A stretch of 64,000 bases of DNA from Spiroplasma tabanidicola (GTDB lineage Bacteria; Bacillota_I; Bacilli_A; Mycoplasmatales; Mycoplasmataceae). The stretch is taken from NCBI RefSeq assembly GCF_009730595.1, contig NZ_CP046276.1, positions 1,054,001 to 1,118,000 on the forward strand, read 5' to 3'. The number at the start of each line of letters is the position of its first letter. Positions within the stretch are counted from its first letter, which is position 1. The notes beneath the pieces were generated by a model. It was not told where the DNA came from. It saw nothing but the letters and a program-made list of their open reading frames with translations, and searched no databases. The translations under genes were made by a program, and so were the position numbers. This document shows, piece by piece, positions 1-64,000 of the stretch.

Positions 1-2504
1 AATTTTGCATCAAGTTGTTTGGATTCTAGCATTTCAAAAATATTTATCATAGCAACTTTTAATATATCTGCTGCAGTTCCTTGAATAGGAGCGTTAATAG
101 CCGCCCTTTTCCCAAATTCTCTTACCATAAAATTTGAGTTTTGTAATTCATAAATATATCTTCTTCGATTCGCCATTGTTTCTACAAAACCATTTTCTTC
201 ACATTCTTTAATAATTTTGTCTTTATATTCTTGAACCATTGGAAAGGTTTTATTATAAGCTTTTATATATTGATCTGCTTCTGCTTGACTAATTTTCAAA
301 TCTTTTGAAAGACCAAACTTAGTTAATCCATATAAAATTCCAAAATTAAATACTTTAGCAACTCGTCTTTGGTCAGAAGACACTATTTCATTAGCATCTA
401 GTCCAAAAATATTTCTTGCAGCAAGTTCATGAATATCTTCATTATTTTTATATGCTTGAATTAAAGTTTCTTCTTTTGCAACATCAGCTAAAACTCTTAA
501 TTCAATTTGTGAGTAATCAAAACTTAGAAAAATATAATTTTCTTGAGCTATAAATATTTTTCTTACCTTTCTTTGTTCTTCATCTCTAATCGAGATATTT
601 TGTAAGTTTGGATCTGTTGAACTTAATCTTCCTGTATTTGTTAGTGTTTGATTAAAAATTGTATGTACTTTATTTTTATTATTAATAAACTTTTCAAACC
701 CTTTTAAATATGTTGAATATAACTTTGAATACTTTCTTATTTCAATAACTTTTTCAATAATTGCATGAGCTCCTAATAAAGCATCAAGGGTTTCTTTATC
801 TGTACTTCCCTTGTTATAATTTTTTAAACCTAAATCAACAAACAATAATTCTTTTAGTTGTTTAGGACTAGCATAATTTATTGGTTCAATACTTTCTCTT
901 TTTAAAATTTCATTTGCTTCTTTTTCAAGATTAGTTAAAAGTTTTAATATATTTTGAGTTTGATTTTCTAATTCTTTTCTATCAATTAATACTCCAGCAT
1001 ATTCCATATCTAATAAAACATAACAAAAAGGAAGCTCCACTTTTTGATAAAGCTCATATTGATTTGTTTCTTTTAAACTATTTATAATTTCTTCTTTTGT
1101 TTTTTCAATTAATAATGCTTTTTTCAAAATATATTTAATTTTGACATTTTCATCAATGTCTTTTGTTTTTTTAACACCTTTTCCAAATACTTCATCGAAA
1201 GTTTCTATTTCTAATGATGAGTCTATTAAATTTAAGTGTGACTCAAAGTTTGATTTAACATTTGAGTTAATAACATAACAAGCAATCATCATATCATATA
1301 CAAAGTTTTTGTGTTTAATTTGATATCCTAAAGTTTTTAATACGTACATTGTTTTTTTAATATCATAAGAATAAAATTCATTTTCTAATAAAAATTTTTG
1401 TAAATTTTCGTCAATATTTTTTTCTTGTCAATTAAAAATACTTACTTCTTGTTGATTTTCAAAAGCATAGTAAAAATTCCCTTTTGCATTTACTATTCCC
1501 ATACCAATTACATCAGGGTTGTGATAATTATCATTTAAAACTTCTAAATAAATATAATTATGTTTATCACTATAAGAGCTATTTCATGTAGAAACTTTCT
1601 TAAAGTTAATAGTTTGTTTAGGTTCTACATCTTCAACTTCGCTTGAATATTTTCTTACCAATGAAACCATTTCATATTTTATAAAAAAATCTTTTAAGTT
1701 ATTAAAGTTAATTTTAGTTTCTCTAAAACTAAAATCTTCTAATTTAATATTTGTATAAATTGTTGCTATTTCTTTTGACAAAAAAGCATCTTCTTTTCCA
1801 TCAATTAACTTTTGTTTTTTTGGCCCAGTTATTTTATCAATATTATTATATAAATCTTCTAAGTTTTTAAATTCTTGAAGTAAGTCTTTTGCAGTTTTTT
1901 CTCCAATTCCAGATACTCCTTTTATATTATCAGAACTATCTCCTCTTAAACCTTTATAGTCAATTACTTGTTCAGGAGTAATACCTCATTTTTCAAATAA
2001 TTTATCTCTATCATAAGTAATTAAATCACTAGTACCAGTTTGCGGAGCAATAACAAAAATATTTTTAGTAATAAGCTGATACATATCTTGATCACTTGTT
2101 AATATATCTACAACATAATCATCAGTTTCTTTGACCATGTTTGAAATAGAACCAATTATATCATCAGCTTCATAACCATCTAATTCATATCAATCAATAT
2201 GTGCTTCACTTAAAAACTCTCTTACAATTGGAAATTGTTGAACCAATTCTGGAGGAGTTTGTTTTCTTCCTGCTTTATAGCTTTCCAGTTTATCATGTCT
2301 AAATGTTTTTTTACCTTTATCAAAAGCAACTTTTATATCATAGTATTCATTTTTTTGAACAATGTTTAATAACATATTAATAAATGAATATACTGCATTT
2401 GTAGGAATACCACTTCTAGTTGTTAAATTTGCTCTTCCATATGAACTATAAAATGCTCTAAAGATTAATGCATTTCCATCAACTAATAAAATTCTTTTTT
2501 TCAT
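1..2504 (-). CDS. polA: DNA polymerase I (family A), 3' end cut by window start
   Basis: DNA polymerase I for Okazaki-fragment processing and repair. The N-terminal part is a complete 5'-3' nuclease domain (start MKKRILLVDGNALIFRAFYS; the acidic cluster in GYEADDIIGS and the GDSSDNIKGVSGIGEKTA helix-hairpin-helix are visible). The middle domain keeps the 3'-5' exonuclease fold but the DxE proofreading motif is degenerate (YIYLEVLND), as in Bacillus, so proofreading is probably absent. Polymerase motif A (DYSQIELR) and motif B (RRVAKVFNFGILYG) are present; motif C lies beyond base 1. Two or more in-frame UGA codons are read as Trp. The ATG lies 17 nt after the dnaE stop, so the two polymerases are probably cotranscribed. 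Confidence 0.95.
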
Positions 2505-2521
2505 TTTTTTGTTTCCTACTT

Positions 2522-5497
2522 CTATTTAATTACTTTTACAACATCTAATAACAATGCTCCAACTTTATTATTAAATACTTGAGATTTAATTCTTATAATT
2601 AATTTTTGGTCTAACTTAATTTGCTCTTTAATTTTTTCATAAACAGAAGCAAACACAGTTACAATAATTTCTCCTGTTTCATCACTAACATCAACAAAAC
2701 ACATTTGTCCACCATTTTTATCAGTTTTAGTAACAATATTGTCTATTGTAACAAAAACTTCACACACAATATTTTCTTTTTTTAAATTAGAAATATAAAA
2801 TAGCTTTTCTTTATTTACTAATTTTTCTCTTATAAGAGTTAAAGGATGAGAACTTATATAAAATCCTAAGTATTCTTTTTCATATAAAGCGAGAGATTCT
2901 GGTGAGTCTTTTTCTTCAGGTAAATCTATTTCAAATTCATTTTCATTGGTTATGTCAATAAAATCAGTTAAGTTTAAAATAGTATTTTTATTATCGATCA
3001 ATACTTTTCTTGAATATCCATAGCAATCAAAAGCACCTGTATAAACTAATGCAAGATATCTAGGTTCAGTTAATCCATTTTTTAATAACTCTGCAATTAT
3101 AGTAAATAGATTATCAAAAGCTTTTTTATTATTTATATATATTTTTTTTATTGTATTTAAAAACTCTGGACCAATTCCCTTTATAATGTTTAAAGGCATA
3201 TTTACAAAGTTATTTGAAAAATAATAAATACTGTTTGGGTTTTTTATACTTGGACCATTTATGTTATATCCATTTTTTTTCAATTCAGATAAATATTTGG
3301 ATGTTTTACTTTCATTTCCTAAAACACCATTTAATAAAGCGCAATAAAATTCTGCTTTATAGTTTGTTTTTAAATAAGCCATTCAATATCCAATTAAAGA
3401 ATAAGCAATTGCATGAGATTTATTAAAACCATACTCTGCAAATCTTTCAATATAATGTCATAATTCATTTGCTTTTATATCTGTGTAATTATTTTTTATA
3501 GCATTTTGAATAAACTCATTTTTAAATTGATCCATAAGTTTGGCATCTTTTTTACCCATAGCTCTTCTTACAATATCTGCTTTTCCTAGACTAAAATTTG
3601 CTACTCTTTTTAAAATTTCCATAACTTGTTCTTGATAAACAATTATTCCATAAGTTGAGTCTAAAATATCTTCTAGATTTGAATCAATAATATAATTTTT
3701 TGTTTTTGAGTTTTTTCTTTTAATATATAAAGGAATATTTTCTTTTGGACCAGGTCTAAACAAAGAACTGGTAATTGCAATTTCTTCAACAGAGTTTACT
3801 TTCATTTGCATTAAAACATCTGTCATACCATTTGATTCAAGTTGAAAAATACCAGTAGTATCTCCACTTCTTAAAAGTTCAAAAGTATTTTTATCATTTA
3901 ATTCAATTCGATCTAAATCAATTCTAACTTTTTTTGATTGATAAACTAATTTTAAGACTTCTTGAATAATTGATAAGTTTCTTAAACCTAAAATATCAGT
4001 TTTAATTAATCCAATATTTTCTAAATAATTCATTGAGTATTGAGTTTGTAAAATCCCGCTTATTCCAACTTTAGTCGGGACAATATCTCATAAGTTTTCA
4101 TCACAAAAAACAACTCCAGCAGCATGAGTTCCTGTTTGTCTAGGTAGTCCTACTATTTTTTTAGCAGCTTCAAATACTTGGGGATATTTATTTTGATACT
4201 TTTGTAAAATTTTTGAGTCACTTAAAGCTTTATCAAAATCTAAAATATTTCTATCATTAATTTGTTTTGACATATGATTTACATCATCAATATCAATTTC
4301 AAATACTCTTCCACAATCTCTTAATGCATTTTTAATCCCAATTGTTTGAAATGTTGTAATTGTTGCAAAATGATTTTTACCATATTTTGAAAATAAGTAT
4401 TCTAAAATTTCTTCTCTTCTATCATCTTGAAAATCAATATCAATATCAGGCAAAGTAACTCTATCAATATTTAAAAATCTTTCAAAGAGTAATCCTCATT
4501 TAATTGGATCTAATTTTGTAATTCCTAATAGATATGAAACTAAACTTCCTGCAGCAGAACCTCTTCCGGGTCCTACTAAAATATTTAACTCTTTTGCTTT
4601 ATTAATCATGTCACTAACTATTAAAAAATAATCTTCAAATCCCATTTTAAAAATAACATCTAATTCTAAACTTAATCTTTCTTTATATTCTTGTGTATTT
4701 AACTTTAAATCATCAAGTTTATCATTACATATTTTTTCTAAATAATTTTTTGAAGGCATATTTAAAGCATTAGGATAAGTTAAAAAATGTGTTTTAAAAT
4801 CATTAATAACATCATCTTCAACTATTGAAATTATTTCATTCATATTTTTGTTATGAGTATCTATATCAATATAATTTTTTAAATCTTCATTAGATAAATA
4901 AAAATCTTTTTCTAAATCGTTTACTTCATTTACTAGTTTGGCTTCACTTATAGCATTAATAACTTTATACTCAAAAAAGTCATCTTCATATAGATAACTG
5001 ATTTGATTTGCATATATTATTTTATTTTCTTTTAAATATTTATAGTTTTGTTTTGTAATACCATAATATAAATTTTTAAAACAATTATTTAATTTATCTT
5101 TGAAATTTATTAGGTTTTCTACACTTGGACAAAATATTGCAATTATATTTTCAAAACTTTGTTTATATAATTCTTTTTCAAATAACTCACTATCAATTCT
5201 ATCCATATTTGAAATAAATGAAGATAAATAACTTATAACTTTATAACCTTTATTGTTAATAGCATATAAAACAATATCTCCATAAGTTAATTTAAAACTA
5301 ACTCCGATAATAGGTTTAATATTATTTTTTTTAGCTAAATTTTCAAATTCAGCTGCTCCGTACATAGTATTTAAATCTGAATAAAAACCTACATTTAACT
5401 TATTTTTATTTAAAAATACAATATAATCTTGGGGTTTTATAGTTGACTTTAAAAAATTAAAACATGATTTAATATTTAATAAATTAGAATATGACAT
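2522..5497 (-). CDS. dnaE: DNA polymerase III alpha subunit, DnaE type
   Basis: Family C replicative polymerase, 991 residues, the usual size for the DnaE that accompanies PolC in mollicutes and other Firmicutes relatives. The polymerase active-site motif PDIDIDF is at residues 350-356, followed by [12 protein letters not shown]. An OB-fold-like region near the C terminus (around [16 protein letters not shown]) would bind single-stranded DNA. The N-terminal PHP domain has lost its metal-binding histidines ([14 protein letters not shown]). Several UGA-Trp codons interrupt the frame under the standard code. The start ATG has AAGGGG upstream. Only 45 nt separate it from the NTPase gene upstream and I see no terminator there, so read-through from the purine operon is possible. 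Confidence 0.95.
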
Positions 5498-5542
5498 ATA
5501 AACACCCCTTAACTACAATTATTTTAACAAACTGAATAAAGA

Positions 5543-7756
5543 TTATATATTTTCTGTAATTAATTCATAAAATATTTCTAAAAAATTCATCATTTCTTCT
5601 TTTTCTAAAGTGTTGAGATTATCATAAACAAAATTGATTTCTGATTTAAATTGCTTGTAAAAACTTTTAACTTCATTTAAAACATACATATCAGATTTAC
5701 AAATATTATTAAATATACTTTTAAATTTTATTAGTAATATATCATTTTTATATAAAAACTTTTCATTTTTTAGTTTTTTTCACTTCATATATTCATTAAA
5801 TAAAGTAAATATAAAATTTAATATTATTTTGAAATAAAAAAATTTATTTCAAAATAATTTTCTTATACAATTAAACACTATAATATAATTTTTTTCATTT
5901 ATGTAGCTCATAAAGCTTTTAAAAAGCAAATACATTAATTCGTTGTTTTTTAAAACTTTTAGGTATCCTTCTTCAAGTTTTATAAGATTATGCTTTATCA
6001 TAAAATCTTTAATAATTTTATTTTTATTTACTAGTATTCCAGAATTTAGTAAAGCATTATTTTCTCAAATAAGCTGAATAAACCTAAATTTGGAAATTAT
6101 AGCTAAAATGTATTTAAAGTTACAACTTTCAAAATTATCTGCTATATACAAACTTTCTAAACTTGCAATAATTTCTTCAACCTCAATATCACTCATGTTA
6201 TCAAGATTATCATTAACTCTTAAAAACTTTATATGCATTAATAAACCTAAAACTTTTTCGAAAGTATACTTGGTTATTTCTACACTAACAATATTGTTTA
6301 AAGAATAGTTTTGTAATTGCTCTTTTAATAATTTTTCCATTCTTTCCGATAAACGATTTATATATAAATTATGATACTTATCTAAAAATATACTTAATTT
6401 ATCAAAAAAATTATTATCTAACTTTTGATAATTTATTATATGCTGCAATTCACTAAAAAATATGTTGACTTCTTTGGGATTTATAAAAAACTCAACTTGA
6501 GCTTTATCGAGCTTAAATGATAAATCAAATAAATAGTCATTTTTATTTCTAAATTCTTCATTTTCAAATAGTAAAGTATCAATATAAACAGCTTCTCTAG
6601 AATCTTTTGTCTTTATAATATTTATTTCTTTATCATTTTTTGAGAAAATATTGTTATTACTTATTTTTTGTTGTTCATAATCAAATTCTATCAATTTTTT
6701 ATTATTTATTAAACTATCTCCTTGTAAACTAAATTCTAATAACTTACCATAAATGTAAGAATTAAAAAAAAATGAGTAAATTAAAATTAATATATGATCT
6801 CAATTTATGTATTGATGAAAAACTTTTTTTATATTGTATTCTTTTATATAATCCAAAAAGGCATTAATTATTCTGAAATTTTCAAAATAAAATATATAAT
6901 TTTTGAATATGTTTAAATTTAAATTTTTAAATTCTAGATTATTACATATTTGATAATACTTATTTTCTAAAGCTTTTCTTACAATATTACTCATTTTTTT
7001 AACAATTACTAAATCATAAACTTTTGAACTAAACTCAAAATTTTTTTCTTCAAAATCTTTATTATCTACTATTATAAATTTGTTATTGTCATTAGATAAA
7101 GCCTTAAATAATAAAAGATATCTTTGTCTTTTAGAACTTTCTACTCTATTAAAATCTTCTACAATAAAAATATTTCTTTTTCTTAAAAAAATATTTATTT
7201 TTGAGTTAAATATTTTTTTAAGTGTTACAAAATTTTTTTCTTTATAAAAATTTTTTATGAGCGAAAAAAATATATCTCCTGCAATTATAATAAAAAACAT
7301 AATTATATTACTAACCCAAAAATAATCTTGAAAAACTTTAAAAAAATCAAAAACAATTCTTAAAATAATTACAAACAGAAAATCAAAAATTGAGTGCTTT
7401 ATAAAAGCTGAATTTTTGAACTTGTAAAAATCATAAAAATAATCTATTTCTTTTTCAACAGAAGATAAAATTGCTGTATCTAAAATCCTAATTTTTCATT
7501 TTTCTTTGCGTATATTTCGAAACTTTGTAATATTAGTAATGGGATTGTTTTCTTCAAATTTTTCTTCTAGAATATCTTTTTCACTTATTTGCTCTTCAAA
7601 ACTATATTTTGGTGAAAAATATTTAGCAATGAAATCTGTTTTTCCTGTACCATAGTCACCAACTAAACCGATCATATTAATTTTTTTCTTACTTGATAGT
7701 ACTTCATTGAATTTTTCAGCGATTTTTATGTTTTCTTCTATAATTTCTTTATTCAT
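5543..7756 (-). CDS. KAP/YobI-like membrane P-loop NTPase
   Basis: A 737-residue protein, one frame with several UGA-Trp codons. Walker A is GDYGTGKT at residues 33-40. Walker B is IFIVED at 196-201, followed by FNRVESS, which fits the KAP pattern (hhhhDDLDR). Two hydrophobic segments lie between the Walker motifs (roughly residues 125-142 and 147-166), the hallmark of KAP-type NTPases that insert membrane helices into the P-loop domain. The long C-terminal half is Asn/Lys/Phe-rich and not recognised. Family members occur in phage-exclusion and signalling contexts; the function here is unknown. It starts 35 nt after purD with an AGAGGTT ribosome site and no visible terminator, so it looks like the last gene of the purine operon. 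Confidence 0.7.
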
Positions 7757-7791
7757 TTTAACCTCTTTTAAATGATAACAAAAATAAAAAC

Positions 7792-9054
7792 TTATACACC
7801 AATATCTTTTCTAAAGTAAAAGTTTTCAAATTTAATTTTATTTATATTTTCATAAACTTTTTTAATAGCTTCTTTTTTTGATAAATCACTGTTATATATA
7901 AATAATATTCTTCCCCCATTGCTTTCAAAATACTTTTTTTCATCATTATATTTAGTACCCATATGAAAGATATTATTCTTGTCAAATATTTCTTGATCTG
8001 CAATTTTTACGTTATTTTTATATTCTTGAGGATATCCTTTACTTGCAATTGTAACTCCTACAAAATTTTCTTTATTTCAAACTAAATTTATTTGTTTATT
8101 ATTTAATAAATCTAAAATACTTTCAACTAAATCACTTTGTAATGCCGGCATTAAAACTTCTGTTTCAGGATCACCAAATCTACTATTAAATTCAATTACT
8201 TTAACTTCATTTGAATCAGTTAAAATTAATCCTGCATATAAAACACCTTTATAAGTAGTTCCTTCTTGTTTTAAAGCATCAATTGTTTTTTTAATAATTT
8301 CAATTTTGCTATATTCAATAATATCTTTTGTAACATAATCTACTGGTGTATAACATCCCATACCTCCAGTATTTTCGCCTTTATCATTTTCAAATATTTT
8401 TTTATAATCTTTTGCTGGTTGTAAACATTCAAAAATATCACCATTTACTAATGCTAGTAAACTAAATTCTTTTCCAACTAAAAATTCTTCAATAACAACT
8501 CCACATTTTTCATTATTAAAAATATTTTGATCTAATATTTTTTCAACTGCTTCAATTGATTCTTCTAATGAATTAGTTATAAACACACCTTTTCCACTAG
8601 CAAGTCCATCATTTTTAATAACTATTGGATATTTTTTATTAGCTTTTAAAAAATCTATTGCAACATTTTTATCACTTGTAGTAATAAAATCAGCTGTTGG
8701 GATATTATATTTTTTCATTAAGTTTTTTGCAAACATTTTTGATGATTCTATTTTAGCTGCATCTTTGGCAGGACCAAAAATTGTTAAATTATTTTTATCA
8801 AATAAATCAACAACTCCTTTTTCTAAAAACATTTCATCTCCAACAATAGTTAAATCAATATTTTTTTCAATTGCAAATTTTAAAACTTCATTCATGTCAC
8901 TATAATTAATTTCATTATTTATAGTTGCACAATCTTTTATTCCATCATTTCCAGGTATTACATATAATTCGTTACAAAGATTTGAAGATCTACACTTTCT
9001 TGCAAGCGCATGTTCTCTTCCACCTTTTCCAAGTATTAAAATATTTTTTTCCAT
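7792..9054 (-). CDS. purD: Phosphoribosylamine-glycine ligase
   Basis: GAR synthetase, second step of IMP synthesis (5-phosphoribosylamine + glycine + ATP to GAR). It has 420 residues, the normal length. The N terminus ILILGKGGREHALARK is the classic PurD start; the ATP-grasp core includes KNDGLASGKGV and the metal-binding EFNSRFGDPETEVLMP. The start codon lies 1 nt after the purH stop. One UGA-Trp codon (within the C-terminal third) must be read through. Cytoplasmic. Confidence 0.97.
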
Positions 9055-9055
9055 A

Positions 9056-10597
9056 TTAGTGTTTAAAGTGTCTGATATTTGTAAATATCATAGCTATTCC
9101 TTTTTCATTTGCTAAATCAATTGATTCTTGATCTTTTAATGAACCACCTGGTTGAATAATAGCTTTAACTTTGTATTGACTTGCAAGTTCAACAACATCA
9201 TTAAATGGTAAAAATGCATCACTTGCTAAAAATGATCCTTCTGCTTTTTTTTCTGCTTGTTCTAAAGCTATTTTTGCAGATCCAACACGATTCATTTGTC
9301 CTGGTCCTACTCCAATTGTTTGAAAGTTTTTTGTTAAAGCAATTGCATTTGATTTAACATGTTTTACAACAGTGTATGCAAATTGTGCTTCTTTTAATTC
9401 TTCTTCGCTTAATTGATTATTTGTTACACATTTTCAATTACTAATGTCATGTTTGTATAAATCTTTTTGTTGAACTAACAATCCTTGATCAATTGAAGTA
9501 TATTGATATTCATCAAGTGCTAAATCGCTCATTTTGTAATTTAATTTTAATAGTCTTAGATTTTTTTTCTTTAATAAAATATCTAATGCTTCTTTTTCAA
9601 AATCTTGTGCAATAATTATTTCTAAAAATACTTTACTTAATTCTTCTGCTACTTTTTTTGTAATAACTTGATTTGTTGCAACAATTCCTCCAAAAATAGA
9701 AACTGAATCACTATCTAAAACTTTTTCTCATAGTTGTTCAACAGTTCCATTAATTGCAACTCCACAAGGATTTAAGTGTTTTATACCAACCATACAACTG
9801 TTTTCATTTAAATCTTTTACAATATTAATTGCACTATTTGCATCTAATAAGTTATTGTATGATAATTGTTTTCCGTGCAATTGTTCTGCATTACTTAATG
9901 AAATTTCGTTATGATACTCATCAACATATCATGAAGCTTTTTGATGTGGATTTTCTCCGTATCTTAATTCTTCTTTTTTTGTAAATGACATAGTTATTTT
10001 TTTTGGCATTTCTTCTTGATTTGTTTTAGTTAACATATAATTTGCAATTAAAGAATCATAACTTGAAGTATGTGCAAAAGCTTTTTGTGCTAAAAATACT
10101 TTTAAGTCTTTATCATCTTTTTTATTTTTGATTGTATCAATTACCAATTGATAATCATTTATATCACAAATTGTAATTACATCTTTATAGTTTTTTGCAG
10201 CAGCTCTAATTAAACTAACTCCTCCAATATCAATGTTTTCAATAATATCTTCATGAGAATTATTTTTATTTTTTACTGTTTTTAAAAATGGATATAAATC
10301 AATTGCTACAAGATCTATAAAATTAATATTATGTTCTTCAACTTGTTGAACATGATTTTTATTATGTCTAATTGATAAAATTCCTCCATATAATAAAGGA
10401 TGTAATGTTTTTACTCTACCATCTAAAATTTCTGGAAACTTAGTAATATCTTCAACTTTAATAGCATCAATACCATTATCTGTTAAATATTTATAAGTTC
10501 CTCCAGTAGAAATAATTTTAAAATCATTTTCAACTAATTCTTTTGAAAATTCTAATACATTTGTTTTGTCAAAAACTGATATCAATGCATATTTCAT
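9056..10597 (-). CDS. purH: Bifunctional AICAR transformylase / IMP cyclohydrolase
   Basis: Catalyses the last two steps to IMP. It has 513 residues. The N-terminal cyclohydrolase (MGS-like) domain shows [10 protein letters not shown] and [16 protein letters not shown]. The C-terminal transformylase domain carries KHLNPCGVA and the end motif [16 protein letters not shown]. Several UGA codons encode Trp. The start lies 1 nt after the purN stop, and its ribosome-binding site AAAGGAG is inside the 3' end of purN, so translation is likely coupled. Confidence 0.97.
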
Positions 10598-10598
10598 A

Positions 10599-11174
10599 TT
10601 ATATCTTTTCTCCTTTTATAACTTTATTAATAATCTGTCAATAATATATGTGTTCTTGTTCTTGAATTCTTTTTTGTAAAGTATCATGAGTATCATCTTT
10701 ATATACTCTTACTTCTTTTTGAAATATAATTTCTCCAGCATCCATTTCAATATTTACATAATGAATTGTAAATCCTGCTAAATAAACTTTATAGTCAAGT
10801 GCATCTTGTATTGCATCTTTTCCTTTAAAACTTGGAAGCAATGAAGGATGAGTATTTATAATTTTTCTTTCATAGTGACTTAACAATGTATTTGAAATCA
10901 TTGTCATATATCCTGCTAAAATTACATAATCAATATTTTCTTCTTTTAAAACTTTTAAAATATCTTTTTCATACTCTTCTTTGCTAGGATAATCTTTTAA
11001 AAAAAAATTATAATTTTTTATATTATTTTGTTGTGCTCTTTTTATTGCAAAACAATTTTTTTTATTTGTTATCAATATTATTTTATCAACTTCTAGTTTT
11101 TTTTCATTATATGCATCTATTATTGCTTGAAAGTTACTTCCATTACCAGAAGCCATTATTGCAATATTAGTCAT
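10599..11174 (-). CDS. purN: Phosphoribosylglycinamide formyltransferase
   Basis: Formyltetrahydrofolate-dependent GAR transformylase. It has 191 residues after reading the UGA at 10638-10640 as Trp, which adds 13 residues before the TAA. The start MTNIAIMASGNGSNFQAII is typical; the catalytic Asn/His/Asp region reads NTHPSLLPSFKG and the later MDAGEII segment is intact. The start overlaps the purM 3' end by 8 nt. Confidence 0.96.
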
Positions 11175-12210
11175 GATTTAATTTTATTTTAGTTTCTTTA
11201 TTTGAAATAACACTTCCAATAATATTTGCATTGTAGTCTTTAAAATTATTTATAAAGTCTAATACTTCTTGTGCATTATTTTTATTAACAATAACAACAA
11301 ATCCTACTCCCATATTAAATACATTAAACATTTCATCATTTTTAATTTTAGCTAAATTTTGCATTACTTTAAAAATATTTAATACATTTATTTTTTTCGT
11401 ATCAATATTTGCACATAGTCCATTAGGAATAACTCTAGGAATGTTTTCAATTAATCCCCCACCAGTTATGTTTGCCATTGCAGATATTGCATAATTTTTT
11501 TCTATTAAACTTGAAATTACATCAACATAAATTTTTGTTGGTTTTAATAATTCAGTTATCAAATCACAATCTAACTCTTCAAATTTATGATCAAAACTAA
11601 AGTTATTATCTTTAAAAAATATTTTTCTTACCAAAGAATATCCGTTTGAATGAATTCCTGAAGAATTAATTGCTATTATCACATCATCTTCTTTAACGTT
11701 TTTATAATCAATTAATTGATCTTTTTCTACAGCACCTGTAATAAAACCAGCTAAGTCATAATGATTTTTAATGTACATATCTTTCATTTCAGCTGTTTCT
11801 CCACCAAGTAATGAGCAATCACTTTGCAAACATCCTTCAACAATTCCTGTAATTATATCTCTAATAGTATCTACATTTATTTTTTCAACTGCAATATAAT
11901 CTAAAAAGTATAAAGGTTTTGCACCAAGAGTTAATATATCATTAACACACATTGCAACTAAATCTATTCCAATAGTTTTATGATTGTTTGCTTCAATTGC
12001 TAGTAATAATTTAGTACCAACTCCATCAGTTCCAGAAACTAAAACTGGTTTTTGATAATTTAAACTAGAAAGATCATAAGCACATCCAAAACTTCCTATA
12101 TTATTAGAATATTTTGAATTAAATTTTTCACTTACAATTTTTTTTATTGAATCAACAATTTCATAACCTTTATTTAAATCAACTCCAGATTTTTTATAAT
12201 TATCGCTCAT
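11167..12210 (-). CDS. purM: Phosphoribosylformylglycinamidine cyclo-ligase
   Basis: AIR synthetase, 347 residues. The glycine-rich ATP-binding and PurM-type core motifs are present: VSGTDGVGTKLLLA, GGETAEM and NITGGGLIENIPRV. It starts 1 nt after the purF stop and overlaps the start of purN. Confidence 0.97.
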   Translation of the reverse strand: MSDNYKKSGVDLNKGYEIVDSIKKIVSEKFNSKYSNNIGSFGCAYDLSSLNYQKPVLVSGTDGVGTKLLLAIEANNHKTIGIDLVAMCVNDILTLGAKPLYFLDYIAVEKINVDTIRDIITGIVEGCLQSDCSLLGGETAEMKDMYIKNHYDLAGFITGAVEKDQLIDYKNVKEDDVIIAINSSGIHSNGYSLVRKIFFKDNNFSFDHKFEELDCDLITELLKPTKIYVDVISSLIEKNYAISAMANITGGGLIENIPRVIPNGLCANIDTKKINVLNIFKVMQNLAKIKNDEMFNVFNMGVGFVVIVNKNNAQEVLDFINNFKDYNANIIGSVISNKETKIKLNHD

Positions 12211-12211
12211 G

Positions 12212-13591
12212 TTATACTCCTTTATTTAAGTCGTAAATATCGACTGGATATTCTCCTGTAAAGATATCAAAACATCCTTGACCGGGTTCGAATAATGTTT
12301 TTAAATTTTCTAATGTAAGAAACTCTAAACTATCACATCCAATGTAGTTTTTCATTTCTTCAACACTCATATTTGCAGCTAATAATTCTTTGTATGTTGA
12401 AATATCTATTCCATAATAACTTGGATATTTAATTGGTGGTGATGCAATTTTTAAATGCACTTCTTTAGCACCATTATCTTTTAATAACTTAACAATATAT
12501 TTAGAAGTAGTTCCTCTTACAATCGAATCATCAATTAAAATAACTTTTTTATCTTTAACAACATCTTTTGTAACAGAAAGTTTTGTTCTAACTCCAATTT
12601 CTCTTAATTCTGGAGTTGGTTGAATAAAAGTTCTTCCTGAGTATTTATTTTTTATTAATCCAATATCAAATGGTATCTTAGAACTTCTAGCATAACCTAG
12701 CGCAGCAGAAGTTGAAGAATCAGGAACTCCAATTACAACTTCTCCTGGATAACTTTTACTTTGTTGTGCTAATAATTCTCCTGACTTAACTCTAAAATTA
12801 TGAACATTAATATTATTTATAGTACTACTTGGGTGAGCAAAATAAATATATTCCATCGAACAAACATTGTTAAAATTATTTTTTGAAAAATAATGACTTT
12901 CGATTCCATCTTTTGAAATTCTAATTATTTCTCCTGGATTAACATCTCTTATAAATTCGCTACCAGTTACATCAAATGCATAAGTTTCAGAAGATACAAC
13001 ATATCCATCATTAAACTTTCCTATTGATAAAGGTCTTAAACCATTTCTATCTCTAATTGCATACATTTCATCTTCAAATAATAATAGAAATGCAAATGCT
13101 CCATTTATAACATTTAAAGAACTTTTAATTTTTTCTAATCTTGATTTTTCTTTACTTTTTCTAATTAAGTGAGCTAAAACTTCTGAGTCACTTGTTGCTT
13201 GAAAAATACTTCCTTCAGACTCTAATTTATTTTTTATAATATGTGCATTAGTTAAATTTCCATTATGAACTAAACCAAAACTTTCATGATTTAAATTAAA
13301 GAAGAAAGGTTGAACATTACAATCAATTGATCCTCCAGTTGTTGAATACAAAACATGTCCAATTGAATTTTTTGCATTTCAATTATTAAAGTCACTCATT
13401 GTAAACTTTTTAGTTACTAAACCCATTCCTTTTTTTAATAAAAAACCGTCTTGATCATCATAACCTAAAATTCCACAACCTTCTTGACCACGATGTTGCA
13501 ATGCATGTAAACCATAATAGTTTATCAAAGTTGCATTATCAACATTAAAGCATCCAAAGACTCCACATTTTTCTTTTAAAACTTCGCTCAT
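12212..13591 (-). CDS. purF: Amidophosphoribosyltransferase
   Basis: First committed enzyme of purine synthesis (PRPP + glutamine to phosphoribosylamine), 459 residues. The class II glutaminase nucleophile is probably Cys9 in KCGVFGCF, implying removal of an 8-residue propeptide as in the Bacillus-type enzyme. The PRPP-binding motif VILIDDSIVRGTTS is intact. A UGA-Trp codon lies near residue 71. The start lies 1 nt after the purC stop. A Bacillus-type PurF would carry cysteines for an Fe-S cluster; I did not verify those ligands. Confidence 0.96.
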
Positions 13592-13592
13592 A

Positions 13593-14297
13593 TTAAATAT
13601 TTAAACTTTCTAGTTTTTCTAAAATAATTAAATAAATAGCTGTTATATCATCTAAATCTTCTCTAAAACAATCTTTATCTAATTTTCTATTGTTTTGGTC
13701 TCAAAATCTGCAAGTATCAGGACTAATTTCATCACCAAGACAAATATTATTGTCTTTATCTAAACCTAATTCAATTTTAAAGTCTACAACTTTAATATTT
13801 ATTTGTTTAAATAATTCAATTAACAATTGATTAATTTTTAAAGTAACTTTTTTTATTTCTTCTAATTGTTTTACTGTTGCTAAATTCAAAACAACACAAT
13901 GATCATCATTAATTAATGGATCTCCATATGTATCATTTTTATAACAAATTTCAAATATAGGTTTATCAAACGCAGTTCCTTGTTCAATTCCTAATCTTTT
14001 AACAATACTTCCTGCAGCAACATTTCTAATAATTATTTCTAATGGAAACATTTTTAGTTTTTTAACCAAAACATTTTGTTCATCTAAGACTTTTATTGTA
14101 TGAGTTTTAACTCCATTTTTTTCTAAGTATTTAAAAATAATATTTGAGATCTTTGCTGTTAATAATCCTTTTGATTCGTATGATGCTTTTTTTAAACTAT
14201 TAAAAGCTGTAACATCATTTTTAAAAAATATTTTTAATTCATTTTCATTTTTTGTACTATAACAAATTTTAGATTTTCCTTCGTATAACTTTTCCAT
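13593..14297 (-). CDS. purC: SAICAR synthetase
   Basis: Phosphoribosylaminoimidazole-succinocarboxamide synthase, 234 residues, standard for the short bacterial form. The start EKLYEGKSKICY and the segments EIIIRNVAAGSI and GLDKDNNICLGDEISPDTCR are characteristic. One UGA-Trp codon follows in the C-terminal part. Its ATG directly abuts the purL stop (TAAATG), and the site AAAGGAG lies within the purL end. Confidence 0.97.
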
Positions 14298-17200
14298 TTA
14301 TTTATCTCCTTTATTATTTTTTAAAAAGTAATTTATAGCGCTACTAAATATATCTTGATTTTTATCACCATAAATATTTTTACAAATGTCTGTTCCAAAT
14401 CTCTCACTGTGTCCCATTTTACCTAAGACTAATCCACATTTAGAAACTATTCCTTCAATGTTGTAATAAGATCCGTTTGGATTGTTTTCTTTATTTATAT
14501 ATTCAAAAGCAATTTGGTTATTTTCAACTAGTTCTTTATATTTTTTTTCATTTACTGCAAATCTGCCTTCTCCATGTGATACAGGAATATTATTTATTTG
14601 ATTAAATTTTAAATCCTGAGTTCATGGTGAAGTTGTGTTTACTACTTTGCAATTTACATATTTTGCAATATGTCTATTAATATCATTTTTAATTAATGAT
14701 GGATCTGACTCAGATAAGTTATGTGTCTCACTATCTATAAGAATACCTGCTTTGATTAATGCTTGAAATCCATTACATATTCCTAAAATTAATTTTTTTT
14801 GTTTTAAAAATTCACTCAAAGCATTTTTTATTTTTTTGTTTCTTATAACATTTGCAATATATTTACCACTTCCATCAGGTTCATCTCCTAGGCTAAATCC
14901 TCCTGGAATAACAAATATATGTGAATCTTTTATCTTATCTGCTAAAATATTAATCGATTCATTTAATTTTTCATTGTTTAAGTTTTTAAAAATAAACTCT
15001 TCACATTCTACATTATTTCGTTTAAAAGCTTTTTTGATATCATACTCACAATTAGTTCCTGGAAAAATAGCTAATAAAACTTTTACTTTATCAACATTAT
15101 CTGAGTAAAAATTTTTGTTTTCAACTTTTTGTTTTATCTCTATTGGTATAGGATATTCTTTCAAACTATTTGGATATATTTTTTCGATTGGTTTTAAATA
15201 GTTTTTCAAAATAATATTTCTATCTAATTCAATTCCGTTAATTTTTAAGATTTTATTAGTTTTTCCTAATGAAACTAAATTTTTATTTTTTATTTCTTCT
15301 TTACTTTCAAAAATTATTGATCCATAAATTGGTTCTAAAATATTTAAATCAGTATTAACATCAAATCCTAAACCATTTCCTAAACTCATTTTAACTAAAG
15401 CTTCTAATATTCCACCTTGTTGAATTGCAAATGCTGATAATACTTTTTTTTCTTTAATTAAACTCTCATAAAAAATATAGTTATCGTTTAATTTTTTATA
15501 ATCTGGATAGTTATTTATTAATTCATGTTTCAATAAATAAATATGATTATTTTCATTTTTAAAATCAGTTGAAACTATATCACAAGTTTTTGCAGTTGTT
15601 AATGCGAAACTGACTAATGTTGGAGGCACATTCAAACTTTCATATGTTCCACTCATACTATCTTTTCCGCCAATTGCTGGAGTATTTAGTTCTTTTTGAG
15701 CAATTAATGATCCAAGTAATGCAAGTAAAGGTTTTCCTCATTTAACATTATCTTTATTAAGTCTTTCAAAATATTCTTGAAAAGTTAATTTAATTTTTTC
15801 TTTGCTTCCTCCAGCTGCAATTATTTTTGTTACACTTTCAATTACAGCAAGCATTGAACCAATAAATATATTTTTTTCAAATAAGTAAGGATTATAACCA
15901 TAACTCATTAATGTACAAATGTTTTCATTTTCTTTAATTGGTATTTTTTGACAACTTACTTGACTTTCTGATAATTGATTTAAACCTCCATAAGGAGCTA
16001 GCACTGTTGTACTTCCAATTGAAAAGTCAAACATTTCAATCATTTCTTTTTGAGACATTATATTTAAATTACTAAAATAATTTTCTAAAAATTCTTTTTT
16101 TAATTCATTTTTGTTTTCAAAACTTAAATCTTGTAAATAATCTGTTGCAAACATTACATCAATTTGATTTGTTATTCCTCCAGAGTTAATAAAGTCTCTG
16201 TCTAAATCTACTATTTTATTTTTATTATATGTTACTTCAAATTTATTTTTATCTGTAACTTCTCCAATTTTTACTGCATATAAATTTTCTTTATTTGCTT
16301 CTTCAATAAATAATTGTACTGATTCTTTTTTAATAACCACAACCATTCTTTCTTGTGATTCTGATATTAAAATCTCTTTACCGGTTAGTCCAACATATTT
16401 TAAATGAACATCATCAAGAGTTAAACTTACACCGTTAGCAAGTTCACCAGCTCCTACTCCAATTCCTCCAGCTCCTAAATCATTTGCTTTTTTAATTAAC
16501 TTAGAAACTATTGGTTTTGAAAATAATCTTTGTAACTTTCTTTCTTCAACAGGATTTCCTTTTTGAACTTCACTATAGGAATTTTTCATTGAGTTTTTAT
16601 CTAAATTTTTTGATGAACCAGTTGCTCCACCAATTCCATCTTTGCCAGTTGCTCCACCAACTAAAACTATAATGTCACCAGCTTCAGGTTTTTGTCTAAC
16701 TAAATTTTCTAACTTAGTAACACCAACTACTGCACCGATTTCTAAACGCTTAGCTTTATAACCTTCATGATAAATTTCTTTTACTAAGGTTGTTGCCATA
16801 CCAATTTGATTTCCATAACTTGAAAATCCTTCTGCAGCAACTTTTGAAATTTTTGATTGAGGCAATTTATTAGGTAAAGTATCTTTTATGTTTTCTAAAA
16901 TATTTCCTGCACCAGTTACTCTTAATCCCTGATAAACATATGCTCTACCAGATAAAGGATCTCTTATAGCACCCCCAAGACAAGTTGATGCTCCTCCAAA
17001 TGGTTCAATTTCTGTTGGATGATTATGTGTTTCGTTTTTAAATTGTACTAAACATTTTGTATCTTTTAAATCAATAAATATTGATGCCGCATTTATTTCT
17101 TCTGATACTTCAATATCTTTACAAATATTATTTTTTATAACATGTTTAACATAACTTGTTGCAATATTCATTAAAGTCATATTTTTTTTAGTACTAATTT

Positions 17201-17957
17201 CTTTATAAAAATTTATTGCTTCATTTATTTTATTTTTATTTTCTTCACTAATATTTTTATCAAAATTTATATTATTAATTATAGTTTCAAAAGTTTTATG
17301 TCTACAATGATCACTTCAATATGTATCAATTAAAAATACTTCTGCTTCAGTTGGATTTCTTTTTAAACTTTCTTTGAAATAATTTATACAAAATTCAAAA
17401 TCTTCAAAACTCATTGCAAGACTTAATTGTTCATATAAATCTTTTATTAAGTTATTTGCTATATCGATTTCTTTAACTTCATATTGATTAGAACTATTAT
17501 TATTGTTTTGTAAATAGTCATAATCTAAATTTATTTCAAAAGCTTCGATTGGATTTATTAAATAACTTTTAATATTAACTAATTCATCTTCACCAACACT
17601 TTTATCTAACACATACAATTTAAAATGTTTTATTTTAACTTTTTTAAATAACAATAAGTTTACACATTCACTTGCGCTTTCTTCTCTTGTATTATATTGA
17701 CTATCAAATATTTTTACACAAAAATACTTTTTATTATTTAAATCAATTTCTTCTAAATACTCATCTGTATTTATTTCTGCTAAAACATTATTTACAATAA
17801 TTTCTTTTTCTTCTTTTTTTACATCAAAAATGTCATACACGTTATAAACTTTTAAGAAATCTAAACTTAAATTCAAACTTGATTGAATTTCATTTTTTAA
17901 ATTATTTGATTCAACATCAAACTCAGTTTTTTTACTTATAAATATTCTATTATTCAT
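14298..17957 (-). CDS. purL: FGAM synthase, single-chain PurL-PurQ fusion
   Basis: A 1219-residue single-polypeptide FGAM synthase: a PurS-like N-terminal region, the ATP-binding synthetase halves (FKNETHNHPTEIEPFGGAST, GGIGVGAGELANG) and a C-terminal class I glutaminase with FPGTNCEYD, the catalytic Cys in ILGICNGFQAL and a His in HGEGRFA. This replaces the separate purS, purQ and short purL of Bacillus. Three or more UGA codons read as Trp. The start overlaps the purK 3' end by 8 nt. Confidence 0.96.
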
Positions 17958-19032
17958 TTTTTTCCTCCAACTTATTTAGAGCAGATTGATAATCTTTCAA
18001 TAAATTTTTTTTATTTTTATTTATTATGTTTATATGCCCCATTTTTCTTTTATCTATAGCTTCACTTTTTTTATAATCAAACTTGATTATGTTTTGAATA
18101 TCAAACTCTTTATAAATATTTTTCCCTAATAAATTTATCATTATTGTTTTATAAATTAACTTAGGTTTAATAATTTTTTTACCAGTAACAGCTAAGATAT
18201 GATTTCTAAATTGACTTACATTACAACCATTTATTGTATAATGTCCAGTGTTATGAACTCGTGGTGCCATTTCGTTAAAAAATAATTTTTTATCTTTTAC
18301 AAAAAATTCAAAAGCAATAGTTCCTACTATATTTTCTTTTTGTAAAATATTTTTTATTAACCGTTTTGTTCTTTTATCAACAAAACTTTTTTTAGTTAAA
18401 ACTTTTGAAGTCATTAAGATTCCATCTTTATGTTCATTAATTGGAGTTGGAAAAAAATATATTTGATTAAAAATACTTCTTGTAACTATTAAACTTGTTT
18501 CAAAATCAAAATTACAAAGTTCTTCAATTATAAAATCAATATTATTAAAATCTAAAAACTCATAATCTTTTTTTTCTTTTATTAAATATTGTCCTTTTCC
18601 GTCATATCCACCAGTATTTGTTTTTAATATAAAAGGATAATTTAATTTATTATTATTAATTAGTTCACTTATTTCATCTGAATTTTTTATTTTAAAGAAA
18701 TTAACTGTTGTTAAACCATAACTAGATGCAAAGTTTTTTTCTTTAAAACGGTTTTTAGATACACTTAAAAAATTTAAACTTGGATTGATTGAATTTTTAT
18801 GCTCTTTTAAAACTTCAAAATCAATATTTTCAAATTCATATGTTATAGTTTCAGTTTTATCAAATAAATTTTTAACAGCTTCTTTATCATTGTAATTGCT
18901 ATTTAAAATTTCAACCTCAAGATCCAAACAACTATTATTTTTATTTGGTTCTAAAACAACAAACTCATTTTCCTTAGAAGATTCAATTAACATTCTTGCT
19001 AATTGTCCTCCACCAATCAATCCAACTTTCAT
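17950..19032 (-). CDS. purK: N5-CAIR synthetase (ATP-grasp)
   Basis: Converts AIR, bicarbonate and ATP to N5-CAIR, which PurE then isomerises. It has 360 residues. The start MKVGLIGGGQLARMLI is diagnostic; later ATP-grasp motifs include KTNTGGYDGKGQY and FNEMAPRVHNTGH. It starts 1 nt after purE, and its end overlaps the purL start. Confidence 0.97.
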   Translation of the reverse strand: MKVGLIGGGQLARMLIESSKENEFVVLEPNKNNSCLDLEVEILNSNYNDKEAVKNLFDKTETITYEFENIDFEVLKEHKNSINPSLNFLSVSKNRFKEKNFASSYGLTTVNFFKIKNSDEISELINNNKLNYPFILKTNTGGYDGKGQYLIKEKKDYEFLDFNNIDFIIEELCNFDFETSLIVTRSIFNQIYFFPTPINEHKDGILMTSKVLTKKSFVDKRTKRLIKNILQKENIVGTIAFEFFVKDKKLFFNEMAPRVHNTGHYTINGCNVSQFRNHILAVTGKKIIKPKLIYKTIMINLLGKNIYKEFDIQNIIKFDYKKSEAIDKRKMGHINIINKNKKNLLKDYQSALNKLEEKNE

Positions 19033-19033
19033 C

Positions 19034-19513
19034 TTAATCTACCTCTATCTCTAAAACTTCTTGAGTTTGATTATTAATGAAAGCTTCTAAATTTTTTTTA
19101 ACTTCAACATTATATAATGAAATAATTCTTGCACAAAATAAGGCCGCATTTTTTGCACCACTATCACCAATAGCCATTGTTGCAACAGGAACTCCACTAG
19201 GCATTTGAACAATTGAAAGTAACGAATCAATTCCATTTAGATTTCTAGATTTAACCGGAACTCCGATTACAGGCAAAATTGTCATGCTCGCAACCATCCC
19301 TGGTAAATGAGCACTTCCTCCTGCCGCTGCAATAATAGCATCATAATTTTCATGTGCTTTTTTTGCATAACTAAATAATAGATCTGGAGTCCTATGAGCA
19401 GAAACTACTTGTAGATCATAATCTATCCTTAGATTTTTTAAAATATCAATTGCTGGTTCAAGAGTTGTTTTATCGCTAATTGATCCCATTATTATCCCGA
19501 TTTTATTCTTCAT
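19034..19513 (-). CDS. purE: N5-CAIR mutase
   Basis: Class I PurE, 159 residues, first gene of the operon. Motifs IGIIMGSISD, SAHRTPD and AAAGGSAHLPGMVAS form the CAIR-binding site. I prefer the ATG at 19513 because GGAAAGG lies 7 nt upstream; an in-frame TTG five codons earlier overlaps that ribosome site and is a poorer start. Expression should be set by the guanine riboswitch and terminator directly upstream. Confidence 0.96.
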   Translation of the reverse strand: MKNKIGIIMGSISDKTTLEPAIDILKNLRIDYDLQVVSAHRTPDLLFSYAKKAHENYDAIIAAAGGSAHLPGMVASMTILPVIGVPVKSRNLNGIDSLLSIVQMPSGVPVATMAIGDSGAKNAALFCARIISLYNVEVKKNLEAFINNQTQEVLEIEVD

Positions 19514-19530
19514 AAATGACCTTTCCAAAT

Positions 19531-19560
19531 AAAAAGACTCCTACATTACAAAAGGAGCCT
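19531..19560 (-). terminator. Riboswitch expression-platform terminator
   Basis: On the minus strand AGGCTCC and GGAGTCT pair across a 12-nt loop and are followed by a run of five T. It sits between the guanine aptamer and the purE ribosome site, so guanine binding would be expected to favour this terminator and switch off the pur operon. Confidence 0.85.
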
Positions 19561-19588
19561 ACAACAAAAAATGCAATATGTCATATGC

Positions 19589-19659
19589 TCATTTTATAGA
19601 CAATAATTTACGGTTATTTGTAGAAACGTTCGACCATATTACGAACTTATATAAAATGA
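19589..19659 (-). promoter_or_regulatory. Guanine riboswitch aptamer
   Basis: Read on the minus strand. P1 pairs TCATTTTATA with TATAAAATGA (10 bp). P2 is GTTCG/CGAAC with loop TAATATGG. J2/3 is GTTTCTAC. P3 (AATAA/TTATT) has loop CCGTAAA. J3/1 contains TCTATA with C at the specificity position (C74). Loops and J2/3 match the canonical guanine class (xpt-type) rather than the adenine (U74) or the 2'-deoxyguanosine variants known in Mesoplasma. It controls the downstream pur operon through the terminator at 19531-19560. Confidence 0.93.
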
Positions 19660-19669
19660 TTACAAATTT

Positions 19670-19675
19670 ATTATA
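19670..19675 (-). promoter_or_regulatory. Extended -10 promoter of the pur operon
   Basis: Minus strand TGCTATAAT gives an extended -10 (TG-n-TATAAT). It is positioned so that transcription would start a few bases before the riboswitch P1 helix. No good -35 hexamer is visible. Confidence 0.6.
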
Positions 19676-19742
19676 GCATAAGATTTTTGACCTAATTAAG
19701 TATTAAAAAATACTTATTTACACAAAAAAATCATAAATACAC

Positions 19743-19773
19743 TTGCCTTAACCTTAGGTTAATGTTGTATATT
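19743..19773 (+). promoter_or_regulatory. MerR-type promoter for the DUF3737 operon
   Basis: A -35 TTGCCT and -10 TATATT are separated by a 19-bp spacer that is longer than normal. The inverted repeat TTAACC-TTA-GGTTAA (19748-19762) covers the spacer start. This is the architecture of promoters remodelled by MerR-family activators. No MerR gene is in this window. Between here and the riboswitch (19660-19742) I see only the divergent pur promoter. Confidence 0.6.
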
Positions 19774-19817
19774 TATAACTAGATATGAAGTATTAAAAAA
19801 ATATCTAAAGGAGTAAA

Positions 19818-20673
19818 ATGGAAAATTTAGATCAATTATATTTTAATGGTGAAAGAGATTTATTCAAAAAGAAAGATTTAATAATAAACAAATGATTTTT
19901 TGAAAAAGGAGAGTCACCTTTAAAAGAATCAAGAAATATTGAAGTAAATGACAGTATTTTTAAATGAAAATATGTATTGTGATATGCAAAAGACATAAAA
20001 ATACAAAATTCTGTACTATACGAAACAGCAAGATCAAGTATTTGATATACAAATAATATTGTTATAAAAGACACAATCATTGAAGCACCAAAAGTTTTTA
20101 GAAGATCAACAAACATAAGTTTAAATAACGTACAAATGCCTAATGCAGCAGAAACTTTTTGAAACTGTGCTGAAATAATAATAAAAGATAGCCAAGTTAA
20201 AGGTGATTATTTTGGAATGAATTCAACAAATATTACAATCAATAATATTTCATTAACTGGTAATTATGCTTTTGATGGAGCCAAAAATATAACAATTAAA
20301 AACTCTAGACTGGTTTCAAAAGATGCATTTTGAAATTGTGAAAATGTTACAATAAAAAATTGTACTATTTTTGGAGAATATATTGGCTGAAACTCAAAGA
20401 ATGTAAAATTTAAAAACTGCACAATTGAAAGTGAACAAGGTTTTTGTTATATGGATGATGTAGTATTAAAAATTGTAATATTATAAAAACAGATTTAGCT
20501 TTTGAATATTCAACAGTAAATGCACAAATCAATACAAATATAGAGAGCATTAAGAATCCATTTCTGGCAAATATCAAAATTAATGGAGCAACAAAAATAA
20601 TTTAGATGACAAGGAAATTGATAAAACTAAAATAAATATTTTTACAAACGGAGAAAAAATCAATGTTTTATAA
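19818..20673 (+). pseudogene. DUF3737 beta-helix-like protein, frameshifted
   Basis: The first 222 codons (to a stop at 20486) match the DUF3737 family of repetitive beta-helix-like proteins: YFNGERDLF, GESPLKES, then KDAFWNCENV and GEYIGWNSKNV repeats. The family continues for about 60 more residues, and that continuation is present in other frames: one base is missing in the A run at 20468-20472 (NCNIIKTDLAFEYSTV follows) and another at the TTT at 20601-20603 (DDKEIDKTK follows). A further change near 20555 is possible. The ribosome site AAAGGAG is intact. It is either a recent pseudogene or has sequencing errors. Function of the family is unknown. Confidence 0.75.
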
Positions 20674-21831
20674 AATTGTGAATAGAAGAAATTCTAATTC
20701 TTATAAATGAGATATCAAAGAAAATGAAATACCAATGTCTTTAGCTGATATGGATTTTAAAACAGCACCTTTAATTAAAAAAGCAATAAAAAAAAGAATT
20801 AAACAAGATGCTTTTGGATATTCAACTATACCTAACTCTTTTAAAAAAGCTGTTAAAACCTGATGATTGAAATATTTAACTGAGATTTTGATGAAAATGA
20901 TGTTTTATTTTGCACTGGAGTTGTTCCTGCTATTTCTTCTATTGTTAGAAAATTACTAAAAGATAATGAAAATGTAGTAATGCTAACTCCAATTTATAAT
21001 ATTTTTTTAACTCAGTATACAACAATAATAAAGTAGCCTTAACAAGTGATTTAATTTATAAAAATGATGAATACTCAATTGATTTCAATGATTTAGAACA
21101 AAAACTAGCTAATAGCAAGGCTAAATTACTTATATTATGTAATCCGCATAATCCAATTGGTAAAGTATGAGATAAAGAAACATTAGAAAAAATTGGAGAA
21201 TTATGTTTAAAACATAACGTAACAATATTAAGTGATGAAATACATTGCGATATAACTTATAAAAAAAATAAATATATTCCAATGGCATCAGTTAGTGATA
21301 AAATTGCAAACATAATAATAACGTGTGTTTCAATGTCTAAAGCTTTTAATTTAACAGGATTGCAATCTTCAGCGATCATAATTAAAAATGAAGAAATTAA
21401 AAAAAGTAGAAAGAGCAATAAACACAGATGAAGTAGCAGAACCAAATATTTTAGCTATACAAGCTTTTGAAGCTGCAACAAAATCAAAAGCGTGACTAGA
21501 TAAGCTCTTAAATTATTTAAGCATAAATAAACATTTAATAATAAAACAACTTAATTTACATATACCTGAAATTAAAATTATAAAATCAAATGCTACCTAT
21601 TTAATTTGATTAGATTGTAAAAATATATGCGATGATTCATCAGTATTATGTAATTATATAAAAGAAAAAACTGGTTTAATTTTAACTCCTGGAGAAGTTT
21701 TTAAAGGCAATGGAAAACAATTTATTAGATGAAATTTTGCTTGCTCTAAAAAACTTTTAAAAATGGCTATTAAAAAATTTATTTCTGCAATTAAAGATTT
21801 TAAAAGTTATAATTTAAAAAAGGAAAAATAA
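20663..21831 (+). pseudogene. PatB/MalY-type C-S beta-lyase (aminotransferase I/II fold), frameshifted
   Basis: A PLP-dependent cystathionine beta-lyase/aminotransferase homologue of about 388 residues if repaired. Family features: PMSLADMDF near the N terminus, FCTGVVPAIS, CNPHNPIGKVW, ILSDEIHCDI, SMSKAFNLTGLQ (PLP lysine) and FACS near the end. Three frame breaks, all in homopolymers: a T lost at 20875-20877, a T lost at 21002-21008, and one extra A (or two lost) at 21399-21405. The ATG overlaps the DUF3737 gene end and has GGAG upstream. If truly broken, the cell lacks this lyase; if the breaks are artefacts it is a normal gene. Confidence 0.8.
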
Positions 21832-21834
21832 ACT

Positions 21835-22497
21835 ATGTTTTTAGAAGTAATAGCAAAAAATATCAAGGATGTGATAGATATAAATAAAACCAAAGCAGAT
21901 AGAATTGAATTATGTAAGGATTTAGAAGTTGGTGGATTAACTCCAGATTATGAAATAATAAAACAAGCCGCTGAGATATCTAAGTTACCAATTAATGTAA
22001 TTGTAAGACCAACATCAAGAGGCTTTGTTTATACAAAACAAGAAAGAAAACAAATTTTTAATGATATAAGATTTATAAAAACAACAAAGGCAAATGGAAT
22101 TGTTTTTGGAGCATTAAATAAAAGAAATAAAATTAATACTAAACTTTTAAAAAAAGTATTAAAGAAAAAAGGAAATTTAAAAATAACTTTTCATAAAGCT
22201 TTTGATGAATTAGAAGATTTAAAATTTAACTACATTTTATTAGATAGATTAAAAATAGATACAGTTCTAACAGCAGGCGGGCGCAATATTGACCAAGGAA
22301 TTGATGTGATAAAAGAACTTATTAAATTAAACAAAAAAACAATTATATTAATAGGAGGAGGCGTGAATTTAAACAATATCTCATATCTTTCTAAGTTGTC
22401 AAATAATATACACATCGGAAGGTTAGCTAGACATGAAGGCCAGTGAATTTATAAAATTAATACAAAATTAGTAAACAAAATAAAAGCTTCTTTTTAA
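21835..22497 (+). CDS. cutC: CutC family protein (TIM barrel)
   Basis: A 220-residue CutC homologue, historically called a copper homeostasis protein but of uncertain biochemical role. Motifs ADRIELCKDLEVGGLTPDY, VIVRPTSRGFVYT, KITFHKAFDE and VLTAGG are family hallmarks. A UGA-Trp codon precedes the last 16 residues. It is third in the DUF3737-PatB-CutC cluster, 3 nt after the lyase stop, with AAGGA as ribosome site. Confidence 0.9.
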
Positions 22498-22510
22498 GAA
22501 GTTTTTATTT
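22484..22510. terminator. Bidirectional terminator between cutC and the ABC lipoprotein gene
   Basis: AAGCTTCTT and AAGAAGTTT pair (9 bp with one G-U) across a 3-nt loop and are flanked by A and T runs. It lies between two convergent genes and overlaps the cutC stop. Confidence 0.85.
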
Positions 22511-22516
22511 TGTTTA

Positions 22517-23578
22517 CTAAGCTTTTGGAGCTTCGTTTTTTGGATATAATACTGATGCTTCAACTTCAGTTGATTTATCAAAAGTTTTTGCAGCAGCACC
22601 TTCTGCTTTAATTAATTCAATAGCTTTATCGATTGCTGCTTGTACTATTTTTGAGTATTCTTGTTTTACAGTTAGATAAATATGATTTCTTTCTGTTTCA
22701 GATCATGAGTCAACTTCTTTTGCAACATCATCTGACCCATCAAATCCAACAATAAATCCAGCTGGTTTATCATCTACTGTTGAACTAAATCATTTTTTCA
22801 TATCTGTATTTAAATCAATAGCTTTTTTCATACCTAAAGCCATTGGATCATTTCCCGCTCAAATTACATGAGCATTTTTAGCAGAATCTGAACCACTTCA
22901 TTCATTTGTTAAAACATTTCCTGCTGCATCTCCTGTATTTTCGTTTCCTGTTGCAACACTACCTTGTTTATAATCTGATCCAGGTTTATTAATAATTTGT
23001 ATTCATTCTTGATTTTCTAGTACAAAACCTTTGAATCTTTTTTGTTCTGCATCATTATCTTGATTTGATCACATTGCATAAACTTTAACTTTTTTACCTT
23101 TATTTGAATCACTTGGATCTTCTCCATAAATTTTATTATAAATTTTTTTAAACATTAAAGAACTTGCTTTTGTTTGTTCAGAAACAAATCCAGCAGCTCC
23201 TCTTTCTCCAACAGAAGAATCATATTCAGTGTCGATGTTGATTATTGGAATGTCTTTTTCTAAAGCAGGTTTAATAGCATTATTATTTTTAACGTTTGCT
23301 GGGTTAATTATTATTGCTTTATCTCCTTTTGTCATTGAATCTTTAACATTAGTTTGATCTGTTGCGCCACTTATGTCTGCTTTTGAGTCATATGTATTTA
23401 GTGTATAACCTTTTTCTTTTGCATAATCTTTTCCTGCAGCCATCATATTTTTAAAATAGTCATTGTTAAAATTTGATATTAATAATCCTAATGAATCACC
23501 TTTATTACAAGCCACAATTGATGACCCTGATGATACTAATATACTAGCTCCTGCTATAAATGATAATAATTTTTTCAT
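22517..23578 (-). CDS. Sugar ABC transporter substrate-binding lipoprotein (RbsB-like)
   Basis: A 353-residue periplasmic-binding-protein type 1 homologue anchored as a lipoprotein: signal peptide with lipobox around SSIVAC (Cys24). The mature part follows the ribose/galactose-binding pattern (LGLLISNFNNDYFKNMMAAGKDYA, then IIINPANV and IVGFDGSDDVA). Several UGA-Trp codons. It is last of the three importer genes, 14 nt after the permease stop, with AAGGAG. The exact sugar cannot be read from sequence. Confidence 0.9.
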
Positions 23579-23592
23579 ACTCTATTCTCCTT

Positions 23593-25350
23593 TTATAATG
23601 TTTTTAAATTATTAAATACTTTTGTAAATCACAACTGCATTTTTCTTGTTATTTTATATTCAGTGTTTGACAAAACAGCTATCATTATAATTAAACCTTT
23701 AAGAATTGATTGGATATCACTTGATAAACCTATTAAGTTTAAAGCATTTTTTAAAATACTTAATGATAATCATCCTAAAAATGTTAAAAATATTCCACCT
23801 TTACCACCTGTTAATAAAGTTCCTCCAAGAACAACACATGCGATTGCATCTAGCTCTCAAGCATTTCCTGCTGATGGACTAGCAGTTTGTATTCTTGCTA
23901 CATATATAAATGAACCAATACCAATGCATAATCCACCAAATACATAAGCTGATGCTAATATTGTTTTTACTTTTATACCTGATAACTGTGCACTTTTATA
24001 ATTTCCTCCAACTGCATATAGGTGTCTGCCATATATTGTAAATCTTAAAATTATAAAGGCTATTATTGCTAATGCAAACATAATTCAAACAACTAAACTT
24101 AGTCCTAAAAAATCTTTTTGAATTAAGTTTGTTAAAAATTGACTTTCAAAAGCTTTTGAAGTATTTCCTAATAAGAATTGAGTAGCTCCACGTCATACCA
24201 TCATCAGTACTAAAGTTATAATAAATGATGGGAATTTTAAAATACTTACAAATAGTCCTGAAATTAATCCTGAAATTCCACAAAATAATATAACTGCTGC
24301 AATTGTAATACCAACATTAACACCACCCAAAATAAGCCTTGCAGCTAATGCTGTTGCAAATGCCATTGTTGAACCAATAGATAAATCTATTCCTCCTGTA
24401 AGTATTATTATTGTTACTCCTATTGCCATACACCCTATGTCAGCATTTAAATATAAAATGTTTTTTCAGTTATCCCCTTTAAAAAAACCAGGTTCAATTA
24501 TTCCTACAATAATTGCAAATGCCATAATTATAAAAATTAATTTTATTGAGTTTATAGCACTTAATGATTTGTTACAAAATTTCTTTTGATTTGAAAAACT
24601 TAAAAGAAATTTTTGTTGAATTTTCATTCCATATTTTTTTGAAAATTGTGTTTCTTGTAGTTGATTGTATCTCTCGACATGTAAATCAACTTTCTCACTA
24701 TATTCTTGTTTTAGCTGTTCATATTCAACTGGTCCAATTTTTTTATTATTTAGATCATTATCTAATTGTTCTAGCTTCTTAAAAACAGCTAAATTTTCTA
24801 TTTTTTTATTTTTGTTTTCTAACTCTTTTTTGTCATTTTCAATTATAATGTTTTGTTTTACATTTATTTCAGCAACTATAGAATCTTTTTTAATGTTTAT
24901 TTTTTCTAATTGTGTAGATTCTTTAACGCTAAGTTTAGCAATTTTACTTTTATTGCTAATTTTTTTCTTTTCAATTAATTTATTTCATTTATTATTTTTT
25001 TTATCAATTTTTTGGTTAAGTTTCTCTATTTGGTTTTTTACACCTTTATACTCACCTGACTCTATTGTAGCTTTTTGAACTTCATACTCAGATTTAGTAA
25101 TATTTAGATTTTTAAATTTAAATTCAGCTTCCTCAAGATAGCTTTGTTTTCGCTCTTCCAACCTTTTAATTTTGTTTTTTAAATTTGAAATGCAACTATC
25201 TCTATATGAAGATAACAAAAACACAAAATCATATTTTTTTTCTGTTTTTTTTCTGAAATATTTTTGAACTGATTGTAATTCTGCATCAGTTTTGATATCT
25301 AAGTAATTAGTTATAAACTCTTTACTGTTTTTATTCACTAATTGTTTCAT
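23593..25350 (-). CDS. RbsC-like ABC sugar permease with long N-terminal coiled-coil extension
   Basis: One 585-residue frame. Residues 270-585 are a normal RbsC-type permease (TGGIDLSIGS, LGGTLLTGGKGGI, about nine membrane spans). Residues 1-268 form a Lys/Glu-rich cytoplasmic region with predicted coiled-coil character and two copies of an EYE-containing motif (NITKSEYEVQK at 83-93 and KIGPVEYEQLK at 204-214). RbsC-like permeases usually start within about 20 residues of the first helix, so the extension is unusual. I checked the frame through the junction: it is continuous, with only UGA-Trp codons. It lies 15 nt after the ATPase gene. Confidence 0.88.
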
Positions 25351-25365
25351 ACTTTTTCATACTTT

Positions 25366-26874
25366 CTATATTGCATATTTAATTATCTCTTCTGGAGATA
25401 GTTGTTCACCTTTTAATTTATTAGTGATTCTTCCATTTTTCATTACTACAACTCTATTGCATAAACCTAAAACTTCTGGTAAGTCGCTTGAAATTACTAT
25501 TACACCAATTCCATTTCTTTTAGCTTCATAAATTAAGTCATAAATTTCTCTTCTACTTCCAACATCAACACCTCTTGTAGGTTCATCAAATATTATAACC
25601 TTAGGTTCTGCTGCAAAAGCTTTTGCTAAAAGTACTTTTTGTTGGTTACCACCACTCATACTTCCAACAGTATTTTCTCCACTTGATGTTTTAACTGACA
25701 TTATTCCTATAAAATGATTACTTAATTTTTTTTCTTTATTTAAGTTAACAAAACCTAAATTAGAAATAGAATTTAAACAAGAAATAGAAATATTTTTTCT
25801 AATAGTCTCATCTAAGAATAAACCATCATTTTTTCGATCTTCAGTGACATAATAGATACCTTTTTTAATAGAAGATCCTACACTATTTAAACTTATTTCT
25901 TCGCCATTTAATAAAACTCTTCCTGCTATTTTTGGGAAAAAGCCAACAAGAGATTTAAACAACTCAGTTCTTTGAGCTCCCACTAATCCTGAGAATCCAA
26001 GAATTTCATCTTTATATAAATCGAAGTTTATATTTTTTACAAAATCATTTGTTAAATCTTCAACTTTTAAAATAACTTGATTATAAGAAGGATTATCTTT
26101 TTGTGGATATTTTTCTACAACTTCTCTACCTACCATTTTACTAATCAATTCATCTTCAGTTAACTCATTAACTGTATACTCACCAATATATTCTCCATCT
26201 CTGATTACTGTTATAAAATCACATACAATAGGTATTTCTTCTAGTTTATGTGATATATAACAAATTGCTATACCTTCACTTTTAAGCTTGCTTATTATTT
26301 CAAATAAAGATTCAGCTTCTTTTTTACTTAAAGATGATGTTGGTTCATCAAAGATTATTAACTTACTTTTTCTTAAAATTGATTTTGCAATTTCTACCAT
26401 TTGTTGTTCTGCAATGGTTAAGTTAGACATTATTTCATTTAAATCTACTTCTAGTTTTAAAAGTTTAAAAACTTCTTTTATCATTTTTTTTTCTTTTTTG
26501 TAATTAACAAACCCAAATCTTCCAACTTCATGTCCAGCATAAATGTTGTCAAGAACATTCATATCATTAAAACAAGCTATTTCTTGGTGAATAATTGATA
26601 TACCTAAATGCTCAGCTTCTTTAACATTTCTAAAACTATTTTTATGAATACCTTTTCAATAAAGATCTCCTGATGTTCTTTGAATGACTCCGCTTAATAT
26701 ATTCATAAGTGTTGATTTACCTGCACCATTTTCTCCTAGAACTCCCATTGCTTTTCCTTCGAATGCTCTTAAGAACACTCCTTTTAAAGCGGTAGTATTT
26801 CCAAATGTTTTTTTTATATCTTTTAATACAAGTAAGGGTGTCAATTTAATTTTTTCATTAAATATATTTTCCAT
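25366..26874 (-). CDS. RbsA-like sugar ABC transporter ATPase (two cassettes)
   Basis: 502 residues with tandem ATP-binding cassettes. The first has Walker A GENGAGKST and signature LTIAEQQMVEIAK plus IIFDEPTSSL. The second has degenerate Walker A (GLVGAQRTEL), signature SGGNQQKV and IIFDEPTRGVD, the normal asymmetry of RbsA/MglA. A UGA-Trp codon follows residue 72. The ATG at 26874 has no adjacent ribosome site; the strong site AGGAAGGGAGG lies about 40 nt upstream with a palindrome between them. First gene of the importer operon, divergent from the DeoR regulator. Confidence 0.92.
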
Positions 26875-26882
26875 TTTTTATG

Positions 26883-26903
26883 TTAATTAGTTAAACTAAT
26901 TAA
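26883..26903. promoter_or_regulatory. Palindrome in the leader of the sugar ABC operon
   Basis: TTAATTAGTT-A-AACTAATTAA is a near-perfect 21-bp palindrome just upstream of the ATPase start. As DNA it could be an operator for the divergent DeoR-type regulator; as RNA it would form a hairpin between the strong ribosome site (26914-26926) and the start codon. Confidence 0.5.
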
Positions 26904-27080
26904 TTCACACAACCTCCCTTCCTAAATATTTTGCACTTTTTTAATTTCATTGTAAAATAACAAAATATCACATTAAAAATAGAAAATTTTTTATTAATTA
27001 TTAAAATAATGGAAAAAAGATATAAAATTAACATAAATATGATAATTTTATATATATTTTTGTTATATTATGTTATATAT

Positions 27081-27794
27081 ATGAGAAAAGAAAGAATAAA
27101 TTTAATTTGAGATTTTTTAAAAACTAAAGAAAAACATAGTTCTAAAACATTACTTAAATTTGCAAAAAACAACAAAATCAATGAAATGACCTTTAGAAGG
27201 GATTTGCATTTTTTAGAGAAAAATAATTTAATAAGGCTTTATTATGGTTTTGTTGAGGTTATTAATACAAATATTGATCATTTAAATAATTTCGATATAA
27301 ATGAAGTAAATAATTATGAAATAAAAAAAAATATGGCTATTAAAGCAGTAAATGTTATTGAAGATGGAGACTCTATTTTTATAGGTCCGGGTACAACATG
27401 TGAGGTTTTAACATCTCATATAAATAAGAATGTAGATCTATTGGTTACAAATGGAATTAAGATCTTATCTAAGTCATCAATAAATAAAAAATTTAAACAA
27501 ATTATAATGGTTGGTGGAAAACTACTTAGTTCAAAGGATAGAATATCATCATTAACTTCAATTATTCAAATACAAGATTTAAGATTTGATAAAATTTTTA
27601 TTACTGCTCAAAGTATTGATGAAAACAATAATGTATACATAACAGATATTGATGAATATGAGTTTTTAAAAGTAATAATGAAAAATGCAAATAAAAAATT
27701 TTTATTAGTAGATAGCTCTAAATATAATTCAATAGGCAATATTAAACTTTGCAAATTTGAAGATTTTGATAGTGTAATAACAGATAAAAACTAA
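27081..27794 (+). CDS. DeoR-family transcriptional regulator
   Basis: 237 residues. N-terminal winged helix-turn-helix (RKERINLIWDFLKTK, EMTFRRDLHFLEKNNLI) and C-terminal DeoR sensor domain with the sugar-phosphate site region IFIGPGTTCEVLTSHI. UGA is read as Trp in the N-terminal helix. Divergent from the sugar ABC operon, so it is probably its repressor, responding to a phosphorylated intermediate. No strong ribosome site precedes the ATG, which is close to an AT-rich promoter region. Confidence 0.88.
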
Positions 27795-27832
27795 AAAAGC
27801 ATAAAAACAATATATAGTTTTATGCTTTTTTT
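27793..27832. terminator. Bidirectional terminator between deoR-type gene and GH1 gene
   Basis: AAAAAGCATAAAA and GTTTTATGCTTTTT form a long stem around a short AT loop with T runs on both strands. It serves both converging genes and contains the GH1 stop codon. Confidence 0.9.
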
Positions 27833-29190
27833 ACATCTATTAAGTTTTTAAAATACAATCCCGATTTTTTTATTTTTGTTTTTTTACTATTTAAATCATA
27901 TTCAACTATTCCGTACCTATTTTTATACGCATTAGCTCAGCTTCAACAATCAATAAAAGTTCATAATGAATATCCAAAACAGTTAGCACCTTCATCAATA
28001 GCTTTTTTTAAATAACTTAAATGTTCTTCTATAAACTCAATACGATAATCATCCATTATCATATTTTCTTTTTCAAATCTAAGTTCATCTTCTACACCCA
28101 TACCATTTTCGCTTATTATTCAAGGAAAATTATCGTATTTATTTTTAATTAGCATTGCAATATCATAAATACCTTCAGGATATATTTCTCATCCTCTATA
28201 CGGATTAATTCTTTTTTCTGGTCAATCATAAACATCATAAAAACTTTCTGGCATTAGTTCATCATCTTCTTTAACACTTTCTTTTGCTTTGACCCTTGAT
28301 GGTTGATAATAGTTTAAAGATAAATAATCGATTTTTGCTTTTTTAATAAAAGCAAATTCTTCATCTTTAACATCAGGCATTAAGTTATTTTTTTGTAAAA
28401 AAATAATTAAGTCTTTACTTACTATACCCTTTAAAACTAAATCAAGTTGAGAATTTGTTATTAGCATGTTTTTAAATTCAGCAGCTTTTAAATCTTCTTT
28501 ACTATTTGATCTAGGATAAGCTGGAGTAACATTTAAAATTATTGAAATTTTTTTATTTTTAAAATGTTCTTTAAAATAGACAACTACTTTTGCATGTGCA
28601 ATAATCATATTTATAAAAACTTGGATTGATCTTTTAAAATCAGAAATTTTTGGATAGTGTCAAGCATATAAATACTTAGCATCAACATCTGCTAAAGGCT
28701 CATTAAAAGTTGTTCATTCATCAACAATATCTCCAAACAGTTCAAAACATTTTTTTGCAAAACCTAAAAAAAGTTCTATAGTTTTTTTGTTTTCTCATCC
28801 ACCTTGCTCTAAAATCTCTTGAGGTGTATCAAAGTGATGTAAGTTAACAACTAATATAATATTTCTTTTTTTTATCTCTTTAAAATAATTTAAATAAAAA
28901 TTATATCCATCTTCATTTATTGTTAAAGTTTCAAAATCATCTAATAATCTTGTTCATTGAATTGATGTACGATAAATTTCCAAACCAATTTCATCAATTC
29001 ATTTTAATTTTTCTTTGTAGTCATAATAAAAATTACTAGTTACATCCGGTCCAACACAATTAAAAAAATCATTTTTATTTTGTTTATATCAATAATCCAT
29101 TACACTATATTTATTTTTACCATCTCACCCTTCGGTTTGAGGTCCTGAAAGTGATACACCAAAAATAAATTCTTTAGGAAACTTTATCAA
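27820..29190 (-). CDS. GH1 beta-glucosidase / 6-phospho-beta-glucosidase
   Basis: 456 residues, glycoside hydrolase family 1. The acid/base Glu is in TTFNEPL and the nucleophile Glu in ISENGMG; the N terminus FIFGVSLSGPQTEG is typical. Many UGA-Trp codons. I chose a TTG start at 29190 because GGAGGT lies 5 nt upstream and no ATG fits; this overlaps the kinase gene by 17 nt. Whether the substrate is phosphorylated (PTS-imported) or free (then phosphorylated by the ROK kinase) is not clear from sequence. Confidence 0.88.
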
Positions 29191-30061
29191 TTGCTACCTC
29201 CAATTGGTTTGCTCCAATTATATTTGCATCATTTGTAAATTTACAACGATCTAAAACTATATTTTTTTGCATTCCAGATAGAAAATATAACTCTGTTAAT
29301 TTTTTATTTAATAAATCTATAAATAGATCATTTGCACTAATTGCTCCTCCAACAAGAACAGCATCAGCATCTAAAACAAAATTTGTATTTATAATAAGCT
29401 TTGCAATTTGAAAAATTTGTTCATTAATTAAGTTTTTACAAAGTTCATCTTTTGCATATAAATTATAAATTTCTTTTCCTGATTTTGCTTTTCCCGAAAT
29501 ATTTTTATATTTATATTCTAAATTATACATTCCTCCATAATGTGAGCCGTTATGAAATTCATTTTTATCTAGTTTTTCTAGTACACAACCAAACTCCCCA
29601 GCAGCCAATTTTGAACCTTTATAAATTTTTTTGTTAATGATAACAGCGCCACCTATGCCTGTTCCAATAACAAATAAAAACAAATTTTGATATTTTTTCC
29701 CATTTCCAACATTTATTTCTGCAAGCGCAGCACATTTTGCATCATTTTCTATAAATACTTTTTTATTAAACTTTTTTTGCAATTCTTTTTTCATATTAAT
29801 TTTATCATTATCAGCAATTGCTGAAAGACCGGTAATTCAACCTGAATTAACATCAACAACACCTGGAGAGGCAATAGAAATATTATTCAAACTTTTTAAA
29901 TCAATAAAATTTTCAATGTAAAAAATAATTTTTTCCAAAAGTTCCATAGAATTAATTAATTTACCATACTCAATTTTATCTCTTTTAATTATTTCACAAT
30001 TTTCAAAAAGTGCTACTTTTGTAGACATGCCTCCAACATCAAAACATAAGTTTCTTAACAT
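29174..30061 (-). CDS. ROK-family sugar kinase
   Basis: 295 residues. ATP-binding motif DVGGMSTKVALF at the N terminus, catalytic region ENDAKCAALAE, and GTGIGGAVI. The Cys-rich zinc motif of classical ROK glucokinases is absent, as in beta-glucoside kinases. One UGA-Trp codon around residue 75. The ATG overlaps the EIIA gene end, and its 3' end overlaps the GH1 start. Confidence 0.88.
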
Positions 30062-30516
30062 ATTTCAACCTTTGAAATCAACTCAAAAACTTCTTCTTTA
30101 TTTTTTGAATTAATTAAGTTTTTTTTAAATGTTTCATCAACAAGTTTTCTTGCTATACTACTTAACATTTTTAAATGATCAACTTCAGCATCTTTTTCAG
30201 GTATTGCAAGAGCTATAAAAAAGAAAGTTGGTTTATCATCTAATGAGTCTCATTCTATACCTATATTATTTTTTAAAATAAAAATACCTGGTCTTTTTAT
30301 AGTTGCTGTTTTTGAGTGAGGTATTCCAATACCATCAGTAAATGCCGTTGACCCTTCCTTTTCTCTTATAAAAAAACCTTGATAAATTTCTTTATAATTG
30401 TCAGCATATTTATTATTCACAAAATAATTTGAAATAAAAGCAAAAACTTCTTCTTTATTATTTAAGTTTTCGTCTATTACAATAGAATCTTCATTAAATA
30501 TTTCTTTATTTATCAT
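30055..30516 (-). CDS. PTS EIIA component, fructose/mannitol type
   Basis: 153 residues, a stand-alone PTS_EIIA_2 domain with the phosphorylation site His in GIGIPHSKTA. It would pass phosphate from HPr to the EIIBC encoded upstream in the operon. The ATG at 30516 is preferred because GGAG lies 7-8 nt upstream; an in-frame ATG five codons earlier lacks a ribosome site. Overlaps the mannosidase 3' end by 11 nt and the kinase start by 7 nt. Confidence 0.9.
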
Positions 30517-33145
30517 ATATAACATCTCCATTTATTTTTATCGATACAATTTGATTTTTTTTAATTTTTATAGATGATAATTTTTTTAAAATTACTTCTT
30601 CTTTTAAATTAACTAAATCAAAAATTATATTTTTATTTTCACAAGCAATCATTAAATCAATTTCTTTATCCGTTGGATTAAAACCTCTAACTATTATATT
30701 ATCTCCATTTTCTTCTTTTTTTATTGTTTTAATTACAAAAGAAGAATTATTAACTTTTATAGTTTTAATTTTTTTTGTATTAAATATAACTTCATTTGTT
30801 AGAAATCTATCGAATTTTTTATATAAATTATTAAAATTTTGTTTTTGATAATATAAGCAATCTTTAATATAAGTTTTAGATTTTATTGAGTGATTGTCAT
30901 TTAAATTAAAATTAATTAGTAAGTTTACATTTAAAAAATAATTTATTAGTCTAGAATCAATTGTTTCTATATTAAATTCTGATGTTCCGCTTGATCTTCC
31001 AGGTCTTCACAGTAAATTGTTTCTACCCAAAGAAGAAACGGATCTAAATAAAGTTAAAACTAAATCTGTGTCATTTTTTAACTCATATTCATTTAAGTCC
31101 TTTGTATAAACAAAAACTCCGTTCTCTGATCCGCAAAAACTTTCAAAAGGTTCAATATTAACTGGTGCTTCTTTTCAACCATCTTTTTTTCAATTATCAA
31201 AATATTTATTATGTTCTCGATTGATAACACTATAGCATTGATCGTTAATTGTATAACTACTTTTGTCTTTACTTCTAAGTGATAATCTTCATCTTATATC
31301 TTTTGCTTTGTTTACCATATTCAACGAAAGATGAAGCTTATTACTTTCAAAAACTTTTAAAATGATGCTAACTTTTTGCTCAGTTTCTGCTTCACTGGTT
31401 TCTGAATTAGGCACTAAATAATATAAGTCAACTTTATAAATTTGTAAATTATCGATATTTTTTTTACTAAATCTTGATCTTAAAAAATTATTAATTAAAA
31501 TGGTTTTATCTGCTTCAGGTGAAAAATCATAAGAATCCCCTAAATCTCTTTCTGCCTCTAGAAAAACTTCTATTATTTTTTTATTACTTTTACTTTTAAT
31601 AATAATTTTTTCATGTTCTATTTTAATATCAAAGTTTTCATTTAACAACGATTCTTTATTTTTTTTAGTTTTTTCTATAAGAGAAAACTTTTTATAAGAA
31701 AACTCTTTCAACTTAACATTTTGCAAAAAAATATTATGTTCATAGAAACCATTTGCTTTTTCCACTTTTTCTCCATTAGCAGAAGGTTTGACTATCATTC
31801 CGCTATTGTGGTATTCACTTTTTAAAATACTAAAATTTATAACTTTATTTTCTTCATCTAAAATATCTATATCTTTATATTTAGAAAATATTTTAATTTG
31901 TTTATTTGTTATTTCTTCTGTTAATTCAGGGTTAAATATAATAAATTCTTCTTCTTTTATATTTATTTTACTAGCTATATTTTTTAAAACTTTAGTTTTT
32001 AAAGATTCAACTAAATCAAAACATCTATCAATTCTATTTTTTACATCACTATTTGTTCTATCGCTATTGCAACCTCCAATACTATCATGGGCTTGCGATA
32101 CTAATAAATTTTTTATAATGTCATCTAAAAACTGTTTATTATAAATACCTGTGCTTAGGTAATAAAAAGTCATCAGCGGTTCTAAATTATAATAAAGCTC
32201 AGTTTCCAAACTTTTCATTTTAGATTTTATATCTTGTCTTTGAGAACCTATAGTCCTGTGTATTCTAGAAAGAAATGGGTACCTTAATTCTTCATCAAAT
32301 GCATCAACCTTACTAATATTATTTTTTAAATCATCAAAAAACTTTTCATAATCACTAAGTATTCAATTATCTTCTGAAAATTCATTAAGTTTTTCTGTAA
32401 AACCTTTTAAATGTCTTATAATTGGTGCTTGATCACCACCTAATGGTACTAAAATGTGATTTGTGCACTTTTTAGATTTTTCTTTTATTGATTCTAACAT
32501 TTCTTTAGTGTTATTTAAAAACCTCTTAGCACTTTCATCTATGTTTGATTCATTTATACTATTGTATGGAAAGTTTGCTCCAAATGGTCAATAACCATAT
32601 TGCATATTATAAGAAAGTATCTTATCACCATTTATTCCTTTTCAAAAACTCAATACACCTTGCTTATCTAAAATACCCTTAGAAATACCTCTTCAATATA
32701 AAAAATTATTCAAGCCAAAAAGATTATATATTTGTGGCATTTGATTGTTATGGCCGAAAGAGTCAGGCACATATGCAATATTTAAGTGATTTGCTTCAAA
32801 TTTTTTACAAAAATTTATTCCATACAGCAAATTTCTTATTATTGATTCAGAAGTGATGTTAAAAAGGTCAGGTTGTGTATATCATGGTCCTATAATTACT
32901 TTTTTTTCTTTTATATACTTTTTAATTTTATCTATATTTGTTTTATCGTATTTTAAATAATCATCAATAACAGAGACTTGTCCGTCATAAGTAAAATTAT
33001 TAATTTCATTATTATCTAACATTTCTAATAACTTGTTTATGTTATCAAAAAGCAAGATATCACTATCCTGCTTAGTGAAATATCACTCTTTATCTCAATG
33101 TGTATGAGGTACTAAGTGAATATATCAATTATTTTTTTGCTTCAT
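30506..33145 (-). CDS. GH38 alpha-mannosidase (MngB-like)
   Basis: 879 residues, close to the 877 of MngB. N terminus HLVPHTHWDKEWYF carries the family's zinc-binding His and Asp; VPDSFGHNNQMPQI contains the catalytic Asp region; SQAHDSIGGCNSD holds another metal-site His-Asp pair. Many UGA-Trp codons. Next to a fructose-type EIIBC and EIIA, the likely role is hydrolysis of a phosphorylated mannosyl compound (in E. coli, mannosyl-6-phosphoglycerate), but the true substrate is unknown. Its start lies inside the EIIBC 3' end. Confidence 0.88.
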
Positions 33146-35081
33146 TAATTTCTTTTTCTAATTTTTCCATTGTTAGATAATAATTATTTTTAAAGTCTTC
33201 TTTTTCTTTTTTAGCAGCCTCTTTATTTTTTTGTAACATAATTCTTCTATTTTCTTTAATTTCAATTTTATTTGCTTTTTCTTCAGCTGTTTTTTTAGAA
33301 AATAATTTTTTAATTATTAATAATACACTTATAAATGAGTTTCATATTCTTACAAAAAAGTCAGCAATTGATAAAAATATAACTTTTCAATATTCACATC
33401 AATTTTTTCAAAATGTTTTTCAATAATTTTTTTGACTTTTGTTTATTTTGCTAAAAATTAATTTTGGTTTTTTAAAAAATAGTTTAAAGTTAATTCTTCT
33501 TATTATTCTTCTTTCTCTGGCTTTTCTTTTGTCTTCTAAATATAATTCATATTCCTCATCAGTTATTTTTCGTTTTAGTAATCCCGCTATTAAAGCAGTA
33601 ACTATAATTCCTAGAACAATAGGTAAAATTCATGACAAGGGTCATAGAGGTCCTTTTATGTATCCTAAAAATGCTCCGATAGGTGAACCTAATCCTGCTG
33701 CAAATTTATTGTTTCATAATACTACACCAACACCAGCTACTACACTTCCTGTAATATTTGCTAAAATTATTCTAAATGGATCTGCAGCTGCAAATGGTAT
33801 AGCCCCTTCTGTAATTCCAACAATTCCTGTACCGAAAGCAGCATTACCCATTATTCGCTCATTTTTAGTATATTTAATTTTAAAAATCTTTGTAGATAGT
33901 CACATTCCTAATGGTGGCACAGATATTGCAGCCTGTGACGCTGTACCAGGAACGAAGTTGGCATCTCAATATCCTAAACCTTGAGACATTGCATCTGCAA
34001 GTGTTTGGTAGAAAACTACAGTCCCAAATACTAAAGCTGTTTTATTGAATGGTCCACCTAAATCGAACGCAATCATTATTGATATAACAAAAGCTATGAC
34101 AATTCCAGTTGCAGCAAATTTCTCTTCAAGAGAGCTTAAACCATCAAACATACTTAAAACTAAATGTGCAATAGGTGGTCCTATTAAAAATTTTACTAAA
34201 CAAGCCATAATTGCAGTAGCAATAATAGGAATAATCATTATTGGAACAATAGGACTTAAAAATTTAGGTCAATGTATACTTTTTAAAAATTTTACTAAAT
34301 ATCCAGTTAATAATCCAACAACAATTGCTCCAATAAAACCTGCTCCAGGTTCTATTACAGATTGTTCAGAAACTTTAACTGATACACCTAACATATTGTT
34401 ATCATTTATAATTCAACCAGCTATTAAAGCAGGTGCTAATCCAGGTCTATCAGAAATAGAATATGCAACAAAACCTGCAAAAATAGGTATCATTAATTTA
34501 AATCCTAATCCACCGATGCTCATTAGAAAGTTAGGTAAAACCCTTTTTCCTAATACTCAATTTTCTCCATAATCACCTAGACTATCAACATACTCTGTTT
34601 GAAAAGCACATAAATTGGCTATAGCCATTAATAACCCAGAAGCTATTGTTAAGGGTAACATTCAGCTTATTCCTGTCATCAAGTGACTTAATATACCTTG
34701 TTTTTTTGTTTTACCTAATGTTACAAAACCTTTTTTTGTTCCTTTTCCGCCTTGTACTTCTCCATAAACAAATGCATCTTCGATAAGCTTTTGAGGATCT
34801 TTAATAGCATATTTAATATTTACAGAGTAAACTTTTTTACCATTAAATCTAGTCATATCAATTTTCACATCAGATGCAATAATTACAATATCAGCTTCAG
34901 ATATTTTTTCTAATGGTATTTCATTTTCTTTACCAATAGTGCCTTGTGTTTCAACATGAATATTATATCCAAGTTCACTTGCTTTATTTTTCAAACTGTC
35001 TGCAGCCATATAAGTGTGAGCTATTCCTGCTGCACAAGCAGTTATAGCTACAATATTTTTTGTATTTTTTGAACCTCCCAT
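33129..35081 (-). CDS. PTS EIIBC, fructose/mannosylglycerate type, with charged C-terminal tail
   Basis: 650 residues. EIIB domain at residues 8-110 with the phosphorylation Cys in ITACAAGIAHTYMAA. EIIC domain follows with GGPFNKTA, ITEGAIPFAAADP and about eight membrane spans. After LLKRK comes an approximately 140-residue Lys/Glu/Trp-rich tail (KITDEEYELY near residue 510, then an amphipathic Trp-rich stretch and a coiled coil). That tail is not part of the usual EIIC. EIIA is encoded separately downstream. Start ATG with GGAGGTGA; overlaps the lipoprotein stop by one base (TAATG). Confidence 0.9.
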
Positions 35082-35809
35082 TAAACACTCACCTCCATAT
35101 CTATATAAAACACTATAGGGTCGATATCGTGCTTTACATTGGGACTAAAACTGAATAAAAATCTTATTTGATATTTATTAGAAACAAAATTTTCTTCCCC
35201 TATTTTTCATAATTTTGATATATCTAATGTACTATATAATTTTTCTTCTTTAAAAGCAGGATCATTAGGTTTATTTTTATCATTTATTTCTTTATTTTCA
35301 TTATTTATTTTTATTGCAGTTTTAACACTTTCTGAATAAGTTTCAGATAGCCACTGATTTTTTGATACAGATTTTATATCATTTAATCTCACTGTAAAAT
35401 AATCATTTTTTAACAAGTTAAGTTTTTCCTTTGTTATTTCCAAACTATCTTCTAAATAATTATCATTTTCAGCACCATTTACAATATTCAATCCTTTATT
35501 TAAGTAACCTTTATCTTTTTCGACTAATGCATTACTTAATAGACCAATAATATTATCACTTCATTTTTTAGCAGCTTCTATATTTTGATCATCTTTTTGA
35601 TACTCTCAAGGCATTTTATAATTAATTGATTTGTCAATTAAAGGAATATCATTATCATAAGAATTATAAACATCGTCCTGAGTAGTTTTAAAAATATGTT
35701 CTAACTGTTTAGCGGATAATGGGGGTGTTTTTCAATCGCACCCAATAATAGAAATGCTACTGATACTTATCAAACTAATGCTAGAAACAATACTTAAAAT
35801 TTTTCTCAT
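35081..35809 (-). CDS. Lipoprotein of unknown function heading the mannosidase operon
   Basis: 242 residues with a lipoprotein signal peptide (MRKILSIVSSISLIS, lipobox SIIGC). The mature part is mostly charged and helical (KQLEHIFKTT, KWSDNIIGLLSNALV) and ends in a beta-rich segment (QIRFLFSFSPNV). I do not recognise a family. As first gene of the coupled operon it may present substrate to the EIIBC permease or act as a surface binding protein. Ribosome site GAGGTGAAAGG. Confidence 0.8.
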
Positions 35810-35897
35810 CCTTTCACCTCCAAATTTATTTTATAATTTATTATTTTTTTAAGTTGTAAATTAAAAAAAATGGAATATTATTCTTATAGGAGGCATT

Positions 35898-36746
35898 ATG
35901 GCACTAAATATTCAAACATTAAATGAAAAACAGATAGATTTTTACAATTTCAGCATTGAAAAATATAATTTATTTTATTGTAAAACGCTTAAAGAAATAG
36001 CTTCGATATATGGATGCGGAATGAGTTTTATATATAATTTTTTTAAAAAACTAAATATTAAAGGCTTAAAAAATTACATTTCTGAATTAAACGGTATTAT
36101 ATACACAAAAAAGAGTTTCACTAATAAGATGTTTGACTTAAATATTAAAGAAAAATTTCAAAATTCATTATTTATTAATTTTGAACAACAAATAGAGCAA
36201 ATTAAAAATATAGAGATACAAGAAAATAAAATAGTTTTAATAAAAAAAATACTGAAAAATTCTAATTATATTTACGGAATAGGTTTTGGGCATTCTAAAT
36301 TAGCAATAAAAGATATATTAAGTTTCTTTGAGTTTTTAAATCCTAATACTATATTTCTAAACTATGATAAAAATATTGATATTAAGCATTTTGTAAATCA
36401 AAAATCTGTAATTATAATTTATTCAGTTAGATTGGTTAATAAAAAATATTTAACAATAATTAAAGAATTAAAAAAAATTGAAAATATTAAAATAATACTT
36501 GTAACAAGCAATAGAAATATTGATGAAGAACTGTTCGAAATTGTATTTTATGTTAATAATCCAATGAAATATCAAGATTTTTTTAATATGAATATTTATA
36601 TAGGACCTTTAAATACTTTTTTAATGTTTAATAATTACTTAAAGTCTAGTATTTATCTTGACAATAAAGAATTTTTATTAAAAAATAAAAAATTTGTTAA
36701 AGAAACTATAGGCTGAGTTGATTACAAGGAAGCTGTTGATTTATAA
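35898..36746 (+). CDS. RpiR/MurR-type transcriptional regulator
   Basis: 282 residues. N-terminal helix-turn-helix (TLKEIASIYGCGMSFIYNFFKKL) followed by a SIS-like sugar-phosphate domain (YIYGIGFGHSKLAIKDI, IIIYSVR). A UGA-Trp codon precedes the last 10 residues. Strong ribosome site AGGAGG. Divergent from the lipoprotein-EIIBC-mannosidase operon with only 88 bp between, so it probably regulates it. Confidence 0.82.
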
Positions 36747-36762
36747 AGTGATGTTTTATAAA

Positions 36763-36795
36763 AAAACATACTTTATATTCACAAAGTATGTATAC
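36763..36795 (-). terminator. Terminator downstream of the epimerase gene
   Basis: ACATACTTT and AAAGTATGT pair across a 9-nt loop, with seven T on the minus strand after the stem. It can also end the convergent regulator transcript. Confidence 0.8.
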
Positions 36796-36839
36796 TAATT
36801 TGAAAAAAAATATGTTTTTATATAAATAGAGTATAGTTA

Positions 36840-37679
36840 TTAATTTATTTGAATTGATAAATTAATTACTTCTTTATTACCAGGATCAATTTGACGCATA
36901 GCCAACTTATCTCTAAATCTATTACCAATTCTTTTTTCAAGATCTGGTAATCCTCAATATGGTTCTATACAAATAAAATCCACATCATTTGTAGCTTTTC
37001 ATAAAACAAAGTATGGCTCTTTATCGAAACTCATTTTAATTTTTTTATTTTTATATTCATACAATATTGAATCCAGTTTAAATTCATCAAATAATAAAGA
37101 TTTAGAATCACTATAATCAACTTCAGAAATAACAACTTCTTTTGCATACATTTTTTCTTGATTTGGAATATATGTTCCACCTTTGCCGAACTTTGTTACA
37201 TATGCTTGCTCGCTTTCAAAAACAACTTTTGAATTTTTATCAACTTTAAATGCTGGGTGATGTCCAAATGAGTAAGACATCATTTCTTTTCCTACATTTA
37301 TAACTTCAAAAGTATATGTCAACATATTTCTTTCAATAATAATATTGATAACTAAATCGAAATCAAATGGATAAATACTTTTAAATTGATTATGCGCTCT
37401 AAACATACAGACCGCTTTAGTTTCACCTTCTAATTTAATATCTCAATCTTTCATTTGTGCAAAAAACCCATGTCTTGGTGTATGAAATTCTTTTTCATCA
37501 TGAACAAATGGCCCTGATACATTACCACAAATTGGAAATAAAATTGGTCAAGTTTTATTTCAACTCCCATCTTGTTGATACAAAACTTCTTCTCCTTTAT
37601 GTTTAATACTAACTATTTCTAAACCTTGGTTTGCAACTTTAAAACCAACGTTTAGAACATCATTTTTTAATTGGTACAT
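36840..37679 (-). CDS. Aldose 1-epimerase family protein (LacX/GalM-like)
   Basis: 279 residues. GalM-fold features include the active-site His region SFGHHPAFKV and the C-terminal CIEPYWGLPD where Glu is expected as catalytic base. Interconverts sugar anomers, probably of a hexose or hexose-6-phosphate. UGA-Trp codons present. Ribosome site GAGGAG. A terminator separates it from the sucrose EII gene, so it may have its own promoter. Confidence 0.82.
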
Positions 37680-37741
37680 TACTTTCACTCCTCTTTAAAT
37701 ACATGTTAATTTTACAAGAAAAATATAATTTAATTAAAATT

Positions 37742-37775
37742 AAAAAACTTAAAAAGTTTTATACTTTTTAAGTCT
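37742..37775 (-). terminator. Terminator downstream of the sucrose EII gene
   Basis: Minus strand ACTTAAAAAGT and ACTTTTTAAGT form an 11-bp perfect stem with a short loop and a T run. Confidence 0.85.
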
Positions 37776-37778
37776 TAC

Positions 37779-40379
37779 TTATTTACCTTTTTTAGCAAAC
37801 ATATTAGATACTTTTGTTTTAAATGAGTCTCTAACTAATACTTCTTTATTAATTACAGCTCTATTTGGTAATACCATTAATTCTTCTAAACCATAACCAA
37901 TTTCAACTGAATTAATTGCATTTCAAAATCCATTTTTATATTCATTAAATTCTTTTTTATCTGTATTTTTATAAACTCAATCAATATATTCATTACATTT
38001 TGTTAAAGTTGTATCTTTAATTGATTTAACTCTATTAGCTAATTCTTTATAGTCATTTTCAACATTTATTAATTTATCTTTAAATAAATTTTTTTGATTT
38101 TCTAAATTATATTCTTCATATTTAACAATTAAGTTATTGACTTTTTCAATATTAACATTTGGATTGTTATATATTTTTTGTATTTTTAAATACATTTTAT
38201 TTTTTTTATTTGCTTCTGAATCTTCAATATTGCTAATTTTAGTATTTAAGTTAACAACTTTTTGAATGTATTTTTCATACTCTTTAAAAGTTTTTTTATT
38301 TTCTTTAAACATTAATTTTAATTCATTAACTTTTTTTAAATTTTCTTCACTTAAATCATTATATTTTAGTTTTAATAATCTGCTGACTTTTCTAAAGATA
38401 TTTGTTGAGTATTTTGTTTCATCAAAACGTTCTTTATAGAATAAGAATGCAAATAGAATAGCAACACCCATTACAAGACAAACCATTCCAAAGTATAAGA
38501 TTTGATCTTTTACTTTTGTAAAGTTAGTAAATGGATAGAATATTCCTGGTCCCCCAACTGGTATATCTTGTTTTAAATCTAAGTTAGTTGATAACATTGT
38601 TACTAAGAATGCTGCAACACATGCTCATAAGAAAGGTTTAATTTTAGGTAAGTTAACCCCATAAATAACTGGCTCAGTTATTCCAAAGATTCCACTTGGA
38701 ATAGCAGCAATCGATACCCTTCGTAAGTTTTTGTTTTTTGTAAAGATTGCAATACCAATACCCATACCAATTTGTGCAAACATAGCTAAAGTGTTTGCTG
38801 GATATAATAATGTTGGTTCACCTTTCAAAACAGGTATACCAATAGCGACGTTAATTGGAACATGTAATCCTGTAATAACTAAAGGTTGCCATACAAGTGC
38901 TAGAATAGCTGGACCAAATCCATATGGTATTTTTTCAACCCCTGAAATTACTTTTGTAACACCAAGTTCTAGTAAAGATAGAGCTGGACCAAACACAAAT
39001 AATACTGGTAAGATTGTTGTAATAACAACAAGTCCACTACCAAACACCATTTCTAATGAAGGTGTTAAGAATTTTTTAAATAATTTTTCCAGTTTTGCTG
39101 CTAAAAATCCTGCAAATACAAACGGTAAAACACTACCTTCGTATGATTTAACAACAACTGGATAATCACCAATTGAAAATAAGAATCATCCTTTACTTCC
39201 ATATTGACTATTTTCAACAAATTTTCCTACAGAATAATCATCAGGATTAGTAATTCCATTTTTTGCCATAAAGAATCTTGAAACAAGAATCAATCCAACA
39301 AATACTCCTAATAAATAATTTCCTCCAAAATATTTTGTAGAAGTTATACAGAAAAATAATCCTACAAGTAATATCCCTACTTTAGTCATTGCATATAATA
39401 CAACTGATAAAACATCTGCATCTTGCATATTAGTTCCATCACCAAGATCTTTTGCTAATTTAAATTGTACTAGCAATGAATAAATTAATGCAAGTATCCC
39501 TGATGCAACAAGCACTCTAATGTTAGGACCAATTATTCCAGAAAGTCCTCCCATAATTTTTTGTCCAACTGTTGTTTTTTGAGCTTGCACTTGAACTTCT
39601 TTTTTACTATCTTCTTCTTTAATTCTTAAAATTTCTTCTTTTATATTAGCACTTTCTGCTCCAACTATAATTTGTAGTTCATCACCAATTCAGTTAATTC
39701 CTTTAACCATTTTGGTTTCTTTAATTTTATTTTCATTAACCAAACATTTGTTAATAATTCTAAATCTAACTCTTGTCATACAGTTATATACTTGTTTAAA
39801 GTTGATAAAACTTCCAACATTTTCTAATATTTTTCTAGCAACTGCATTGTATTTAGATTCAGATTTAACTAATGCTAATTTTTCTGTACTACTTACTTGG
39901 ATAATTTCAGGTTTATCTTTTTGAACTAATTCAATAGTACAAATTAAATCACCTTTTTTATATTTGCCTTCTTTATAATTTATTTTTTCAATTTTATTTT
40001 CATCGCTTGAAAAAATAAATGGACATTCATTAGGGATATTATTTTTTTTAAACTTTTCTAAGTTTACTTCAAATAATTTATTTTCTTTTTTTACAATATC
40101 ATTTGTTTTTAAATCTGTTTTAAAAGGTTTACCTTTTAAATTTACAGAATCAATACCACAATGGATTAGTAAATTAAGTTTTTGGTTTTCTAAAATGTAA
40201 GCGTGTTTAGTTTCTCATACCAAATTTACTTTAGCTTTTTCAAACGGACAATAGAATTCTTTTTGTTCTAGAACAAGTAGAAATCCATCACCCATTGATT
40301 TACTAGCAAAAGCTTGGTCTACACTTTTGTCCAAATCTTTTAAAGTACAATCTTGAGGTGCATATACTTTTATCTCCAT
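37779..40379 (-). CDS. PTS EIIABC (glucose/sucrose superfamily) with coiled-coil C-terminal tail
   Basis: 866 residues. Glc-type EIIA comes first (residues 1-150; active His in LLIHCGID), then EIIB (phosphorylation Cys in NCMTRVRFRI), then EIIC (GITEPVIYGVNLP). The A-B-C order is less common than B-C-A. After the last span, about residue 650, a 215-residue Lys/Glu-rich coiled-coil tail follows, including KKTFKEYEKY near 696. Adjacent to sucrose-6-phosphate hydrolase (13-nt gap), so sucrose is the likely substrate. Ribosome site AGAAAGGA. Confidence 0.9.
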
Positions 40380-40392
40380 AAAAATTCCTTTC

Positions 40393-41817
40393 TTATTTTG
40401 TATAACTTATTTTTTTTATTTTATTAGTTTTTAACTCAACCTCTTTTTGTAACTCTAAATTTAAATCTCCTATTACAAAAAATTTGCTTGTTAATAATTG
40501 ATTATCTACAAAGACTTCTATTATAGAATTATCAATCCAAATATCCACTTGTTTTAGTTTGTTATTATTTTTTATATAACGAAAATCTCCAAAATTAGAT
40601 TTTATTTTTAAAGATTGTTTTGATCTATCAAATATAACTTCGTCTTTTTTTATTTCTAAACAAATATACTCATTTTTTTCATTTTTTATTTTAATAACAT
40701 TTTCATTCGTACTTAAACTTATTCTTGCTGGTAGGTTTAAACTTTTTATTAATTTAGTTTTTTCGGATTTTAAATCATTTTCTAAAATGTTTTTTTCAAA
40801 AAAATTAAAAGGTTTTTTTTCTAACTTATTATTTTTAATATTTAGTTCAACTGGAATACTCAATGATCCTGTTCAATAATCTTTATCACTTGGATACTCT
40901 ACGTCAAGAGTTCCAACTCATGATATTGCAAGTAATTTTTCTTCATATCAAAATGTTTGAGTTGCATACAAATCTTGTCCGTGATCGAACATTTCAAAAG
41001 GTTGTTCATCAATTAAATCACCATTTTCAAAATCTATATCACTACATACAATACTTATAACATTGCTAGAATTTTGTAAATTATACTTATCAGTATTATT
41101 AACTCCTTGAATTGAAAACATAACAACATACATGCCATCAACTTTTTCTATATTTGGACATTCTCACATGTATCCAGGATCTTTAAGTTGTTTTAATTTA
41201 ATGTAAGATTTAAAAACTCAATTGTCTTTTACTTTTTCAAATACTGCAATAGTTCCCTTTTTTTCAAGAGTTTGTGCTCCTACGATCATATATTGTTTGT
41301 CATTTGCATAGATTATTTTTGGATCTCTAATGTGTTCTGTGCTAATTTTGTTATCATGTTTTACAACTACTTTTTTATTGACAATTTTATTATCAATTAA
41401 GTCCCCAACGATTTGATGTTGTGTTCTAATTGCATTTTCGTCTTTTTCATTACCTGTATAAATTATTTTAATTTGGTTATTTTCTAAATATGCTGATCCA
41501 GAAAAACAACCATGATTTTCTTCTTTTAGTTCTGGTGAATTTGAATAACCACAATCAATATAGTGAACAAAATCTTTTGTCTTTACTAAATATCAATACT
41601 TCAATCCATGAATAGCTCTCATAGGATGATTTTGATAATGAATATAAAAATATCCATCCTTATAAAACAAACCATTTGGATCATTCATTAATCCATTGAA
41701 TGGTGATATATGGAAATAAGGATAATATAAACTATATTTAACAATTTCATTAACTTTATCAATCTCATCATTACTATATTCAGTAATTTTTTTATATCTG
41801 TTTATTTGCTCTGCCAT
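40393..41817 (-). CDS. sacA: Sucrose-6-phosphate hydrolase (GH32)
   Basis: 474 residues. GH32 motifs: nucleophile Asp in NGLMNDPNG, the RDP triad in HIRDPK, and acid/base Glu in WECPN. It cleaves PTS-imported sucrose-6-phosphate to glucose-6-phosphate and fructose. ATG at 41817 is chosen because GGAAAG precedes it by 5 nt; an ATG six codons upstream lacks a ribosome site. The C-terminal beta-sandwich domain is present. First gene of the sucrose module. Confidence 0.92.
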
Positions 41818-41924
41818 TTTACTTTCCTTTTTCATTAATTAAATTTTAGTAATTATTTATTATCAAAAATTGCTAGATTTATACAATTAATGATACAAAA
41901 AAATTATAAGTTGCATTTTAACAA

Positions 41925-41957
41925 AAAAATAACTCATAGTTATGAGTTATTTTTTAT
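41925..41957. terminator. Hairpin between the truncated permease and the sucrose module
   Basis: AAAAATAACTCATA and its complement TATGAGTTATTTTTT form a near-perfect palindrome with flanking A and T runs. It ends the permease transcript. Confidence 0.85.
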
Positions 41958-41968
41958 AATATTATTAT

Positions 41969-42703
41969 TTAGTAAGTAACCTTTTTATTTATGTATTTTG
42001 CAACATAAATTGATACAAATAATAAAAATAGTGAAGCTGTTATTGGAATAAGTAATTTAATAGATAATGAGTAAATATCTTCTCCTTTAACAATAGTGAA
42101 AGGAGAAAAATATAAAAATCAATCTGCTACATTTTTATTTATTTCTGCTAATTTTATACTAATTATTTTATTGGATATACAATATACAATTATTAACAAG
42201 AAGTATCAAAAAATATGATAGTTGAGTGTTTTTCCTAATAAGAGCATATAAATTACTCCAAGCATAGCTACTGAAAACGCTATAGTTCATAATATCAAAA
42301 TCTCTAAAATAAATTTGCCTAGTTCTACAGGATTTGCTTCGTTACTTACATTTAAAGAAACTAATGTAACAATCAACTCAATTAAAAAATAAAATATTTC
42401 TACAATTACAAGAGTTAATAAATTTGATAAAAATAAGTTCAATTTAGTCATTCTTGTTGTTAAAAATATTTGATATTTTTTTGTTTTAACATTTTTAAAA
42501 AATAAGTAATATGCACGAATCATTAAAAATATAAATAAAAATGGCAAGACATAAGATGAAATATTACTATATATTTCAAAATTAACATCACTTTTTTCCT
42601 CTGTTCCAAAAATTGTTGCTAAAAATGAAAGAGATATTATAAAAAAAGGATCAATAAACATTATTCAATACTTTTTAAATTGCAATAAAACAAAATATAA
42701 AGT
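41969..42703 (-). pseudogene. ABC-2 type permease, 5' end removed by an IS element
   Basis: 230 residues from the internal ATG at 42661, with about six membrane spans (PFFIISLSFLATIF, LPFLFIFLMIRAYYLFF, KLLIPITASLFLLFVSIYVA). The open frame continues upstream of that ATG (VLLQFKKYWI) until the IS inverted repeat at 42704. ABC-2 permeases often begin with such an FKKYW segment, so the native start was likely destroyed. No ribosome site precedes 42661 and no partner ATPase is adjacent. Probably non-functional. Confidence 0.6.
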
Positions 42704-44036
42704 AAAGGGTCACCCCGAACTACATATATTTTAACAAATTACTCTCAAAAATTTCTTTGGAAGTATTTTTTAATTTGTTTATTATTCTATTATTAGAAAA
42801 ATTTCATATACAATCTTTAATTCAATTTATAAAAGTTCCATTATCTTCAAACTTATAACGTACATAATAATTTTGTTTTATGCTTTTAAAAAATGTTTCT
42901 ACTATCGAGTTTTGTCATGAAGCATATCTATCTGTCATGCTTTGAATAATATTGTAATTGATACAAAATTCTTTTATAATTAAACTCCTAAATTGTGATT
43001 CTCTATCCGTATGGTAATGCTATTTTTTACATCATATTTAGCAACTAAAAGTTGCATACTATTAATAAGTTCTTAGTTTGTTAGATTATTTGCAAAATAT
43101 GTTATTAAAGGTACCTAGAATATATATCTATATAAGCAAATAAGTAAATTTTTTTGTTTTTTATTTAAACTCCGAAATATCTAATCAGATTATTTCTAGC
43201 GGTTTATTTGCATTAAATTCCATTTTATTTGTTTCTTGATTTTTTAGTAAATTAGGAGCAGTATTTATTAGATCTTTACTTTTTTTAATATAAGATTTTG
43301 ATTTTCTACTTTTTTCACAATTTTTAAGAACTAGATTTTGTGTTTTCATAGAATTTAACACCATTTTCAACCTAAAACAAATTTTACTGTAATTTTTTTA
43401 TGCCCTCATTTTCAATGAGTTCCATGTTTTGAATCTTCATTATAAAAAGCTTTGTTTATAAATAAGACATAACTTGTTTCTCTTTTGGTCATATATTCTT
43501 TTAAACCATTTTCTAATCATTTTTTATAAGCTTTAGAATCAATATTTAAAACTTAATTAGTCAGAAAATGATATATTTTTTTACTCGTACCTTTTTGCTA
43601 ATTTATAAATTCAATATTTATTTTTGTTTTTTCATTCCTTGACTAGAGATGCTGCATACTTTTCCATAACTTCTGCTTTACTTGTTAGTTTTTTATTTAC
43701 TTTTTCTTTATATTGCATCTCTCTTCTAAAATGTTTCAACTCTTGTTTCATTGTTTCGAACTCAACTTCATGACTTATTTTTGGTTTTCCCCTCTCTGTG
43801 CATCAATCAGCCCTGCGATTCCTTTTTGTTTATACCGATTTTGTCAAACATAAATAGTTGAAGTTTGTTTAAAGTTGTATTTTAATGCTAACTTTCTTGC
43901 GCTTATATCTGTAGTTGCAAATTCATCTATTATTTTCTTTTTTTCTTCAGAACTAAATAGCTTTGTTTTTGCCATAAAAAAATCACCCCTCTACAAAAAT
44001 TATATACATAATTTTTATGTAGTTTGGGGTGTCCTT
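42704..44036 (-). mobile_element. Decayed IS3-family (IS150-like) insertion sequence
   Basis: Imperfect terminal inverted repeats: CACCCCGAACTACAT at the left and, on the other strand, CACCCCAAACTACAT at the right, extending outward with mismatches. Between them lie remnants of OrfA and OrfB in the minus orientation. No clear target-site duplication is visible. The element separates the GNAT gene from the truncated permease. Confidence 0.85.
42720..43975 (-). pseudogene. IS3-family transposase OrfA/OrfB remnants
   Basis: OrfA begins with a helix-turn-helix (KTKLFSSEEKKKIIDEF, ISARKLALKYNFKQ), shifts frame near GLIDAQRG, and stops early. OrfB fragments: CEKSRKSKSYIKKSK, then SDISEF (first Asp of the DDE triad) and near the end SMTDRYASWQNSIVETFFKS (DDE glutamate region). 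Multiple frameshifts and stops, even with UGA as Trp. Ribosome site GAGGGGTGA is retained. Confidence 0.85.
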
Positions 44037-44054
44037 TTATTTAAGAGATGTTTT

Positions 44055-44498
44055 TTATTCCAAATTTAGTTTCATACTAATATGTTCAATACCCGCATCA
44101 ACATATTTATCACCATATTCAACAAAATTAAATTTTTTATAAAAATATATAGCATTAACTTGGGAACTAATGTGAATTTCACTTGTTTCAAGTTCATTTT
44201 TTGCAAAACTCACAATATGTTTTACCAATTTTTCTCCAACATTCTTGCCACGATAATCTTTGATAACAGCTACTCTTCCTAAGTATCACTTGTTATCTTT
44301 CATATATAATCTCGCACAACAAATTGGTTGCGAAATTAAATATCCTACAAAATGATATGATTCCATATCATAATCATCTAATTCTTCTTCTATTGGTACA
44401 TTTTGTTCATTTACAAATACACTTTTTCTAATTAATAAAGCATCATAAGATAATTTACTGCCAATACCAAAGACTTTTCCAAAATCTATACCTTCCAT
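44055..44498 (-). CDS. GNAT acetyltransferase, ElaA-like
   Basis: 147 residues. N-terminal motif LIRKSVFVNEQNVPIEEE is the ElaA-type pattern; the acetyl-CoA loop is RVAVIKDYRGKNVGEKLV (variant of QxxGxG/A). One UGA-Trp codon in the middle. The substrate is unknown. The stop is only 19 nt from the IS right end. Confidence 0.82.
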
Positions 44499-44542
44499 AT
44501 AATTATCCCCAATCTACTAAAATTATATAATACTTACATTAT

Positions 44543-44571
44543 TTTACAAAGTATATTACAAATTATATAAT
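44543..44571 (+). promoter_or_regulatory. Sigma-70-type promoter of the lipoprotein gene
   Basis: TTTACA and TATAAT separated by exactly 17 bp, 33 bp upstream of the lipoprotein ATG. Confidence 0.8.
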
Positions 44572-44603
44572 AATAAAAATACAACCTAAGGGAGATAGAA
44601 AAA

Positions 44604-45482
44604 ATGAAACAATTAATAAGTTTATTAGGTTCAATCGGACTTATAGCAACTTCTTCAAGTATTGTTGTTGCTTGTTCAAAAAAAGCAAAGTCTGAATTCT
44701 CAAATTCAATTACGCCAAATAATGTAAAATATGGAGAAAAACAATCATTTAATGTAGAAATAATAAATCCAAGTGAATATGACAGTTTGAGTGTAGAAGA
44801 ATTACAAGGAAATAGTTATTTAACAAGTATTAAAGTTGAAAAAAACAAAGGTGATATTAGTAAATTTGTTGTAAGTTATATGGGTAAAAAAGTAACAGAA
44901 AAAGCTATTATTAAATTATCATATGGTGATTTAGTAAAAGAAGTTAACTTAAAAGTTGAAAAAAACACTTTAGAAGGTCTAATAAAAATTAAGGATCTTG
45001 GCCGTATAAAAATGGCTAATGATACACCTACAAAAGATGAGTTATTGAATGCAATTGAAAATGCTAATAGTGAAATTTATTCTCAACAAACTCTTTCAAA
45101 AAGTGATTTTGAAATACAAAACGCATCAAAAACTGAGGCTACTATAAAAGCTAGCGGTCAAAATTTAGAAGGAACTATTGAATTAACTTATAGAAACAAT
45201 GCCAAAACACAACTTAACAGTTTAATAAAAATAACTAATCTTGGTCAAATTGAAGGTAAAGAACTAATACCTAGCGAAGAAGAAATTTGAAATAAAGTTA
45301 AAGAAGTAAATATAACACAAATAAAAGAAGAGGAAATTAGATTAGAAAGTTTAATTTTAAATAGTGACTTTACTATTACGAAATATAATTCAAATGCAGC
45401 AATAAATTCAAGTCCAGCTTCATCTAAAATAGTTGGTAATGTTCAAGTTAACTATACATATAAACAAAAAAGTGGAATTTAA
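44604..45482 (+). CDS. Repeat-containing surface lipoprotein
   Basis: 292 residues. Lipoprotein signal with lipobox SIVVAC (Cys24). The mature protein contains a diverged tandem unit of about 85 residues: LEGLIKIKDLGRI...TPTKDELLNAI and LNSLIKITNLGQI...IPSEEEIWNKV. Repeated LI-I-x-LG-I units of this kind recur in Spiroplasma/Mesoplasma lipoproteins. Function unknown; surface exposed. Ribosome site AAGGGAG; one UGA-Trp. Confidence 0.85.
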
Positions 45483-45497
45483 GTTTCCACTTTTTTA
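45465..45497. terminator. Bidirectional terminator after the lipoprotein gene
   Basis: AAAAAAGTGGAA and TTTCCACTTTTTT pair with a 5-6 nt loop; A and T runs serve both convergent genes. Confidence 0.88.
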
Positions 45498-45890
45498 ATG
45501 TTTAATTTTTCTTTTTTCAGTTATTAAATCATATGCATTATTGATTTCGCTCATTTTCTTTTGAGCTTCTTTTGAACCATTTACATCTGGGTGGTATTTT
45601 TTTGCAAGTTCGCGGTATTTCTTTTTAATATCCGCATCTGTTGCACTAGTTGAAACTCCCATTATTTTATAAGCTTGAATTAAACTTTTTTCTTCCTGAT
45701 TAAACTGTTGTTCATTTGAATAATAATCATCGCTTGAAGATTGTTGATGCTGATCGTTGCTAAAATTACTTCTTTGATCATCTCTTTCTCTATTATTAGA
45801 TCTTCTTCCCGTTCTAAAAATTGATTGAATTATCATAACAATAAAAATATAGTAAAGAATTCTAAATATTATCTCTAAAACTTTATCCAT
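45495..45890 (-). CDS. Membrane-anchored J-domain protein
   Basis: 131 residues. An N-terminal membrane helix (VLEIIFRILYYIFIVMI), a polar Ser/Gln/Asn-rich linker, and a C-terminal J domain (AYKIMGVSTSATDADIKKKY, HPD in KKYHPDVNG). The inverted order relative to DnaJ, with the J domain at the C terminus, resembles DjlA-like or mitochondrial TIM14 anchors; it would recruit DnaK to the membrane. ATG at 45890 is preferred to an upstream TTG. Confidence 0.85.
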   Translation of the reverse strand: MDKVLEIIFRILYYIFIVMIIQSIFRTGRRSNNRERDDQRSNFSNDQHQQSSSDDYYSNEQQFNQEEKSLIQAYKIMGVSTSATDADIKKKYRELAKKYHPDVNGSKEAQKKMSEINNAYDLITEKRKIKH

Positions 45891-45910
45891 TATCAATCAC
45901 TCTTTCTTTA

Positions 45911-46207
45911 CTACCTTACTATTAAGTATACTATGATTGCAACAATTACTAACAAAATAATTACATATGCAATAACTTTATATACTGTAGAATTAATTTT
46001 TTTTCTTTTTTTAATCAAATTTTCTTTAATAATTAATTCTTCATCTTCTTTTAAAGTTTTTGTTTTAACTTCAGTTATTGTAAGAGATTCGTCATGATAT
46101 TCTTCAACTTTAAATTCATTTTCTAATACAAATGTTTCACTATTTATAACATTGCCATTAAAAACTCCAAACTTATTTGTATTTTTTTTATCTTTATTCT
46201 TTTTCAA
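45911..46207 (-). CDS. Small membrane protein, unknown
   Basis: 98 residues: a charged N-terminal 70 residues (NKFGVFNGNVINSETFV) and one C-terminal membrane helix (VIAYVIILLVIVAIIVYLIV), a tail-anchored topology. Start is a TTG inside the thiI 3' end (14-nt overlap), since no ATG is available. Unrecognised. Its position between thiI and the J-domain gene suggests cotranscription. Confidence 0.65.
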   Translation of the reverse strand: MKKNKDKKNTNKFGVFNGNVINSETFVLENEFKVEEYHDESLTITEVKTKTLKEDEELIIKENLIKKRKKINSTVYKVIAYVIILLVIVAIIVYLIVR

Positions 46208-47381
46208 CTAATTCACCATCTTTGCATATATACTGTTTTATTTTATTTTCTATCGAATAATTAATCATTTCATCTAATAATAAATTTTTTTCTTGATCTA
46301 ATGCTGTTAAAATTCTGGGTTTTGTAACAGGACTTTTTGGAACGTATAAAGAACAAACATCATCAAATGGTAATATTGATGTTTCGTATGTATCAATTTT
46401 TTTTGCCACACTTATTATTTCTTCTTTATCATAAGTAATTAAAGGTCTTAAAATTGCAAGATCTGATGCTTTATTAATAACGTTTATTGACTCGATTGTT
46501 TGTGAAGCAACTTGCCCTAAGTTTTCTCCTGTTATTATAGTTTTTGCACCAATTTTATTAGCTAAAATATTTGCGATTCTCATAAAAATTCTTCTCATGA
46601 TTGTGATTCGATAAGACTCTTCTTTTATATGCATCAATTCTTGAATAATCATTGAAAAATCACAAACATATAGACTAAAATTTGTTTGATTATATTTTTC
46701 TAATTTTAATGCTAAGTTAAAAACTTTGTCTAAAGCTTCTTTTGAAGTATGGGGTGGAGTCATGAAATGTAGAAAATCAACTTGCATTCCTCTTTTTAAT
46801 GTTAAATAACTTGCCACAGGAGAATCAATTCCTCCACTTAATAAAGAAATTGCTTTTCCCCCAACCCCAACCGGAAGACCCTTTGATGCTACAATTTTAG
46901 AAGTGAAAATATAAGCACCATCAATTTTTATAATAACACTAATTTTATTTTCAGGATTTTTTACATCAACTTTTAAATTATTTGTATTTTTTAATATATT
47001 TGCAGCAATGCTTAATTTTAAATCACTAGAACCAATTGAAAAACTTTTATCTTTTCTTTCAACTTCTATTTTAAAGGTAAACTCTTTTAAAGTTTTTGCA
47101 ATTTCTAAGGTTTTTGCTAAAATTTTATTTTCATCTTTTTCAACTATATCAACAATTGAAATTGAATAAATACCAAAAACATTTTTTATAATATTTATTA
47201 CTTGATCGCAAATCTCATTTTTTACAGATAGAGTTAAACTATTGTAGTCTTTTTTATAAACAATATCTTCTTTGTACTTTTTTAACTTAAATTTAATATT
47301 TTGAATTAGTTTATTGATAAATATATCTTTGTTCTTACCTTTTAAAGTTAGTTCCCCATATCTTACTAATATGCTTTTCAT
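46194..47381 (-). CDS. thiI: tRNA 4-thiouridine synthetase
   Basis: 395 residues. N-terminal ferredoxin-like and THUMP domains, then the PP-loop ATPase with LLSGGIDSPVASY around residue 183. The C-terminal rhodanese domain of the E. coli enzyme is missing, as in Bacillus. It adds sulfur at U8 of tRNA; the sulfur donor (a NifS/IscS-type desulfurase) is not encoded nearby. Overlaps the upstream gene by 4 nt (ATGA). Confidence 0.93.
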   Translation of the reverse strand: MKSILVRYGELTLKGKNKDIFINKLIQNIKFKLKKYKEDIVYKKDYNSLTLSVKNEICDQVINIIKNVFGIYSISIVDIVEKDENKILAKTLEIAKTLKEFTFKIEVERKDKSFSIGSSDLKLSIAANILKNTNNLKVDVKNPENKISVIIKIDGAYIFTSKIVASKGLPVGVGGKAISLLSGGIDSPVASYLTLKRGMQVDFLHFMTPPHTSKEALDKVFNLALKLEKYNQTNFSLYVCDFSMIIQELMHIKEESYRITIMRRIFMRIANILANKIGAKTIITGENLGQVASQTIESINVINKASDLAILRPLITYDKEEIISVAKKIDTYETSILPFDDVCSLYVPKSPVTKPRILTALDQEKNLLLDEMINYSIENKIKQYICKDGELVEKE

Positions 47382-49147
47382 TTTTTCCTCTTATCGTCGT
47401 TTCTTTTGATTTTTGTTAATGCATCCAATGAAAGATTTATTAATTGTTCTAAATGTCTTTGCTTAAATAGTTTTTCACATTGAATAATTAATTGTTCAAC
47501 TCCATCAAACTTACCCACATATCTTTCTAAATATATCATTATTTCTTGTGAAATATAATCTAAAAAGATAGCATCATTTAAATCCCTAAAAATCATCATT
47601 ATATCATTTGCAACTCTATCCAGTTGGATGGCAGCTTGTTCTTTTTCTTGATTTGTTTTAATTTTACTAATTCTTTCTTTTGAAAAACTTGTTAATTTAG
47701 CATGTTCCATATTAACACTTTCTTCAAAGCGTTCTTTTAATTCTTGAATTGATTTAAATTGATTTATTTTAACTTCGCATTGACTTAAAATGCTTTGTAA
47801 AAATATAATTTGATTTTCTAATGAAATTATATTTGTGCTATTTTTTTCAATTATTTTTGTTGATTTTTCTAAGTTTTCAATGTCATCAATAGCTTTTGTT
47901 AAAACTTTTAATAACTCGTCTTTCAATTGTATTAAATTAACTTCTTTTCCGCTATTAATACCAACATCAAAATTTGCAAAAACTAAATCAAAGCTTTCTT
48001 TAGTTTTTAAAAAATCTGCTCTTGCTGCTTCAAAGTCACTTCTTTCTGGACTTCTAATTTTTGATACATTATTTGTATTAAAATATATTTTTTGGATATT
48101 TCAAGTTGCTTTGACAACATTCTCTAAACTTAGTTTGATAGATTCCGCTCTTGTTGAAAAATATGATTTTAATTTATCATCATACTCTAAAGTGTTTTTA
48201 AAATTATCAATAAGATCATTTATTTCATTTATTTTTTGTGATGCAGTTTTAAACTGTAATTTTTTGATTCAATTTCTAACTTCAACTCTTAAAATATCAA
48301 CTTGTTTTTCTAAAGATACAAACGCTTTTGCATTACTTGTAAGTTTTTCATTTGTAGCATTACCAAATGTTACGTGTTTATTTTTAAGATCTAATAATTT
48401 TTCTGGAATTACAGCTTCAACTGATGAAAAAATATCTGGAATAGCTTCTAATAATTGGATTAAAAAAACTAAAGCACTTCTAATATCGCCTAATATTTTT
48501 CAACATTGATTTAGTCACCCTTCTTCCATATTTAAATAAAAATCTTCAAATAAAACTTCAATTTTACTAATTAAATCACTTAGTTTTTTTTCATCAATAT
48601 CTAAATCTGAAAAAGTTATAATAACCGCTTCTTCTTTAATAGAAGTAAATAGTTCTTTTAAAAAAGTAATAAAGTCTCTTTGAATATATTCAATTTCTAA
48701 TTTTGAATATATCTCTACAAAAACTTCATGAATTGTTTTATTAATTGCTATTACATCTTCATAAATTTTTTGATACTTTCTTTGGTTTGCTAAAGTTGGT
48801 TTTGTAGTTTTTCGATCTTTTAATAAATTAACAAAACTTAACATTACTTTTTGCAGCTGTTTTTCATAAATTAACTCATATTTAGTTCTTCAAACTGCAT
48901 ATTCTTTTTCTAAGTTTTCAGTTTCTTCGTAAATATTTGAAATTCTTCTAATTAAATTTTTTAAAGGTGATTTTGAAATGGTATCAAATAAATCTATTAT
49001 TTTTGCAATTGTTTGAATAATATTTTTATATACAGATAAAACAATTAATATTATTGTCGCTATTAAAAAGCATCCAAAAAAAACTGCCATACAAGCAATC
49101 GTTACTGGATTTGTAAATAAGTTATTTATATCCCATGATAATATCAT
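47378..49147 (-). CDS. EzrA-like septation ring regulator (probable)
   Basis: 589 residues: one N-terminal membrane helix (IACMAVFFGCFLIATIILIVL), then more than 500 residues of helical coiled coil. Size and topology match EzrA (562 residues in Bacillus), and in Bacillus ezrA lies close to thiI, as here. Sequence similarity by eye is weak, so the name is inference. Contains both UGG and UGA Trp codons. Confidence 0.55.
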
Positions 49148-49229
49148 TTGCCTACCCCATTAAATCATATTAATTATAGCATAATTGCATATTTATCTTA
49201 AAAGGGAAAATGCACAATAAATATGATAC

Positions 49230-49610
49230 TTATCTCGAGTTATGATTAAAATCTATTTCAATTAAAAAAAACTCGTTACTTTTAGAATTATAAACACCAT
49301 ACATTCTTAATTCTGTATTACCGCGTATCAAATCATAAATATTTTCATCAAAACTATTATTAAAATAAGAGATACTACCAAGTACTGATATAACTCTATT
49401 GATTGTTAACTTACTTTTTTCCAAAATGACCTTATTTACTATTAATCAGCTCCATAAATGTTTTTCCATTACAATTATTTAATACTTCAAAACATTTTTT
49501 CTCTCATCAAAATCCACTTTAGATGGAAAAATGAAATATTTTAAACAAAAGTGTATTGGTACTTTTTTTACTAAATCCGGAGTCGAAAAATCTAATTTTT
49601 TTGTACTCAT
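49230..49610 (-). pseudogene. Remnant of the partner gene of a Panacea-type antitoxin
   Basis: The ATG at 49610 directly follows the Panacea gene stop. The frame starts MSTKKLDFSTPDLVKKV, then breaks in an A run near 49505 (continuation CFEVLNNCNGKTFM in another frame). The last third (VNKVILEKSKLTINRVISVL to IEIDFNHNSR) is in a third position. Protein family not recognised. Adjacent placement suggests it was the toxin of a two-gene locus. Confidence 0.5.
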
Positions 49611-50103
49611 TTATCTAAGTTCTACGTTTGAAAAGTATTCTTTTAAAAAAACTTTATCTATAACTTTTGATTGTTCAGTAGCACCTCATGGCGAATCTTC
49701 AATATGAATTAACTTAACTAATCTTCAAGTAGAAATTTTAAATAAAATATCTAACAGGTTTTTTATTAATTGAACATCTATGTGATTTTCAAGATTTAAA
49801 GTATTTTGAAATAAGTCTTTTGGTAAATTCTCGTTTTTATTTAAGTTATATTTTTTAATTTCATTATATAAGATTTCTATGACAGGTCCAAATTTATAAG
49901 CTACAAAATCATCTTCAAAAAGTTCTTTTTTGTATATGAATAGTATAAACGATACAAAAAATATAAGATTTTTTATAACCTTAAATGTTTAAAATCTATA
50001 AAATCAAAATAATTATTTTCTGAATCTTCTAACAAGTTTGCTTTTTTTGATAAACATAATCAATAACAAAATCAGCAACATCTCTAGCTGTTACTTTTTC
50101 CAT
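49611..50103 (-). pseudogene. Panacea/SocA-like (DUF4065) antitoxin, broken
   Basis: Starts MEKVTARDVADFVIDYVYQK, shifts frame in the seven-A run near 50050, and carries a nonsense codon (TAA where CAA is expected) in LRL-x-KILYFLY. The family's FVAYKFGPVIEILYNEI and LVKLIHIEDSPWG motifs remain. Intact Panacea domains neutralise diverse toxins. The start ATG and a GGTG site remain, but the protein cannot be made whole. Confidence 0.7.
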
Positions 50104-50179
50104 AAAAAAACACCTTTTTTTATTTTTATTATAGCAATATAGTATAATAAATAAAATATTTTAGAAAGGATTTTTGCTA

Positions 50180-50851
50180 GTGATAAAAATTAAAAATCTT
50201 AAAAAAACTTATAACAATAAAACAGTTTTAAACGTTGAAAATTTAACATTAGATCAAAATCAGTGTATTGGGATTATGGGTAAAAATGGTGCTGGAAAAA
50301 CTACTCTTGTAGAAATTATAATGGGTTCTAAAAAACAAAATGAAGGTGATGTAATTATTGATAAAACAGATCTAAGAAAAAATGCAGTGTTTCAAGAATG
50401 TCAATATGAACAAGATTTAAATTTAATAACTATAGCAAGATTTTATAAAAAGTTATTTAAATCAAATGAAGATCTTGAAGTTTTATTTGAAAAATTTGAG
50501 TTAAAAGAGTTTAAAAGGAAAAGATTTATTAAACTGTCTGGAGGAGAAAAACAAAAGTTTAAATTATTAATAGCATTTGTTAATAAACCAAATTTACTTT
50601 TACTTGACGAACTAACAACGTCATTAGACTTTATTTGAAGAGAAAAAATATATGATGTTTTAAATGATTATATAAAAGAAAATAAAACAACAATTTTAAT
50701 GGTTTCTCACGATGTTAATGAAGTTGCCAAACTTTGCCAAAGAGTAATTTTTATAAATGATGGTATTGTAAAAAAAGATTTAAACCTAAATAAAGATATT
50801 AAAGAAAATATTGAGATTTTAGAAAAAGAGGTTATATCATGTTACAAATAA
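50180..50851 (+). CDS. ABC transporter ATPase, ABC-2 exporter type
   Basis: 223 residues from the GTG at 50180 (AAGGA 9 nt upstream; a TTG six bases earlier is an alternative). Walker A GKNGAGKTT, signature LSGGEKQK, Walker B LLLLDELTTSLD, H-loop SHDVNEVA. A UGA-Trp follows residue 152. Paired with the permease that overlaps its 3' end by 13 nt; substrate unknown. Confidence 0.9.
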
Positions 50852-51594
50852 TTAAATTAGAAGCATATAAGTATGTGAAAAATATTTTTGGAGTAATTTT
50901 TGGTTTAGTCTTTCCCATAATGTGAACTGTCATAATTGGTGTTGCATGAGGAAAAGAAACATTTTATATACCTAATGTTAACAAAACTGTTAATGTTTTG
51001 GACTATTGTTTCCCTGCACTAATGGTAATGGCTATTTTAAGTTTCTCAGTTGCAGCTATTCCTATTACTTTATGTTCAAATCGTATCGATAAAAGAACAA
51101 AAATAATTGCCCTAGCAAATATTTCAAAATTACAATACATAATTTCATTAATGCTTTGCTATTATATAATGTATTTTATTGAGTTTGTAATAGTTTTAAT
51201 AATAGCAATTACCGCTTTTAAATTAACAACTTCAATAGCGATGATAATGTCACTATTATTTATTCCAATTGTTATATTTGTATTACATTTTTTAATATCT
51301 GTAAGTTTAGCTAATTTTTGTCAAACTATGACAATAATTTCTTCAGTTTCATTATTATTTTTAATGATATCTTTATTCTTTTCAGGATCAACTGTATCAA
51401 CTTATGTAGTTGACCCAAATAATGCATGATTTAAATACATACAATATATACTCCCAACAGGAAATGCAGTACTAATAATCAACAGTATTGCAAATCAAAT
51501 AGATACTTCAAAGATATGATGAATATATGTAACTAGTTCTTTATACTTTGGATTATTTACATTTTTAGCAGTAAAATACTTTAAATGAGATTAA
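50839..51594 (+). CDS. ABC-2 type permease
   Basis: 251 residues with about six membrane spans (IFGVIFGLVFPIMWTVII, ALMVMAILSFSVAAIPITL, SVSLLFLMISLFFSG). The conserved ABC-2 pattern of a long exofacial N-terminal loop and the downstream ILPTGNAV segment are visible. Forms the exporter with the upstream ATPase. Several UGA-Trp codons. Confidence 0.88.
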
Positions 51595-51620
51595 ATGACT
51601 TTATAAGTCATTTTTTTTAC
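51593..51620 (+). terminator. Terminator after the ABC-2 exporter
   Basis: AAATGACTT-TAT-AAGTCATTT followed by a T run, overlapping the permease stop. Confidence 0.88.
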
Positions 51621-51679
51621 TTATTTATTAAGTTTTTATAAAATAAGGTTAAAAATCATATATAATTATTTTTGGTTAA

Positions 51680-51835
51680 TCTGCAGGTAAGCATAATAAA
51701 ACAATTAGTCTGTGATTTAGATATAGATAGTAACTCTTGCAGATAAGAGCGAAACACAGACTTCCTTTATTAGAGCTTATATTATTCTTAAGCGATTTTC
51801 CAAATTAATATATCAATCAAAAAATAAGGAGATTA
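51680..51835 (+). promoter_or_regulatory. Structured 5' leader of rpsD (probable S4 autoregulatory site)
   Basis: Nested helices: TAAGC/GCTTA with TAATAAA/TTTATTA forms an outer stem (about 51687 and 51770), AGTCTGTG/CACAGACT an inner stem, and CTCTT/AAGAG a terminal hairpin. A -10-like TATAAT sits at 51661-51666. Firmicute rpsD leaders are bound by S4 to repress translation; this leader has the right position and a comparable branched structure, but I cannot confirm the family match. Confidence 0.6.
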
Positions 51836-51839
51836 ATAG

Positions 51840-52457
51840 ATGTCAAGATACACAGGATCTAAATTTAAAAAAGCTCGTCGTTATGGGTTTTCAATTTTAG
51901 AAACAGGTAAAGAATTTTCAAAAGGTAAAAAAAGAACTTCTGCACCTGGACAACATGGAGCAAGAAGAAGCAAATTGTCAGGTTATGGACAACAAATGCA
52001 AGAAAAACAAAAATTAAAATTTATGTATGGATTAACTGAAAGACAATTTAGAAATACATATGCAAGAGCTAAAAAAATCTCAGGTATTACAGGTACTAAT
52101 TTTATGCAATTATTAGAATCTAGATTAGATAACATAGTTTATAGAATGGGATTAGCATTAACAAGACAAGGAGCAAGACAATTAGTTTCTCACGGTCATA
52201 TTTTAGTTAATGGTAAAAAATTAGATATTCCTTCATATACAGTTAAACCTGGTGAAGCGATTGCATTAAAAGATAAAATGCATAAAAATGATAAAGTTAT
52301 TGAAGCAATGGCTTCAAGTGCAAAAACAGTTGAATTTGTAAAATTTGATCAAAAAACTTTCTCAGGAACATTTGTAAGACTACCTGAAAGAAATGAATTA
52401 AACCAAGAAATTAATGATGCATTAATTGTTGAATGATACAACCGTTTAATTAAATAA
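51840..52457 (+). CDS. rpsD: 30S ribosomal protein S4
   Basis: 205 residues. Start [16 protein letters not shown], the S4 RNA-binding domain ([30 protein letters not shown]) and C-terminal [10 protein letters not shown] are typical. UGA-Trp precedes the last seven residues. 16S rRNA primary binder. AAGGAG upstream. Zinc-binding cysteines are absent (C-minus form). Confidence 0.97.
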
Positions 52458-52486
52458 GAAAAACCACGCTTTGCGTGGTTTTTATA
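52458..52486. terminator. Bidirectional terminator after rpsD
   Basis: AAAACCACGC-TTT-GCGTGGTTTTT, a 10-bp GC-containing stem with T run; serves the convergent ABC gene too. Confidence 0.95.
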
Positions 52487-53188
52487 TTATCAATCAATAA
52501 CTTCACTAGCTTTGAAGTTACTTGTCGGAGAATGAATTTTTTCACTTATTTTTTGAATGCTTTGGTTTTTTAAATAAAAATCATTATATACTAATTTACC
52601 GTTTTTTAATATTATCAATTTATTTATAAATTTCTCAAGAAACTCAAATGAATGAGAAATAACTACAATTGTAACGCCTTTTTTAGAAAGTTGCTGTAAA
52701 ATATCAAAAAATATATTGTTATAAGCATCGTCTAAATTATCTGTTGGTTCATCAAAAAAAACTACTTCTTTTTTGATTAATAAGATAATCATCATATAAA
52801 TTCTCTTTTTTTCCCCAGTACTTAAGGTTTTCATATTATTAGTCATTTTATTTTCTAGATCCAATTTTTTTGAAAACTCTTTTATTTTTTCTTTATATTC
52901 ATTAGATTTAATACCATTAACTTCACAAAAGTGAGAAACTAGTTCTATAGGTTTCATGTTAATTGCCATATTAGAAACATCTGGAAAATAATTAAAATTT
53001 TTGCTGTTATAAATAATGTTACCGCTACTTGCTTTTATCAAACCTAAAAGAGTTTTAACAAGTGTTGATTTTCCACTACCATTTTCTCCAACAATTCCAA
53101 TAATATCTCCGCTATTAATTTCTAATGATATATTTTCTAATATTGTTTTTTTACCAATTTTTTTAGTTAAATTATTTACTTTTATCAT
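52487..53188 (-). CDS. ABC transporter ATPase of the tandem-permease locus
   Basis: 233 residues. Walker A GENGSGKST, signature LSTGEKKR, Walker B VVFFDEPTDNLDD, H-loop SHSFEF. ATG at 53188 is selected because AAAGGA is 5-6 nt upstream. A UGA-Trp is the last codon before TAA. It follows permease 1 by 11 nt and is the only ATPase of the locus, so it may energise both paralogous permeases. Confidence 0.9.
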
Positions 53189-53199
53189 ATTAATCCTTT

Positions 53200-55266
53200 C
53201 TATCACATTTTTTCATATCTTTTTACAAAAATAAATATTGTTCCAAAATCAAGTAAAACTGATATTACTAACCAAGGAATATATAATGCATAATAATTCA
53301 ATAGTTCACCTTTTTTATCTTCATTAAAATATCCATCACTATAAATATCTATATTATAATCATTATTAATTTTAAACTCACTCCCCATAAATTCAGTACT
53401 ATAGTTTTTAGAATATAAGATTAAATCATCTGAAGTAGGTTCACTATAACTACGTCTATCATTGTTTAAATATGTTAAATACTGTGTCATATAAACACTT
53501 TCAATATTAATTTTTCCATTAATATATTTAACACTGTCACTATAAATTTCATTTATAGGAACAAAGATCTCTTTTGAATTATCCGTAGATGATGTTAAAT
53601 GATAAACTATTGTTCAGTTTTTTAAAAAAAATGAATTTAAAGGTTCATAACTCATAACTAAGGAATCTGCTAGATAAATAGTTTTAGTTAAGTTTTCTTT
53701 TAAAAAACATTCATAATGTCTTTTTTTAAGGGCAAAAAAATCAGAAGAGAATTTATAGTTGTTATTAATATTTTTATAATAACTATAATGGTAATCAACA
53801 CTAGTTCTATATTTATCAAGCTTACTTGGTTCATTAACAAGTCTCTTATAATAAAGATCACTTAATGGACCAAATGGTTGATTTGCAATTATGTCAGCAT
53901 AAACAGAGTCTTTAAAACCATAAGCCATTTTTGACATTTGGTTAAAATAATTAAATCTAACAGAGTCATAAAAAGATTCATTTAAGTTAGTTTGTTCAAT
54001 ATATAATTCATAAATATATGAATTAATATTATTATCTTTTTTTAAATCATAAAACTCATTAACTATATTTGAGTAGAAATCAATTAATAAAGCGATTTCA
54101 GGATGTGCTTTTATAAAATTATATTTGCCATTATTTTCATCAAAATAATAACTTGGATTTTTAAAATTAGAATACAAAAATGAACCATTGCTAAGTGTTA
54201 ATTTTTCATATTCAAATCTTTTTTTATAATTATTTAAAAAATTTAAATAACTTTTATTATTTGTTTTATTATAAAAATTTTCTAAAATTTCATTCATTAT
54301 AGGTACTTCTTGTCAATTATTATCATATAAGTTATTCATATCTAATAAGCTTTTATAAGACATTTTAAATAAATCATTGTTCATACTTAAAATTTCATAT
54401 TGCTCAAGAATAAACTTCATAAAAATATTGTCTTCATTTCTATCAATAAAACTATCATAAAAGTTAGTAGCATTTAACAAATAAACTTGTTGTGAATAGT
54501 ATGAATTTTCTAAATTATTTTCAATATAGCTCATCAAACCTAATTTATGTCAATCTTTTATAAAATTTGATGTATTTTCTCCCATAAAATTTTTAATAGA
54601 ATTATAGTTATCGATAGTTAGTTCAATTTTTCTATAAGCTTTATTTGATTTAACTAGCCCAATCCCATTAATATCATCACTTTTAAAAAAGTAATTACAA
54701 ATCAAAGAAATTGAAAAAATTAAACCTACTACAAACATTATAGTTGCAACAAACGCTTGTTGACTTATAAAAGAAAGGCAAAACTGATAAACAAAATCTA
54801 AAAAAAAGGAAAAAAACAGTAAATATAATCAATAAAATAATCTCTGATTAATTAAGTAACTTTGATAAACTTGGTCATACTTAATCATAATAGTATTTAC
54901 TATAAAAACTTGTATAAAAATTAAACCTAGTATAATTATTTTTTGAGTAATAAAACGTGACAATCAAATAGTTTTTTTATTTATACCACTTACTATTTCC
55001 ATGTTAGTTTTACCACCATACAAAGCATTATAAAATAAGCTTGTATTAATAAGCAAAGTAAAAATTACTATAAAAAATAAATTAATTATAAAAAAATAAA
55101 AACCTATTTGTAATTGTTTTATTTTGATTTCTTGATCTTCATTTTTGCCAATAAATAATAATAGCGAGTAAGACACAATATTAACCAAAGTTAATAAACC
55201 ATATAATATGTATATTGATTTTAATTTAAAGATTTGTTTTATGTTACATTTTAATAATACTTTCAT
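53200..55266 (-). CDS. Large ABC-associated membrane protein, paralogue 1
   Basis: 688 residues. About six N-terminal membrane spans within residues 1-200 (SIYILYGLLTLVNIVSYSLL, FYFFIINLFFIVIFTLLI, IMFVVGLIFSISLICNYFF), then a roughly 430-residue Asn/Tyr-rich soluble region, then a last span (WLVISVLLDFGTIFIFV) and RYEKM. The large loop between the last two spans would be extracellular. Closely related to paralogue 2 (56921-58984), starting with the same MKVLLKCNIKQIFKLKSIYI. Family not recognised. Several UGA-Trp codons. Confidence 0.8.
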
Positions 55267-55595
55267 AATATACTCATTTCATTCATTATTAGTAGTTTTA
55301 CTACTTATTTAATTATACAATAATTTAAATAATATTCTAACTTGTATAAGTAAACTTTTTTTTAAATTAATTTAATAATATTTGTTCGTTTTTGTTATTT
55401 TCGTTGTTTTGTAAAGTTGATTCAAAAGCTGCGTTTGATAATAAGTATTTATTTATATTAAATAAAAACAATCTTGCTAAATTAAATAGTTAATAAATTG
55501 AATTATAACCATTAATAACAAGATTGTTATTTCATATTTTTTTAAAATAAATTTTATTTTATTTTAAAAATATTTATATCTTTTGAAGTAAAATA
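55267..55595. other. Intergenic stretch with long-loop inverted repeat
   Basis: 329 bases without a convincing gene. It holds the upstream block shared with paralogue 2 (next to 55267), and an inverted repeat AACAATCTTG (55467-55476) / CAAGATTGTT (55519-55528) with a 42-nt loop, which may act as a weak terminator of the exported-protein gene. A minus-strand fragment (TLQNNENNKNEQILLN-stop, around 55370-55460) could be a relic of a gene but has no start or ribosome site. Confidence 0.5.
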
Positions 55596-56702
55596 TTATG
55601 AAATTTTTACGCTTAAAAATTTTGCTGATACTTTACATTGAACGTTAGAGTTATTTCATTTGCTAGCAAACTTTCCTGATATTGTTATAAGTCTAAAATG
55701 CATAATACCATCAACTGATGTATAATAATCTATTACAGCAGCTGCATAAACTTTATTTTGAGCATAATCATGTTTAAATTTCATAACAACATTATTTTTA
55801 TCATCATCAGTTAAACTATCATAAAATTTTTCTGGATTGTTTAAATAATTTTTATATTTCCAATCATAAGTATAAAGTGGAAAGCCGTTATCGTCAAACC
55901 CTAATGGTTTTTCTTTTTCAATTTTTCTACTGTTATAAAATTTTCATGGAGTAACAACATTATTTATAGATAAATTTTTTATATATTCCTCATCAATTAA
56001 AGTTTTACCACCATATGTGCTTCCATCTTTAACTGTAATATAAAATTTAAGTTCAAAATTATTTATATCTTTTCTAAATTGATATACTGAGTCTTTATAA
56101 TCTTTTATATTTATTGTAAAATCTGAACCTATCGCTATCAATCATCTTGATTTTGCATCTACTTCATTACCAATTGTAGAGTTTGTTCTATTTACATACT
56201 CTGTATATGGGAGGTTTTTCTTAGGTTTTTCAGGAGTTACTGTTCCTCTAATAAATTTAACATTAAAACTAAATGAACCAAAAAAACTCATATTTTGATC
56301 TTTTGCAATTATTCTAACATTTTTAAAATTTATTTCTGAATTTTGATTTGGTTTTATAAATTTAATATTCTCAATTTCTCAATACATTAGATTAGTGTCT
56401 TTAATAATTGAATCAACTAAAAAAGCTATGTTTTCAGCTGCTTTGTTTTTTTCGGCCATAGTTCTAAAAACATCTTTTTTTATATCATTTTCACTTTCAT
56501 TTTCTTTAATAAATATAGAAAAATCTTTTATATCATAATTAGTTATTATAGTTTTTTGATATTGATCATTGCTATATTTGTTAACTTTTGATAAATATAT
56601 ATCTTTATTATTTTCAAAATCTTTTATATTATAATTTTTTGTAAAAGAAACCATTCCTAAAGAAGTTGAAAAAAGTAATAAAGAATTAATTAATTTTTTC
56701 AT
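55596..56702 (-). CDS. Exported protein of unknown function
   Basis: 368 residues with a signal-peptide-like N terminus (MKKLINSLLLFSTSLGMVSF) lacking a lipobox Cys. The mature part is beta-rich and polar (FIRGTVTPEKPK, FELKFYITVKDGSTYGG, FRLITISGKFASKW). No family recognised. ATG at 56702 has AGAAAGGA upstream and a -10 TATAAT around 56734-56739. It sits between the two paralogous permeases, so it may be secreted or handled by them. Confidence 0.75.
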
Positions 56703-56920
56703 TATTATCCTTTCTTGTACTATGTACATAATAATTATATCTTAATACTTGTAAATTAAATTTTTAAAATACTAAATCAAAGTAAAAAATAAAATACATA
56801 ATTTTTTCCAGTACATTTCTTTTTAAATTATAAAAATCTTAATTGATTCATTTATTACAATAAAAATTTAAATTATAAAATCAATCAAATACTTTTAAAT
56901 TTATTGAAACATAAAATTTT

Positions 56921-58984
56921 TTAACTCATTTTTTCATATCTTTTTACAAAAACGTACATAGTTCCAAAATCTAATAAAATTGAAAAAAATAATCATGGAA
57001 TATACAGGGAATAATAATTTAATAATTGTCCTTTTTTAGAATAGTCAAAATATTCATCACTATAAATTTCAATATTATAATCGTCATTTAATTTATATTT
57101 ATCTCCCATAAAATTAGTAATTTTATTTCGAGAATATAAGATTATGTCATTTTCGCTCGGTTTATCATATTCAAGTTGTTCATTACTATATTCACTTTTT
57201 TTTCTATAGTTAGTTATGTAAACATTTTTAATAATTAATTTTCCATATATATACTCAACACTATTTTCATAAACTTTATCAATTGGAACAAATATTTCTT
57301 TTGTACTATCTTCTAATAATGAAAGTTCAAAAACAATCATTCAGTTTTTTAACATAAAAGAATTAAGCTTTTCGTATTTCAAAATTAAAGATTCACACAA
57401 TAAAATAATTTTATCTAAGTTATCTCTCCTAAAACATTCAAAATATTCATCTTTATATTCAAAAAAATTATAATTAAACTGAAAGTTATTTTCTTTTTTT
57501 GTTTCTTCACTTTCAAAAAATTTATTAATATTTCTATATCTATCTATTTTTTCAGAATCATTAACAAGTCTTTTATAGTAATAATCACTTAAAGGCCCAA
57601 AGGGTTCATTTGCAATTAAATATTCATAAAGATAGTCTTTGTAACCATATGCCATTTTTGATAATTGATTAAAAAGATTTCATCTTATGCGATTATAAAA
57701 TGAGCTTTCCAAATTATTTTTTGCAATATATAAATCATAAATGTAAGAATTGTAATTTTCTTTATTTTTTAGATCATAAAACTCATCCAGTATATTTGAA
57801 TATAAATCTATTAATAAAGCTATTTCAGGATGTTTTTTTATGTATTCATATTTATTATTTTGCAAAATATAAGTAGGACTTTTAAAATAGCTATATAAAT
57901 ATGATTGGTTACCTTCAGTGAATTTTGGAAAACTATATCTTGCTATATAGTTATTTAAAATATTTAAATAACTAGAATTATTTGTCACTAAATAAAAATT
58001 TTCCAAAATTTTTTTTATGATGGGCACTTCCTCAGAATGTGCATAAGTAGCACTATTTAATTTCAGTAATGAATTAAAATTCATATTAAATAGCTTAGGA
58101 TTATCTTCTAAAATTTTATATTGATCATCAATAAAACTTATAAAGATGTTTTGTTTATTCACTCTAATAAAGTCATCATAAAAAGCAGATGCCTTTATAA
58201 TATTGATTTCATTTGAAAAATTATCAATCATTTTGTTTTCCACATAGAATTGTAAATTTAACTTATGCCAATCTTTAACTAAATTTGCAGTCTTATTTTC
58301 TGAAAGATTTATAAAAGCATTATAATTTTCCATTATTAAATTATTTTTTATATAAGCTTTATTTGATTTAATAAGTCCAAAGTTATTTATGTTATCTTGT
58401 TTAAAAAAATAATTACATATTAAAGATACTGTGAAAAATAATCCCACAACAAACATAATGGCAGCTACAAAAGCTTGTTGTTTTATAAAACCAATACAAA
58501 TATGATATATAAAATCTAAAAAAAATAAAAAGAAAATTAAAAATAATCAATAAAATAATCTTTGATTTATCAAATACCCTTGCAAAGCTTTATCATACAT
58601 AAGCATAATTAAATTTACAATTGTAATTTGGATTATAATTAGGTTTAATAAAATTATTTTTTGAGTAATAAAACGAGATAGTCAAATTGTTTTTTTATTC
58701 AAACCATTTATAATCTCCATATTTATTTTACCGCTGTATATAGAACTATAAAATAAATTGGTATTTATAAGCAAAGTAAAAATTACAATAAAAAATAAAT
58801 TAATTATAAAAAAATAAAAACCTACTTGTAAAGAACTTAATTTATTTTCTATTTTATCATTTTTACCAACAAATATAAGTAAAGAATAAGAAACAATGTT
58901 AATTAATGTTAATAAACTATATACAATATAAATTGACTTTAATTTAAAAATTTGTTTTATGTTACATTTTAATAATACTTTCAT
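56921..58984 (-). CDS. Large ABC-associated membrane protein, paralogue 2
   Basis: 687 residues, same architecture as paralogue 1: N-terminal membrane block to about residue 200, long polar region (EVPIIKKILENFYLVTNNSS, GPLSDYYYKRLVND), final span (WLFFSILLDFGTMYVFV) and RYEKMS. Closely similar over the membrane parts, more diverged in the loop, consistent with gene duplication. No own ATPase gene. UGA-Trp throughout. Confidence 0.8.
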
Positions 58985-59071
58985 AATATACTCATTTCAT
59001 TCATTTTTTATTAGTTATAAACTAGTTACTATTATTATATATTAATAAAAAAGTTAAACACTTTTTAAACA

Positions 59072-59106
59072 AAAAATATCTTTATCAATAGATAAAGATA
59101 TTTTGT
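59072..59106. terminator. Terminator downstream of the SDF symporter gene
   Basis: ATATCTTTATC and GATAAAGATAT pair across a 5-nt loop with A/T runs on both sides. Confidence 0.85.
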
Positions 59107-59122
59107 TAAGCATTTTCTTGTT

Positions 59123-60760
59123 TTAATTTTTAGCCTCAGTAATTTTATTCTTGTAACTATTTTTTATATCTTTGTATTTTTGATTATATTCAAGTTTGTT
59201 TAAACTTTTATTTTCGTATTTTAATTTAAGGGATTTAATTTCTTCACTTCTCGAATCTTTTAAAATATTAATATTATTTATTTTTAACTGTTTAAGGCCT
59301 GCTTTTTTACTTAATATATCAGTTTCTGGATGTATCATCCCTTCGCTTAAAGCAACAATTGTACTTACAACCATTGCTGCAAGAATATTTACAGCAGTTC
59401 TTCCTATATCAAAAATATCTTCTAAAACTAACATGATTGACATTGTAGCTTCTCTAAAACTTGGCACACCTAAAGAGCTAGTTAAACTTGTTATAACTAA
59501 TGTTGAAGTTCCAGGAGTTCCTGGTATTCCAAATGAAATTATTATCGTCATTATTAAACCTAAAATTAAAAATAATCATATACCTTGGTCGTGAATAATA
59601 GGAGAATCAGATCCAGTTCACATTAATGACATAATCAAGCCGCCTTCTGCACCTGCTCCTCCAATCATGCCCATAGTTGTTGATAAAGGAATTATTGTTG
59701 ATACACAAGTTTCATCAACTTTCATTTCATCTACTAAAGATTTCATAGTATAAGGTAATGTTGCACTTGAAGACTGAGTAACTAAACCTTGATAAGTAGG
59801 TCTTCATCCTTTTTGTCACCATTTATGTGGTTTTATTTTAGCAATTGCTAATGCAGCTGTTAAATAAATTACACAAATAAATAAACTTACATATGCTGCT
59901 CCTAAAACTTTTGCAACTGCTGTTAAAGCTGTTAAAGATTGAGTTATCATTAAGTTTGTAACAATTGACATAATTGCTAAAGGAATTATTTTAATAAAAC
60001 TATTTACAATTTTTAATACAATATCTCAACTAGCATCCATTAATTTTACAAATGCTTCAACTTTTTTTGGATTTTTTAAAGATATCGCTTTTACACTTAG
60101 CCCTACTACTAACGACATAATAATTACTGGAATTACAGCATCACTTGCAAGACTTGCAAAAAAGTTTTTAGGTAAATAATTTATTATCATGTCAGGAATA
60201 GATGTTAATTTAGTATCTTCATCTCCTGAACTTCCGTTTGAAAATTTATCTAAAACTTTTTCTCCTTCACTTGTGACTCCAACTTTAAATAATATTCCAA
60301 TTCCAGCTGCAATACAAAATGCAACAGCAACGTTAATTACTAAAAACACAATACCTTTTGCAGTAATTCTTCCTAATCTTTTTGAACTTTTTTTGGTAAC
60401 TGCACGATAAATTGATAAGAATATTAAAGGTATCATCAATAAAGTAATTGACAATATAAATACTTTTTTAAATAATACAGATCAGCTATCTAGTTCTTTA
60501 ATTCATTGATATTCTGCTAATTGATTTCCTTCTTTATCTGTAAATGACTCAGGAAAACCTACAACAGCTTGTATTATGACACCATAAACTAATCCTAAAA
60601 CCAATCCTGAAAACAAATGTAAAAACTTATTTTTAAATTTCTTTAGAAAAAATCATAATAATATTTGCAGTGTAAAAAAAACTAAAATTGCAATTAATGA
60701 TTTATAACTACTTATTGAGATAAAATCTTTTAATTTATCTCAAGTACTTGCATATAACAT
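59123..60760 (-). CDS. SDF-family sodium:amino-acid symporter, possibly L-cystine (TcyP-like)
   Basis: 545 residues. N-terminal half resembles TcyP (SWSVLFKKVFILSITLLMIP, then TSIPDMIINYLPKNFF). The substrate-binding serine-rich turn reads TQSSSATLP, and the C-terminal core has PGTPGTSTLV and VLEDIFDIGRTAVN. The last 65 residues are a charged coiled coil (NKSLNKLEYNQKYKDIKN near 520) absent from typical members. Ribosome site AAAGGGAAAT. Preceded by a Cys-Cys leader peptide and an attenuator-like hairpin; substrate is inferred. Confidence 0.82.
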
Positions 60761-60783
60761 ATTTCCCTTTCTAACCAAATAAA

Positions 60784-60839
60784 AAAAGAGCATCAAATAA
60801 AATAGGTGTATTTAACTATTTTTTATTCAATACTCTTTT
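60784..60839 (-). terminator. Attenuator hairpin upstream of the symporter
   Basis: On the minus strand, a 5' arm beginning AAAAGAGTATTGAATAAA pairs with CTATTTTATTTGATGCTCTTTT (only Watson-Crick and G-U pairs, one two-base bulge), followed by seven T, 24 nt before the symporter ATG. It lies between the leader peptide and the gene. Confidence 0.8.
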
Positions 60840-60872
60840 ATATTATTAGTATAAATTTTATTTTTTTAAATT

Positions 60873-60944
60873 TTAATAAAGACAACATAAAAGAGTAGAT
60901 CTGTTATTATCATCATTATTATTTGTTAATATAAATTTACTCAT
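60873..60944 (-). CDS. Leader peptide with tandem Cys codons
   Basis: A 23-codon frame, MSKFILTNNNDDNNRST followed by LLCCLY and a stop, with the strongest ribosome site in the neighbourhood (GGAGG, 9 nt before the ATG) and an extended -10 (TGTGATAAT) just upstream. It is followed by a terminator and the symporter. Two adjacent UGU codons lie close to the stop. The codons for TLLC (ACTCTTTTAT) are exactly complementary to the 5' arm of the terminator. Typical of ribosome-mediated attenuation leaders; the role is inference. Confidence 0.6.
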   Translation of the reverse strand: MSKFILTNNNDDNNRSTLLCCLY

Positions 60945-61036
60945 AATACTTTGCCTCCATATTTTTATATTATCACAAGATATATAAAAATACATTCAAT
61001 TAAAGTAAAATTAAAAATATTTAAAGGAATTTTATA

Positions 61037-61594
61037 ATGAAAAGATGTAATTGAGCAAACATAAACGAATTAATGAAAAATTATCATGACAATGAATGAG
61101 CAAAACCTATTTATGAAGATAAAATATTTTTTGAGTTCTTAATTTTAGAATCAATGCAAGCAGGTTTAAGCTGAGATATAGTTTTAAAAAAGAGAGAGAA
61201 CTTTAGAGTGGCTTTTGATAATTTTGATTATCAAAAAATCGCAAGTTATGGCAAAAATAAAATTGATGAATTAATGAAAAACAAAGGCATTATTAGAAAT
61301 CAGCTAAAAATAAAAGCAGCAATTAATAATGCAAAACAATTTATTGAAATAATTAAACAGTATAATAGTTTTAGTAAATATATATGAAGTTTTGTGAATA
61401 ATAAACCTATTATAAATGAATTAAAAAGTGATAAAGATATCTTATCTAGTAGCTTATTATCTGACAAAATTTCAAATGAGTTAAAAAAATGTGGTTTCAA
61501 ATTTGTTGGAACCACAATAATTTATTCTTTTTTACAAGCCACCGGAATTATAAATGATCATATAAATGATTGTTTTGTTAAAAATAAGTATTAG
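61037..61594 (+). CDS. tag: DNA-3-methyladenine glycosylase I
   Basis: 185 residues (187 in E. coli). Start RCNWANINELMKNYHDNEWA carries zinc-site Cys4 and His17; GLSWDIVLKKRENFR is the lesion-binding region; zinc ligands His and Cys near the end are in NDHINDCF. Removes 3-methyladenine from DNA. UGA-Trp codons several. AAAGGA 9 nt upstream. Its stop abuts the convergent SDR stop. Confidence 0.94.
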
Positions 61595-62398
61595 CTATTT
61601 TCTTTTTCTTTGATAATTATAAACTGAGTTTAAAACCATCCCCATCGGAGCTCATTTAGTTATTTTTTTTACAAGTTTGTTAGAAAATCCTGTAATAATG
61701 AAATTTTTCTTTTTAACTTTCAAAGCTGCTTTTAAGCTTCTTCTTGCATATGTTGAAGTTTTCATAACTTTAATTGTAGATTTATACTTGGCTTCTTTTT
61801 GATTGCTACTTCTATTTCAAAAATCAGTTTTTAAAGGTCCAGGACAAACTGTGATAACCCTTGCTTTTGATTTTGTTTTTTTAAGTTCTGTATTTATAGC
61901 CACTCCTAAACTAAAAACATAAGCTTTTGATGCATAATATGATGCAAAAACTGGTGCTGGAGTAAATGCAGCCATTGATCCAACATTAATTACTCTTCCA
62001 TAATTTTGTTTAACAAATTTTTTTATCATTTCTTTTGTTAAAAAATGCAATGATTTAATATTTAAATCAATCATATTCATTTCTTGTTCAACATCACTTT
62101 GTGAAAAATAACCTCAAACTCCATATCCTGCATTATTGATAAATATTTCTATATCAAAGTCTTTACATTTATCTATTACTATCTTATTGTTTTCAAAAAC
62201 ACTTAAATCATAATTTCAAGCAATAATATCTTTATCACCAAACTGTTCTTTTAAAGATTCTAAACTTGAAGCATCTCTTGCTATACCAATTATGTTATAA
62301 CCTAACTTTAATAATTCTTTGCAATACTCAAATCCAAGACCCTTACTCGCTCCAGTTACAACTGCATATTTATCCTTGCTTATAATTTTTTTCGCCAT
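61595..62398 (-). CDS. Short-chain dehydrogenase/reductase
   Basis: 267 residues. NAD(P)-binding TGASKGLG at the N terminus, NNAGYG, catalytic Ser region VINVGSMAAF and YYASK (Tyr/Lys). C-terminal basic tail. Substrate unknown. Two UGA-Trp codons. Its ATG lies 4 nt after the pgsA stop, so the two are cotranscribed. Confidence 0.9.
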
Positions 62399-62402
62399 TA
62401 AA

Positions 62403-63071
62403 TTAATCCTCTTTTTTTAAACTGCTTGTGTTAAATAAAACTTTTTTGTTTTTTATAATGTAATTTAACGCTGAAGCTATGCAAAGCACAGTTGTAATAT
62501 ACATTGGAATCATTATAATCTGATTGATTCATCCATACTCATCAAACTTAGTTTTACCTTGAAATGAACCATTAAAAAATCTGAATCCTACAAAAAACAA
62601 TATTGTTAAACCAATCATTTCAAAAGTTGCACGATATTTTCCCAACTTGTCTGCTGCCATAATCGTATTGCTTGAGGCTAAAATTTGTCTAACAACATCA
62701 ATTAAAAAATCTCTACAAATTAAAATAACACACATTCAAACAGGAATAATTCCTCCAATTGCAAAAACTATTAAAACACTGTTTGTTAATAATTTATCAG
62801 CAATTGAATCAAAGAACTTACCAAAAGTAGTTATTTGATTATATTTTCTTGCAATGTATCCATCTAAAGCATCGGTTAAACTTGCCACAATAAATAAAAT
62901 TCCTGCAATTAAATATGCATAAGGTAATGAATAATTACTTATATTTATTGCTTTATTAAAAACTCCATATAATAAATTAGCATTATTATCAAAATTACAA
63001 ATTATCATTAAAGTAATTATGATTGGTATCAAAATTATCCTAATCATTGTAATTCTATTTGCTCAATTCAT
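62403..63071 (-). CDS. pgsA: CDP-diacylglycerol-glycerol-3-phosphate phosphatidyltransferase
   Basis: 222 residues, four or more membrane spans. The CDP-alcohol phosphotransferase signature D-x2-DG-x2-AR-x8-G-x3-D-x3-D is complete (TDALDGYIARK then GKFFDSIADK). Makes phosphatidylglycerol phosphate. Start ATG with GGGGAG 7 nt upstream; a UGA-Trp is the third codon. Confidence 0.94.
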
Positions 63072-63097
63072 ATAAACTCCCCTTTTTATTTTTTCAT

Positions 63098-63126
63098 AAA
63101 AAAACCCAGAACAGTAGGTCTGAGCT
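63098..63126 (-). terminator. Terminator between the hypothetical gene and pgsA
   Basis: Minus strand CTCAGA and TCTGGG pair (one G-U) across a 7-9 nt loop and are followed by seven T. Confidence 0.8.
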
Positions 63127-63131
63127 TTTAT

Positions 63132-63869
63132 CTATGCAGCAGATTTTTGTACTTTATAATACTTTTTAGAAAGTACACCGATATAAATATCTGCATTAAC
63201 TAGTCATCCAATAACTCCAGCACTAACTCTTGATAATTTCACAACATCATGAACTCATCCATACTCTTCTACTAAGACATCATAATCAACAAAATTGTCT
63301 AAGTGTAAGATTTTATTATAATTTAAAAGTATATCTTTTGACAATTGTAGGATATTTTCAATTTCATTTGTACTTGTTATTTGTTTTAAAACTTCAATAA
63401 TTTTTGATAGTTCTGAATTTTTCTTTAATCTAGTTGGTAAATGTTCATATCTTGATAAGATGTTTGAAGCTAGTGATGATATTTTTTGAATTGCAAAATC
63501 TTCATTAATATCTAAAACTTTCTCTCCGTGTTTTTGTCTAGTTAAATAATTAATATTTTTAAAACACTCTGATAAACTTTCAAATGCGACATTTGCAGAA
63601 GATAAAATTACTTCATTTTTAGCAAAAATTTTTACATCAAACTTTTCGTCTTCTAATTGAGATTGATTTTCTTGTCTCAAATCATTTACTTTGTGAATCA
63701 CGCTGTTTAAAATCGATTCAAGTTCATTTTCGCTGTCTAATTCCTTTAATTTATTTTCGTCATACTCAATTTTAAAATTATCATTATTAATTGTTTGATC
63801 TTTCAAACAATCATTATTGTAATAATTGATAATTTCTTCAAAGACTCTTTTAAAAATATCTAGCACCAT
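63132..63869 (-). CDS. Hypothetical helical protein
   Basis: 245 residues, acidic and largely helical (NELESILNSVIHKVNDLRQE, KNSELSKIIEVLKQITST), no membrane span except a short hydrophobic patch near the end (VSAGVIGWLVNADIYIGVL). Family not recognised. Starts 13 nt after the tyrS stop, so probably in its operon. Ribosome site AGGAGT (AAATAGGAGTTTAAA). Confidence 0.75.
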
Positions 63870-63882
63870 TTTAAACTCCTAT

Positions 63883-64000
63883 TTAACTACATTTTACACT
63901 AAAATACTTTTTTTTACCTTTTTTAACAATGATAGTTTTTCCAAAATATATAAAATTTTTGCCAATAATTTCATCTTCTTTAAAGTCGTTTCTACCTTTT
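63883..64000 (-). CDS. tyrS: Tyrosyl-tRNA synthetase, 3' end only
   Basis: The last 38 codons: DFKEDEIIGKNFIYFGKTII then VKKGKKKYFSVK. The terminal rKGKK-yf pattern is the end of the S4-like domain of bacterial TyrS. The rest lies beyond base 64000, so the assignment rests on this short tail. Confidence 0.65.
   Translation of the reverse strand, partial: KGRNDFKEDEIIGKNFIYFGKTIIVKKGKKKYFSVKCS

Follow-up and report, generated by a model that had tools for sequence, protein, structure and literature searches.

In the trp, his and thr attenuators of enterobacteria, a short leader open reading frame (ORF) carries a run of regulatory codons within segment 1 of the leader RNA, the RNA segments form mutually exclusive 1:2, 2:3 and 3:4 structures, and segment 2 is masked when the ribosome reaches the stop codon (summarised in PMC9413887). 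Ribosome-mediated attenuation has also been demonstrated experimentally for Rli60 (PMC5864092), and leaders with 3-5 regulatory His codons have been predicted in Firmicutes (PMC9413887). As far as the authors of a 2010 survey knew, demonstrations of leader peptide systems had been confined to Proteobacteria and Actinobacteria until they described His leaders in bacilli (PMC2965389). Here we describe a leader upstream of an SDF-family symporter gene that, at odds of about three in four on comparative and computed evidence, is a ribosome-mediated transcription attenuator of the trp/his type that raises symporter transcription when charged Asn- or Asp-tRNA is in short supply.

The locus resides in a 64-kb stretch of DNA (G000:C1:1054001-1118000; hereafter the window) of a 1.28-Mb genome comprising a single contig. 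Genes in the window are open solely when TGA is read as Trp, which identifies the organism as a Mollicute; its genetic code, genome size and gene content suggest that it is Spiroplasma-like. A first-pass annotation of this DNA had reported a 23-codon frame with a GGAGG site, a terminator following this frame, and a 10-nucleotide segment of the frame that is complementary to the terminator 5' arm. All three features were recovered (Table 1). The terminator is a hairpin of 22 pairs (-16.5 kcal/mol) with CTCTTTTTTT at its end, and the frame segment ACTCTTTTAT is exactly complementary to ATAAAAGAGT in the terminator 5' arm. The longest Watson-Crick match between the ORF and the arm region is 11 nucleotides, a length reached in 5 of 3000 trials when the ORF was dinucleotide-shuffled, and the corresponding matches in four orthologues span 9-14 nucleotides (reached by 0-82 of 3000 shuffles). 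Among the 47 window genes scanned, the symporter gene is the only one preceded by both a terminator and a leader ORF with a Shine-Dalgarno (SD) sequence. On sequence grounds, TGATAATAT is a probable extended -10 promoter element, and its TG-N-TA(A/T)TAT pattern is similar to the Mollicutes promoter reported in Mesoplasma florum (PMC7745072). Rfam covariance models gave no match in positions 60700-61060 at E values up to 1, and a T-box or known riboswitch was rejected on the absence of a match at this permissive threshold.

Table 1. Features of the leader and the putative regulated gene (window positions).
Feature	Position	Strand	Remarks
Probable extended -10 promoter element TGATAATAT	60967..60975	-	TG-N-TA(A/T)TAT immediately 5' of the leader SD in 5/5 species
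Leader Shine-Dalgarno GGAGG	60954..60958	-	Nine bases 5' of the ORF start; also part of segment 1, predicted to pair with segment 2 TGTCTTT
Leader peptide ORF MSKFILTNNNDDNNRSTLLCCLY plus stop, 23 codons	60873..60944	-	ORF call and peptide profile
Regulatory codon run AAT AAT AAT GAT GAT AAT AAC (N8-N14)	60903..60923	-	Proposed stall site; also predicted to pair with segment 2
Segment 2 core ACTCTTTTAT, antiterminator 5' arm	60887..60896	-	CTCTTTTAT invariant in five species
Segment 3 ATAAAAGAGT, antiterminator 3' arm and terminator 5' arm	60832..60841	-	Invariant in five species; folds
Intrinsic terminator hairpin and U-tract (segments 3:4)	60781..60839	-	z -6.2; three double-sided pair changes
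SDF-family (PF00375) symporter gene, putative regulated gene	59123..60760	-	PF00375 E 1.4e-74

Elsewhere in the window, a purine riboswitch (RF00167, 60.8 bits; 19577-19674, minus strand) is located 5' of a purine biosynthesis cluster (~7792-19513), and the retention of this pathway is unusual for a Mollicute. At 20663-21831 (plus strand), a PLP-enzyme-like reading is split across several frames and has the look of a decayed gene; its start appears MalY/PatB-like from our reading of the translation, without HMM support. Two adjacent paralogous membrane proteins of 687-688 amino acids are encoded at 53200-55266 and 56921-58984 (minus strand), and the second of these has no Pfam match.

Among 99 related genomes searched at the protein level, four carry close symporter orthologues (G006, G012, G014 and G016; 73-74% identity), and the remaining full-length matches, with identities of 40% or less, were treated as paralogues. 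The leader is present in all four genomes that carry an orthologue (MKSKSLLNNNDDNNRAALLFCLS, MSKFNHLNNDNNNRFTLLLCL, MSKLFLLSNNDDNNRLALLCCLY and MSRFKLINTNNDDNNRFTLLCCLY). When a profile of the leader peptide was run against 60 family genomes, it matched the same five that encode the symporter (E 1.4e-14 to 9.9e-11), and the next best match (E 0.019) falls in a degenerate stretch. Leader and orthologous symporter occur together in 5 of these 60 genomes and are both missing from the other 55. The unit is found in at least three distinct gene neighbourhoods, wherein two species have upstream genes in common, two have a downstream PTS-like gene in common, and one has neither (neighbour names reflect our own reading of the translations). 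Those SDF paralogues whose upstream regions were inspected carry no such leader.

Other candidate leaders were examined and rejected. Two loci with partial DNA matches (G000:698980 and 820996) are not second leader copies, three repeated matches in G015 were discarded, and an N/D-rich start in G016 belongs to the N-terminal region of a longer ORF. The weak peptide match at G000:722520 was also rejected. This degenerate stretch (G000:C1:722520-722555; L104 ~620-660, minus strand) reads HPFFDGNNRTALLTC, which is Fic/Doc-motif-like, and is probably a decayed gene that matches the leader profile by chance. Scans of a contig collection, which may omit near relatives, yielded no leader. As a separate observation, G015 carries a gene of ~100 codons in three tandem, near-identical copies (L036 1300-2560).

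Alignment of the five leader peptides reveals a conserved core, NND(D/N)NNR..LL.CL, with invariant columns M1, N9, N10, D11, N13, N14, R15, L18, L19, C21 and L22. Codons 2-7 drift while NND(D/N)NNR is kept, and the differences within the N/D run are restricted to five third-position changes of the synonymous type (GAT/GAC, AAT/AAC) and one D-to-N replacement. An N/D run of six or more among 22 random residues of the same composition has a probability of ~1.4e-4, and no N/D run of five occurs in the 13,097 residues of window proteins. Asn and Asp are the residues most likely to be sensed by this leader.

The same run places two adjacent Asp residues inside the first 15 positions, and acidic pairs early in a protein cause E. 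coli ribosomes to pause (PMC11282234). A leader of the MgtL type, in which an acidic stretch destabilises the ribosome and the signal is Mg2+ or overall translation stress instead of an amino acid, might be built in this way. We nevertheless hold this to be a very remote prospect, because Asp occurs only once in one species (NNDNNN), the flanking Asn residues are conserved, proline is absent, and the regulated gene does not encode an ion pump. Conservation beyond the N/D run, at R15, L18, L19, C21 and L22, could also be expected of a nascent peptide that stalls the ribosome on a small molecule in the style of TnaC or the erm leaders. However, the invariant residues that follow R15 coincide with nucleotides that the pairing of segment 2 holds fixed, and the peptide is merely 21-24 amino acids long with a variable C-terminus (LY, LS or L), which makes peptide-based arrest very unlikely. 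Specifically, CTCTTTTAT is identical in all five species and is followed by two variable bases and then TGTCTT. At transporter columns where all five species have Leu, none of 45 uses CTT throughout. The CTT codons of the leader are fixed and those of the transporter are not, which indicates an RNA-level constraint on the leader.

Three competing structures are predicted in each of the five species. In the protector (1:2), segment 2 is paired with the SD region or with the Asn/Asp codon run; in the antiterminator (2:3), RCTCTTTTAT is paired with ATAAAAGAGT; and segments 3 and 4 form the terminator. Compared with dinucleotide shuffles, z values across the five species range from -2.3 to -3.9 for 1:2, from -2.8 to -6.7 for 2:3, and from -4.9 to -6.2 for 3:4. 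The parts of this unit, their conservation, the mutual exclusivity of their pairings and their geometry can be read from the sequences themselves, and the recurrence of all three structures in five species strongly supports a leader-peptide transcription attenuator. The upper stem of the terminator varies in sequence among species while its pairing is kept, with three pairs changed on both sides in a comparison that covers five species only and includes few compensatory changes. The 1:2 structure formed with the codon run has a 19-pair consensus in which 92.6% of cells are paired and no pair is changed on both sides, and thus its support derives from stability and conservation, not covariation. 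The antiterminator and segment 2 are invariant and so can give no covariation signal.

Because the complement of the U-rich segment 2 is A-rich, conservation of the codon run should be read with caution, and some of it may reflect selection at the RNA level, as these codons also pair with segment 2. Taken further, the pairing of the codon run with segment 2 would fit an attenuator that operates by RNA alone, or a constitutive leaky terminator, with the ORF arising as a by-product of A-rich sequence. Such an arrangement is very unlikely given that the SD, the start codon and the frame are kept in all five species at lengths of 21-24 residues, that the changes within the N/D run are of the synonymous type, and that the distance from the stop codon to segment 2 is fixed (12 nucleotides, or 9 in one species). 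In addition, A3 columns 58 and 70, which are unpaired third positions facing U, hold T or C (Asn) in 10 of 10 cells. An A at either column would improve pairing and specify Lys, yet it is never used, which speaks against a purely RNA constraint.

To follow the consequences of leader translation, a 30-nucleotide ribosome footprint was set at each codon and the free RNA was folded. With only downstream RNA free and segment 4 not yet made, the antiterminator probability is 0.96-1.00 on the N/D codons through the penultimate one in all five species. This value falls to 0.54-0.70 with the A site at the last N/D codon, to 0.37 or less at Arg, and to 0.00 at any Cys codon or the stop codon in every species. 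Whether the downstream edge is set at +9, +12 or +15, the last codon that leaves segment 2 fully free is N or D in each of the five species, and moving the edge from +9 to +15 shifts the border by two codons, always inside the N/D run. When upstream RNA was also permitted to pair, the border was unchanged and the antiterminator was lower at certain N/D positions in L005, L006 and L008, falling under 0.05 for some codons in two of these three affected species. With no ribosome, before segment 4 is made, the antiterminator probability is 0.01 or less in three species and 0.57 and 0.96 in the other two. For the complete transcript at equilibrium, the terminator is favoured in most states. This equilibrium result implies that the choice between structures is kinetic and made during transcription, as in known attenuators.

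The results of the ribosome walk bear directly on the function originally proposed for this leader, in which stalling on a pair of UGU codons would make it a cysteine-sensing attenuator of a cystine symporter. Our results support the attenuator and not the sensing of cysteine. Consistent with the proposal, LLCCLY is present in three of five species, one Cys is invariant, TcyP is the nearest E. coli relative tested, and leader peptides with Cys runs have been proposed in Actinobacteria (PMC1262725). However, the pair itself varies (LLCC, LLFC or LLLC), such that the second Cys is C, F or L among orthologues while the frame and the hairpin are kept. Variable Cys codons alongside a kept hairpin are the outcome that the first-pass annotation had named as counting against its cysteine version. 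The invariant Cys codon is better explained at the RNA level, since the invariant TGTCTTT pairs with the SD region and the Asn/Asp run. Moreover, the Cys codons lie directly 3' of the segment 2 core, where a ribosome covers segment 2 and the terminator forms in all five species. Low Cys would thereby turn the gene off, the opposite of what would be expected for an importer. The first-pass annotation had itself pointed out this difficulty and suggested additional structure or a different logic, and the Asn/Asp run just 5' of segment 2 supplies one that resolves the sign: a stall there yields readthrough and a stall at Cys yields termination, and only the former fits an importer. On these grounds, sensing of cysteine is highly unlikely.

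We infer both the stalling and the sign of regulation in the following model for an Asn/Asp-responsive leader. Transcription would begin just upstream of the leader, whose ribosome-binding site would be used immediately. When charging of Asn- or Asp-tRNA is low, the first ribosome would pause at codons 8-14 (NNNDDNN) and hold the codon run that otherwise pairs with segment 2. Segment 2, left free, would pair with segment 3 as it emerges, and the symporter gene would be transcribed because no terminator forms. When Asn and Asp are ample, the ribosome would pass through LLCCLY to the stop codon 12 nucleotides past segment 2 and mask this segment, such that segments 3 and 4 pair and transcription is terminated. 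Without translation of the leader, segment 1 (the SD region plus the Asn/Asp run) would pair with segment 2, and the terminator would again prevail. The leader ORF contains no TGA codons and is therefore open to direct assay in E. coli.

The SDF family includes both Asp/Glu and cystine symporters. The protein encoded downstream of the leader belongs to this family, and its nearest solved structures by sequence are the aspartate transporters GltTk and GltPh. The resemblance to TcyP noted previously holds in that TcyP is the nearest of three E. coli SDF proteins (phmmer, 90 bits versus 48 for GltP), although the identity is only 22%. Transmembrane segment 8 (TM8) retains D-I-G-R-T-x-x-N, whereas the NMDGT motif is absent, with TMGMIGG in its place, and the TM8 Na+-site Asp of GltPh is also lost. 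The TM8 Arg cannot be used to assign a substrate because it is common to TcyP, GltP and this symporter. We infer that the symporter imports Asp, Asn or a related amino acid, with the caveat that sequence favours TcyP over GltP; the Asn/Asp leader is a hint at substrate class that is independent of protein similarity. Asparagine synthetase AsnA (PF03590) scores above the cut-off in 20 of 20 genus genomes, and Asn_synthase (PF00733) gives weak matches by short fragments. AsnA would make Asn from Asp, which would explain the sensing of both amino acids and would tie Asp import to Asn supply. The genome that contains the window also encodes an SDF paralogue that is 38% identical to the symporter. 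In most genus genomes, the 36-40% identical paralogue (L009-L025) is preceded by a gene that we read as flavin disulfide-reductase-like, possibly reflecting a cystine or redox link.

Few regulators are known in Mollicutes. Coupling of transcription and translation has been physically demonstrated in Mycoplasma pneumoniae (reviewed in PMC8116511, PMC7858274), where expressomes are bridged by NusA, while in Bacillus subtilis the two processes are functionally uncoupled (reviewed in PMC8116511). If our model is correct, coupling in Spiroplasma-like bacteria would be tight enough for gene regulation, and a conserved ribosome-dependent switch would be a genetic indication that coupling is functional in this lineage. 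Our search of the open-access literature found no paper joining leader peptides, transcription attenuation and Spiroplasma, which is weak evidence of absence, and nothing relevant on leaders with Asn/Asp codons. We lean towards the view that no amino-acid-responsive leader-peptide attenuator had been described in Mollicutes before this one, which has a mixed Asn/Asp run that would read the joint Asp and Asn state of a cell possessing AsnA.

The proposed control is of the trp-operon type, and its unusual features are the lineage and the Asn/Asp codons. Like the trp, his and thr attenuators, the leader has an ORF with a codon run in segment 1, mutually exclusive structures, and a stop codon positioned to mask segment 2; it differs from them in its Asn/Asp codons, in preceding a transporter gene, in using the SD as part of segment 1, and in its occurrence in a code-4 bacterium. 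Rli60 of Listeria monocytogenes (ilv-leu; PMC5864092) offers a Gram-positive-type example of ribosome-mediated attenuation with a leader peptide and an alternate terminator. Its likeness is one of mechanism, but Rli60 uses branched-chain codons ahead of a biosynthetic operon. The His attenuators of Erysipelotrichales and other Firmicutes (PMC9413887) similarly have a predicted leader peptide before an attenuator, but with His codons and his operons. Finally, the Cys-run leaders of Actinobacteria (PMC1262725) share a short ORF with Cys near the stop codon; these have Cys runs and no conserved terminator, whereas in the leader described here the terminator is conserved and the Cys pair is not.
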